A stretch of DNA of 64,000 nucleotides from Sinohyriopsis cumingii (lineage: Eukaryota > Mollusca > Bivalvia > Unionida > Unionidae). The stretch lies in the NCBI GenBank assembly GCA_028554795.2, contig CM068825.1, positions 156,479,053-156,543,052 on the forward strand. The letters are read 5' to 3'. Below, in pieces: positions 1 to 64,000 of the stretch. Position 1 is the first letter of the stretch, and each line of letters opens with the position of its first letter. The position numbers were made by a program, and so were the translations under genes. The notes beneath the pieces were generated by a model. The model did no database searches. It saw only the letters and a program-made list of their open reading frames with translations, and was not told where the DNA came from.

Positions 1-238
1 ATGGCTTTTATGTATATTTAGTTTTTGTATTTGTTGTTTATATAGTTATTGTTGTCTTATATATATTCGTTTGGCGAGAGAGATTGAAAGAAGTTGATTT
101 TGAATCATTATAAACATGTCTATAATGTACCTCGGAAAGCAATTCTACTTGTGGTCTATTGCATCAACAAATTAGACCGGTAATAAAAGTTTCCTCGTAC
201 ATTTTGGATATTATAGGTTTTCGCTCTAACACTTGCTG

Positions 239-240
<2 letters not shown>

Positions 241-327
<87 letters not shown>
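241..327. repeat. (TA)n microsatellite
   Basis: Uninterrupted TA dinucleotide run. The open frames across it (YIYIYI...) are artefacts of the repeat. Confidence 0.98.
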
Positions 328-330
<3 letters not shown>

Positions 331-465
331 CTTCTCCACATTCGTGTTATAACTGATTTGATAAATAATTTTTACTGAACCCATCCCTAGTACCGATGTC
401 TTAACCATTATCGTAATCTTTGAGATAAATAATATTTCTTTCATACCCAGTCGTCTTTGATGCAT

Positions 466-900
466 TGTCGTAGTACTTTGATGCCTATTCGTAGTACTTT
501 GATGCCCAGTCGAAGTACTTTGATGCCTAGTCGTAATACTTTGATGCCTAGTCGGAGTACTTTAATGCCTAGTTGTACTTTGATGCCTAGTCGTAGTACT
601 TTGATGCACAGTCGTAGTACTTTGATGCACAGTCGGAGTACTTTGATGCCTTGTCGTAGTACTTTGATGCCTAGTTGTAGTACTTTGACGCCTATTCGTA
701 GTATTTTGATGCCCAGTCGGAGTACTTTGATGCCTAGTCGTAATACGTTGATGCACAGTCGGAGTACTTTGACGCCTAGTCAGAGTACTTTGCACAGTCG
801 GAGTACTTTGATGCCTAGTCATAGTACTTTGCACAGTCGGAGTACTTTGATGCCCATCCATACTGCTTTGATTCCCAGTCTTAGTGCTTTGATACCTACT
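466..900. repeat. Minisatellite, about 21-bp unit
   Basis: About twenty imperfect copies of a unit close to AGTCGTAGTACTTTGATGCCT. Some units are shortened or lengthened. Because most units are a multiple of three, long open frames exist on both strands, but their low-complexity products vary only with the repeat and I do not regard them as genes. Confidence 0.93.
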
Positions 901-945
901 CGTAGTTTTTCGATGCGTTATCGATTGGTAGGTCAGTATCTATAA

Positions 946-1936
946 ATTTCTTTCAAACATTGCTTGCATAATGTCAAAATGAATCGGCATAAAAAGTACG
1001 AATAAACAATTTGAGGTCAACTTCGTTCATATTCGGTCAACCTATACTGAGTTTCAAGCTGTAATTCAGTGTAATTCCCAACAGCACTCTCTCACTCCAT
1101 CTCCACGGATTCAACAATCTGCAATTTCTGAAATTCTAACGAAATTGCAGATTTACTAATTGTAAATGGAAGCGGTATGCACGATGTTTATCTGGATCTT
1201 GAAGGTACGGCAAAGCTTGAGTTGCAAGCAAATCCAATGGAATATATTGACTGAACCGAGCTCATGGGTCTGAAGTATTCATCCAGTTTGTGACAGCATC
1301 TCTAAGACTTGATAACATGTTCGAACTAAATCTGAAAACAGATCTTCAAGTCAGACTTGATGGATACCAAAATAGATTCTTTCTAAGCAACGACAGGGGT
1401 AATATATTTCTGGCAGTGACTAAAAACTGTTCGTTGATAATAAAAAAAAACCTAAAAAGCTATCTGAACACTACGTCTCCGCGTAAATCACACATGGGTG
1501 ATGAAAGTATGGGGTCAAATGAATCATTTGGTTCAAAAAGGTTTGAGGATAAACGGTCTAACGTTTATAGGGGAAAAGGGCCGAAACTTAATGTGGTTAA
1601 TTTCGACAAACATAATAGTACTATTATAAGTTTCAGATACAGTCCAACACAGCACATATAGTATTCACTGGCAGCTTTTTAATTACAATCCAACACACAA
1701 AATATTCTATCCAGCAACTGATTGTATATTCTGATCCAAAACACACTCCTATTCCAACTCCCCCACCGCCCATAATCTAGCAACCTTTTTTATTTACCAT
1801 CTAAACCAACCATATAATAACATTTGTATGCGTGTTTATACACCCATACTTACATACTTTCTTACTTACTTACTAACTATACTTACATGCATACGAACAT
1901 AATATCAGACGAGAGGATTCGACGGATAAGAAGGGG

Positions 1937-1939
<3 letters not shown>
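946..1939. other. Intergenic, no recognised gene
   Basis: AT-rich DNA. A 123-codon plus-strand frame at 1290-1661 matches no family I know, has no visible splice or promoter context, and may be chance. Confidence 0.5.
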
Positions 1940-1971
<32 letters not shown>

Positions 1972-2023
1972 TCTACTATCACCCAAGGATAAAAATGGCT
2001 TATAAGCACACTAATATACCCTC

Positions 2024-2100
<77 letters not shown>
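1940..2100. repeat. (CA)n and (TA)n microsatellites
   Basis: A CA run at about 1940-1971 and a TA run at about 2029-2100, separated by unique sequence. Confidence 0.97.
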
Positions 2101-7090
<4,990 letters not shown>

Positions 7091-7093
7091 AAA

Positions 7094-7675
7094 TATTTGA
7101 GTCCGATCGTCCAATGATAAATTAAAATTATCACATCTGGAACAATGAGTCTAATTATCCAATGATACATTAAAATCATCAGATTTTGAACAATGAGTCT
7201 GATTGTCCAATGATAAATTAAAATCATCAGATTTCGAACAATGTGTCTGAATATCCAATGAGAATTTAAAATCATCAGATTTAGAAGAATGAGTCTGATT
7301 ATCCAATGAGAATTTAAAATCATCAGATTTTGAACAATGAGTCTGATTATGCAATGATAATTTAAAATCATCAGATTTCCTACAATGTGTCTGAATATCC
7401 AATGAGAAATTAAAATCACCACAGCTGGAACAATGAGTCTAATTATCCAATGAGATATTAAAATCATCACAGCTGGAACAATGAGTCTAATTATCCAATG
7501 AGAAATTAAAATCAATACAACTGGAACAATGAGTCCAATTATCCAATGAGAAATTAAAATCATCACATCTGAAACAATGAGTCTAGTTATCCAATGAGAA
7601 ATTAAAATCATTACATCTAAAACAATGAGTCTAATTATCCAATGAGAAATTGAAATCATCACAGCTGGAACAATG
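7094..7675. repeat. 48-bp minisatellite, about 12 copies
   Basis: Head-to-tail copies of a unit containing AATGAGTCTAATTATCCAAT and an AAATTAAAATCAT core. The unit length is divisible by three, which explains the 191-codon open frame on the minus strand. There are no unique spacers, so this is not a CRISPR array. Confidence 0.92.
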
Positions 7676-7837
7676 AGAGATGATGCAATGACAAATTAAA
7701 AGCATCATGCTTGGAAGAAAGAATCTGATGATCGAATAAGAAATCAATAGCATCACATTCATTCATTAAATTTCGTTTTCTGAGTTTTATGCTATTGAAC
7801 AACCATGAATTCCCTGTAGATGTTTGTTCTTGTCAAT

Positions 7838-7975
7838 GTGCCATTAGCCTTAGACATCTATGATCATGTAATGGAGAGCACTTTATGTTTCCGGTATCCA
7901 TTAGCCTTAGACATCTATGATCATGTAATGGATGGCACTTTATGTTTCCGATAGCCATTAGCCACATGCATCTGA
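7838..7975. repeat. Short tandem repeat, about 58 bp x 2.3
   Basis: Two near-identical copies of a unit running from CCATTAGCCTTAGACATCTA to CACTTTATGTTTCCG, followed by a partial third. Confidence 0.85.
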
Positions 7976-8182
7976 GGTTGTTTAATAAAGAACATTTTCC
8001 AATTTTGTACCAAAGTGGCTTCATTTCAAACGATTCTCTCATTTCATCGTTAGAAGGTGTTTTAAGTTTACCGTATCAGTTGTATTTCAACAGAGTGAGA
8101 TAGAAATACAGATCTATACGTTTAACAATTTATTTTACATCTTTTCATCGTACATTTTCGACTTCCCTTTATTAATACTATG

Positions 8183-8264
<82 letters not shown>
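8183..8264. repeat. (TA)n microsatellite
   Basis: Uninterrupted TA run. Confidence 0.98.
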
Positions 8265-9239
8265 TCTTTGTAAAATTTAGCATGAATCATTCAAATATTT
8301 TTACGTATACAGTCCAACATTTTTACCTTTAAATGAGCACAAATGTAATTTTGCCTTAGAGAAAGTTATAAAACGTTTGGGTTTTTCTCACTCATTGCTT
8401 GCCCTGCTCTTCTGGCCTGTAACTCCGCTTAATTATTTCTTAATATTACTTAAATATCAAGATGATTGAACATTTTAATCTTTGTCTTGGCTTCCACTGA
8501 TATGTAATAATCATCAAGCACGAACTTCAAAGTCTTAGCTCGATCGCGTTTACGGAGCAGATGAATATTATTCCAAGCACCCAAGGCAGTTCGCCTCTCA
8601 TTTGTAACGTTTTAATACAAGCCATAAGACGAATGTCAGTTGCTGGGATCTGCTATACGCTATCTTCAATGATTTGTAGAGAAGAAAAAAGGTTATTTGT
8701 TTATTCAAAATATAGGACTGTCAGATAGCAGTTTATCTTGTAATAACGTTATTAAGTTCCGTCGCTTCCAAATTAATTGGAATGTTGTTCCAGACGTGAA
8801 GGCACAGCCATACATTTAGCCCGAATTGATAATATATCTGTTGTGAAGCTGAAGTTCACATATCCGTTAAGAGCCCTCCCATGAACACATCCCGCTGCTG
8901 TTTATAATTAGAAGGTACGTTTTGGTGTCCGATCATCCGGGCCTTCATTTAACATTCACCCTATTCTTGTAAATAATTTAACATCTGAAACCTAATTACT
9001 CCCCACCCCCACCCCCCCCCCCAAAAAAAATTCTGATTCATGTGTTTTGTTCCCGAGATAGTCGTTTAATATCGATATCATCATTTTTTATGTTTATGTT
9101 TTAGTTTGATTAAAAACAAAGAAGCACACGATAGCATCAGTTTCTCACTGGCTATATTAATCAAAATTTAGAATTCGCCTTAAACAACAACCTGCATCCA
9201 GTGGACACCACCAAGGACAACACCAAAAATAAATGTTCC
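8265..9239. other. Intergenic, nothing recognised
   Basis: No long frame or repeat family recognised. A poly-C/A tract lies near 9001-9030. Confidence 0.5.
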
Positions 9240-9299
9240 AGATCTTTAATTGAGTGAGTGTAGGTACCGTTCCCACCCAACAAAACAAGTCAAATAAAA

Positions 9300-9480
9300 A
9301 ATAAAATACACATTAGACATGAGCGCGTGCTGCGTCTATTCCCGCTCGTGCCGACCTAAGTTCAGCTAGCATGAAACATATTTCTCCAGCTGACGGCTAA
9401 ACTTATCAGCACTCTTTAAGGGCATAAAAGCCCTGGGGGGATGAGGCACTGTTTCCTTCCCCCAGAAACAATTATCAGGC
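9300..9480 (+). repeat. SINE-like dispersed repeat, copy 1 of 3
   Basis: The block ending in GGGGGGATGAGGCACTGTTT then CCTTCCCCC, preceded by a B-box-like stretch (CGTCTATTCCCGC), is clearly related in inverted orientation to the modules at 49745-50220 and 50870-51293. The three share the same order of a B-box-like site, a TTTATGC(A/C) stretch and the GGAAGGAAA box. Best read as a tRNA-derived SINE; the 5' limit is not clear. Confidence 0.5.
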
Positions 9481-9544
9481 TGCGGTGCGGTCATAAATCA
9501 GCGGCACATGTACCTATGTACGCACACCACTTTAATTTAAGCAA

Positions 9545-10450
9545 GCAAGCAAGCTATTTACATGCATTAATTGCGGGCGTGAAGGAAAACATCACCCAGA
9601 TTTGGTATGGGAAGTGACTGAAAAGGAAATGTACTTTACAGATTCTATGAAAAATAAATTGTGCGAGAGTGACAGATAGAGAGGGTCAGATAAAATGAAA
9701 GGCATCTCAAACCATTTTTTTAAAATAAAGAAATGTAAATTAACCAACACCATTTGCTCAACATCAACATTTTCTGTAGTAAGTCCGGCTCAGTGAAACG
9801 TGAACAGTTAAATGAAAAATAAAGATTTGTACAGGCTCTGCTCTTCATAAACGATATATTTTGAATGTTCCCATCATCTATAACAGTATTTGTCATCGAC
9901 AGACACTAGGTTCTGAAGTAAGCGAAACAGTTAGCCATTATGATCACTAAATTAAATTTAAATGTTTGCATTGTTTCGAAAGAAATCACGTCCAAAACAA
10001 GTCATTAAATGTTCTAACTGGAAACCAATGCAAAACTAATAAAAACAGACGCAATATTGTTCACACTGATTAGATCTTTGTAAGCTCATATTGTTCAGTG
10101 TGTTGGTACAACGCTTCTTCTCATAAAGTCTCCGATATCGTCTTCGATATCGTCTTCGATAGGATTTAATTCATAGGAATAACAAATTCCACACTGGAAA
10201 ATCAACGGCTACCCAGTAGATTACTGGTCCATGTCGTATGTGCTGATGAAATAAGCTCAAATATATTTAGAATGTTCACGAGGAAGTACCTTTCAAGCAT
10301 AGACCATTCGATTCCAGGGAGTTCTATACGACCCGTGGATCAGGACGCAATGGCTTGCCAATAAATTCATTTTCAGAGTCGATAAAACGCAATGATTTTG
10401 CACTTGACTTCTTCTTTCAAGATGTCTGCCAAATAAGTAGATTACCCGGA
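9545..10450 (-). pseudogene. Eroded Polinton fragment (protease and neighbour)
   Basis: The stretch at about 10000-10260 aligns by eye with the adenain-like protease of copies 1 and 2 (for example CATTAAATGTTCTAA, CTTCTTCTCATAAAGTC, GATATCGTCTTCGATA). About 10385-10435 matches the 3' end of the Cys/His gene that lies just upstream of the protease (CTTTCAAGATGTCTGCCAAA). At 9571-9598 is a copy of the accessory-gene promoter motif, 432 bp before a protease anchor that sits about 450 bp after the same motif in copy 1. Order, strand and spacing therefore match an ancient third insertion. Reading frames are destroyed. Confidence 0.75.
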
Positions 10451-11071
10451 AGGATTAGAATCCTGCTGCAAGCTTCAGTGCCTCGGTTTTCCAAGAGAGT
10501 CAATAGGGAGATTAAATGGTCGCTCAAATAATTATTTCACATTTTAAGATCTTTATCTTTTTCAAAGATTCGTCCAAAAAAGTATTCAACTTTTCTTTTT
10601 GACTTATCATGAAAACATGGTATTGCTTTTAACTTCGATGATCAATTTGGCAATAAGAACAATTTAATTAGTTCGAGGTATGATACCTTCACCCGAAATC
10701 CGAGCAAAATATGAGACTAAGTGTTAATCTTAGTGTTGGCGATCTAGTCATCACCAATTGTTTATTTTAGTTTTGTGTCCCTTCTCCACTTTGTCATTTA
10801 GCTAGTGACTGCTGTTGTTTAATGTCCTGGATTGAGTGTTTTCATATATGTATATTGTTTTGAGTTCTATGTTGTTTTAATCATATATTATTTCTTCACT
10901 CAGGCTGTTGATTTCAAGAGTATTATAGAAGATCAAATTCATGGAATTCGAGAGGCGACTACAAACTACTAAATTGTCTCATTCAAGAACTATCTTCATC
11001 AATAATAGACCGCCATTTGCTTTAGTGTTATAGAGAATCATATTCACGGTCAAGTTACAAAAGATTTTTTT
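10451..11071. other. Intergenic, nothing firm
   Basis: May hold further unrecognisable remains of the Polinton fragment to its left. No gene seen. Confidence 0.4.
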
Positions 11072-11306
11072 GGGGCCCCGAGTAGCCGAGTGGTCTAAAG
11101 CGCTCTCCGTTACGGATCACTGCCATCTCACCTCTGTCTGCGCCTGTTCGAGTCTCGGATTCAGCCAATGTGGGTGTGTTTGAAAGCTTGCCAGTAGCTT
11201 CTCGTGGGTCGGTGGTTCTTTCCGTGGTTTTCCTCGTTTCTTCCTCCACCATTAATATGTATAGCCTATAGTGTGCTGAAAATGGCGTTAAACCCTACAA
11301 CAACAC
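11072..11306 (+). repeat. tRNA-derived SINE
   Basis: The head shows an A box (TAGCCGAGTGG at about 11083) and a B box (TGTTCGAGTCTCG at about 11146), as in a Leu/Ser-type tRNA. It is followed by a conserved central block (GGTCGGTGGTTCTTTCCGTG) and a tail ending GGCGTTAAACCCTACAACAAC. This head-core-tail layout is that of metazoan tRNA SINEs, and GGCGTTAAACCC-type tails are familiar in molluscs. It lacks the fold and length of a functional tRNA. Confidence 0.8.
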
Positions 11307-14300
11307 TTTTTTAAATGTTATAGTTGTATTTTGACATTTATATATGCAAGTACAACCAAAGCTATGCAAGGTTTTGTTTATTTGAAAATATATGCGATCA
11401 CGTGGCATTGAGTGTTCCATACAATGGTGGCATACCTTGATTTCTAGCTATGGAGTATATTATCTATTCAGCAACATGTTTTGTTTGTTGTCGTTTTAGT
11501 TAATGACTGTATTTCTCATTACAGTATTAGTTTAAAACTTATTGTACTAATAAATTTAGTAGATAAATTATGATTTCATATTATTAGAACGGATAGTTAT
11601 AAAATGAATTTCATGTTTTCTTTGAATAGTAAAGTTGTGTCGGGGAAATAATGGATAGAGTTATATTTAAATTAATTGACAATAATTTGAATTAAAGCAA
11701 TTTCTTTTATTAATATCAGTCTGGGAAATCTCTAGAAATCCTTACGTATCTTACACCTTCAAAGTTTGGAACATTCTGCCAGTATAATATGAAACAGATT
11801 ATTTAATATTAAAATGTAAATTTTTACCTACACTAAATCAATCCCCACTATATTATTATACTGGTAACAGGAAGTCATCAATTATTTTTACTTGGTTAAG
11901 AAACGACTGCAGTGAATTAAATCTGCTCTATTTTCAAGTTGTCTTCAAGTTGATTTATGTTGTCTTCAAGTTGTCTTCAATTCAAGTTGTCTTCATGTTG
12001 TCTTCAAGTTGTCTTCAAGTTGTCTTCAGTTCAAGTTGTCTTCAAGTTGTCTTGCTGATAGCTTATTGTGCACATGTAAATAGGAACATGAGACTGCCTA
12101 CTTTATTTTAGTTGTGAGTAGTATGTAGTGCAAAGAATGAGACTACCGCATTGTTTAGGCAAAGTAGTCATCCCAAATAGTACATGGATTGCTGTTTGGA
12201 TCAGCAGAGCTATCAAATGAACTAAACACTCGCATCTTTTAAATTTCCACACTTATATTAAAGATAAGAATTTCAATAAGACAAATTGTCTACTGGCATG
12301 GTCGCTGTCCGATTTATCAGTCTTTCGTTAATTTAGTTGTTATACACTTATTTTGTATTACCTTTTCAACTGCAATGCAGTTTGCGATATTCATTTGCAT
12401 TAATGCAATGTATATCTGATCCACAAATAAGTATATACACGTACTCCTAGACTTTGCCACTTTTCATGTACCTAAGGGTGTATTTGGGTGAAGGCTGTTG
12501 CTAAGTTTTGAGACTCGTAGCCCGACTCGTGTGTTGTAAATAGGGCGATAAAATATGTTTGAAACCGAATAGTGAAACATTATTTGAAACCTAGATCTAT
12601 ACATTTTCCAATGTCAGATAGTCATAAATATACCTCACTCAAAAATACTGTTATTGGAAGTAGTGTTAACAAACATTCAGCAATACATGTATAAAAGAAA
12701 ACAAAGAGTACTGCAAAAGAAGCCACAAGATAGACGGATGAAAATATATGCATGGTAAAGAATACATTACAAAAAATACGAAACTTTGAAGAAACAGAAT
12801 AGACAGCACTATAACGATTAGGTGAGACAAAGATATCACAACGGCACAAACCACAGGACATATATTTTACAAAGAAAGAGAGTTTTATTTGTGTTAAGGT
12901 GCAACATTCAATCAGACACTTCCTTACCATCTTATTTGGATTTCAGACTCAAGTAAATCCGCTCCGTTTTTAACCCTCACTTGGCGTTTTGATCACTTGT
13001 TATCTCCGTTGATGATGACGATCAGTGTTAACATTTATACTATGTTACATTGTTGAGATCTAAGCTGTTATTGTTTGTATTATCATCTTGTTCACCAGGT
13101 AGCGAAACTGCTCATTCATGCAACAGTTCATGTTCAAATGGCTCACTCAGGCAACCGGTAACATATCTAGAGGTAAACACAAAACAGGCAAATAGATTAA
13201 CTAACTTTGGAACATTTTCAAATGTTAGGTTCCAGAAGGAACGTCCGCAATAATTAATGTTACCCAGTTTAAATGAATGTGTCAAACATTTATTTCAGGC
13301 TCTACTCTTTTCCTGTTAATATTAGTCACTGTATCTGATATTTCTGAGTTTGAATGTAGCAAATATTTGTCAATGTCCCAATGAAATAGAGCAAGCAATT
13401 CAGTTCAATGAAAAAACTTTTGCTAATGATTTTAATCGAAATCTATCACATTAAATGAAGATTCTGTACCTATCGCAAATACGCGTCTTGCACACACAAA
13501 AACCGATCCGCTCTTTAATGTTTTACACATTCAAATGCGATTTGAATTGATTTATTTCACTGTTTCATTTCCTTCACTGTTATGCTATTTTAATTGTGTT
13601 GATTTTGCACACTCTGTACATATCTAGAATAGTGTATTTCATTTTCATTGATCTTTTCAGTAGTTCGCTGCTGTATTTGTAACAATTTACAACTGCCCGT
13701 ATTTCTGATACTCACTTTTGAACGACTAAACTGTTCGATAGCGATGTATTTTGTTTATAATGTTTTACTTGAAGTTGCCAAATGAAAGTTCTTCGTCATA
13801 CCTATGTTATCGTCTAGCACCCGTTGTCTGTAAACATTTAAAGTTTTCAAGATCCTAATTATATTATTCATGTTTGCAGGAACGAAATTTTGACTTAGTC
13901 CACTCTGTCATTCTGTCCCTACATAAGTTGAACAATCTGACCGTTTGTCCGATGCAAGTTGCAGAAAAAAATACTCAGTGTAGATATATTGAATTTGTTA
14001 GGAATATTTAAACCCATATGTTGATACACTGGTGCAGTTTTAAAACAATCACTATAGTTTTAATTTTGTATTCACATTCATGAAATTTCCACACATGATT
14101 AAGCAAACATTACGTGCGTTTTAGAAATGAAATCTAATACGAATATTCGTATTATATATTGATTACCCGTTTAGTTTGTAACATCATTCAGCTTTTTAAA
14201 ATAATGATAACATTTTGAACCTTGAAATCTTTATGAAATGTTTGCCATCACAAATAAATAAAGAAAAACCAGCTAAGGTAGGAAATTTAAAGTTGGTAGG

Positions 14301-15509
14301 CATAGTTCTACTTATAAGATGATGGTATAATTTGTTTCAACTGGTTTACAACTGTACATATTTCTTACGATTCGTTTGTTTAGCCTTCAAGATGTTTTCA
14401 ACTTTATATATGCCAGCCTGTTTGCTATGAAGACATATTACTTGTTGGTAAAGCATGCTGCTATATTCTCAACCTTCAATCTTTTGAGTTTTCGAAAAAA
14501 TAGGATCACCTAAAATGCCTTGCCTGATTTTAAATACTTCCTCCGGAAAGTCAATAAGCTAGCCACTTGTATAGATTGTGCTGTATTTGCAATTTCCATA
14601 TGTTTCACCTTTTTTAGTTTGGTGCTCTAATGTGTTAGTTGTCAGGCAACCGAATAGGTTGCCCAACACTTTTCAGTTGTTTTCTTTTATAAGTACCATT
14701 AAAACTACAATCAACTTTGGCTATATCATTAACCACTTTTCTGATCTCATTTTTAGAGAGATGCTTCCACATGGTTGTCTCGGAATTATGTTAAACGTTT
14801 TCAGTACAGATTCATAATTTTCTTGGTAAGTTAAAATGCATTCAGCGTTTATCTTTCCAGCAGATCCAGAGCCTTTCTATGATAGCATTGTTTCTTTTCA
14901 TCCAACTGTCTTTTCACATTTGCGTTTTCTAAAGTTTCCCTTAAAGTTTCCTTGATAATGTTCATCCCAAGCGTGTTCTGAAAAAAAAAAATGTTTTCTC
15001 TCTGTGAAATTGTCTTTTTTCCTATTATTGTCTTTTTCGTCATTCACGTTCGTGGTATTAATGTCCGCTTTCAACGAGTCATTCCCGTGACATACACAAA
15101 TTCTTGCTGTGTTATTTTTTGTTTCGCGCTGGATTGTGCGATATGTAAGCAGAGTGTGCAGTTTACCATTTGTCAGTTTATTGTATTTTATTTATTTTGT
15201 CCTATATAAGTTGTTACCACAGTTATTGATATTTGTTTAAGAAACCACAATCAATCAGAATCATAGAAATTATGTTATAAACTTTGACATCCATTTAAAC
15301 GAGCTAAAACTATCTACTAGAGAATACTTGTGCTTGATACGTTGTCTTTGGGCACTAATGACAACTCATCTGGATGACTGTAAAACCAAGTCAGTTTTAA
15401 ATTTATGCAATCTGCAACAGCTTGTTCAATCTTTACAAATAAATGAATAATTTGATACTGTTTTTGTGTTCTACCATTCTTAAGAGTGAAACTACACTAC
15501 CTATGCAGA
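11307..15509. other. Intergenic, no recognised gene
   Basis: Short frames only, for example 12622-12930 minus (hydrophobic) and 14578-14817 plus. None has a recognisable domain. The stretch just left of 15510 supplies the last codons and stop of the host exon that copy 1 interrupts. Confidence 0.5.
11936..12053. repeat. 11-bp tandem repeat
   Basis: Irregular copies of CAAGTTGTCTT with occasional insertions. Confidence 0.85.
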
Positions 15510-15515
15510 ATCACC
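15510..15515. other. Left target site duplication
   Basis: ATCACC directly outside the left end of copy 1; the same six bases occur at 33219-33224. Six bases is the size made by Polinton integrases. Confidence 0.9.
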
Positions 15516-15945
15516 AGTAGTAAATGGGGGCACCCTAGCCTCAATGGGAATTAGCATGACAGACAGGGTCCCGGCACTCTAGCCTCAATGGAAATTTAAC
15601 ATGGGGAATACAAGCCCGGCACTCTAGCCTCAAGGGGAATTGAACATGGGAAAAAGTCTTGGGCAACTCTAGCCTCAATGGGAATTACCATTACAGGACC
15701 CCATGGGACAATCTGGGGACTATGTAAATTTAACATGGGAATAGATTGTGGGTCTGTTGAGCGACAAAATGGAACAGGGTCATGACCCTATTTTAATAAG
15801 GTCCCGACCTGAGGGGTCTATGGAAAGGGAACAGGGGAGAGGGATAGAACACACACACACATATATTAAATAAAAAAAGGGATAGGCAATTGAAAGTCGA
15901 TCTCTTTTCGAGAAATGTGGGTGGCCCTGAAAAGGGCCTATGGTT
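15516..15945. repeat. Left terminal inverted repeat of copy 1
   Basis: Matches the reverse complement of about 32790-33218 over its length. It contains four imperfect internal repeats of a CTCTAGCCTCAATGGGAATT unit. The inner part carries the histone-type 3' end of the first accessory gene. Confidence 0.92.
15897..15940 (-). terminator. Histone-type 3' end signal 1
   Basis: On the minus strand 15938-15923 reads GGCCCTTTTCAGGGCC, a 6-bp stem with TTTC loop, followed by ACCCA and then the HDE-like box CTCGAAAAGAGATCGA. It begins 26 nt after the stop of the 194-aa gene. This is the arrangement of replication-dependent histone mRNA ends (SLBP site plus U7 site). Confidence 0.85.
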
Positions 15946-15964
15946 TCATCATCATCTTCTTCTT

Positions 15965-16549
15965 TTATTTCCTCCACTTCTGTAGCCATCTTCTAACTTT
16001 TGCCATTATTCCTGTCTTCTTCTTTATGTCTGATTCTGGCATCCAGTCAGGATGACCTATCGATCGGAATTTCTCCTGTATTCGTATCCAGTTATTGTTG
16101 AGTTTCTCAAAGCTTTCTTTTCTCTTTCTATTTTCTTCTTCTCTTCTTTCCTTAGTCCACTTTTCTTTGATGTTCTTTACCTCTTCCGTCATCACTTTCC
16201 TCATTACTTCTTCCGTTTTTGTCAGCTGGTCGAACCCCCATTTTACGTATCGCCACTCCGTCCAATTCAATATCATTTCTAAGAAGCACCTGACTTCGAT
16301 GACATTTTCAAGTGCTTCCTTTAAACTTCCCACTCTTACATAAAGCGGGTCAATCAATCCTCTCAATCTCTTTTCCTCTTCTTCCATCATTCCTTTTATT
16401 ATCTTCTTTGCTTCCTTCGGAGTATTAAAACAGTCAAGACACTTTTCTAACTTGAATTCTTTCTCTATCTTTTCCATGACAAATGTGACATCTACTATCC
16501 AATAATAAATACCTATCAAATGATTCAGTAACGCTGTTGCTACCACCAT
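15965..16549 (-). CDS. Accessory protein A, charged helical (194 aa)
   Basis: I do not recognise a family. The protein starts with a hydrophobic patch (ALLNHLIGIYYWIVDVTFVM), then is rich in Glu, Lys and Arg with a predicted coiled-coil stretch at about residues 125-165 (KEKWTKERREEENRKRKE). It is related to the 187-aa protein at 51667-52230 in copy 2, with shared GLI(D/N)P.YV.VG.LKEA and HPDWMPE motifs. The two are much less alike than the capsid genes of the same elements. The gene ends in a histone-type stem-loop and has a TATA box at 16601-16607 with the conserved accessory promoter motif just upstream. The frame is intact. Confidence 0.8.
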   Translation of the reverse strand: MVVATALLNHLIGIYYWIVDVTFVMEKIEKEFKLEKCLDCFNTPKEAKKIIKGMMEEEEKRLRGLIDPLYVRVGSLKEALENVIEVRCFLEMILNWTEWRYVKWGFDQLTKTEEVMRKVMTEEVKNIKEKWTKERREEENRKRKESFEKLNNNWIRIQEKFRSIGHPDWMPESDIKKKTGIMAKVRRWLQKWRK

Positions 16550-16596
16550 TTTCTTTGTCTTTATTCCGTGGAATGGGTTTTAATGGCTAACACTGT

Positions 16597-16705
16597 TAGC
16601 TTTATAGTTAAAGCGCGCAAGTGATGGAAAACAGCCCCTAAAACAAAATTGATATTACCTAGATTATCACTTAAAACGCGTGGACGTGAAGGAAAACATC
16701 CCATA
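16597..16705 (-). promoter_or_regulatory. Promoter of accessory gene A
   Basis: On the minus strand there is a CTATAAAG TATA box (about 16601-16608). Upstream lie two copies of the motif GGG(A)TGTTTTCC...CACGTCC(G)CGC (plus-strand 16611-16638 and 16675-16702) flanking a GATAATCTAGGTAATATC block (about 16649-16668). The same three blocks recur before the accessory genes of copy 2. Confidence 0.7.
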
Positions 16706-17000
16706 CTTTTCTCATTTCATATGATCTACTATCCACATACGTGAAGCAGCAATTAACAAACCCAAAATCTACTATTCACACACGCAAAACATTAAAATGA
16801 AACCCCAAATTTACTATCCACACACGCAAAGCATTAAAATTAAACCCAAAACTACTATTCACACAAACGTACGTGAGCGCTTACAAATAAACACACACAC
16901 ACACACACTATAAAAAAAAGAGTCAGTGTTTATATTCACACTACTCTATATACACACACATTGGCAAATCGATTACTATTTCTTTTCTAAAGGTTTGGGT
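16706..17000. other. Spacer between accessory units A and B
   Basis: No gene. Holds AC-rich repeats of an ACTATCCACACACGCAAAGCA type and a GAGTCAGTGTTTATATTCAC block that recurs at about 17433, 52548 and 53460, always just beyond an HDE-like box. The HDE-like box of signal 2 (AGAAAAGAAAT on the minus strand) lies at about 16978-16988. Confidence 0.6.
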
Positions 17001-17016
17001 AGCCCTGAAAAGGGCT
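17001..17016 (-). terminator. Histone-type 3' end signal 2 (orphan)
   Basis: Minus strand AGCCCTTTTCAGGGCT followed by ACCCA, with a purine-rich box about 12 nt beyond. In copy 2 the equivalent signal (52626-52641) follows an intact 126-aa gene. Here that gene is gone; only a short match to its 3' flank remains (CCTGGTTAATG at about 17037). Confidence 0.82.
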
Positions 17017-17160
17017 GTTTTTTAACTCCATGGCACCTGGTTAATGATGGCACCTTCCAGGCCTGGCACCACACACACACCTTCTTCCCCAGTCTTTTTT
17101 CACTCTTTTTTGGGGGAGAGCAGAGGCGGGATAAGTGGCTTCAGAAAACAAAATTGATCT
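17017..17160 (-). pseudogene. Remnant of deleted accessory gene B
   Basis: Between the orphan stem-loop and the next promoter module there is no room for the 126-aa gene seen at 52680-53060. The sequence just inside the stem-loop still resembles copy 2, so the coding region was lost by internal deletion. Confidence 0.55.
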
Positions 17161-17205
17161 TACCTAGATCATGACCAAACAAACGCACGGACCTAAAAGA
17201 AACAC
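17140..17205 (-). promoter_or_regulatory. Promoter module of lost gene B
   Basis: Carries the ATTGATCTTACCTAGATCAT block and an ACGCACGGACCTAAAAGAAA variant of the accessory motif. Both are also present at 53168-53230 upstream of gene B in copy 2. Confidence 0.6.
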
Positions 17206-17499
17206 TCACTCACTTTTTATACTACCCATCACTATTCTAAAAAAATTTATTAAACAAATAATATACTATCCACATACGCAAAGCAATCCAATCAAACCCC
17301 AAATCTACTCTCCCCACACGTCAAACAGCAAAAAAAAACCCCATCATTATTATCTACTATCCACACAAACATACATGAGCACTTACAAACACACAATCAT
17401 ATACACAAACACATGCACTCACACTATAAAAAAGAGTCAGTGTTTATATTCACACTGCTCTACCTACACACATACTATTTCTTTTCTAGAGTATTGGGT

Positions 17500-17515
17500 A
17501 GCCCTGAAAAGGGCT
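17500..17515 (-). terminator. Histone-type 3' end signal 3
   Basis: Minus strand AGCCCTTTTCAGGGCT followed by ACCCA and, about 12 nt on, CTAGAAAAGAAATA. It starts 16 nt after the stop of the 133-aa gene. Confidence 0.85.
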
Positions 17516-17531
17516 GTTTTTTTTTTGTTTG

Positions 17532-17933
17532 CTATGGCAATCTTTTAGTTTCTAAGAATGCGATGTCCTCTGACGATAGACTTTCTGACGATAGGTCTGC
17601 TTCTTCGGAAAGAGAAGAAGAACTCTTTGGTGTCGATACGACAATCGACAAAGCCTCTGTCAGGTTGAGGTTGCTGATGCTGCTGTTGCTGCTGTTGCTG
17701 CTCTCTCTCTGCTGTTTCTGAAGTCTGTACTTCTCTGTCCATTCTTCTTTCTCCCTGTTCACTTCTTCTCTGAAGAGCTCTTCTATCAGGTCTTCAGTGA
17801 CTTTTAGCATTCTCACATTCTCTATCTCTTCTGGCTTCGGTATCAGACTGTGTCTGACCCTGTGCAAATTCACGTAGGCTCCGTTTAGCTTAGCTAGTTT
17901 GGAGCACATCTTCGTAGGAGGATGAGTCGACAA
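17532..17933 (-). CDS. Accessory protein C (133 aa), unknown
   Basis: No family recognised. The N-terminal half contains hydrophobic and charged helices (PKPEEIENVRMLKVTEDLIE, then EEVNREKEEWTEKYRLQ). The second half is low-complexity Ser/Asn-rich and then acidic Ser-rich (SSLSEEADLSSESLSSED), which could be phosphorylated. It ends in a histone-type stem-loop and is preceded by the accessory promoter motif at 17971-17999. In copy 2 only its last codons survive (about 53580-53690), joined to the protease 3' end. Intact here; probably expressed in the same way as protein A. Confidence 0.72.
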   Translation of the reverse strand: MSTHPPTKMCSKLAKLNGAYVNLHRVRHSLIPKPEEIENVRMLKVTEDLIEELFREEVNREKEEWTEKYRLQKQQRESSNSSNSSISNLNLTEALSIVVSTPKSSSSLSEEADLSSESLSSEDIAFLETKRLP

Positions 17934-17954
17934 TGGATGGTTAGACTGGAGGCT

Positions 17955-18000
17955 AACACGGCTTTAAAGTCAAAGCGCGGACGTGAAGGAAAACATCCCT
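17955..18000 (-). promoter_or_regulatory. Promoter of accessory gene C
   Basis: Plus-strand GCGGACGTGAAGGAAAACAT followed by CCC at about 17977-17999, with a TATA-like CTTTAAAG at 17963. This is the best match to the shared accessory motif. Confidence 0.7.
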
Positions 18001-18146
18001 CCACGGTTTTCGAGCCGGAACGTTCAATGACTGCCATGAGAGGGATAGTAAGAAGTCAAAGAGCATGAATCAAGATTTCTATAGTCAAACAAACCACAAA
18101 GGCATTTTTTCAAAATACAACATTTTTTATTCACAATCACTTGACA
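18001..18146. other. Spacer; polyadenylation signal of protease gene
   Basis: Minus-strand AATAAA at 18126-18131, 16 nt after the protease stop. The protease gene thus has an ordinary poly(A) signal, unlike its accessory neighbours. Confidence 0.7.
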
Positions 18147-18800
18147 CTAACAAACAACTCTAACATTTTTAACAATAATCCAACAATATAACATCAAACA
18201 TTTTGTTTCAAATAACAAACATTTTTTCCAACTCACACATTTTTTTGGACAGGGCTGACAACGTTGTGAATGAAATTGTGATTTCCACTGTTGGAAGTCA
18301 TTAGGCCATTGATGGATACTACGTTTCCTAGCCTGAGACAAAAGATAAGCATAATGGTCACAAAACCATTGATCTACTTTCACATCGTTTCTAGAAGAAG
18401 AACGAGGATCAAAATGAGTCACTAAATGTTCTAAGGAATAACCCAGACTGCGATCATGCAGAAAATACACACAGTACTGTCCACACACCAAGGAATCTGT
18501 GCCTTGTAATTTCACATTATTGAATCGGGTGGTCTGAGCATTTCTTCTCATTAAGTCAATGATATCGTCTTCCAAAGGGGGCAATCCATACGAATCAAAA
18601 TATTCCACACATCCTTCTTGAGGAAAGTAGACGGCTACCAAGTGGGTTCCTGGGAGATGACTGTCGTCCGTGTTGATCACGTAAGCTTGATGGTCTTGAG
18701 GTTTGCGATGAGGGAGTTCATCTTTAACACAGACGACAGGATTCCAAGAAGCCGTGTACGAACTGTGGTTCAAAAGGTGATAAAGTTCCCAGGTATCCAT
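18147..18800 (-). CDS. PRO: Adenain-like cysteine protease (217 aa)
   Basis: Maturation protease of the adenovirus protease family, expected to cleave capsid precursors during assembly. The catalytic series is visible: His53 in GTH, Asp69 in EYFDSYG, Gln99 and Cys106 in QGTDSLVCGQYC. The family's GTHW is GTHL here, while copy 2 keeps the Trp. The usual domain length is about 190 aa; the extra C-terminal 35 residues (Cys/Lys-rich, then hydrophobic) are absent from copy 2, where a deletion removed that DNA. The start MDTWELY is conserved in both copies. The frame is intact. It lies next to the Cys/His gene with a 21-bp gap. Confidence 0.92.
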   Translation of the reverse strand: MDTWELYHLLNHSSYTASWNPVVCVKDELPHRKPQDHQAYVINTDDSHLPGTHLVAVYFPQEGCVEYFDSYGLPPLEDDIIDLMRRNAQTTRFNNVKLQGTDSLVCGQYCVYFLHDRSLGYSLEHLVTHFDPRSSSRNDVKVDQWFCDHYAYLLSQARKRSIHQWPNDFQQWKSQFHSQRCQPCPKKCVSWKKCLLFETKCLMLYCWIIVKNVRVVC

Positions 18801-18821
18801 TGATTTGTGTGGTTTTCTTCT

Positions 18822-19325
18822 TCACAGGTAATAATAAGTCATCAATTCGATCCTGACTTTTTGCTTGAAAATGTCTGACAAATAACCGTTTCTTCGCTTC
18901 GTCTCCCCACTCTGATTCAGGAGAGCTTCGATACGATGGATCTCTTGAGTGGTTAATGGTGGACAAGAATGTTCACGCAAGTCTTTATGCCACTGATGCA
19001 ACACGACTTCGTCCGAGATAAGACTCCAAGCTTCGTCCAGATACTCGTTCAATTTTTCTTCTTGACTCAGCATTAGGCATTTATCGTGTTGAATTTGACT
19101 GGGATGATCGTTTTGACATCCATAGCAATCTTTCTTGATCAATTCCGTCATTTTTTCGACCAAGAGTTTGACAAAGCAGGAGACTAAATGGGCTTCTTGT
19201 TCTGGCCATCTTGACTTCATCACGATAACTTCTTTGTCTTTGTCTTGAGATTCTTCTTCCCCGGTCTCCTCACATTCCATCTTCAAAGTTTCTCCACTAG
19301 GCAAAGAGGGATAACAGTCTTCCAT
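18822..19325 (-). CDS. Conserved Cys/His protein (167 aa)
   Basis: Unknown function. After an acidic N-terminus it has a helical region and a compact Cys/His cluster (CYGCQNDHPSQIQHDKC at about residues 68-84) that could bind zinc. The 162-aa copy 2 version (54269-54757) keeps every Cys and His of this cluster. The C-terminal half is charged and helical. It sits between protease and major capsid gene (5-bp gap to the latter), a position that suggests a role in virion assembly, but this is inference only. A fragment of the same gene is recognisable in the relic at about 10.4 kb. Intact. Confidence 0.82.
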   Translation of the reverse strand: MEDCYPSLPSGETLKMECEETGEEESQDKDKEVIVMKSRWPEQEAHLVSCFVKLLVEKMTELIKKDCYGCQNDHPSQIQHDKCLMLSQEEKLNEYLDEAWSLISDEVVLHQWHKDLREHSCPPLTTQEIHRIEALLNQSGETKRRNGYLSDIFKQKVRIELMTYYYL

Positions 19326-19330
19326 GGCTT

Positions 19331-20606
19331 CTAATAGTCTAGAATGACTTCTCTCAAACTGTTGATTTCTATGGTATTGTCAAATTCTGCATACAGGAGG
19401 ACGTTCACTGTGTGATCTGGACGTGGATTTGCAAACTGAAGCTCCACACAAATCTGACCCGATTTTATAGGGTGTAAATGTCCCTCGTCGCTGCCTTGGT
19501 CTGGAGTGAAATCAAAACCCCACAAAGCATAGCCTCCTGCATAATCGTCGTACGAAATACCGTGACTGGTGTTGGTTCCTAACTGTCCCAAAGGTGGGCT
19601 GAAAGGGTCGGGTACACAAGGTCTTGCCGTCGCGACTGACTTCGATCTTGGACACATTGAAATGTTGAAACTCAAAAGGATTTTGATCGTGGGTTCCGTT
19701 GAAGGCTGAATTCAAGACGATACCAACAATCAAACGCTTGGGTAACTGTCCTTGGAACAGATGATCTTTGATCATAGATCGCTGTCCAGCGGGAATGGTG
19801 AACGTTTTCACTTCTACGCGTCGTATGGGATACTTGGCGGTCGTTCTGCTCAACGTCTGACTGACGTCGTTTCCCACTTTAGGTAACACTTCCACACGAC
19901 GCACGTAAAGTCGGGCTTCTTGAATAATAGTTTTGTATTCATTTGCATGGGCCATCCGATGGAAAGCGGCACTGCTACGATTCAGTCCCAGACGGATATC
20001 CACCCCGTTCAGCAAATACTTTTCTTGTAACCACATGTCCAAATGCAAACTATCCATCAGTTCTAAACTTCGCCCTTGCAGAATTTTCTTACGACGGTCG
20101 TTAAACCCCACATTGTGAGGATTGTCATCTTCTGTCAGGACTGTGTCGCTAAACGTGGCTACACCTGCCGTGTCAGGTTTCCATACTACGCAAGCATCCA
20201 GATGAGTATTCTTGGCTTCTTTTCCGTACGTCAAGAGATTTCCCAGGTAGGCACGATATGGGTAAGTATACATGCTGCTGCTGACCAGTTTGTTATTCAA
20301 GTACAAGTCCACTTCGCTGAACAAGGAATGCTTGAAATTGTTGACAGGAGCTACTCTAGCAATGCCTCCTGGATTGGTGTTGTCCGTTTTGATCACTTTC
20401 ACTTTCAAATACAGGTAACTGCTATTCAGATCGATGTAATCTTCGGGTTGTCCTTTGATTTCAAACTCGATGGGAGCGGAATCGGTCAATGAGGAGACGG
20501 GATGAAATTCCACCCACTGGGATTCTTGCATGGTCATCATGGTGGGGGGCATGGCAAACAGATCAAGTTCCGACTTGGAACAGGCGCAAGACTCTCGGCG
20601 CATCAT
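19331..20606 (-). pseudogene. MCP: Major capsid protein, double jelly-roll, frameshifted
   Basis: Hexon-like major capsid protein of the Polinton/adintovirus type. The N-terminal part (WVEFHPVSSLTDSAPIEFEI, DYIDLNSSYLYLKVKV, VDLYLNNKLVSSS) is typical of this family, often labelled F54H12.2-like in invertebrate genomes. The main frame runs from 20606 to about 19590, then the C-terminal portion continues in another frame to the stop at 19331. Compared with copy 2, about 40-50 bp not divisible by three are missing near 19590-19600. The deletion lies in the second jelly roll, so no full capsid subunit can be made. Start MMRRESC matches copy 2. Confidence 0.9.
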
Positions 20607-20619
20607 TTTTTTCTCTTTC

Positions 20620-20802
20620 TCAATAATCGAAAACGTCTAAGTCTCGAACGGTTCTTCTTTTCCTTGCCTTTCTAGCTTTAGACGTGTGAAGTCTGGTGAA
20701 AGGGTGTTTTCTTCGTCGTCTCTTTCTGCCTTGTCCTTGCTGAATGCTTGACTCGGTAGCGTGCAGGGCATAAAAGGTCTTTGCCCGTTTGCAGCAAGAC
20801 AT
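20620..20802 (-). CDS. Small Arg/Lys-rich protein (60 aa), core-protein-like
   Basis: Very basic (GRKRRRRKHPFTRLHTSKARKARKRR) with a conserved end VRDLDVFDY. Copy 2 has the same coding stretch at about 56090-56220 without a clear ATG. Adenoviral core peptides (mu, VII) and their Polinton counterparts are similarly small and basic, so DNA condensation is plausible. The start is uncertain because about 20 bp differ between the copies here and the frame overlaps the end of the next gene. Confidence 0.5.
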   Translation of the reverse strand: MSCCKRAKTFYALHATESSIQQGQGRKRRRRKHPFTRLHTSKARKARKRRTVRDLDVFDY

Positions 20803-21022
20803 TTTTGCCTGCCCTCATGAAGGCTTCTTTAGGATTTTGTTTGTCGATGATGACATTTTGGAGAAATTCTTTGCCTTGTGTCAGTGCCGCATCTTTCAAG
20901 GCGTGCAATCCGCGTGTCACCATCGATTTCAACACCGGGGCCACCGAACGAAAGGCCGATTTTAACATATCTCCTAAACCGTGTCCTCGCTGTCGAGCAA
21001 TCCCTCGGTACACTGGATACAT
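20678..21022 (-). CDS. Minor capsid protein VI-like (114 aa)
   Basis: Starts MYPVYRGIARQRGHGLGDML followed by an amphipathic helix (about residues 18-50, SAFRSVAPVLKSMVTRG) and a second helical part. Position next to penton and hexon, size and the amphipathic N-terminal segment resemble adenovirus protein VI-type membrane-active minor capsid proteins; this is inference from layout, not from a strict motif. The first 85 residues are nearly identical in copy 2 (56218-56490). The C-termini differ because of a small indel near 20775. Confidence 0.62.
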   Translation of the reverse strand: MYPVYRGIARQRGHGLGDMLKSAFRSVAPVLKSMVTRGLHALKDAALTQGKEFLQNVIIDKQNPKEAFMRAGKNVLLQTGKDLLCPARYRVKHSARTRQKETTKKTPFHQTSHV

Positions 21023-21049
21023 GACTTACGAATCGTGAGAGAACCGTTT

Positions 21050-21957
21050 TCAAAAATGGAGTTTCACCGTGACTTTTCCTTTGGTGAATGGAATATTTTG
21101 TCCCAGATCACCTTTTATAGCAATGTTGACCGTGTCCAAATACGACTTGCTGACAGGCAAATAGTGAGGATGTACAAATTCGAGGTGAACGTGGTAAGTG
21201 TTTCCACGTTCCTCGTCAGTGACCGTGGCAGAATCCACTTTGAAAGGAATGACACGCAGTAACGGCACAGAGGTGTGTCCCACCACATTGTACTCCACCA
21301 CATCGGAGTACACAAACATCAAATTCAGTCCTTGGTTCAGTTCTACCGGGGCACGAAATAACTTGCTAAAAGACTCGTTGTCGTAAATGATTGGTAATTC
21401 GTTTTTCTTGAGCATGGCCTTTCTCATGTCCATGTCTCCGCCCAACATGTCAAACAATTCAGGACAAAATAAAATGGACACGATTTTACCCCCGTCAAAT
21501 TTCATCAAGAAGCGACGAGCTGCTTTGTGGTATTCCATGGTGACACTTTTTTGACACTTTCCAAAGCTTTCAGAAACACGACATTGAACCTGGAGGCTAT
21601 GGTGCTCACCAAATATTGACCACTGAAATAACAGCCTGGGGGAACCAACAAGTGATAGGTGGTGTACTTTTGATTTTTTGTGCCAGGGGTTTTCTTGTCA
21701 TATTTGCCATGGGTATCCAAGTACTGTTGCAATTGTTCGTCATGAACTTCCACATCAAAAAAGTTTTGATTGGGAAGGACATTGAGGACTTGAGTCGGGT
21801 GAATGATTTCTACTAAAGCCACTTCCCAATGGGTTTCGTGATCTAATGGGATGGTCTGAGGTAATTTGGCCGTGTAACAGCACAACGTGTTCTTGGGAAA
21901 CACCTCCATGGAACTGTCACTGGGTAAGGTTAAGTAAAATTAGTTTTGGTGACTCAT
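21050..21957 (-). pseudogene. mCP: Penton (minor capsid protein), two lesions
   Basis: Single jelly-roll penton of Polintons, which would occupy capsid vertices. The N-terminal part is read from 21957 (MSHxN start as in copy 2) to about 21545. Codon 6 is TAA where copy 2 has CAA. The C-terminal part (NELPIIYDNESFSKLFRAP to the stop at 21050) lies in the -1 frame relative to the first. The frame change falls at an A-run near 21547-21552 and the same offset exists in copy 2. The only ATG at the second segment's start (21538) is CTG in copy 2, so a separate start there is not conserved. Confidence 0.85.
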
Positions 21958-21984
21958 AATTCCAGAGTTCTGTGGCTGTCCGAG

Positions 21985-22136
21985 GGTTTACTGGACGTCA
22001 GAGGCGTGTCTCCGCCCAAAATAGGGTTGTTGTTGTTGTTATTGGAGTGGTGACTGACACTGGCACTGGACACAAGGTTCCCGTGGTTCCCGTTAGAAGA
22101 GAATTTCAGGGAGGGATTGGGAAGTAGGTAACCGAT
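21985..22136 (-). other. Conserved open extension after the membrane-protein stop
   Basis: The frame of the upstream 80-aa membrane protein stays open after its TGA (22137-22139) for about 58 codons, ending in a TGA that overlaps the penton ATG (ATGA). The content is Ser/Asn-rich (SSASVSHHSN, ILGGDTPLTSS). Copy 2 keeps both the TGA and the open extension, with several amino-acid differences and one in-frame length change. Confidence 0.5.
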
Positions 22137-22370
22137 TCAGCTGCTCAATAAAATGGTCCACAATTGTTTTACTCCTTGTTGCAAACTTAAATTGGCGATG
22201 GCTGCCCCGATGACACAATACACCACGAAGATTTGGTAGAAAAAGACGATTTGTGTTTTAGGCACACGTTCTCCACACCACACGCACAAGGGTTGTTTCT
22301 GCAAATCTTGCAGAGAAGAACTGGGTGAAGGAGTGGTAGAAGTAGTAGCTGAGTCTGTGTGAAAGGGCAT
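22137..22370 (-). CDS. Single-pass membrane protein (about 77 aa)
   Basis: Starts at MPFHTDS. A Ser/Thr/Pro-rich head is followed by LCVWCGERVPKTQ and a strongly hydrophobic segment (IVFFYQIFVVYCVIGAAIA) that should span a membrane. No family recognised. A TATA-like CTATAAAAAG lies 15-20 bp upstream inside the end of the integrase gene. It is nearly identical in copy 2, which argues for function. It may continue past its TGA (see the extension entry). Confidence 0.65.
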   Translation of the reverse strand: MPFHTDSATTSTTPSPSSSLQDLQKQPLCVWCGERVPKTQIVFFYQIFVVYCVIGAAIANLSLQQGVKQLWTILLSS

Positions 22371-22375
22371 GATGG

Positions 22376-23465
22376 TCACTTCTTTTTATAGTCGATGACT
22401 TGCGAAGCGTCGATCCAAGAATCAAAACTGGGTGGATATCCTTTCCAACGTACTTTGACTTCTTTGACACGTCGTTTATCCACTTTACGGGTTCTGCGTT
22501 CGAGAATGCTTTCGATGTCGTACACGTCGTCTTCTTTTTTGGTGACACGTTGTAACTCGGGTAAGTAAAACGTTCATGTCTTCCAATTTATAGACGGCAG
22601 GATGACGGTCATGCACTCGTTCAGTGACACGAAACAATTCGGTCTTCCAGTTATGTAAGTAACCTTTGTCGAAAGTGCATTTGGTTTTGCCAATGCGCAT
22701 CCAATCTCCTACGGCCAACACTCCACTGTTCTTCAGGACAGCCTCCGTCGGGGACGTACCAAATAGGCGATCAGACACCATCACTTCGTTCTCGGGAGTC
22801 ACCTCTTGTGGGGCACGTTTAATGCTTCGATGGTAAGATTGATTGTGCGCTTGCACCAGGTGTGGTAAGATGTCGATGTACTTCAGAGTGTGGTGATGCG
22901 TAAAATATTTCCACATGCGTTCTTTCAAAGTGCGTTGAAAACGTTCCACGATGCTGGCTTTGGTTTCGGGATTCTCGATGGTAAAAAAATGAATGTCACG
23001 TTTCTTTAATTCTTTTTGGAAAGCTTGGTTCAGAAATTCGGTGCCTTTGTCCGTTTGTCATCGAAGAGGGTGACTACCGCTTTGTTTCAACACTCTTTGC
23101 AGGGCTCGCACTAACTCGCTGCTGGATTTGGAAGTCAAGGGTACGACCCAGGCAAATTTGGAAAAGACGTCGATGAAACAAAACAAATATTTGTAGCCGC
23201 GATTGTAGCTGGCCAAATGAGAGACATCGGCTAAATCGGCTTGCCATTGATGATCGATGCCTTCCACTCGGGTGCGACTTCTGGAAAACTTGCGTCGAAT
23301 TGGTTTGTGTAAAGTGTAGGTAGCTTGTTCTTGTAACCATCGTTGCACTTGAGGTAAACGGAGACTTTTCAGTCGAATTTTGGCAGCACGATACAATTTT
23401 TGAACTCCTGCGTAACCTGCATGATGGGAGGGATCGTAGTAAATGCTGGCTAACACTTTTTCCAT
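22376..23465 (-). pseudogene. INT: Integrase with chromodomain, broken
   Basis: Retroviral-type DDE integrase that inserts the element and makes the 6-bp duplication. Asp is visible in HQWQADLADVSHL and in TDKGTEF, and Glu in ASIVERFQRTLKERM, about 35 residues after the second Asp. A C-terminal chromodomain (YDIESILERR, then WKGYPPSFDSWIDASQ) is complete here, whereas copy 2 has a stop inside it. Lesions: TGA at 23058-23060 where copy 2 has TGG, just before the second catalytic Asp, and a 20-bp deletion near 22569 between CGTTC direct repeats. Start MEKVLASIYYDP at 23465. Confidence 0.92.
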
Positions 23466-23479
23466 TTTGTGTTTGTGTG

Positions 23480-24064
23480 TTAATAAGACACCCACTCTTG
23501 GAAGATGCTACTCTTTTCCTCTTGGGGTGCTTTCTTGGATTGCAATGCTTTGCGTGTGCGACCGGCAATAGGTGTTGAAGAGGAGGAGGAGGATGTCTGA
23601 GCGGGGGATATCGGTTCTTGTTTCACTTCTGTCTTCACTTCTGTCTTCACTTTCTTTTTCTCTTGTGATGAAGAAGGGGTGGCCATCATCTTTTTAATCC
23701 ATCCAATTCTGGAGGTAGGTGGTGTTGTTAACTTGCGTACTTTTTCGGGTGGAGTTTGAAACCCTTCCTCTTCTTCTTTTTCTGTCTTGGTCACCGGTAG
23801 TGGTGGTACTGGTGACGGTGCTGGACTTTTCATCAAGGTCTTAAAATCTTTCAGAGTGGGTAGAGCTGTTTCGTCTAAAGCTTTCTGGTGAAAGAGTTGC
23901 AGTCGTTGCAAGAGTTGACCGTACTTTTGCGATTTTTCTGTTTCGGACAAATTTTGGCGATCCATCAAGGACTGCAATTCGTATTGAAATTGGGACATTT
24001 CGCTCAAATGGGGATTAGGAGGTAAATGCGGGGTGCTTTGTTCTTGCCAACGATGGTATTCCAT
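23480..24064 (-). CDS. Polinton protein of unknown role (194 aa)
   Basis: Helical N-terminal third with a leucine-rich stretch (LSETEKSQKYGQLLQRLQLF), then a Pro/Ser/Lys-rich, probably disordered middle with KKVKTEVKTEVKQEP, which contains a sumoylation-like VKQEP. The basic C-terminal region includes GRTRKALQSKK and ends FQEWVSY. Copy 2 has a 217-aa version (58978-59631) that differs mainly by Glu, Ser and Pro repeat lengths. It lies 14 bp upstream of integrase. No known domain. Intact in both elements. Confidence 0.75.
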   Translation of the reverse strand: MEYHRWQEQSTPHLPPNPHLSEMSQFQYELQSLMDRQNLSETEKSQKYGQLLQRLQLFHQKALDETALPTLKDFKTLMKSPAPSPVPPLPVTKTEKEEEEGFQTPPEKVRKLTTPPTSRIGWIKKMMATPSSSQEKKKVKTEVKTEVKQEPISPAQTSSSSSSTPIAGRTRKALQSKKAPQEEKSSIFQEWVSY

Positions 24065-24154
24065 CCATCGTTTGTAACCACTAAAGCTAGTTTTCGTCCT
24101 TCCATGGGGTTGTCAAGGGTCGATTCTGAGATCTTGGGACTTCAGAGGGCCTTT

Positions 24155-24574
24155 TTATCTTCCTCCCATCAGTCCTCCCAACATGGTTCCCAAGACTCCT
24201 TTCAGCAATGGGCCTAACAAGAGGGGTAAAATGCCTCCACGTTGGACCAACATCTTCTTCTTTTGACGAATGGGAATTTTCTTTTGAACCATTTGGCGAA
24301 GAACGTGACGATGTTTGCCTAAGCATTGTTTCTGGTGTATGGACAAAGGGATCGTACCTTTCAAGACGTTCAAACAACATTCGCACACAGTATCGATGAC
24401 CTCTTTGGAAGCTGATTGAATGAGTTTTTTTCGTAAGGGTGGAGAAGCTTTCGACAGGACAGATAACAAGTCTCCATGTTTGACTAAACGTGGTGGCAGT
24501 CCTTTCCTTTTCTTTCCTTGGGGTTGTTTAGAAGAGGGATGTTTTCTGGAGGGTGAATTTTTCAGGAGCACCAA
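24155..24574 (-). CDS. pX-like small virion protein (139 aa)
   Basis: The N-terminal third is basic. The core KEVIDTVCECCLNVLKGTIP is followed by closely spaced His/Lys (QKQCLGKHRHVLRQM, KKIPIRQKKKMLVQRGG), and the C-terminus is a hydrophobic Gly/Leu helix (ILPLLLGPLLKGVLGTMLGGL). Proteins of this plan are common in invertebrate Polintons and have been compared with adenovirus pX or membrane-lytic minor proteins; that link is tentative. The frame is open, but the conventional ATG is lost, leaving GTG at 24574; copy 2 has an ATG at the matching region. A TATA element GTATAAAAAAGG lies at 24605-24614. Confidence 0.7.
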   Translation of the reverse strand: MVLLKNSPSRKHPSSKQPQGKKRKGLPPRLVKHGDLLSVLSKASPPLRKKLIQSASKEVIDTVCECCLNVLKGTIPLSIHQKQCLGKHRHVLRQMVQKKIPIRQKKKMLVQRGGILPLLLGPLLKGVLGTMLGGLMGGR

Positions 24575-24604
24575 AACACTGATACCCCGACTTCGTCACA
24601 CACC

Positions 24605-24614
24605 TTTTTTATAC
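24605..24614 (-). promoter_or_regulatory. TATA element of pX-like gene
   Basis: Minus strand TATAAAAAAG, conserved at 60125-60134 in copy 2. Confidence 0.6.
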
Positions 24615-25567
24615 AGGAACGCGTCGCCACTGATCGTCTTTACGTCGTATCAACTTCAGGACAGGCATGACACGTCGTGCAGGGGTACGTAACGGACTAA
24701 ATCGAGCTAGTTCTTGCTTGGACAAATCCAGTAAACTTTGTAACATGCCCGATCTTTCTTGGACTTTGATTTTGGGAGAAGGTACTTTTTCAGCAGCAGC
24801 CACTGCCACTTAATTGGAGGGTCCTGCCACTGGCGAAGTTCTTGGGGTCATCAACGGAGAAGTTCTTGGTGTGACCAACGTCTCCAAGTACTCTTCAGTT
24901 CTTGGTGTCATCAACGGAGAAGTGGATGAACTTGAGGCTGCCGGAGACGCAGTCACCGCCGTGGTAGGTCGTGGTTTGCGAGTGTAAGGTTGCGTCCTGG
25001 CCGAAGTGCCTCTCTTGCGACTAGTTTTCTTCTGTGGACTTTTCTTTTTCTGGGGGCTTTTTCTCTGTTTCTTTTTCTGGGGGCCTCTTTTCTTTTGCCG
25101 GGGTGGTGTCTGGTAAGAGGAGGGTCCCGCCACTGGAGAAGTTCTTGGAGACACGGGTCTCCTTAGGGACCTGGTCTTTTTCTTCTTCTTGGAGCTTCGT
25201 TTGACTTTTTTCTTGGGGAGAAATTTGGGGACATTAGGATCCCATCTTAAGAGAGAGCGAATGATGACCCCTCCAAGAGTACCGCTCCCTCCAGGTTTCA
25301 AAATGATTTGTTTTATGGTTTGAGTGTCGATGCGGGGATCGGCCAGTTGGGTCAAAGCGACTTTGTTTCGATCAAAAAAGCGTTTGGTTTGATGAGGAAT
25401 CTGAATGATCCCTTGTAGTAATTGACGTGCCGTCCCCGTGAACCATCTAAGACTTCTCTGAGACTAGCTTCTAAGACACGAGCTCGTGTTTGTGGATTTT
25501 TTTCTCGACTGATGCCATACAAGGCACTAATCAGTTTGACGGGAAGATGCGACTGAAGGGACGTCAT
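24609..25567 (-). pseudogene. Highly basic Polinton protein, broken
   Basis: Related to the frame at 60129-61082 of copy 2. The N-terminal domain (MTSLQSHLPVKLISALYGIS, RARVLEASLREVL) is followed by a Gly-rich stretch and then long Lys/Arg/Ser/Pro repeats (KKKQRKSPQKKKSPQKK) typical of DNA-condensing proteins. The C-terminus is RTPARRVMPVLKLIRRK. Lesions here: loss of one base near 25447, and an in-frame TAA at about 24811 where copy 2 has TTA. A virion core protein is a reasonable guess; no domain proves it. Confidence 0.75.
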
Positions 25568-25636
25568 GTTCAAAATGTGTGTGAGACAGAAGAAAAGGGT
25601 CTGAGGTTTTTAATAGATTCTTTTTCTGGAATGAAG

Positions 25637-26365
25637 TTAAGTAGAGGACGGACACGTGTACAGGACAGACCCTCCGTCGTGGCACCAGTGGTGAAACAAG
25701 TGGGTACGAAATCGCAAATCATCGGGGCTCGTAGGTTTCAAATCGACAAGTAAATACACGTGTGGAGTTTGAGTGGCATCGTCGTACGCCTGCATCAGCC
25801 AAGGTGTCCCTAACAGTTTGGCTAAGACTTGCACTTGCGATTTATCTCGAGGGCTTTTAAACAAGACCACGCAATTCGCATTCAGACTGATGGTGCGATG
25901 GGCTTTACTTTGTTGAAACAAATTTTTAGTGATGTAAACGACACTGGCATTACGATGATGCCCTTTGCGCGTGAACCACAGTTTAATTTCTTCTTCGTCT
26001 TCTCCTAACATATCGTCAAAAATGACCAAATCGGTTTGACGGGAGTCAGAGACGATGCCGTCGTCTTCTTTAGGAATGCCTTCCACAAACACAATGGAAT
26101 CGACTTGACTTTCTCGCAAGAGACTGTACGCCGATTGCCACTCTTTGTAACACCACACGATGCGTTGAGGTGGACGATCGATCAAATGATGTTTATGTTC
26201 GATCAAACGTTTGACAAATTCGGTTTTGCCTGAACCGCTAGGTCCAGCAATGAGCATGTTAAAGGGATGGCGAAGATACAAAGCCTCCCAACTGGCACGA
26301 TCTAAGTGTTCGTCGATGACTTTGACAGTTGAGGAAGAGGGAGCGGAGACAGCAGAGGTAGCCAT
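25637..26365 (-). CDS. ATP: DNA-packaging ATPase, FtsK/HerA (A32-like) type (242 aa)
   Basis: Walker A GPSGSGKT at about residues 42-49, Walker B LVIFDDML at about 113-120, and a sensor-like stretch VVYITKNLFQQ. These are the marks of the genome-packaging ATPase of Polintons and related DNA viruses, which pumps DNA into the capsid. Length is in the family range. The frame is intact, unlike copy 2, which has a TAA in place of CAA. A TATA element lies 47 bp upstream of the ATG (26412-26419) and is conserved in copy 2. Confidence 0.92.
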   Translation of the reverse strand: MATSAVSAPSSSTVKVIDEHLDRASWEALYLRHPFNMLIAGPSGSGKTEFVKRLIEHKHHLIDRPPQRIVWCYKEWQSAYSLLRESQVDSIVFVEGIPKEDDGIVSDSRQTDLVIFDDMLGEDEEEIKLWFTRKGHHRNASVVYITKNLFQQSKAHRTISLNANCVVLFKSPRDKSQVQVLAKLLGTPWLMQAYDDATQTPHVYLLVDLKPTSPDDLRFRTHLFHHWCHDGGSVLYTCPSST

Positions 26366-26411
26366 AGTGTGAGGAATGTCACTTGTGACACGAAAACAAA
26401 CAAGACGAGAG

Positions 26412-26419
26412 TTTATATA
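26412..26419 (-). promoter_or_regulatory. TATA element of ATPase gene
   Basis: Minus strand GTATATAAAC. The same site is at 61926-61934 in copy 2. Confidence 0.65.
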
Positions 26420-26448
26420 CTTTTTTCAGGACACGTTTATTGAATGTT

Positions 26449-26742
26449 TTAAACATGAATACGAAAGACAAAAATACATAAAAGCCAAAGCCTTAAGTAC
26501 AACGATAAAAGGCACATGATAACCATCAACGTGGAATAAAAACAAGTGTCTGTAAAACATGTTTTGGGTAATGTTCTGACCAGTTCTATAGACGGTAAGG
26601 TCACACAAGTGTCCTCCAGAAAGGGTCTTTCAGGGATGTCCACGACCGTCCTGTCCTGGGTGACGGGTTCTTCTGGTACTGTCACTAACACAGGTTGAAA
26701 AGTCGCAAGGCTCACAATCGCATTCCACTTCAGAAGCCCCAA
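26449..26742 (-). CDS. Short membrane protein, start lost (up to 97 aa)
   Basis: The C-terminal segment STLMVIMCLLSLYLRLWLLC is a clear membrane span, preceded by an acidic/proline-rich stretch (TVPEEPVTQD, PERPFLEDTC). Copy 2 shares it up to about 62222 (26702 here), where homology between the elements stops, so the N-terminus is not comparable. No ATG is available in frame before an upstream stop. An AATAAA lies at 26436-26441, just past the stop. Function unknown. Confidence 0.5.
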   Translation of the reverse strand: MGLLKWNAIVSLATFQPVLVTVPEEPVTQDRTVVDIPERPFLEDTCVTLPSIELVRTLPKTCFTDTCFYSTLMVIMCLLSLYLRLWLLCIFVFRIHV

Positions 26743-26826
26743 ACTTGAATTGTGCCTGTCTGAATTTGTTTTGTGTTCCTCTGAAAGTATTAATCTTGTT
26801 CACTTGGTCTTGGTAGTCACAATGAA

Positions 26827-29800
26827 CTATCGATCTTGCCTAGGGTTCCTTTTTATATACAGACCAATACCGGCGTGTCCATACAGCAGGGTGAAATGAT
26901 TGGGAAGACGCACTCGCTTCTGGTACACGATTTGATAGACTTTTTCCAAGGGTCGACTGACGATGTGGTGAGTGGGTAAACGTACAATCTTGTTCGGTTG
27001 ATAGGTGGTCACTTGAAAGTGTTCATCTTCTCCAGATTGCAAGCCTTCTTTCAATACCCCAAAGTTGACCACACGACTGGTACGATAATTCAGAGTCAAT
27101 CCTTTCACTTTACACTTCGTGTGCACTTCTTCTTGTGGGTCCCGGTATTCGTAGCCGTAATGTTTTGGACCGCCACTGACGAAACTTAGAATCTTGTCGT
27201 CGGGATGCTCGTCTGTCCAGGCTCCTAAACGGTCTCCTTCGATGTCAGGGTGCAGTTGACTCGGGTGATCGATGTAAATGCAACTGTCCGTGTCAAAGTA
27301 CAGGACGCGTTCCCCTAATAGTTCTAAAGCTTCGTATAATTTTAAGCGAGCATAAGCTGTCACGTAAGCCGCAATGATGACATTTCCAAAAGAAGGATCG
27401 TCTTGTACAAAGTCCAGATCTTCTGCGTAATAGACCAAGATCAAATCCTCGCGAACGACGTCCACGTGTTTCATGAATTTGGTTTTGTCGTGAATCATGT
27501 GAAAGTAGCGGGAAGGTTCTGTCAAATGCTCCGTCTTGGGTAAACACGGACGTTGTGCCATTTTACCCCACAAGCAATTTAACATGCTTTTGGCAAACGA
27601 TCGCCTGCCTTCGTTTTTCTCGATGTGATCTAAAGCAATGCCTTCTTGTGCCCAGTATTTCTCTTTGAATGTATTTTGGTCTTCGGGAGTGTGACACCAG
27701 GAAGGATAGCCACTGGCTTCTTGTTTCAGTTTCAAAAAGGCACCCACGTAGTCTGCGAAAATGCCTTTCTGAGTGGGGTCACCCTTGTGGTATTGTTGTG
27801 TCTTGGGAAAGTGATAAATTTCGTACACTTCTAACAGTTAATATCCCATGTCCAGAGCTTTGAACAATTCTACGCTGACCCAGGTTCCCGTCAAAGCCCG
27901 TTCTTCCTGGGTCTGCTGACAAGGCTGATCTTGGTTGCATGTTTCGGCACAAGTACGGCACAAAGGAAACATCAGTTTGCCTTGGCAATGGTGAGGTAAG
28001 ACGGGATGGTACAAGTCCTTGGGAGGCAAAACATTGCACTTGATCAAGCCTTCGTATTGTCGAATGTTTTTCAGGTCGATGTGTTCCGTGAACAATTGTG
28101 GGTGCCCTGCAGGAAAGCGACAATATTTGCACACATAGGGATACAGCGAACACACGTCCAAGTATTTGATTCCTTCTCCTTTCTCTTCGTCGGCTTGGTA
28201 CAGCAAACAGATGGCATTGGTCCTTCCTCCGTACAAACTATCCCTCGGGTTCAACGGGTCCATGAACTGGTAACTTTCTACGAGGCGTTTAAACTCGGGA
28301 TCGGTTTTCAAACGGTGATCGTATTCGTGTTCCCACATTTCCACCACTTGGTATCCTTCCTGTTCTAACTTTAGGCGTCGCTGACAAGTGGCCTTGTACA
28401 AGTCTTCCATGGTTCGTTGTAAAAACTGATTTTTAGTGCCACGGTCAGGGTAACAGACGGGACATCCGTGAAATAAGCAACCGTTAAACTCGTACACGAT
28501 CTTGGGGTTTTCTAAGTCCCAGCTATCGACCGAAGGCGTTCCATTGGTCTTTTCGCCTCCTCCGTTGCGGGCATGCTGAATCCATTTGTCTTCCTTGTCG
28601 CACAAGTAATGTAACCAGCGTAGGGCTTTGACCGAGTATTGACGTTTGACATAGTTGGTCGTTTGAGGACTGATAACAGCCACGGTGTTTTCAGGCATGA
28701 ATCGTTGCCGGTACACTAAGGAACACGCTTTGGCAATGGTGCAAGCTTCTTTCAAAGGATCGACCCCTCCGTGTTCCATGAACAGTTCTCGAAATTTTCC
28801 ACAGCATCGTCGTAAAATGTCCACGTCGGAACGACAATACTTTAACATTTCTTCCTGAAAGTCGAAAGGGTACTAGGCGTGAGCCTGGTACCAAGCGTAG
28901 AAAGATTCTCGTTGTTCGGTACGCATGTTGTCAGGGTTGTAATAGTGAGCCTCAGGTAAATGGGGTAGAACGGCATGTTGATTGGCTTCCGTATTGAAAA
29001 AGTGTGGAAAGTACCCTTTAGCCATTTCTGTCATTCCAAACGTTTTAGGCATTCGGCTCAATGGCATGGCCAAGTAACTCGTCGAATCTTTAAACTGTGC
29101 TTGTCCCACTTGCATGAAAATGATTTTGGCTCCGTTCAAAGTGACTTTAGGACACTCGGTGCCTTGTTCCGTATGGTGTCTCAAAAGAAACTGTCCATCG
29201 TATCCGGAGAAATTGTGAGCCATCACCGTGGCATGACGATGACAATCTCCGTAACGTTCGATGTTCTCTTGGCTCCACGTCTTGTCGATGGGATCTAAGA
29301 CCCATTGTGCAAAATCGGCTAACGTGTTCGGTCCTCGAAAGATGTTTTCACGCCCTCCGGGAATCTTACTGCAGTGAGGGCAATGACTGAAGATAGGTTC
29401 CTGAATGCACTTCTCGCACGCTCGATGAGACACGCAGAAATCAGGAATGTGAATAGCGGTCTCTTGCATGTATTCGAAATCAAAAAAGATGAAATTGACT
29501 TTCTTCTTGTGACCGTCCTCTTTCTCTGGTGGGGGTTGGTATTTTTGCACGTAGTATTCGTGTTCCAAGTCCACGATGTGGTGACAAATGTGACATTTTT
29601 TCTTTCCTGAACATACGTGTGCCTTGGCACTGTTGGTACGTATGCCTTGTCCACACGTAGGGCACAACCTCAGCAGTTGACAAGCACATTTCTGCTGTGA
29701 ACCTTGCGTCTTCAAATGTTGTTGGTAACAAGCAGGGCTGACAAACGTGCGCAGACAAGTTGAACAATGCACTGGTCCTTCGCTCAGACAATGTGGAGAG

Positions 29801-30891
29801 GCCAAACATCCTGAGCATTTCGATCCGCAATGCTTGTGTTGCTCTCGATTTTTATAGCCATAGTCACATTTCTCACAGTAATAGCTGTATCCTAGGAATG
29901 CAGTGATACTGGTAATGGTATCGAAATGGTCATCGTGATGATAAAGGTGAATGTATTTTCCATCCTTAAAGTCTTTCCCTCGAAACAACAGAGGCCCGCG
30001 CACTTCTTGAGGGTGCACTTTCAAGGTGTAGAATGGAGCTAGGGCATCTTGCAAATTTTGCATTTCATGAATGCCACAGGGTTTGTCTTTGGGCAAGCCA
30101 GCTTGTTGTAACAGGAGTTCTGCTTCGTTTCGTTGTTTGGCTCGGTCCGATTGTCGAATAGTTTTCCAGGCTCTTTTTCATTCTACCGTGTCGTTCTTGT
30201 TGACATAGGTTCGTCCCACCACGATGGCCCTGGCTAAACACATCTGGTCTTGACAATTGTGAATTTGGACGAGACTTGTTTTGGTGCTGCGAAGCTCGTC
30301 CACCAATAACATCTTTTTGCGTCCAGTCCCTTGAGGAGGAGAGACGTGGGTCATGTCCAGAGTGGCTTTACCATCGGTGATGTCAAACTGGTCATTAGAT
30401 TGTTGTACGTGTTGATTTTTGTCCATGACTTTGGAAGCAGTCAATTCTGCACGGGTGCTAAACTCGATCCAAACAGGGGATTTCAAACCGTCGTGTTGTA
30501 TGGAAAGTCTCAAGCGATCGTCTTCTTTGGGTTGACATTGTCGCTTGAGTGTGGTGAGTAAAGAATCCCACACCCCGGTGGTGAACCCTTCTGCTTTCTC
30601 TAACGGTACTTCGGACTTGAAATCTTTAAACTTCACTGTGTATTTGTAAGCCGTGGTTCTGAATTTTCTAGAGGAGCGCTTTTCGGTCTCTCGAATGGAA
30701 TAGTACTTTTCAGGGTTAACTAAGGGTGGTGAACTTTCTTTAGAGGGTTCGGATTCTGGTTCACTCATGTCCTCTTCAAAATCACTGGCATGAATTTGTG
30801 CCAAGACTTCAGCTCTGGTACGAGGCGATAGATCACCTTTCTGCCTCTTACTTTCTTCTTCTTTCTTTTCAAATGAATTGGATCGTTTCAT
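26827..30891 (-). pseudogene. POLB: Protein-primed DNA polymerase B, three in-frame stops
   Basis: Replicative polymerase of Polintons, about 1355 codons in one continuous frame. An N-terminal domain (residues 1-237, ending ARAIVVGRTYV) is followed by a Cys-rich block (YYCEKCDYGYKN, CPTCGQ, CHICHH). The exonuclease motifs are FDFEY (about 470), HNFSGYD (about 570) and YCRSDVD (about 687). The polymerase motifs are DVCSLYP (about 910), KSMLNCLWGK (about 1100) and DTDS (about 1200), then KGLTLNYRTSR. The frame is broken only by TGA at 30178-30180, TAG at 28873-28875 and TAA at 27838-27840; there is no frameshift. No PolB is visible in copy 2 within the window. It is transcribed divergently from the zinc-knuckle gene. 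Confidence 0.95.
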
Positions 30892-30924
30892 CTTGAGTGA
30901 AAAAAGTCAAATGACTAAAATTTA

Positions 30925-30995
30925 AACACCATGGACTAATTTATAGTCCTAGCAGACCAGTGTATATAAAGGGTATGTGTCTTGTCCTTTCACTA
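30925..30995. promoter_or_regulatory. Divergent promoter, PolB and zinc-knuckle genes
   Basis: A minus-strand TATA (CTATAAATTAG at about 30937-30947) lies about 50 bp before the PolB ATG. A plus-strand TATA (GTATATAAAGG at 30962-30972) lies about 70 bp before the zinc-knuckle ATG. Confidence 0.65.
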
Positions 30996-31042
30996 TTCAT
31001 TTCACTCTCAAACCGAGCACAACGACGGAAGAGACTACCCAG

Positions 31043-31518
31043 ATGGAACGTTTCATAAGAGCGTTGCGAGGGGTCATTAGAAAATTTTCTTCAGACCAGC
31101 CGACGGAGTACTCTCCTTCCTTTCGAGATAAAATTCAAGATACTTACTATATCTGTCAGAAGAAAGAGCATTGGTCTTCAGAGTGTCCAGACCGTCAAAA
31201 AAGAAAAACAGGGGCTGGAAAGACAAAAGTCAAGATACCTGTTATTATTGTCAAGAAAAAGGACATTGGTCTCCAGATTGCCCAAAAAAGAAACAAGAGG
31301 AGTCAGAAGAACAGAGGGATTCTTCAGAGGAAGAAGAGGAGGAAGATAGCAGAGAGGTGAAGAAAAAGAAACAGGAGAAGAAAAGAAGAAGGGAAGAAAT
31401 TGAGGAGGAAGAGGAGGAAAAGACTGTGACGGTGAAGAAATTTAAAAAAACAGAGAGACTAAACAGTGAGGCAGAAGAAGTGAATGTACTTTTTAAAGTG
31501 CTCTGTTGTGAATTGTGA
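31043..31518 (+). pseudogene. CCHC zinc-knuckle protein, frameshifted
   Basis: One of only two candidate plus-strand genes of the element. From ATG 31043 it encodes MERFIRALRGVIRKF, then a decayed knuckle (YYICQKKEHWSSEC, first Cys replaced by Tyr). After a change of frame between about 31195 and 31230 comes a perfect CX2CX4HX4C knuckle (CYYCQEKGHWSPDC). The two knuckles sit in a tandem duplicated segment (QDT.Y.CQ.K.HWS..C). The C-terminal part is a long acidic/basic low-complexity tail (EEEEEEDSREVKKKKQEKKR). Retroviral Gag and many nucleic-acid-binding proteins use such knuckles. It is followed by AATAAA at 31544-31549. Confidence 0.72.
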
Positions 31519-31625
31519 ATTGGATTGTAACTATTTATAAAAGAATAAATTAGGTATAAATAGGTAAGTGTCTTTGAGTTTTGATTTTAAATAAGACGCT
31601 ACACTCACGCACTCATATACATGTT

Positions 31626-32291
31626 CTATAGGGGTAAAATGGTTTTTTTTTGAGTTATTGGCAATTGAAAGTCTATCTCTTTTCGAGAGAAATGGGTGGC
31701 CCTGAAAAGGGCCTTTGGTTTTTGGTGTAGGGGTGAGTTTAAGCAATCAACTTTAACTGCCTTAAGCCTTTTGCCACGGCCGAGGCCTACTTCTGATGAT
31801 GATGATTGGGTTGAAATCACCAAGGGTGGTACGATAGGCTTAGTCACAGGGTTGGCGTCTTTAGCGCGGGAAGGTCGTATTCTCTTCGGTCGTGATAAAG
31901 AAGTCTGATACATTTGTTTCAGACTTCTTAACTCCGCTAAAATCTCTAACAGTACCGTGACCGTTTGATTTTCACCCTCTTGTTTCTTTGCTGCTGCTTC
32001 TTCTTGTTGTTGTTTTATTTTTCTTACCTCTTCTTGCTGTTGTTGCTGTAAAAGAAAGGCTTGTTCCGCTTCCTTTTCTAGTTGTATAAATTTCTCCAAT
32101 TCTTCTTTCTGTCTCTGTCTAAAATTCTCCACGTGTGGTAATGAAGGTGACGAAGGTTCCGGAACAAATTCTTGCGAGGTAAGAAAATCCACAAAATCCC
32201 AATGTACCTCTTCTGAAAGTAAGTCCGGGTTCCCTTTTGTAGTCTCCACTGCTGGTGCACCCCAATGGATCGTTTTCTGAGTTTCCGTCAT
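31626..32291 (-). CDS. Accessory protein D, coiled coil (up to 221 aa)
   Basis: No family known. The acidic N-terminal region is followed by a Gln/Glu-rich coiled coil at about residues 55-115 (FLLQQQQQEEVRKIKQQQEE), a leucine-rich stretch (VTVLLEILAELRSLKQMY), then a basic Ser/Pro tail. The open frame reads through the histone-type stem-loop at 31698-31713, which would remove its stop from a mature RNA. A +1 shift near its end would stop at about 31739, ahead of the stem-loop, so a small indel near the 3' end is likely. The start at 32291 follows a CTATATAG TATA box at 32341-32348. Confidence 0.68.
   Translation of the reverse strand: MTETQKTIHWGAPAVETTKGNPDLLSEEVHWDFVDFLTSQEFVPEPSSPSLPHVENFRQRQKEELEKFIQLEKEAEQAFLLQQQQQEEVRKIKQQQEEAAAKKQEGENQTVTVLLEILAELRSLKQMYQTSLSRPKRIRPSRAKDANPVTKPIVPPLVISTQSSSSEVGLGRGKRLKAVKVDCLNSPLHQKPKALFRATHFSRKEIDFQLPITQKKTILPL
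31675..31720 (-). terminator. Histone-type 3' end signal 4
   Basis: Minus strand GGCCCTTTTCAGGGCC (31713-31698), preceded by CCAAA and followed by ACCCA, then the HDE-like CTCGAAAAGAGATAGA. Of the eight this is the closest to the animal histone consensus on both sides of the stem. Confidence 0.88.
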
Positions 32292-32334
32292 GTTGAATCA
32301 CTGTCTCGCATCGATTGACTGCACACAGGAGGTA

Positions 32335-32520
32335 GCGAATCTATATAGACCACGTGATGTCACAGACTGTTCTCTTCGGATTGGATGCGAGCTGACTGAA
32401 TTTTGTAATCAATGTTTGGTTCGGATTGGATGCGAGCTGACTGAATTTTGTAACCAGTGTTTGGATTGGTCAATAAACTCAATCGGTTTAAATCCTTCTT
32501 CTACCTATAAATAAGCGCAG
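32335..32520. promoter_or_regulatory. Divergent promoter with ATTGG repeats
   Basis: Two tandem copies (about 42 bp) of a CGGATTGGATGCGAGCTGAC unit, then GGATTGGTCAATAAAC. ATTGG is an inverted CCAAT box, so three occur within 90 bp. A minus-strand TATA (32341-32348, gene D) and a plus-strand CTATAAATAAGC (about 32504-32515) flank them. Confidence 0.7.
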
Positions 32521-32557
32521 TTCACTGCATTGATTTACCTATTCTCGTCGCCTCAGA

Positions 32558-32779
32558 ATGTGGACTGACGTTGAATCTTCCACCCTTGTGTCAACAATGA
32601 TGTTCAGGACGGACATACCGATGTATGTCCGATCAGAATGGACAGTTGTCCACAGGAACCTATGGATTCGTAGGATTTACGTGGAGAGGCAAGGATGCCT
32701 CAAAAGAGTCCTGATTTACGGTCCTACAGTGAGACAAAGCCTAAGGACAAGAAGAAGTCACAGATGCCCTTCATGTTAA
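32558..32779 (+). CDS. Accessory ORF E at right end (73 aa), uncertain
   Basis: A short open frame from ATG 32558, about 45 bp after a plus-strand TATA box and ending 20 bp before the histone-type stem-loop in the right terminal repeat. The spacing to both signals is what the other accessory genes show. The product is basic (WTVVHRNLWIRRIYVERQG) and has no relatives I can name. Another frame from 32695 also ends near here and could be the true 3' part after a frameshift. Confidence 0.4.
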   Translation: MWTDVESSTLVSTMMFRTDIPMYVRSEWTVVHRNLWIRRIYVERQGCLKRVLIYGPTVRQSLRTRRSHRCPSC

Positions 32780-32789
32780 GGGCATATAT

Positions 32790-33218
32790 AAACCCAAAGG
32801 CCCTTTTCAGGGCCAGCCACATTTCTCGAAAAGAGATCGACTTTCAATTGCCTACCCCTTTTTTATTTAATATATGTGTGTGTGTTCTATCCCTCTCCCC
32901 TGTTCCCTTTCCATAGACCCCTCAGGTCGGGACCTTATTAAAATAGGGCCCTGACCCTGTTCTATTTTATCGCTCAACAGACCCACAATCTATTCCCATG
33001 TTAAATTTACATAGTCCCCAGATTGTCCCATGGGGTCCTGTAATGGTAATTCCCATTGAGGCTAGAGTTGCCCAAGACTTTTTCCCATGTTCAATTCCTC
33101 TTGAGTCTAGAGTGCCGGGCTTGTATTCCCCATGTTAAATTTCCATTGAGGCTAGAGTGCCGGGACTCGGTCTGTAATGCTAATTCCCATTGAGGCTAGG
33201 GTGCCCCCATTTACTACT
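32790..33218. repeat. Right terminal inverted repeat of copy 1
   Basis: Inverted match to 15516-15945, with scattered substitutions (for example TGAGTCTAGA for TGAGGCTAGA). The outer end ATTTACTACT mirrors the left AGTAGTAAAT. Confidence 0.92.
32795..32840 (+). terminator. Histone-type 3' end signal 5 (in right TIR)
   Basis: Plus strand GGCCCTTTTCAGGGCC at 32799-32814, preceded by CCCAAA and followed by AGCCA (one change from ACCCA), then CTCGAAAAGAGATCGA. As the TIRs are inverted copies, transcripts running outward from either end finish in the same signal. Confidence 0.82.
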
Positions 33219-33224
33219 ATCACC
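33219..33224. other. Right target site duplication
   Basis: ATCACC, identical to 15510-15515. Confidence 0.9.
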
Positions 33225-33465
33225 ATATAATCTTTTAAATCGAATTTTGTTTTCCATTTTTGGCAAGTTTGTTGAATCATTTTCACTGATCTTGTAATGT
33301 CTACGATATCTTGACGTTGTTGTTCGGTCAGTACGTATATGCCATTACATATGTGTGTATTTTCCAACATCAGATCCACATCCCAGTTCTTTATACTTGT
33401 TAGTCTCGTGAATGACAGTATGTGCCTTAAGTAGATTTTACCACAATTATATTCCCCATCTAAAC
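33219..33465 (-). CDS. Host exon interrupted by copy 1
   Basis: On the minus strand a good splice acceptor (TCTATTTGTTTACAG, ending at 33466) is followed by about 82 open codons (LDGEYNCGKIYLRHIL, NGIYVLTEQQRQDIVDITRS) up to the element boundary. If copy 1 and one TSD are removed, the same frame runs on from 15515 for a few codons and stops at TAG near 15497. So copy 1 appears to have landed in the final coding exon of a host gene. I do not recognise the protein. The acceptor and frame continuity are seen; that it was a functional gene is inferred. Confidence 0.55.
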
Positions 33466-35242
33466 CTGTAAACAAATAGACTTGTTTGAATTTAAACTCG
33501 TGAAATAGTTATGTTACTTGCTATCTATATTTAGAACTGTTTAGCCCTGAATAAGAGCATGATTTATTATTTAACATGATGTTAAATTTCCATTTGATGA
33601 CAAGGTATTTATTTCACATATTTGTTTCACCGATAATATAATTTGTAAATGTAAATAATAAATATATAATTTGGAACGTCAATAGGTCTAATATCAGTAA
33701 AAGATTTTACGTCTGTATTTAAGATATGAAAGCAAACTTCTAAATATTATGCTGTGTTCGCTCTGTCGCTTTCACCTCGCCGTGTTAAGAACGATTTCCG
33801 CTCAAGGCAAATGAAATTCACTAACTGTATTTCAGATCTGACATATATAAAAATTGATTATTTTGTGAAAAATTACTCCATAGCTTACTACGAATTAAGG
33901 CTTAATTTGACAATCTTTTTATTTAATGGATCCATACTTCAATAGGTATTGAACATTGCTTTGTCAATAATTGTTTGTTTGGTAGAGAACATATATGTAT
34001 ATTACTTAACTGATCCCAGCATTACACGTATCCAAAAAAGTCATATTGGCAGGACGAAAAAGTCAGCGTAACTTAATTTAAATCACAGACCAAAGTATAT
34101 TTTGTTATTGCAAAATGTGTTAAATGATAAAATATATCTTATGTTAATGGTCAGACGTTTAGGAATTTGAATATGCAATTGAAATTGAATTAATGCAGCT
34201 TATTGTAAATTATCAGTCTCTAAATGAGTCTATGTACACTAGTGCTTACACTACCAAGCTCATTTCTTCTGTATCGGTCAAATAGTAAATTAAAGAAGGA
34301 GTATATAAAATACATTTACCGGAAAAACAATAAATTTCCATAATGACTTGCAACAATCCAATAAATATATTTCATCTGTATTATTTGTATTGCTATTGAT
34401 GTCAATAATATAAGACAATGATGTATGCACTATGTTTCAGTATAAAATTGTATATTGATAAAATGTCATTGCATTATGGATATGTGGTCTAAGTTACAGA
34501 TACACATTCTGTTTGTCAGACAGTACGATATAGAAGAAGTACATGGCAAAATACATACAGAATATACTAAATGGCACACAGAACAATCAATGGCACCCCA
34601 CCAAGTAAAGTAACAACATCGCACATTCATACAATCCACATGAAAACACTCAAAAATCAGCTTTTGTAACCAAAATAAATAATTTAATGTCAGGAAAAGA
34701 GAACATTATGATTTAAATATTTTTCACAGATTTTCAGCTACATTCTTCGTTTCACCCAAATTCAATTTAACATTTCTACTTGTAAATGATGCCACATATT
34801 AAGTTTTTTTTCACACGTGACAGTCCACAAACGGCTTCTTGCACTCAATGAAATGTATTCGTTGGAGGCTCTCTCAAGTTGTTTTCCCTTCTATTCTTCT
34901 CATGTTTCATGTTTGATGCCTATCCATGTGTTTTTCATGTCTCATTATTTCCTTTTCCCTGTACATTTCTTGTGATGTTGTCTCTGGGTCTCATAAGTGA
35001 GGGTCCTATCTATTTACATATTTGGTTTGCCAATCTTTCACCTCTTCCTGCATTGTTCTTTACGAGTGTTTAGCTGCTAATTATTGCTGGCCACCAAAGG
35101 CAGAGTATTTTCTCGAGGCGTCTATTATTAAAACTGTGCATGATCGAATTAAGCTTTTACTGTTAAATATACGTTGCATCGTTATAATACTGATTTATCT
35201 AGATGTCGAAACTTTTTTGACCTTTAAATAAAAAGCTCTAGC
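33466..35242. other. Host intergenic or intronic DNA
   Basis: AT-rich, no recognised gene. It may be the intron upstream of the interrupted host exon. Confidence 0.45.
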
Positions 35243-35480
35243 TTTCCCTATTCTAATCTTCTTCTTCTATTTCCCATCTGGTAAGCCTGGTTGGGTGATT
35301 TGATCTGCAACTGATCTTCAGTATCTTGGTTTTCTCAACATTAATCAGCAAGACTGTTCCGTCTGCTGTTTCCTCAGCACAAGTAGACTTCTCACGCACC
35401 TGGTCATGCCTGTGTGAGAGAAGAGTCATGTCATCGGTGAAGTCCAAATCATCCTCTTCTTCTCACAACGTTCATTTGAT
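35243..35480 (-). pseudogene. LINE reverse transcriptase fragment
   Basis: Encodes DLDFTDDMTLLSHRHDQV followed by a LLINVEKTKILKI stretch. This is the palm region with the (F/Y)xDD box (FTDD here) and the downstream block of non-LTR retrotransposon reverse transcriptases. Only this short piece is readable and it abuts a Polinton polymerase relic. Confidence 0.75.
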
Positions 35481-36300
35481 CCTCATGTAGTGTTGACTGT
35501 TGTAGGCCGATAACAGCAGCACGTTGGCATTTTGATATATATACATATATGGGGTGAAGAGCGTGGTCTCCGCCAAAGACGTTGACGGCAATGGCGGGAT
35601 TAATGGTCTCAAAGATGGTAATGTCATAGGTCTTCAGAGGAAACTTAAGATTGTCAACTCGCAGCGCTCCCAGACACTTACATTGGGCGGGTAAAGTATC
35701 CATTCAAAACATCATGTGTCAAGGTTATCTAAGTTTATGACTGTCATTTATGGAATCAAAATTAGGCGTGAGTATTTGTCCCATGCCTCGAAAAGTTAGT
35801 AGAGTTAACTTTTGCGTATTCCCTCCTCACATCTGATAAATCGCCAGCCTGGGCCATTGTTTGTAAACGTTTCCATTTGATCTTCGCTTTGCTATGGACC
35901 GATGGATCAATGCATCAAAGCCATCAGCCGATAGTGCCACTTCTACTCAGCTGACTGATAAGTAGCTCGCCATGTAGACAGCTTTCTCGTCTTATGTAAT
36001 CCATTCTAACTGGGCCTAAACGCGTAGGTCATCTTATGTAATCCATTCTAACTGGGCCTAAACGCGTAGGTTAAAATTGGCGCATTTCGTTTTGATCTCA
36101 TTTGTTAGGATATTCAATATGCTAGGTGACGTAGTTCTGAAAAAATTAGAGAAGTCCAGTTCTTGAGGATCATGGCATAGGAGAGTTAACGACTTATTAT
36201 CCTTTCCAGAACTAGCCTCTTTTTGTACGAGAATGGACTAGACGATCGTGTAGCAGGGATTGGGGTAGAGGCCCATGCTCACTTTGCATGGCCCGTAATT
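35470..36300 (-). pseudogene. Relic of a different Polinton PolB-type gene
   Basis: Pieces in several frames are in the order expected of a widespread invertebrate Polinton polymerase N-terminal region: a FRTTSPSILNILTNEIK-like part, then INLDN(L)D.CFEW, then PLKTYDITIFETINPAIAV with NVFGGDHALHPIYV. I recall the pattern (I/V)NVFGYE...(Y/H)P(L/I)YISK from such proteins. The subtype is clearly not that of copy 1. A 42-bp tandem duplication (about 35990-36072) lies inside it. Confidence 0.55.
35990..36072. repeat. 42-bp tandem duplication
   Basis: Two near-perfect copies of a unit running from CTTATGTAATCCATTCTAAC to AACGCGTAGGT. Confidence 0.9.
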
Positions 36301-36559
36301 TAACCGTTTTAGATATCCTCTGGGACGTTATGGGTAGATACCTTGAAGTTTGTGTGCAGTTTTGCCGCCTATGGGCTGGCTTTGGTCACTAGGTATCTGT
36401 TGAGGTAGACTGCCGTACTCAGGCTGCCATTGCTGTCTCCAGCATATTATCGTATTCGTACTTGATGACCATCTCTTAAAAGGAAGTTTATTTGCTCTAT
36501 GCTCGGCACGTTGATCGCTATCGTGTACGTGTTTGAGATGCAAAAGCCTTCCTCGATTT

Positions 36560-37443
36560 GGAAACTTGTCGTTGCTTGTTGCTTGTTGTTGCTGTCTGAA
36601 GTCCGCCAGAAAGTTGAATCTTTATGTGTTTATATATATGCTATAGTAGGTACCTAGCCTTTCTTTGAATCTGAAATTTATAATGGCCACAATTTAGGCG
36701 CGAATATAGTCAATATTACTAGTGATGTTTGTCACTTTGCGTGACCTTTTGCTCGGATGGGCTTTGCTATGCAGCTCGCTATATCTTAGATTTTGGACTT
36801 GATAGTCGACGCGTTTCTGACATTTTTGTAATAGATTCGACCTTACAAATCGCTTCCATATATGAAGATAAATTATGTAGACTAAATGATGTCGATTTGC
36901 TTATTTTGGGAAATGCTGCATGTGTAAATTTTAAATTAAAATGATCTGCTTATTATGGGAAATGTTGCATGTGTAAATTTCATGAATCAGTCTTTTACGA
37001 TGAGATATAATTTTAAATTAAAATGCTCTCCACGAACTTAAAATTTTCTCCGTCTCTGTTCCAGTTGCTAAAATTGTAAATATAGACTGCCGCAAAAATG
37101 TAACTAAGAGAAAATTATTTTTGCCGATTTTTACGGCTTGTGCTTAGCTTGAAAATACGAGGGACTAGAAACAAACAGGTCAGTATACAATTGACTGTAT
37201 AGGCGATCATTTATAAGAAGAAAACAATTTAAATGACCTGAAAATATGGTTCTATATTATTTTCAAAACTTATTTATATTTGCTAAAATCCTACCCCCCC
37301 CCCCCCCACATATTAGTGTCTCTTGGTATTGTATGTGTGTGTGTGTCCTTTTTCCCTTAACAACATCCTTGTCACTACACTAATGAGTGTTAGTTATGTG
37401 AGAAAGTGGATTATTGTGACACTTACTCTCTTTGCTTGTGTGA

Positions 37444-37490
<47 letters not shown>

Positions 37491-38106
37491 GTACGATTGA
37501 CGATTGTAGGTGATGGTTTAGGTGTGTTTTTTTTAAAGAAAAGCTTTTCTTCTACATTATCTTTTGGTAGAAAGTATAGAGTCATCTGTTGGTGATAGTG
37601 TGTGGTATTTAAAATATGTAAACAACAGTATATTTTAGGTCAGCACTGATAACTCTTTGGGTTGTTTGGTATGTGATTGTGAATTGGCGTAGCGTTCGTC
37701 AATTATGCCATTCATCATTGAATAGTCAACGATGATGACTAACAAAATAGATAAAATGCAAACGTTGCAAGAGGTGGTAGTCGATCTAGGTATAGTGAAA
37801 GAGTTGCTAGTAAAGGTGGTGACTGGCTTTTACAGTCCCAGGAGAGTCAAGAATGATAACAATAACTTATGGAAAGTCAAAGAAACGTTAAGGGATCTGA
37901 TAAAAAGGGAAAACGAGTAAATGGAGGACCAGGGGGACAAGGAGCAGATACAAGCATAAAATGATAAGTTGATGCAAGAGGAAGAGAACGAGAAGAGGAA
38001 AAAAGTGGAGGAGGAGAAAACGGAGGAGAAAAAGAAAAAGAAGAAAAATGTTACGGAGAAGATGAGGAGTTGGTGGAGAAGAAGAAGAAATGACAGAAAT
38101 TAGAAT
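36560..38106. other. Intergenic with (TG)n tract
   Basis: A (TG)n run at about 37447-37488 and a poly-C tract near 37294. A coding-like frame at 37732-37920 plus (MMTNKIDKMQTLQEVVVDLG) is followed by a purine-rich tail to 38090 (GAGGAGAAAA...) that could encode a Lys/Glu-rich C-terminus but is broken by stops. It may be a decayed accessory-type gene; not certain. Confidence 0.4.
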
Positions 38107-38114
38107 AATCCCAA

Positions 38115-38222
38115 AAGTCCTTTCCAAGGCCATTCCATTGCCTCGAAATGATGTCTACATGACCATTCCATTGCCTCGAAATGATGTCTACATGGCCATT
38201 CCATTGCCTCGAAATGATGTCT
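38115..38222. repeat. 33-bp tandem repeat, 3 copies
   Basis: Three copies of CCATTCCATTGCCTCGAAAT plus GATGTCTACATGG. Confidence 0.92.
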
Positions 38223-38654
38223 AGTCTCTATTGCCGAACAAACAATTTTTGTCTTTTTATTGTATAACTGTTTGTTTGTTTGTTTGCTTGTTTGTAGGCA
38301 CGTCTATATCTCTGTTGATTTTGTCCCTCTACCACCCTTGACCCTAGACAGACCATGTAAATTTTCATTTGACCTTTTATATTCTCCCTATTGATTTGAA
38401 CAACATTTTTGACCCCATAGTGCAACCCCCCAAATTTAACAGTAGACCCTATGTGGCCATATGTCGTCCCCATTAACTACTGTTGTAACAATAGTGGTCG
38501 TTTCTATGAAATATTATAATGACATGTGCCATTATATGAACATTAATGAAGAATCTCAGACAAGAGTTTTTCTCCATCTAAATTTATCGAACGAGTTCAA
38601 TTTTTAAAGACTATCTAAAGACTGAGACTATTCGGCGTATTTCATTAAATTAAG

Positions 38655-39724
38655 ATGGCATTATGTATAAATACAGATATAAATACAGATATAAATACAG
38701 CTATAAATACAGATATAAATACAGATATAAATACAGCTATAAATACAGATATAATACAGATATAAATACAGATATAAATACAGATATAAATACAGATATA
38801 AATACAGCTATAAATACAGATATAATACAGGTATAAATACAGATATAAATACAGATATAAATACAGCTATAAATACAGATATAAATACAGATATAAATAC
38901 AGATATAAATACAGCTATAAATACAGCTATAAATACAGATATAATACAGATATAAATACAGATATAAATACAGATATAATACAGATATAAATACAGATAT
39001 AAATACAGATATAAATACAGATATAAATACAGATATAATACAGATATAAATACAGATATAAATACAGATATAAATACAGATATAAATACAGGTATAAATA
39101 CAGATATAAATACAGATATAAATACAGATATAAATACAGGTATAAATACAGATATAAATACAGATATAAATACAGATATAAATACAGATATAAATACAGA
39201 TATAAATACAGATATAATACAGATATAAATACAGATATAAATACAGCTATAAATACAGCTATAAATACAGATATAATACAGATATAAATACAGATATAAA
39301 TAGAGATATAAATACAGATATAAATACAGATATAAATACAGATATAAGTACAGATATAAATAGAGATATAAATACAGATATAAATACAGATATAAATACA
39401 GATATAAATACAGATATAAATACAGATATAATACAGATATAAATACAGATATAAATACAGATATAATACAGATATAAATACAGATATAAATACAGATATA
39501 AATACAGATATAAATACAGGTATAAATACAGATATAAATACAGATATAAATACAGATATAAATACAGGTATAAATACAGATATAAGTACAGATATAAATA
39601 CAGATATAATACAGATATAAATACAGATATAAATACAGCTATAAATACAGATATAATACAGATATAAATACAGCTATAAATACAGATATAAATACAGATA
39701 TAAATATAGATATAAATACAGATA
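38655..39724. repeat. 12-bp satellite array, about 90 copies
   Basis: Head-to-tail TATAAATACAGA units with rare variants (TACAGC, TACAGG) and recurrent one-base-shorter units (TATAATACAGA). Variant units recur in blocks, showing higher-order duplication. The minus-strand LYLYLY frame is an artefact. Confidence 0.97.
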
Positions 39725-40049
39725 CTCAACAATAAAAAGACAGAAAACAGAATTTAGATTCGGATGCCGTGGTCATTACGCCTTCATTCTTATCCAGTCA
39801 TTTCCAATGTCATAGGGTGTTATTGGGTGTTATTAAACGTATGTAATAATGGAAAATATCACATGGGGTATATAGATGTAAATAACAGAGTAGCCCCATG
39901 ATATATTCATCTAGTTAAAGCCGATTGATAAATATAAATGACACTAAATATTATGGAATAATAGCAGAAATGATAAAAACACCATTCCATTGTAGATCCT
40001 TATTTAGTCAAATTATTTAACGCAATTTTTGACACCGATAACTTCCCCA
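39725..40049. other. Intergenic, nothing recognised
   Basis: AT-rich host DNA between the satellite and the LINE relic. Confidence 0.5.
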
Positions 40050-42063
40050 AACATTAGGGCGAAAGTTATATATTCGCATTATACAAATAGGCTCTTTATT
40101 TGAGCCTAACAGTTACAGGGGTATCTTTCTCATATATATATTGAATAAATGTTTTACCAGTATTTTAAACTAACGCCATTTTAACGATGCTAAGCTAATA
40201 ACAAAACTTAAGAACCTCAGGCGGGATTCTGCAAAGTCTATTCGGGTTAAGAAAACAAAAAATTTGTAGGCTTCAAGCAATGGTTCAGAAATATTTGAGT
40301 GAAAACGGAGGTCGTTTGTATTGTCTCTTTGCCGACTTTGCCAAGGCTTTCGACTCTTTTGATAATGTAAAATGTTTTACAAAGCTGCGTGTTAAACCCT
40401 CTTCTGTTTAATCTATTTAAAAATAGTTTAGTGTCAGACTTCTAACAATCATAAAGATATCTTAATTACACAATAAATACCTAACACTATGGCGCTGCTT
40501 TATGGTGATGACGTTACAAACTCTGCTGATTTAAACAGTCATTTACAAAGGCAAACTAACATTGTGGAGACATTTTTTGAAAACAATGGAATGTGCTTTA
40601 ATTTATATAAAACTAAAATTATTGTATTATAATATTCAGAAAGGGTGGATTTCTGAGTAACGAAAAGTGGTATTATTAAGGTAAACAAGTCTAACCCGTA
40701 TCTGAGTATTAAGATATGGGATTATATTTCACATCCATACTTACCTGGACGAAATAAGCAAACGTGTCTCCGCATACAGTGAGTATTATCCAAAATAAGT
40801 TAGGCAAATTTTCAAACTAGTTTTGATCACACGTGTATTAACATATGTTGCTAAAATTGGGGGCTATGAATATTCACATACTAATTGAGATGATACATGA
40901 TTTGTTCCACACTACATTTCTAAAGCGTCTCAGACATAATTTCTCCCTTTTACCACGATGATAATGTGGAAGACTACTACTATGTTTTAAGTATTACTGA
41001 AAAATTATTAAATATTGGATTAGAATGGGCAGTAACCTGATCCAAGACAGTGTTAAATTATGCTGAAAAAAAATGTACTAGTCTTACTATAGTTGGTTAG
41101 CACAGGATGTAGGACATGAAAATTTGCATTCTTTTAATTTTAGACAACGTTTTAAAAACGATATAATACATAATTAAGACTCAGTCTTAAATAAATCACC
41201 CAAGGCGTATCATTATAGCAAAATTTATTATGCATTTCCGTTCTATTTTAAACAACTCTTTATTTAGCTACCCCTCTACGGAATGCATTAATCAGACTCC
41301 GTTGTTCCGCTCATAATTTAGCTATAGAGAAATGACGTCATAATGAACCCCACCAATCTACGTATATGTCTGTTATGTAATAAAAGACAAATAGAAGATA
41401 CACTAGTATGTAATCTCTTTTGAACTAAGGTGGGAAAGTCTTCTGTCGAAAAGAAAAAGACAAACACTACTAACACGCTACAACATTACAAAGAACCAAA
41501 CTCCAGACTATATCATTTAATTACTCACTCTCCTTGTGTCCGAACAAACAAATTATAACATTCGACGTTTATATAATATGGCGATTTGCAGTTTCAGGCT
41601 AAATTCTACCACATCATTTTTATACCCTCAACAGTATTTTAGTGGGATAGGATATTCTGTGTGCAATGTCTTATAGCGCTTTGAAAAAGTGTTTTTGTTC
41701 AAAACATTTATCTGCAAAAGCCAGATTTTACTAATCGAAAGCGGGATATTATCCATACTATATTACAACGTAATATAAGTTCATGAACAGCTAATCTGTA
41801 CTGTGTTCAACTTGCTGGCACTCCTTTGTGTTCCAGCAATGGGATCGAAACCACCATGCACGTTTTCATCTCCTGTCCCAAGTACACTGAACTCAGTTGA
41901 TGAGAAAATTACTTTCACTGTCATATTCACCCATTAGCTTGGATTACCTGCTCTGGGAAAAGGGCAGTGCAAATGAAAACTGTATAATTTTCATCATATA
42001 TGCCAATATTTATCCGCAACGTGACGATTTCAATAACTTACTCAAATCATGATTACTGTCATT

Positions 42064-42106
<43 letters not shown>

Positions 42107-42690
42107 AGCAATCACTTTTCATTATTATATTGTCATATTGAAAATGTTGCAATGCTTGAATCATGTAGGGAGAGCGCTAATTTTAAGTTGCTACAACTTG
42201 TGCCTAATCCCACTGTATTATATTGTGACAATAAAATACGCTTAAGTAATAGAAGATGAATATGACACTGTTTTAGAATGACCTGTTCATGTATATCTTA
42301 GAATCAAGTTCATATAAAATATTATTAGCAAAAAGCACCTACGTAAAGAGATCTTCCATTCTCTGAGGAAAGTCAAGAACCATGCTATATTACCTCAGCT
42401 AGCACAATACGTCTTTTCAGCATTCCAAAGATTAGATCAAATGTACATGTGACTATATTATTATTTTATATTTTCTATACCTTTAGAGTTATATTATGAT
42501 TGCTTATTTTCATCTTCTACATATTTCTTTTTCCAAATATATTCATATTTTCTTTTAAATTTGTCATTCTTTTTCTCACATTATTGTGTTAAATCTGTTT
42601 GTAATTTAACGCTCCATATCATTTCAATATTGCTGTGTAACTGCAATTGATTATGGGTCTATGGCCTACGTTACAAATAAAACAAATTAA
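40050..42690 (+). pseudogene. Decayed LINE retrotransposon
   Basis: Pieces of reverse transcriptase occur in order: SYRGIFLIYILNKCFTSIL, GGRLYCLFADFAKAFDSFD, then ALLYGDDVTNSADLNSHLQR with the xDD box, then a C-terminal Cys/His stretch (SSNGIETTMHVFISCPKYTE). The 3' end GGTCTATGGCCTACGTTACA followed by AATAAA and an A-rich tail resembles LINE tails. Frames are shattered, so it is inactive. A (CT)n microsatellite lies at about 42067-42104 inside it. Confidence 0.8.
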
Positions 42691-49627
<6,937 letters not shown>

Positions 49628-49740
49628 TCACACTATCCTCGCTCCTTCGGCAATAGCCTCCATAGACAGTTCATCCAGGAAGCGACGGGCATACTCCAGG
49701 TGCAGCAGGAGTTCAAGCAATTTTGCTATCCTGCTCATTT
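49628..49740 (-). pseudogene. Relic or paralogue of accessory gene B
   Basis: Encodes MSRIAKLLELLLHLEYARRF and then LDELSMEAIAEGARIV, closely matching the first 35 residues of protein B at 52680-53060 (MSSRLTKLMELQMHLEYARY). The frame then stops, with no stem-loop downstream. It lies about 1.6 kb outside copy 2, so it comes from a separate insertion or a host homologue of this accessory protein. Confidence 0.65.
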
Positions 49741-49744
49741 TCTT

Positions 49745-50220
49745 GTAATTGTCACGAATTATTGAATTAAGGTCGCATGCGCCGTTCAGGCATGCGCGAC
49801 TATTTATTACCCTCATACGATGGTTAATCATTCATTTGCGGGGAAAGGAAAGAGTGCTTCATCCCCCATTGAATTTATGCACCCATAGAGTGCTATCTAG
49901 TTCCGTCCACAGGTGGTCGGACAGTACAGTCCTAAACGACTTGTATGGAGGGCTAGCATGAGTGAGAATCGACCCAACAAACACTCATACATGCATTTAA
50001 TGTGTTGACCACAGCATAATGAGACGTAGAGAGCGCTTGGACACAGCTTTGATGACGTCACATCGGTTCCGTGCGTACAAACTCATCGGGGCACCTGGTT
50101 TCAAGACGAGTGGGAATCGGCCCACACACTCGTCTTTTTGAATGTCAGAAGTGGAAGTAAGGAAGGGACACGGAGGGATACGCCAAATGTCGAACGGAAC
50201 GTACCTGAAACGCCAAGACA
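49745..50220 (-). repeat. SINE-like module, copy 2 of 3
   Basis: In minus orientation a B-box-like GGGTCGATTCTC is followed by a block with GTGCATAAAT-type sequence and a GGATGAAGCACTCTTTCCTT box. It is related over its length to 50870-51293 in the same orientation (CGCATGCG near the 3' end in both) and to 9300-9480 inverted. Confidence 0.5.
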
Positions 50221-50472
50221 TGCTACATATAAAATTTTTCTTAGTTAAGTAATTATTGAGATTCACTATAAGCAATTATGTGTTAGCCACAAATGTAATT
50301 AGAGTCACGCAATATTATTGTACAATACAAATTTCTTTTTTTCTAGTTAACCAAATTACCGAGCACATATTATACGTAACACAATACCCTAAACTTTTTA
50401 ATCTAAATTATCTGAACGACAGCGATACGTTTTGTCAAACAAAAACAATTCACTGCTATTGGTTCAAGCTTA

Positions 50473-50787
50473 CTATAACAGTACTATTGTGCCACATAAA
50501 TAAACAGCTATCTCCAGCCACACTAAGAATTTAGGATTAACTTTCAAAATACTTACCCCGAGGGTGTCCATTTCCTCTTGAATCAAACGCATACATTCAT
50601 GTTTTTGAGCATTATGTTGTTCCACTTTTCTACCTATACTAAGCCTGGGCGTTCTTCTCACTTCTTTTGATTTATTGTCCCAAACAAAGAGCATTGTTAT
50701 TGTTCTCTGTTGTGCATTTAAGCTCCAGCCGGTGGCTACTAAGAGGCCAAGACCTCTTAGCGCACTCAATGCCTGGGCGTTAATCAT
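50473..50787 (-). CDS. Unassigned ORF between SINE-like modules (104 aa)
   Basis: Open from ATG 50787. The first 80 residues look coding (VATGWSLNAQQRTITMLFVW, HNAQKHECMRLIQEEMDTLG). After EEMDTLG the DNA reads GGGGTAAGTATTTT, a good splice donor, so the real coding part may be an exon ending at about 50559. Unknown family. Its upstream DNA is the 50870-51293 module, just as the gene B relic has the 49745-50220 module upstream. Confidence 0.4.
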   Translation of the reverse strand: MINAQALSALRGLGLLVATGWSLNAQQRTITMLFVWDNKSKEVRRTPRLSIGRKVEQHNAQKHECMRLIQEEMDTLGVSILKVNPKFLVWLEIAVYLCGTIVLL

Positions 50788-50869
50788 GTCCGTCGTTTGC
50801 TCTATTGCCGATTTTCTGACTTACTCGTTGATCTGTTCGCTGAAGACTAATGCTTCGACTGTCTTACTG

Positions 50870-51293
50870 ACTATTGTATTAATGTCGCATGCGTCAATCT
50901 GGCTTGCTCGACCGGTTAATGCCCGCAAAGCCGGCCATTTAATTTTTTGTGGGGGGAAGGAAAAAGAGTTCTTCCCCAGAGCATTTATGCACACAAAGTG
51001 TGCTATTTAGTTGAGCCAACAAGTCCCAAACGACCTGTCTGGAGGGCTATGATGAGTGGACTTGAACCCGCACACACTCATTCTGGTGGAATACCTGTTT
51101 ACTGCAGTGAGAGACGTCGAGTTTGATTGGGCAATTCTCGTATGATGTCACCCCCGTTCCGTGCGTAAAAGCTCTACGTAGCACCTGATTTGTAGACGAG
51201 TTGGAATCGGCCGACACACTCGTCATTTAAATATCAGAGTTGGCGGGGAGGAGAGGGACCCGGAAGGAGACACCTATTGCTGTCCGTAACGTT
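50870..51293 (-). repeat. SINE-like module, copy 3 of 3, abutting copy 2
   Basis: In minus orientation, B-box-like GGGTTCAAGTCCAC, then GTGCATAAATGCTCTGGGG and TTTTTCCTTCCCCCC. The homology with 49745-50220 ends at the copy 2 boundary, so copy 2 inserted in or beside this repeat. Confidence 0.5.
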
Positions 51294-51625
51294 GGTAGTG
51301 AATAGGGGCACTAGAGCCTCAATGGGAATTAGCATTACAGACCCCCCCTGGGCAAATATAGCCTCAAGGGAAATTTAACATGGAGAAAAATCGTGGGCAA
51401 ATATAGCCTCAAGGGGAATTGAACATGGAGAAAAATCGTGGGCAAACCTAGCCTCAAGGGGAATTGAACATGGGGGAATAAAGTGTGGGTCTATCTAGGG
51501 ACAAGAGGAATTAAACATGGGATTTTTTTTTTTAAATTTTTTATTAAAAAAAGGGGTAGGCAATGGAAAGTCATTCTCATTTCGAGAAATATGGGTGGCC
51601 CTGAAAAGGGCCTTTGGGTTTTTTT
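51294..51625. repeat. Left terminal repeat of copy 2
   Basis: Related to the copy 1 TIR but rearranged: units of GGCAAATATAGCCTCAAGGG are repeated. It includes the stem-loop of accessory gene A. Its partner is outside the window. Confidence 0.8.
51575..51615 (-). terminator. Histone-type 3' end signal 6
   Basis: Minus strand GGCCCTTTTCAGGGCC (51612-51597) followed by ACCCA. It begins 54 nt after the stop of gene A. The HDE-like box is weaker here (CTCGAAATGAGAATGA). Confidence 0.83.
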
Positions 51626-51666
51626 CTTCTTCTTCTTCTAACTCCTTAACTTCTTCCACCATCCTC

Positions 51667-52230
51667 TTATTTTTCCATCATTCCTTTCTTCTTCTTTTCT
51701 GTTTCCGGCATCCAGTCCGGGTGACCCATGGCTCGGAACTTCTCTTGGATTTTCATCCAGTTTGCGTTTAGTTTCTCTAGTTCTTCCTTTTTCTTTCTAT
51801 TTTCTTCTTCTTTTCTTTCCTTTGACCACTTTTCTTTGATCTTCTTGACCTCTTCGGTCAGCACATTCCTCATTACTTCTTCCGCTTTCTTAAGCTTGTC
51901 TAAGCCCCACTTCACAAAAGACCAATCTGTCCATTCTACAATGTCTTCTAAAAAACACCTTACACTCGTCACATAAACTATCGCTTCTTTCAACTTACCC
52001 ACTTTCACATACGGTGGGTTAATTAAACCTCTGATTCTCTTCTCCTCATCCTCTATCATTTCTTTTACAATATCGATGGCTAAGTGGAGGCTGGTTGCTT
52101 GTCTTGAGACGAAGTCTTTTGTCACTGCATGCCTCCATTCCTGTTCAAGCCTTTCTGCTACATTCATTCCATCCACCATCCAATACCAACTTCCCATAAG
52201 GTTGTTATACAAAGCTGAAGCTGCTGGCAT
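51667..52230 (-). CDS. Accessory protein A of copy 2 (187 aa)
   Basis: Homologue of the 194-aa protein of copy 1. It has the same plan, with a hydrophobic start (ALYNNLMGSWYWMVDGMNVA), GLINPPYVKVGKLKEAIVYV, RCFLEDIVEWTDWSFVKWGL, a Lys/Glu coiled coil (KEKWSKERKEEENRKKKEEL) and HPDWMPE. Roughly half of the residues differ from copy 1, far more than in the capsid genes. Intact, with stem-loop downstream and accessory promoter motif upstream. Function unknown. Confidence 0.8.
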   Translation of the reverse strand: MPAASALYNNLMGSWYWMVDGMNVAERLEQEWRHAVTKDFVSRQATSLHLAIDIVKEMIEDEEKRIRGLINPPYVKVGKLKEAIVYVTSVRCFLEDIVEWTDWSFVKWGLDKLKKAEEVMRNVLTEEVKKIKEKWSKERKEEENRKKKEELEKLNANWMKIQEKFRAMGHPDWMPETEKKKKGMMEK

Positions 52231-52274
52231 CTTCTTGTTTGCTTATTCCGTAGAATGGGCTCCAATGGCAAACA

Positions 52275-52395
52275 CTGTTAGTTTTATCCTTAAAGCGCGG
52301 ACGTGATTGAAAACATCCCCCAAGACATAAAATTGATATTACCTAGATCATGACCAAACAACGCGCGGACGTGAAGGAAAACATCCCCCACTTTT
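52275..52395 (-). promoter_or_regulatory. Promoter of accessory gene A, copy 2
   Basis: Two copies of the motif (about 52291-52318 and 52361-52388, the second reading GCGGACGTGAAGGAAAACAT then CCCCC) flank ATTGATATTACCTAGATCAT. This is the same layout as in copy 1. The TATA position reads GATAAAAC. Confidence 0.7.
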
Positions 52396-52625
52396 TCATT
52401 TCGTATAATAAAACCCAGACTATACTCTTCACATACGCTAAGAAACAATAAATAAACCCATAATCTACTATTCACACAAACGTACGTGAGCAGTTACAAA
52501 CACAAACACAAACACAAACACACATACACTCACACTATGAAAAAAGAGTCAGTGTTTATATTCACACTACTCTACCTACACACATTGGCAAATTGATGGT
52601 TATTTCTTTTCTAGAGTATTGGGGT

Positions 52626-52641
52626 AGCCCTGAAAAGGGCT
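52626..52641 (-). terminator. Histone-type 3' end signal 7
   Basis: Minus strand AGCCCTTTTCAGGGCT, then ACCCC (one change from ACCCA), then CTAGAAAAGAAATA about 12 nt on. It starts 38 nt after the stop of gene B. Confidence 0.83.
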
Positions 52642-52679
52642 GTTTGTTTTTAATTTCAGAGGCCCCTGGTTAATGGTGG

Positions 52680-53060
52680 TTAATTAGTCCAATTCACATG
52701 ACTCGTTTGAAGAGCAGACGGGGGGTGAGTGGCTTCACTATCCCACTCCTCCGTTTGCGGAATAGTGAACACTTCTTCTTCCCTCTGTCTTCTTTGTCTT
52801 TGTCTTCGTTGTGATTGTGGTTCAGCTACATGCTGGCGAGATGTCCTTGCCTCAGGTGTCACCTTGCACACAGGGTTCATCATAGGGTAATACCTGATCT
52901 CTCTCTTTCTTTCATTCTCTTCTTTCATTTTTCTCTCCTCCTCCTCCTGTTCTATTCTCACTTCTTCCACAAGGGCCTCCGCAGTCAGCTCGTTCAGTAG
53001 GTATCTGGCATACTCCAGATGCATCTGAAGTTCCATCAATTTAGTCAGTCTGCTGCTCAT
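52680..53060 (-). CDS. Accessory protein B (126 aa), coiled coil
   Basis: The helical N-terminus MSSRLTKLMELQMHLEYARY continues into LLNELTAEALVEE, followed by a strongly charged coil (EEEERKMKEENERKREI) and an Arg/Gln-rich stretch (QSQRRQRQRRQREEE). Its first 35 residues are matched by the relic at 49628-49740. In copy 1 this gene is deleted, leaving its stem-loop. No known domain. Promoter motif upstream at about 53130-53157 and stem-loop downstream. Confidence 0.75.
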   Translation of the reverse strand: MSSRLTKLMELQMHLEYARYLLNELTAEALVEEVRIEQEEEERKMKEENERKREIRYYPMMNPVCKVTPEARTSRQHVAEPQSQRRQRQRRQREEEVFTIPQTEEWDSEATHPPSALQTSHVNWTN

Positions 53061-53119
53061 TCTACTCCTTTTTTACTGTTGATCAATCAACAAGGGTAGC
53101 TAGACTGTCCAGCAAGTTT

Positions 53120-53232
53120 CAATTTATAGTGAAAGTGCGGACGTGAAGGAAAACATCCCCCTAAAAACATAAAATTGATCTTACCTAGATCATGACCAAA
53201 GAAACAACGCGCAGACCTAAAAGAAACACTCA
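53120..53232 (-). promoter_or_regulatory. Promoter of accessory gene B, copy 2
   Basis: GCGGACGTGAAGGAAAACAT then CCCC at about 53137-53160, ATTGATCTTACCTAGATCAT at about 53174, then the ACGCGCAGACCTAAAAGAAA variant. A minus-strand TATA (CTATAAATTG) lies at about 53122-53131. Confidence 0.7.
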
Positions 53233-53540
53233 CTCACTTTTTTATGCTACCCATTCCTATTCTAAATTTTTTTTTCATTAATCACTTCAATAGACTATCC
53301 AAATACGCAAAGCAATCCAATCCAACCCCCCAAATCTACTCTCCCCACATCTCAAACAGCCAAAAAAAACAAACATCATATTATCCACACCAACGTACGT
53401 GAGCACTTACAAACTCACAATCTTATACACAAACACATACCCTCACATTTTTAAAAAAAGAGTTAGTGTTTATATTCACACTACTCTACCTACACACACA
53501 TTGGCAAATTCATGGTTATTTCTTTTCTAGAGTATTGGGT

Positions 53541-53556
53541 AGCCCTGAAAAGGGCT
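53541..53556 (-). terminator. Histone-type 3' end signal 8
   Basis: Minus strand AGCCCTTTTCAGGGCT followed by ACCCA and CTAGAAAAGAAATA. It follows only a remnant of gene C. Confidence 0.85.
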
Positions 53557-53579
53557 GTTTTTTTGTTTTTTTTGTTTGC

Positions 53580-53690
53580 TATGGCAATCTTTTTTAGTTT
53601 CTAAGAATGCGATGTCCTCTTAGGATAGACTTTCTGGCGATAGGTCTGCTTCTTCGGAAGAGAAGAAGAACTCTTTGGTGTCTACTTTAA
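53580..53690 (-). pseudogene. Remnant of accessory gene C joined to protease end
   Basis: Matches 17535-17632 of copy 1 (last codons of protein C) up to TTGGTGTC, then passes directly into the protease 3' end. About 600 bp present in copy 1 (rest of gene C, its promoter and the protease tail) are missing. Confidence 0.75.
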
Positions 53691-54242
53691 ACAGGGCTGA
53701 CAAAGTTGTGAATGAAATTGTGATTTCCACTGTTGGAAATCATTAGGCCATTGATGGACACTACGTTTCCTAGCTTGAGACAAAAGATAAGCATAATGGT
53801 CACAAAACCATCGATCTACTTTCACATCGTTTCTTGAAGAAGAACGAGGATCAAAATGAGTCACTAAATGTTCTAAGGAATAGCCCAGGCTGCGATGATG
53901 CAGAAAATACACACAGTACTGTCCACACACCAAGGAATCTGTGCCTTGTAATTTCACATTATTGAATCGGGTGGTTTGAGCATTTCTTCTCATAAAGTCG
54001 ATGATATCGTCTTCCAAAGGGGGCAATCCGTACGAATCGAAATATTCCACACATCCTTCTTGAGGAAAGTAGACGGCTGCCCAGTGGGTTCCTGGGAGAT
54101 GACTGTCGTCCGTGTTGATCACGTAAGCTAGATGGTCTTTAGGTTTGCGATGTCGGAGTTCATCTTTAGCACAGACGACAGGATTCCAAGAAGCCGTATA
54201 CGAACTGTGGTTCAAAAGGTAATAAAGTTCCCAGGTATCCAT
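53682..54242 (-). CDS. PRO: Adenain-like cysteine protease, copy 2 (186 aa)
   Basis: Nearly identical to copy 1 over the catalytic domain: GTHW with His53 and the family Trp, Asp in EYFDSYG, Gln and Cys in QGTDSLVCGQYC. It ends at LCQPCLK because the deletion described for the gene C remnant removed the tail seen in copy 1. All catalytic residues are present and the length equals a normal adenain domain, so this copy could be active. Start MDTWELYYLL at 54242; an upstream in-frame ATG adds a poly-Lys leader that is unlikely to be used. Confidence 0.9.
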   Translation of the reverse strand: MDTWELYYLLNHSSYTASWNPVVCAKDELRHRKPKDHLAYVINTDDSHLPGTHWAAVYFPQEGCVEYFDSYGLPPLEDDIIDFMRRNAQTTRFNNVKLQGTDSLVCGQYCVYFLHHRSLGYSLEHLVTHFDPRSSSRNDVKVDRWFCDHYAYLLSQARKRSVHQWPNDFQQWKSQFHSQLCQPCLK

Positions 54243-54268
54243 TTGTGTGTTGTTTTTTTTTTTCTTCT

Positions 54269-54757
54269 TCACAGGTAATAGTACGTTGTCAATTCGATCC
54301 TGACTTTTTGCTTGAAAATGTCTGACGAATAACCGTTTCTTCGTTTCGTCTCCTCACTCTGATTCAGGAGAGCTTCGATACGATGGATCTCTTGAGTGGT
54401 TAATGGTGGACAAGAATGTTCACGCAAGTCTTTATACCACTGGTGCCACACGTCTTCGTCCGAGATGAGACTCCAAGCTTCGTCCAGATATTCGTCCAAT
54501 TTTTCTTCTTGACTTAACATCAGGCATTTATCGTGTTGAATTTGACTGGGATGATCGTTTTGACATCCATAACAATTTTTCTTGATCAATTCCGTCATTT
54601 TTTCGGCCAAGTGTTTGGCAAAACAGCAGACTAAATGGGCTTCTTGTTCTGGCCATCTTGACTTCATCATGATCACTTCTTCTTCTTCTTCCACAGTCTC
54701 CTCACATTTCATGTCCAAAGTTTCTCCACTAGGTAAAGAGGGATAACAGTCTTCCAT
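54269..54757 (-). CDS. Conserved Cys/His protein, copy 2 (162 aa)
   Basis: Counterpart of 18822-19325, sharing the CYGCQNDHPSQIQHDKC cluster and the C-terminal KQKVRIELTTYYYL. The differences are mainly in the acidic N-terminal stretch (5-residue length change). Intact. Conservation of the whole frame in both copies suggests a structural role in the particle, but none can be assigned. Confidence 0.82.
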   Translation of the reverse strand: MEDCYPSLPSGETLDMKCEETVEEEEEVIMMKSRWPEQEAHLVCCFAKHLAEKMTELIKKNCYGCQNDHPSQIQHDKCLMLSQEEKLDEYLDEAWSLISDEDVWHQWYKDLREHSCPPLTTQEIHRIEALLNQSEETKRRNGYSSDIFKQKVRIELTTYYYL

Positions 54758-54762
54758 GACTT

Positions 54763-56078
54763 CTAGTAATCTAGAATGACTTCTCTCAAACTGTTGATTT
54801 CTATGGTATTATCGAATTCTGCATACAGGATGACGTTCACCGTTACATCAGGGTCTCGGTTTGCAAACTGAATTTCCACACGAATCTGGCCAGATTTTAT
54901 AGGGTGGAAATGTCCCTCGTCGCTGCCTTGGTCTGGAGTGAAATCGAAAGCCCACAAAGCATAGCCTTTTGCATAATCGTCGTACGTAATGCCGTGACTG
55001 GTGTTGGTTCCTAACTGTCCGGTGGCTTCGTACAGGGACAAGTACGACCACAAGTAATTCTTCTTCTTAAAGTCAGGTTCGAAAGGTCTGGTACACAAGG
55101 TCTTGCCATCGCGACTGACTTCGATCTTGGACACGCCAAAGTGTCGAAAGTAGAAAGGATTTTTACCCAAATCTCCGTTGAATGCTGTATTCTCGACGAT
55201 ACCAACGATCAAACGTTTGGGTAGCTGTCCTTGGAGCAGATGATCTTCGATCATGGATCGCTGTCCCTTGGGAATGGTGAAGGTTTTCACTTCCACGCGT
55301 CGGATCGGATACTTAGCGATCGTTCTGCTCAACGTCTGACTAATGTCGTTACCCACTTTAGGTAACACTTCCACGCGTCGTACGTAGAGCCTGGCTTCCT
55401 GGATGACAGTTTTGCAAGTGGTAGTACCTATCAAATGGAAAGCGGCACTGCTACGATTCAGTCTCAGGCGAACATTCACCCCGTTCAACCACATGTCCAA
55501 ATGCAAACGATCATTAGTTCTAAACTTGTGTTGGTTTCTATGATTCTGGCTCTTTGTTCTATAAATCCGTCATTGTTTGGTGTTTTGCTTGCATTAATTT
55601 CGAATGTTTCAAACTGCTCTGCTCCGTCAGCTTCCCATAGCACACAGGCATTGAGATGAGTGTTCTTGGCATCTATTCCGTACGTCAAGAGATTTTCCAG
55701 GTACGCTCGATAAGGGTAAGTATCCATGCTGCTGCTGACCAGTTTGTTGTTCAAGTACAAGTCCACTCCGCTAAACAAGGAATGCATGAAATTGTTGACG
55801 GGAGCTATTACCTCATCGCCATTTAGGGTCGAATTGTCCTCATCGACAACTTTGACTTTCAAGTACAAGTAACTGCTATTCAGATCGATGTAATCTTCGG
55901 GTTGTCCTTTGATTTCAAACTCGATGGGAGCTGAGGCTGTCAATGAGGAGACGGGGTGAAATTCCACCCACTGGGATTCTTGCATCGTCATCATGGTGGG
56001 GGACATGGCAAACAGATCCAGTTCCGACTTGGAACAAGCGCAAGATTCTCGGTGCATCATTTTTTTTCTGTGTTTCAA
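54763..56078 (-). pseudogene. MCP: Major capsid protein, copy 2, frameshifted
   Basis: The N-terminal half is read from 56078 to about 55495 (WVEFHPVSSLTASAPIEFEI, VDLYLNNKLVSSS). The C-terminal half lies in another frame to 54763 (FDFTPDQGSDEGHFHPIKSG and the end SLREVILDY). The change of frame is near 55490-55505, where a few codons found in copy 1 are also missing. The site differs from the copy 1 lesion, so the two genes broke independently. A variable loop near residues 140-190 differs strongly between copies, as expected of an exposed capsid region. Confidence 0.9.
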
Positions 56079-56091
56079 TAATCGAAAACGT

Positions 56092-56215
56092 CTAAGTCTC
56101 GAACGGTTCTTCTTTTCTTGGCCTTTCTAGCTTGAAGTCTGGTGAAAGGGTGTTTTCTTCGTCGTCTCTTTCTGCGTTGTCCTTGCTGAATGCCTGACTC
56201 GGTTGCGTGCAGGGC
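56092..56215 (-). CDS. Small basic core-like protein, copy 2, start unclear
   Basis: The frame encoding QRRKRRRRKHPFTRL and ending VRDLDVFDY matches the 60-aa protein of copy 1. A TATA-like CTATAAAT lies right at its beginning, and no ATG is in frame. Confidence 0.4.
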
Positions 56216-56217
56216 AT

Positions 56218-56490
56218 TTATAGGTGTGTCTCGGCGGCCAAAATGTCTTTGCCCGTTTGCAGCAAGACATTTTCGCCTGCCCTCATGAAGGCTTCTTTAG
56301 GGTTTTGTTTGTCGATGATGACATTTTGGAGAAATTCTTTGCCTTGCGTCAGTGCCGCATCTTTCAAGGCGTGCAATCCGCGTGTCACCATCGGTTTCAA
56401 CACCGGGGCCACCGAACGAAAGGCCGATTTCAGCATATCTGCTAAACCGTGGCCTCGCTGCCGAGCAATCCCTCGGTACACTGGATACAT
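56218..56490 (-). CDS. Minor capsid protein VI-like, copy 2 (90 aa)
   Basis: MYPVYRGIARQRGHGLADML and the following amphipathic helix are nearly identical to copy 1. It ends at AAETHL, probably the original C-terminus, since copy 1 has a small deletion there. Membrane-active role inferred from the helix and gene order only. Confidence 0.62.
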   Translation of the reverse strand: MYPVYRGIARQRGHGLADMLKSAFRSVAPVLKPMVTRGLHALKDAALTQGKEFLQNVIIDKQNPKEAFMRAGENVLLQTGKDILAAETHL

Positions 56491-56493
56491 GAC

Positions 56494-57428
56494 TTACGAA
56501 TCGTGAGAGAACCGTTTTCGAAAATGGAGTTTCACCGTGACTTTTCCTTTGGTGAATGGAATATTTTGTCCCAAATCTCCTTTTATAGTAATGTTGACCG
56601 TGTCCAAATACGACTTGCTGACAGGCAAATAGTGAGGATGTACAAATTCACGGTGAACGTGGTAAGTGTTTCCACCTTCCTCGTCAGCGTTCGCGGCAGA
56701 ATCCACTTTGAAAGGAATGACACGCACTAACGGTACGGAGGTGTGTCCCACCACGTTGTACTGCACCACATCGGAATACACGAACATCAAATTCAGTCCT
56801 TGATTCAGTTCTACTGGGGTACGAAATAACTTGCTAAAAGACTCGTTGTCATAAACGATGGGTAATTCGTTTTTCTTCATCATGGTCATTCTCATGTTTA
56901 TGTCTCCGCCCAACATGTCAAACAATTCTGGACAAAATAAGAAAGACATGATTTTACCCGCCTCAGGAAATTTAATCAGGAAGCGACGAGCTGTTTTGTG
57001 GTATTCCAGGGTGACGACACCTTTTTGGCATCCTCCAAAGCTTTCAGAAACACGCCATTAAACCTGGTGGCTATGGTGTTGACCAAATGTTGACCACTAA
57101 AATAATAGCCTGGGGGAATGAACAAGTGATAGGTGGTGTACTTTTGATTTTGTAAACGGGTTTTCTTGTCATATTTGCCCTGGGCATCCAAGTACTGTTG
57201 CACTCGCTCGTCATAAACTTCCACATCAAATTTATTTTGATTGGGATGGACATTGAGGACTTGGGTCGGGTGAATGATTTCCACTAAAGCCACTTCCCAA
57301 TGGGCTTCGTGATCTAAGGGGATGGCCTGAGGTAATTTGGCCGTGTAACAGCACAACGTGTTGTTGGGAAACACCTCCATGGAACTGTCACTGGGTAAGG
57401 TTAAGTAAAATTGGTTTTCGTGACTCAT
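56494..57428 (-). pseudogene. mCP: Penton, copy 2, split frame
   Basis: The first part runs from MSHENQFYLTLPSDSSMEVF at 57428 to about 57025. The second part continues to 56494 in the -1 frame. The switch is at an A-run (about 57018-57022), the same place and direction as in copy 1, even though the two sequences differ by a 3-bp insertion and several substitutions nearby. Everything else in the gene is open. This is either an inherited defect or a programmed frameshift. Confidence 0.85.
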
Positions 57429-57601
57429 AATTCCAGACTTCTGTGGCTCTCCGAGGGGTTACTGGACGTCAGAGGCGTGTCTCCGCCCAAAATGGGGTTC
57501 TGGTTGTGGTTTTTGTTGGAGTGGTGACTGACACTGGCACTGGACACAAGGTTCCCGTTCGAGGAGAATTTCAGGGAGGGATTGGGAAGCAGGTAACTGA
57601 T

Positions 57602-57835
57602 TCAACTGCTCAATAAAATGGTCCACAATTGTTTGTCTCCTTGTTGCAAACTCAAATTGGCGATGGCTGCCCCGATGACACAATACACCACGAAGATTTG
57701 GCAGAAAAAGACGATTTGCGTTTTAGGCACACGTTCTCCGCACCACACCCACAAGGGTTGTTTTTGTAAATCTCGCACAGAAGAACTAGGTGAAGGAGGA
57801 GTGGTTGACGTAGCTGCGTCTGTGTGAAAGGGCAT
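57602..57835 (-). CDS. Single-pass membrane protein, copy 2 (about 77 aa)
   Basis: Nearly identical to 22137-22370, with the hydrophobic segment IVFFCQIFVVYCVIGAAIA. Its TGA is at the same codon as in copy 1. The frame then stays open for about 55 codons into the penton ATG, as in copy 1. A TATA-like CTATAAAATG lies upstream. Confidence 0.65.
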   Translation of the reverse strand: MPFHTDAATSTTPPSPSSSVRDLQKQPLWVWCGERVPKTQIVFFCQIFVVYCVIGAAIANLSLQQGDKQLWTILLSS

Positions 57836-57843
57836 GATGGTCA

Positions 57844-58950
57844 CTTCATTTTATAGTCGATGACTTGCGAAGCGTCGATCCAAGAATCAAAACTGGGTGG
57901 ATATCATTTCCAACGTACTTTGACTTCTTTGACACGTCGTTTGCCCACTTTACGGGTTCTGCGTTCGAGAATGCTTTCGATGTCGTACACGTCGTCTTCT
58001 TTTTTGGTGACACGTTGTAACTCGGGCAAATAAAACGTTCCTTTGAGCACTTCTCCGTTCATGTCTTCCAATTTATAGACGGCAGGATGACGGCCATGCA
58101 CTCGTCCAGTGACACGAAACAGTTCGGTTGTCCAGTTAGGTAAGTAACCTTTGTCAAAAGTGCGTTTGGTTTTGCCAATGCGCACCCAATCTCCTACGGC
58201 CAACTCTCCACTTTTCTTGGGGACAGCCCTCGTCGGGGACGTACCAAACAGGCGCTCAAACACCAACACTTCGTTGTCGGGAGTCACGTCTTGCGGGGCA
58301 CGTCCGATGCTTCGATGGTAAGATTGGTTGTACGCTTGCACCAGGTGCGGTAAGATGTCGATGTACTTCAGAGTGTGGTGATGCGTAAAATATTTCCACA
58401 TGCGTTCTTTCAAAGTACGTTGAAAACGTTCCACGATGCTGGCTTTGCTTTCGGGATTCTCGGTGGTAAAAAAGTGAATGTCACGTTTCTTTAATTCTTT
58501 TTGGAAAGCTTGGTTCAGAAATTCGGTGCCTTTGTCCGTTTGCCATCGAAGAGGGTGACTACCGCTTTGTTTCAACACCCGTTGCAGGGCTCGCACTAAC
58601 TCGCTGCTGGATTTGGAAGTCAAGGGCACGACCCAGGCAAATTTGGAAAAGACGTCGATGACACAAAACAAATATTTGTAGCCACGATTGTAGCTGGCCA
58701 AATGAGAAACATCGGCTAAATCGGCTTGCCATTGATGATCGATGCCTTCCACTCGGGTGCGACTTCTGGCAAACTTGAGTCGAATGGGCTTGTGTAAAGT
58801 GTAGGTAGCTTGTTCTTGTAACCATCGTTGCACTTGAGGTAAACGGAGACTTTTCAGTCGAGTTTTGGCAGCACGATACAATTTTTGAACTCCTGCGTAA
58901 CCTGCAGGATGCGAGGGATCGTAGTAAATGCTGGCTAAGACTTTTTCCAT
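57844..58950 (-). pseudogene. INT: Integrase, copy 2, chromodomain truncated
   Basis: The catalytic core is complete: Asp77 (QWQADLAD), Asp139 (WQTDKGTEF) and Glu174 (SIVERFQRTL). The first 348 codons are open, then TGA at 57904-57906 replaces the GGA of copy 1, cutting the chromodomain after VKVRWK. The chromodomain of Polinton and chromovirus integrases is thought to guide insertion through chromatin marks. A truncated enzyme might still catalyse, but its targeting would be affected. Confidence 0.92.
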
Positions 58951-58977
58951 TTTTATTTTTTTGTGTTTGTTGGTGTG

Positions 58978-59631
58978 TTAATAAGACACCCACTCTTGGA
59001 GGATGCTACTCTTTTTCTCTTGGGGTATTTTCTTGGATTGCAATGCTTTGCGTGTGCGACCGGCAATAGGTGTCGAAGAGGAGGATGTCTGAGCGGGGGA
59101 TATCGGTTCTTGTTTCACTTCTGTCTTCACTTCTGTCTTCACTTTCTTTTTCTCTTGTGATGAAGAAGGGGTGGCCATCATCTTTTTAATCCATCCAATT
59201 CTGGAGGTAGGTGGTGTTGTTAACTTGCATACTTTTTCTGGTGGAGTTTGAAACCCTTCTTCTTCTTCTTCTTCTTCTTCTTCTTTTCCTTTTTCTGTCT
59301 TGGTCACTGGTTGTGGTGGGACTGGTACTGGTACTGGTGATGGTGCTGGACTTTTCATCAAGGTCTTAAAATCTTTTAGAGTGGGTAGAGCTGTTTCGTC
59401 TAAACCTTTCTGGTGAAAGAGTTGCAGTCGTTGCAAAAGTTGACCGTACTTTTGCGATTTTTCTGTTTCGGACAAATCTTGGCGATCCATCAATAACTGC
59501 AATTCGTGTTGCAACTGGGACATCTCGCTCAAATTGGGATTGGGAGGGAAATGCGGGGTGCGTTGTTCTTGCCACCGATGGTATTCCATCCATCGTTTGT
59601 AAGGCACTAAAGCCAGTTTTCGTCCTTCCAT
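58978..59631 (-). CDS. Polinton protein of unknown role, copy 2 (up to 217 aa)
   Basis: As 23480-24064, with longer Glu (KEEEEEEEEE) and Pro/Val repeats. It has an upstream ATG giving 21 more residues (MEGRKLALVPYKRWMEYHRW). In copy 1 the same upstream stretch is out of frame, so the longer form may be the original. Ends LQEWVSY. Confidence 0.75.
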   Translation of the reverse strand: MEGRKLALVPYKRWMEYHRWQEQRTPHFPPNPNLSEMSQLQHELQLLMDRQDLSETEKSQKYGQLLQRLQLFHQKGLDETALPTLKDFKTLMKSPAPSPVPVPVPPQPVTKTEKGKEEEEEEEEEGFQTPPEKVCKLTTPPTSRIGWIKKMMATPSSSQEKKKVKTEVKTEVKQEPISPAQTSSSSTPIAGRTRKALQSKKIPQEKKSSILQEWVSY

Positions 59632-59680
59632 GGGGTTGTCAGGGGTCGATTCTGAGATCTTGGGACTTCCGAGGGCCTTT

Positions 59681-60119
59681 TTATCTTGTTCCCACCAGTC
59701 CTCCCAACATGGTTCCCAAGACTCCTTTCAGTATGGGGCCTAACAAGAGAGGCAAAATGCCTCCACGTTGGACCAACATCTTCTTTTTTTGACGAATGGG
59801 AATTTTCTTTTGAACCATTTGGCGAAGAACGTGACGATGTTTGCCTAAGCATTGTTTCTGGTGTTTGGACAAAGGGATCGTGCCTTTCAAGACGTTCAAA
59901 CAACATTCGCACACGGTATCGATGACCTCTTTGGAGGCCGATTGAATGAGTTTTTTTTCGTAGAGGTGGAGAAGCTTTGGATAGGACAGATAACATGTCC
60001 CCATGTTTGACTAAACGTGGTGGTAGTCCTTTCCTTTTCTTTCCTTGGGGTTTTCTGGAGGGTGACATCTTTGAGTCTTCAGGAGCACCAAAAAACACTG
60101 ATACCCCCGACTTGGTCAC
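59681..60119 (-). pseudogene. pX-like virion protein, copy 2, frameshifted
   Basis: Same protein as 24155-24574. One extra T in a T-run (8 T at about 59951-59958, 7 in copy 1) shifts the frame between the basic N-terminal part and the KEVIDTVCECCLNVLKG core. The hydrophobic end (LLLGPILKGVLGTMLGGL) is preserved in the second frame. Confidence 0.75.
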
Positions 60120-60128
60120 AGGCCTTTT

Positions 60129-61082
60129 TTATACTGGAACGCGTCGCCACTGATTGTCTTGACGTCGTATTAGTTTGAGGACAGGCATGACACGTCGTGC
60201 AGGGGTACGTAACGGACTAAATCGAGCCCGTTCTTGCTTGGACAAATCCAGTAAACTTTGTAACATGCCCGATCTTTCTTGGACTTTGATTTTGGGAGAA
60301 GTTACTTTGTGAGCAGTAGCCACTGCCGCTAAATTGGAGGGTCCTGCCACTGGGGAAGTTCTTTTTGGGGTCATCAACGGAGAAGTTCTTGGTGTGATCA
60401 ACGTCTCCAAGTACTCTTCAGTTCTTGGTGTCATCAACGGAGAAGTGGATGAACGTGAGGCTGCCGGAGACGCAGTCACCGCCGTGGCAGGTCGTGGTTT
60501 GCGAGTGTAAGGTTGCGTCCTGGTCGAAGAAGAAGTGCCTCTCTTGCGACTAGTTTTCTTCTGTGGACTTTTCTTTTTCTGGGGACTTTTTCTCTGTTTC
60601 TTTTTCTGGGGGCTTCTTTTCTTTTTCCGGGGTGGTGTCTGGTAAGAGGAGGGTCCCGCCACTGGAGAAGTTCTTCTTGGGGACCTGGTCTTTTTCTTCT
60701 TCTTGGAGCTTCGTTGGACTTTTTTCTTGGGTATAACTTTGGGGAGATTAGTATCCCATCTTAAGAGAGAGCGAATGATGACCCCTCCTAGAGAACCGCT
60801 CCCTCCAGGTTTCAAAATGATTTGTTTTCTGGTTTGAGTGTCGATGCGGGGATCGGCCAGTTGGACCAAAGCGACTTTGTTTCGATCGAAAAAGCGTTTG
60901 GTTTGATGAGGAATCTGAATGATTCCTTGGAGTATTTAACGTGCCGTCACCGTGAACCATCGTAAGACTTCTTTGAGACTAGCTTCTAAGACACGAGCTC
61001 GTATTTGTGGATTTTTTTCTCGACTGATGCCATACAAGGCACGAATCAATTTGACGGGAAGATGCGACTGAAGGGACGTCAT
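60129..61082 (-). pseudogene. Highly basic Polinton protein, copy 2, one stop
   Basis: A single frame of 318 codons interrupted only by TAA at 60936-60938, where copy 1 has CAA. N-terminal MTSLQSHLPVKLIRALYGIS, central Lys/Arg/Ser repeats (KKKQRKSPQKKKSPQKK), then repeats of TSPLMTP(R/K)RTSPVAGPS type, and a C-terminal RTPARRVMPVLKLIRR. Probably a DNA-binding virion protein, from composition alone. Confidence 0.75.
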
Positions 61083-61150
61083 GTTGACGTTGTGTGAGAC
61101 AGACGAAAAAGGGTCTGAGGTTTTTATAGATTTTTTTATGTGGAGTGAAA

Positions 61151-61879
61151 TTAAGTCGAGGACGGAGACGTGTACAGGACAGGCCCTCCGTCTTGGCACC
61201 AGTGGTGAAACAAGTGGGTACGAAATCGCAAATCATCGGGGGTCGTAGGTTTCAAATCGACGAGTAAATAGGCGTGTGGAGTTTGAGTGGCATCGTCGTA
61301 CGCCTGAGTTAGCCAAGACGTTCCTAACTGTTTGGCTAAGACTTACACTTGCGATTTATCTCGAGGGCTTTTAAACAAGACCACGTAATGCGCATTGAGA
61401 CTGATGGTGCGATGGGCTTTACTTTGTTGAAACAAATTTTGGGTGATGTAAACGACACTGGCATTACGGTGATGCCCTTTGCGCGTGAACCACAGTTTAA
61501 TTTCTTCTTCGTCTTCTCCTAACATGTCGTCGAAAATGACCAAATGGGTTTGACGGGAGTCAGAGACGATGCCGTCGTCTTCTTTAGGAATGCCTTCCAC
61601 AAACACGATGGAATCGCCTTGACTTTCTCGCAAGAGGCTGTACGCCGATTGCCACTCTTTGTAACACCACACGATCCGCTGAGGTGGCCGATCGATCAAA
61701 TGATGTTTATGTTCGATCAAACGTTTGACGAATTCGGTTTTGCCTGAACCGCTAGGTCCAGCAATGAGCATGTTAAAGGGATGGCGAAGATACAAAGCCT
61801 CCCAACTGGCACGATCTAAGTGTTCGTCGATGACTTTGACAGTAAAGGAAGAGGGAGCAGAGACAGCAGAGGTAGCCAT
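61151..61879 (-). pseudogene. ATP: DNA-packaging ATPase, copy 2, one stop
   Basis: Walker A GPSGSGKT and Walker B LVIFDDML are present. A TAA at 61343-61345 replaces CAA of copy 1 after DKSQV, removing about the last 64 residues. The frame is otherwise open to the natural stop at 61151. Same length as copy 1 (243 codons). Confidence 0.92.
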
Positions 61880-61962
61880 AGTGTGAGAAATGTCACTTGT
61901 GACACGAAAACAAAGAAGACAAGAGTTTATATACTTTTTTCAGAACACGTTTATTGAATGTT

Positions 61963-62222
61963 TCAAACATGAATACGAAAGACGGAAATACATAAAAGCC
62001 AAAGGCTTAAGTACAACGATAAAAGGCACATGATAACCATCAACGTGGAATAAACACAAGTGTCTGTACAACATGTTTTGGGTAATGTTCTAACCAGTTC
62101 TATAGTAGGTGGTAAGGTCACACAAGTGTCCTCCCGAAAGGGTCTTTCAGGCCTGTCCACGACAGTCCCGTCCTGGGTGACGGGTTCTTCTGGCACCGTC
62201 ACTAACACGGGTTGAAAAGTAA
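61963..62222 (-). CDS. Short membrane protein, copy 2, start unclear
   Basis: The shared part FQPVLVTVPEEPVTQD to the membrane span MVIMCLLSLYLSLWLLC matches copy 1. Homology ends at 62222. Upstream the frame runs into the neighbouring helical gene in a different frame, so the real start cannot be set. Confidence 0.45.
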
Positions 62223-62685
62223 CTTTTTTCCTTGAACAACTCTCGTGCATACTGGGCCACTTCTTGGGTCCAAGCCTCAAAATCCCAATCTTTCCAGGCA
62301 CGGACATCTGTCCAGTGGGGATGTAAGTCACAAGCTACACACACATCGTCATACACGTCTTGGGTAGCTAAAAGTTGACGAATCTTTTTTTCCTGTTGAG
62401 GTCGAGAAGTATCCAGATGAAAACGCAAGGCTTTGAGCAAAAGGAGTTTTTCGTGACCATTTAAGGCCATTGAGGTGGTAAGTACTGATCGTAAAGAGTC
62501 CACAAAGAATCGGCTGGTAAACGAAATCCCAGAAAACAAGTCACTAAGACACACACCACTTGTCGACCCAAATTGAATGGATACAGTTCTTGTAATAATC
62601 GATGGTAATGATCCACGGTTTGAATATGGTCACTGAGTTCCTTCCACGGAATCTGTTCAATAATATGTGACATAATCCGTGGCAT
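62147..62685 (-). pseudogene. Unknown helical protein, two overlapping frames
   Basis: The first frame (62685 to 62461) encodes MSHIIEQIPWKELSDHIQTV and LGRQVVCVLVTCFLGFRLPA. The second (from an ATG at about 62471) encodes LNGHEKLLLLKALRFHLDTS and DVRAWKDWDFEAWTQEVAQY. They overlap by about 10 bp, so this is either two small genes or one frameshifted gene. Mostly helical, one hydrophobic stretch, no domain I can name. Absent from copy 1. A TATA box (CTATAAAA, 62697-62704) precedes it. Confidence 0.5.
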
Positions 62686-63151
62686 GGCAACTTGATTTTA
62701 TAGTGTCTTTGTTTCGGAAGCAATAAAGGTAATTTCTAACTAAACATGTTCGTTCTCCAGTAGGGAATTTAAATGTTACATACTGTAACTGAAACGTCAG
62801 AGTTTGTCTAGATGTTTCGTCTTTTTCTAAGCAGATTCCATGTAACAAATGTTGGTAATCCTTTAAATCGTCTTCCTCAATACGTTGCAGTAAGTGAATC
62901 TCGAAGTAACCAAAATTAGGAACGTCTAGTTCATCATCATTTACAAACTGAAAGTGTTCAACAAGGTCTGACCACTAAAAAAATTTCTGACGAATCAGTC
63001 CTCTTATACCATTCAGGTACCAGTGGTTAAAGATCTGGTGATGTAACGGATGCAACTGTTCTTTACGTTTGACTTGTATTTTGACCAGTTCTCGGTAAAT
63101 CCTTTCTCTCAACTCCTCAGGCAAGCCCAAAATGTTCTCTTGTAAAGTATC
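62657..63151 (-). pseudogene. F-box-like protein 1 of tandem family, one stop
   Basis: Begins MDTLQENILGLPEELRERIY. One continuous frame to 62657 is interrupted by TAG at 62975-62977 (paralogue 3 has a sense codon there). The first 40 residues resemble an F-box (LP.EL...IY.EL), which would recruit a substrate to a Skp1-cullin ubiquitin ligase. The remainder (GYFEIHLLQRIEEDDLKDYQ) has no known domain. Confidence 0.62.
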
Positions 63152-63389
63152 CATAAGTATATGCACTGTTTTTGGAATCCTTGGGTGGTGGCCAATAGCC
63201 TCGTTTACCTTTGTGCCTGATGTAGTATCCACTCATAATCAGTCTTCTTATACTTTGGAACAAAGCATAATTTAAAAACGGTTGAATAACTTTGCGTTTG
63301 CGTTTCACTTGTATTTTGATCAGTTCTCGGTAAATGCGTTCTCTCAACTCCACAGGCAAAGCACGAATGTTCTCTAGCAAAGTATTCAT
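63117..63389 (-). CDS. F-box-like protein 2 of tandem family, short (90 aa)
   Basis: MNTLLENIRALPVELRERIY and an IYRELIKIQVKRKRK stretch match its neighbours, but the C-terminal half is replaced by a Lys/Gly/Tyr-rich tail (YYIRHKGKRGYWPPPKDS). Either a shortened paralogue or a truncated duplicate. Its 3' end overlaps the start of paralogue 1. Confidence 0.6.
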   Translation of the reverse strand: MNTLLENIRALPVELRERIYRELIKIQVKRKRKVIQPFLNYALFQSIRRLIMSGYYIRHKGKRGYWPPPKDSKNSAYTYGYFTREHFGLA

Positions 63390-63401
63390 GAATAGGTCAT
63401 A

Positions 63402-63860
63402 CTAAATCCTCTTTGGTCTGACACAAGAAATGTACTCTTTGCACAAACATGGTTTTACTTCAGTGTCGAATTTAAATCGTTTAGTCACTAATCTACACAT
63501 TACAATTCGTTCAGAAGTTTCCTCTTTCACTAAGTTGACATTTTGTTCAAGATGTTGGTAATTCGTTAACTCTTCCTCTGGAATTCGATGCAGTACGTTT
63601 ACAATGATGTAGTAGATAGAATCGTCCATAACAAACCAATCCTTTTTAAAACTAGGGGATCGTTGATCAATGTCTGTCCAATGGAACACTTTCAATTGAA
63701 TCAATCCTTGTATAGCCTTCAGGTACCAGTGGTTCAAACACCGGTGACGTAACGGATGCAATTGTTCTTTACGTTTCACTTGTATTTCGACCAGCTCTCG
63801 GTAAATGCGTTCTCTCAACTCCACAGGCAAAGCACGAATGTTCTCTTGTAAAGTATCCAT
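63402..63860 (-). CDS. F-box-like protein 3 of tandem family, intact (152 aa)
   Basis: The full-length and intact member. The F-box-like N-terminus LPVELRERIYREL is followed by VKRKEQLHPLRHRCLNHWYL, a central region (VFHWTDIDQRSP, VLHRIPEEELTNYQHLEQNV) and a Cys-containing end (VKPCLCKEYISCVR). The F-box reading rests on the short LP..L..IY pattern only. No counterpart in copy 1. Confidence 0.68.
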   Translation of the reverse strand: MDTLQENIRALPVELRERIYRELVEIQVKRKEQLHPLRHRCLNHWYLKAIQGLIQLKVFHWTDIDQRSPSFKKDWFVMDDSIYYIIVNVLHRIPEEELTNYQHLEQNVNLVKEETSERIVMCRLVTKRFKFDTEVKPCLCKEYISCVRPKRI

Positions 63861-63882
63861 GAACAGATTATGGTAAGTTACT

Positions 63883-64000
63883 TCAATGTCTCGGTCCCAC
63901 TAAGGGTAAGTAATGACAATTCTGTGACCATCGAGCATGTTCTACGTAGGCCGAATCTTGCGGTTCCCAGTAATGAAGTGACACTCCGCAAGTGAAGCAC
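63883..64000 (-). CDS. BIR-domain (IAP-like) protein, partial at window edge
   Basis: In the minus frame starting at base 63999 the sequence gives CFTCGVSLHYWE followed by PQDSAYVEHARWSQNC and a stop at 63883. The spacing is exactly CX2CX16HX6C, the zinc signature of baculoviral IAP repeats, with the usual Gly and Trp (CG...L..W), a downstream Asp and the EHxRW stretch. Only the second half of the repeat and the 14-codon end of the protein are in the window, with no RING after it. BIR proteins bind caspases or act in division; viral ones (baculovirus IAP, BIR genes of mollusc herpesviruses) block cell death. No such gene is in copy 1. Confidence 0.85.
   Translation of the reverse strand, partial: CFTCGVSLHYWEPQDSAYVEHARWSQNCHYLPLVGPRH

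Follow-up and report, generated by a model that had tools for sequence, protein, structure and literature searches.

Histone-type mRNA 3'-end signals follow small terminal genes of two Polinton elements in Sinohyriopsis cumingii

The stretch of the Sinohyriopsis cumingii genome analysed here (64,000 nt, hereafter the window) contains two Polinton/Maverick elements (Table 1), identified as such by their terminal inverted repeats (TIRs), 6-nt duplication, family B polymerase (PolB), integrase and ATPase. The two TIRs of copy 1 are 96% identical over a 434-column alignment, and the element is flanked on each side by the duplication ATCACC. Between the two copies, identity amounts to 89.6% in the core and 73.6% in the region of gene A. 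Pfam searches recovered the polymerase in copy 1 (PF03175, 1e-17), an rve integrase (1.9e-14 in copy 2; the copy 1 match, at 5.4e-7, falls slightly below the cut-off) and an A32-type ATPase above the cut-off in both copies (2.9e-8 in copy 2). Two further genes are no more than hinted at, an adenovirus-type protease by a match below the cut-off (PF00770, E 0.078) and a capsid by a faint likeness to a coat protein (E 0.52). A piece of PolB has 739 relatives at E <= 0.001, of which 120 make up the matches listed. Among these, the closest by identity is P0003, which lies on an 854-nt contig and is 88% identical across 49% of the query. Of the listed relatives that bear an organism name, the one with the best score belongs to the ribbon worm Tubulanus polymorphus (47%), and many of the others are animals. 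The TIRs, the 6-nt duplication, the polymerase, integrase and ATPase, and possibly the protease with its sub-threshold score, are shared with known Polintons/Mavericks and adintoviruses; for the latter, the available part of PMC11071296 gives an OTU-like domain on PolB and a chromodomain on the integrase as markers. What sets the window elements apart is that their terminal genes bear histone-type 3' ends.

Five small genes, A to E, lie at the ends of the elements. Gene A was modelled as an all-helical protein with one long helix (mean pLDDT 80), and comparison of the predicted fold with PDB and viral models gave nothing at E <= 0.001; likenesses to Dps/ferritin (query TM about 0.2) and to small helix bundles (target TM up to 0.70, with E values of 0.1 or higher) were set aside as generic. 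Gene B of copy 2 is without a counterpart in copy 1, and gene C survives in copy 2 as a remnant. The window copy of gene D departs from the frame of its relatives near the 3' end: most relatives end just past a GLRQLK-type stretch. In the window this stretch occupies a different frame, which a TAA closes 25 nt ahead of the hairpin described below. By eye, the gene D product has an acidic-hydrophobic start and a basic stretch of the PKRKRPSR type, and to us it looks like a nuclear regulator. A six-frame search of both elements found seven LXCXE motifs; genes A to E contain none, whereas two fall within core ORFs (LFCPE, near 21472 and near 56940).

Table 1. Features of the two Polinton copies in the window (positions within the 64,000-nt stretch; bits are RF00032 scores).
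Feature	Position	Strand	Remarks
Polinton/Maverick copy 1	15516..33218		17,703 nt, complete; TIRs 15516-15949 and 32788-33218; TSD ATCACC
Polinton copy 2	51295..64000		left end approximate; ends at window edge; first ~12.7 kb present
Gene A, copy 1	15965..16549	-	194 aa, predicted all-helical; TATAAA 57 nt before ATG
Gene A, copy 2	51667..52230	-	187 aa, 60% identical to copy 1 gene A
Gene B, copy 2	52680..53060	-	126 aa; TATAAA 68 nt before ATG
Gene C, copy 1	17532..17933	-	133 aa counted from TTG; ATG at 17907
Gene D, open frame	31626..32291	-	TATATA 56 nt before ATG; frame passes through stem-loop
Gene E	32558..32779	+	73 aa, 12 Arg, pI 10.8; TATAAA 52 nt before ATG; one copy only
Core-cluster gene (contrast)	18147..18800	-	AATAAA 15 nt past stop; without stem-loop; adjoins stem-loop genes
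Stem-loop, gene A copy 1	15923..15938	-	40.1 bits; 26 nt past stop; left TIR inner edge
Stem-loop, gene B copy 1 (gene largely deleted)	17001..17016	-	31.1 bits, below gathering
Stem-loop, gene C copy 1	17500..17515	-	33.0 bits, below gathering; 16 nt past stop
Stem-loop, gene D	31698..31713	-	39.2 bits; family-end TAA 25 nt upstream
Stem-loop, gene E	32799..32814	+	34.9 bits; 19 nt past stop; right TIR inner edge
Stem-loop, gene A copy 2	51597..51612	-	38.7 bits; 54 nt past stop
Stem-loop, gene B copy 2	52626..52641	-	29.8 bits, below gathering; 38 nt past stop
Stem-loop, gene C remnant copy 2	53541..53556	-	31.0 bits, below gathering; 22 nt past stop
Downstream box GAAAAGAGA, gene A copy 1	15901..15909	-	13 nt past stem-loop
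Downstream box GAAAAGAAA, gene B site copy 1	16979..16987	-	
Downstream box GAAAAGAAA, gene C copy 1	17478..17486	-	
Downstream box GAAAAGAGA, gene D	31676..31684	-	
Downstream box GAAAAGAGA, gene E	32828..32836	+	
Downstream box GAAATGAGA, gene A copy 2	51575..51583	-	
Downstream box GAAAAGAAA, gene B copy 2	52603..52611	-	spacing 14 nt
Downstream box GAAAAGAAA, gene C remnant copy 2	53519..53527	-	

A first-pass annotation of this DNA had reported eight histone-type stem-loops over two elements, and a pattern search of the 64-kb window allowing up to two mismatches found all eight hairpins (GGCCCTTTTCAGGGCC or AGCCCTTTTCAGGGCT), five in copy 1 and three in copy 2, the two copies being diverged from each other. 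Chance was rejected as their origin, since shuffled sequences gave a mean of 0.25 matches and none of 100 shuffles reached eight; elsewhere in the window no further 16-mer fits the strict histone stem-loop rule. When the window was compared with 4227 Rfam families using cmscan, Histone3 (RF00032) was the match for every hairpin, with E values from 2.5e-8 to 1.7e-4, which agrees with the initial reading of the sites. Four of the eight pass the RF00032 gathering score of 34 bits, and the four below it are those with an A-U outer pair.

The hairpins are followed by a conserved tail and box. An ACCCA tail, originally described for the three sites at the left end of copy 1, is exact in six of the eight and varies to AGCCA at 32799+ and ACCCC at 52626-. 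A purine box (GAAAWGARA) was likewise found at all sites, at a spacing of 13 nt past the hairpin in seven and 14 nt in one instead of the roughly 12 nt first proposed for those three. Human U7 snRNA carries CUCUUUU near its 5' end, the complement of which is AAAAGAG; the box core reads AAAAGAG at three sites, AAAAGAA at four and AAATGAG at one. The conserved box spans about 9-10 nt, which counts against the comparison, as the duplex between U7 and the downstream element is put at about 15 nt in the available part of the review PMC7614891. Cleavage of histone pre-mRNA is placed 5 nt (major) and 7 nt (minor) past the stem in the accessible text of PMC6303110, after ACCCA and ACCCACA respectively, and the tail of site 15923 is exactly the heptamer ACCCACA that holds both the major and the minor cleavage letters given there.

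Taken together, the Polinton sites share with the 3' end of metazoan replication-dependent histone mRNAs (RF00032) a 6-bp stem with a UUUC loop and a G-C second pair, an ACCCA-type tail, a purine box at 13-14 nt and a nearby stop codon, and most of the stem-loop genes, like histone genes, are preceded by TATA-type boxes. They differ in that the genes are not histone genes and their carrier is a mobile, virus-like element, and in that four of the eight sites have A-U as the outer pair. Hairpins also mark the 3' ends of viral mRNAs in iridoviruses and mimivirus, where the transcription systems are virus-coded and the hairpins are of other kinds; the Polinton signal, in contrast, resembles the host's nuclear histone signal, downstream box included. 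Judging from these sequence features, we consider it very probable that the small genes at both Polinton ends use the host SLBP/U7 machinery of histone 3'-end processing.

The placement of the hairpins relative to genes bears directly on this reading. Seven of the eight lie in sense to an assigned gene, 16-54 nt past its stop codon. The narrower interval of 16-26 nt that had been suggested for the three sites at the left end of copy 1 holds for two of them; the third, 17001, has no intact gene, the closest stops there belonging to short frames (25 and 40 codons), and over the seven assignable genes the wider range applies. At the gene C remnant of copy 2, the stop before the hairpin ends a KRLP C-terminus, as it does in copy 1. 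An alternative would be that the hairpins are DNA signals, for replication, packaging, TIR recognition or recombination, whose likeness to histone ends is incidental. Three of the eight do sit at inner edges of TIRs: copy 1 has the mirror pair 15923- and 32799+, and copy 2 has 51597-, which corresponds to the left-end member of that pair. The other five, however, lie away from the TIRs and close to other genes, all eight are oriented in the sense of the adjoining gene, and the conserved tail and box are asymmetric and would be needless for a DNA palindrome. We regard a role as DNA signal as very unlikely.

Comparison of the two copies further supports the use of the histone pathway. Over three orthologous site pairs, the stem-loop is identical at 48 of 48 positions, against 523 of 711 (74%) in the flanks (Fisher p 7e-7, a value to be read with the caution that adjacent positions are not independent), while the tail is identical at 15 of 15, the spacer at 20 of 24 and the downstream box at 28 of 30 positions. 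This identity, far above that of the flanks, points to continued constraint on the stem-loop. Each of the 48 pair cells over the eight sites holds a standard pair, a result matched by 4 of 500 shuffles. The second pair is G-C throughout and the outer pair is G-C in four sites and A-U in four; this single pair changed on both sides probably reflects one event, and 387 of 500 shuffles reach the same number of such pairs. The hairpin folds at every site (z from -1.6 to -3.2), although shuffles folded as well in 13 of 200 cases for 17001 and in 12 of 200 for 17500. These values bear on a second alternative, in which the signals would be a relic of the 3' end of a captured host histone gene, later duplicated and now unused. 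Capture from a host gene would be a natural origin for such a signal, and blocks common to the surroundings of genes A, B and C indicate that duplication did happen. The perfect stem-loop identity amid diverged flanks argues against a relic without function, and a search with 12 histone words in six frames found no histone remnant, the best match covering 6 of 9 residues. We rate disuse as less probable again than a DNA signal; as an origin only, histone-gene capture is compatible with processing by SLBP and U7.

Promoter-like boxes and poly(A) hexamers were compared between the stem-loop genes and the core ORFs. TATA-type boxes stand 52-68 nt before the ATG in five of the six stem-loop genes tested, versus neither of two core ORFs; the boxes include one TTTAAA and one TATATA, and the stem-loop gene lacking a box is the copy 2 version of gene A. 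None of the 13 core ORFs tested is followed by a stem-loop; AATAAA or ATTAAA occurs in the 400 nt past the stop of four and is absent there from the other nine, so that the contrast in 3' ends, resting on four of 13 core ORFs with a poly(A) hexamer, is thin. At least the core gene neighbouring the stem-loop genes of copy 1 carries an ordinary poly(A) signal instead of a stem-loop. Poly(A)-like hexamers also occur near the stem-loops themselves: ATTAAA before 52626, AATAAA 51 nt past 51597, and others 122-248 nt downstream of three sites. Some human histone genes likewise bear such hexamers, according to the available part of PMC9756948.

Relatives of PolB, gene A and gene D were sought in a protein database. 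Among the 8000 candidates sharing most words, gene A had 13 relatives, and gene D had 18; the contigs that bear them measure 0.6 to 2.3 kb. Two proteins, P0133 of the gene A family and P0142 of the gene D family, extend past the usual C-terminus of their family and seem, from their predicted ends, to translate their own 3' UTR. At the protein level the read-through end of P0133 is compatible with all 16 hairpin letters, and no downstream box is recognisable in it. That of P0142 is compatible with 15 of the 16. When it is aligned to site D and the equally spaced box is counted in, 38 letters out of 43 are compatible, against 29 in the next best register. The match of 15 of 16 is weak evidence when taken alone, because the other 29 family proteins already reach 11 to 14 of 16. 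We also considered whether the short contigs with gene A relatives might be transcripts and rejected the idea, as P0133 and P0142 continue beyond the hairpin and contigs with gene D are up to 2.3 kb long. The least probable reading, that the stem-loop RNAs serve as SLBP decoys or disturb host histone mRNA and do not end coding mRNAs, would draw on the several good histone-type sites per element, but these sites end protein genes, two of which, the A and D included in the search, are conserved in relatives, and a decoy would have no use for the downstream box.

Viral and prokaryotic sequences were searched as well. The exact stem-loop with its tail occurs neither in the viral contigs nor in the prokaryote genome contigs, and five viral-contig matches to the general histone stem-loop pattern were set aside as unrelated, all being the motif GGCCCTTATCAGGACC and none attaining RF00032 gathering. 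A single-sequence PolB query found no relatives in the viral contigs; in a further PolB search at least 599 stretches there matched, 291 were confirmed, and among the best 80 of the 291, which were examined, the relaxed hairpin pattern was present at one locus (L063), without an ACCCA tail. This says little on animal Polintons, because the identity of these loci does not exceed 43% and covers just a part of PolB. The viral contigs held no relatives of gene A, gene D or gene E, and the genome contigs none of gene A.

In the pathway that the small genes would exploit, as set out in PMC7614891 and PMC9756948, the stem-loop is bound by SLBP, U7 base-pairs to the downstream element and CPSF73 cuts; in PMC6303110, MBLAC1 is argued to be the nuclease instead. 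The first two sources also state that SLBP rises before S phase and promotes processing, export, translation and stability. In the Polinton, the terminal-gene signal consists of the 6-bp stem, the UUUC loop, the ACCCA-type tail and a purine box that could pair with U7; host SLBP and the U7 snRNP would bind the pre-mRNAs of genes A to E, which would be cut about 5 nt past the stem, and the resulting short, poly(A)-less mRNAs would be exported and translated. Cleavage of the transcripts by SLBP/U7 is likely on this evidence. It is plausible that expression would in consequence be linked to S phase, or to cells rich in SLBP (for instance in oocytes and early embryos), and gating to S phase or the early embryo would be our first guess at the benefit to the element. 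Both copies in the window may be silent, because several genes in each are broken.

The central proposal of the first-pass annotation, that non-histone Polinton genes carry histone-type 3' signals, thus fits the data in sequence, structure, spacing, orientation, proximity to stop codons and conservation. Its accompanying remark that no histone gene is present also stands: 30 proteins scanned with Pfam, genes A to E included, contained no histone family, in agreement with the word search above. It had further stated that no report of such ends was known in Polintons or adintoviruses; our literature searches on Polintons/Mavericks, adintoviruses, viruses and SLBP, with subscription journals mostly outside their reach, returned none either. 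The available part of PMC11071296 contains neither 'stem-loop' nor 'polyadenyl', and 'histone' appears in it twice, once for an adomavirus histone-like gene. A 2018 abstract describes histone mRNA as the only known metazoan mRNA of its kind.

Overall, it appears reasonably likely that an animal Polinton lineage has put up to five terminal accessory genes on the histone mRNA pathway, confining their expression to settings with active SLBP and U7 (S phase, the oocyte or the early embryo). They would then be the first animal genes for non-histone proteins to bear such an mRNA end. If true, the histone 3' signal would be portable to non-histone genes by way of a mobile element, and the arrangement would suggest how a Polinton times its accessory genes to DNA replication. 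The transcripts would then be hidden from poly(A)-selected RNA-seq, which may explain why they have been overlooked.

The two Polinton copies (copy 1 is complete, copy 2 is cut by the window end) are 89.6% identical across the core, while matching stretches of the stem-loop-bearing end genes reach only 74–84%. From sequence comparison, it is as if the ends and the core had separate histories, either through recombination or because the ends change faster.

Several short blocks recur among the end genes (see table). In both copies, the 23-nt block GAGTCAGTGTTTATATTCACACT is placed 3' of the histone-type stem-loops belonging to genes B and C, and 5' of genes A and B. It includes TATAAA when read on the gene strand and could serve as a promoter module or as a terminator module. 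A block near GCGCGGACGTGAAGGAAAACATCCC lies upstream of genes A, B and C, with one further match beyond both Polinton copies.

Short blocks recurring among the end genes, and the core regions compared
Feature	Positions	Mismatches
Block GAGTCAGTGTTTATATTCACACT (+ strand)	16920, 17434, 52546, 53460	0–1
Block near GCGCGGACGTGAAGGAAAACATCCC	16613, 16678, 17975, 52295, 52363, 53135	0–4
Same, beyond both copies	9571	4
Second common block	16649, 17154, 52333, 53175	0–3
Core, copy 1	18249–26703	
Core, copy 2	53691–62220	

The second common block includes, on the gene strand, CTAGGTAAGAT or CTAGGTAATAT, and before genes A and B it resembles a 5' splice site. For a histone-type mRNA, having a spliced leader would be odd.
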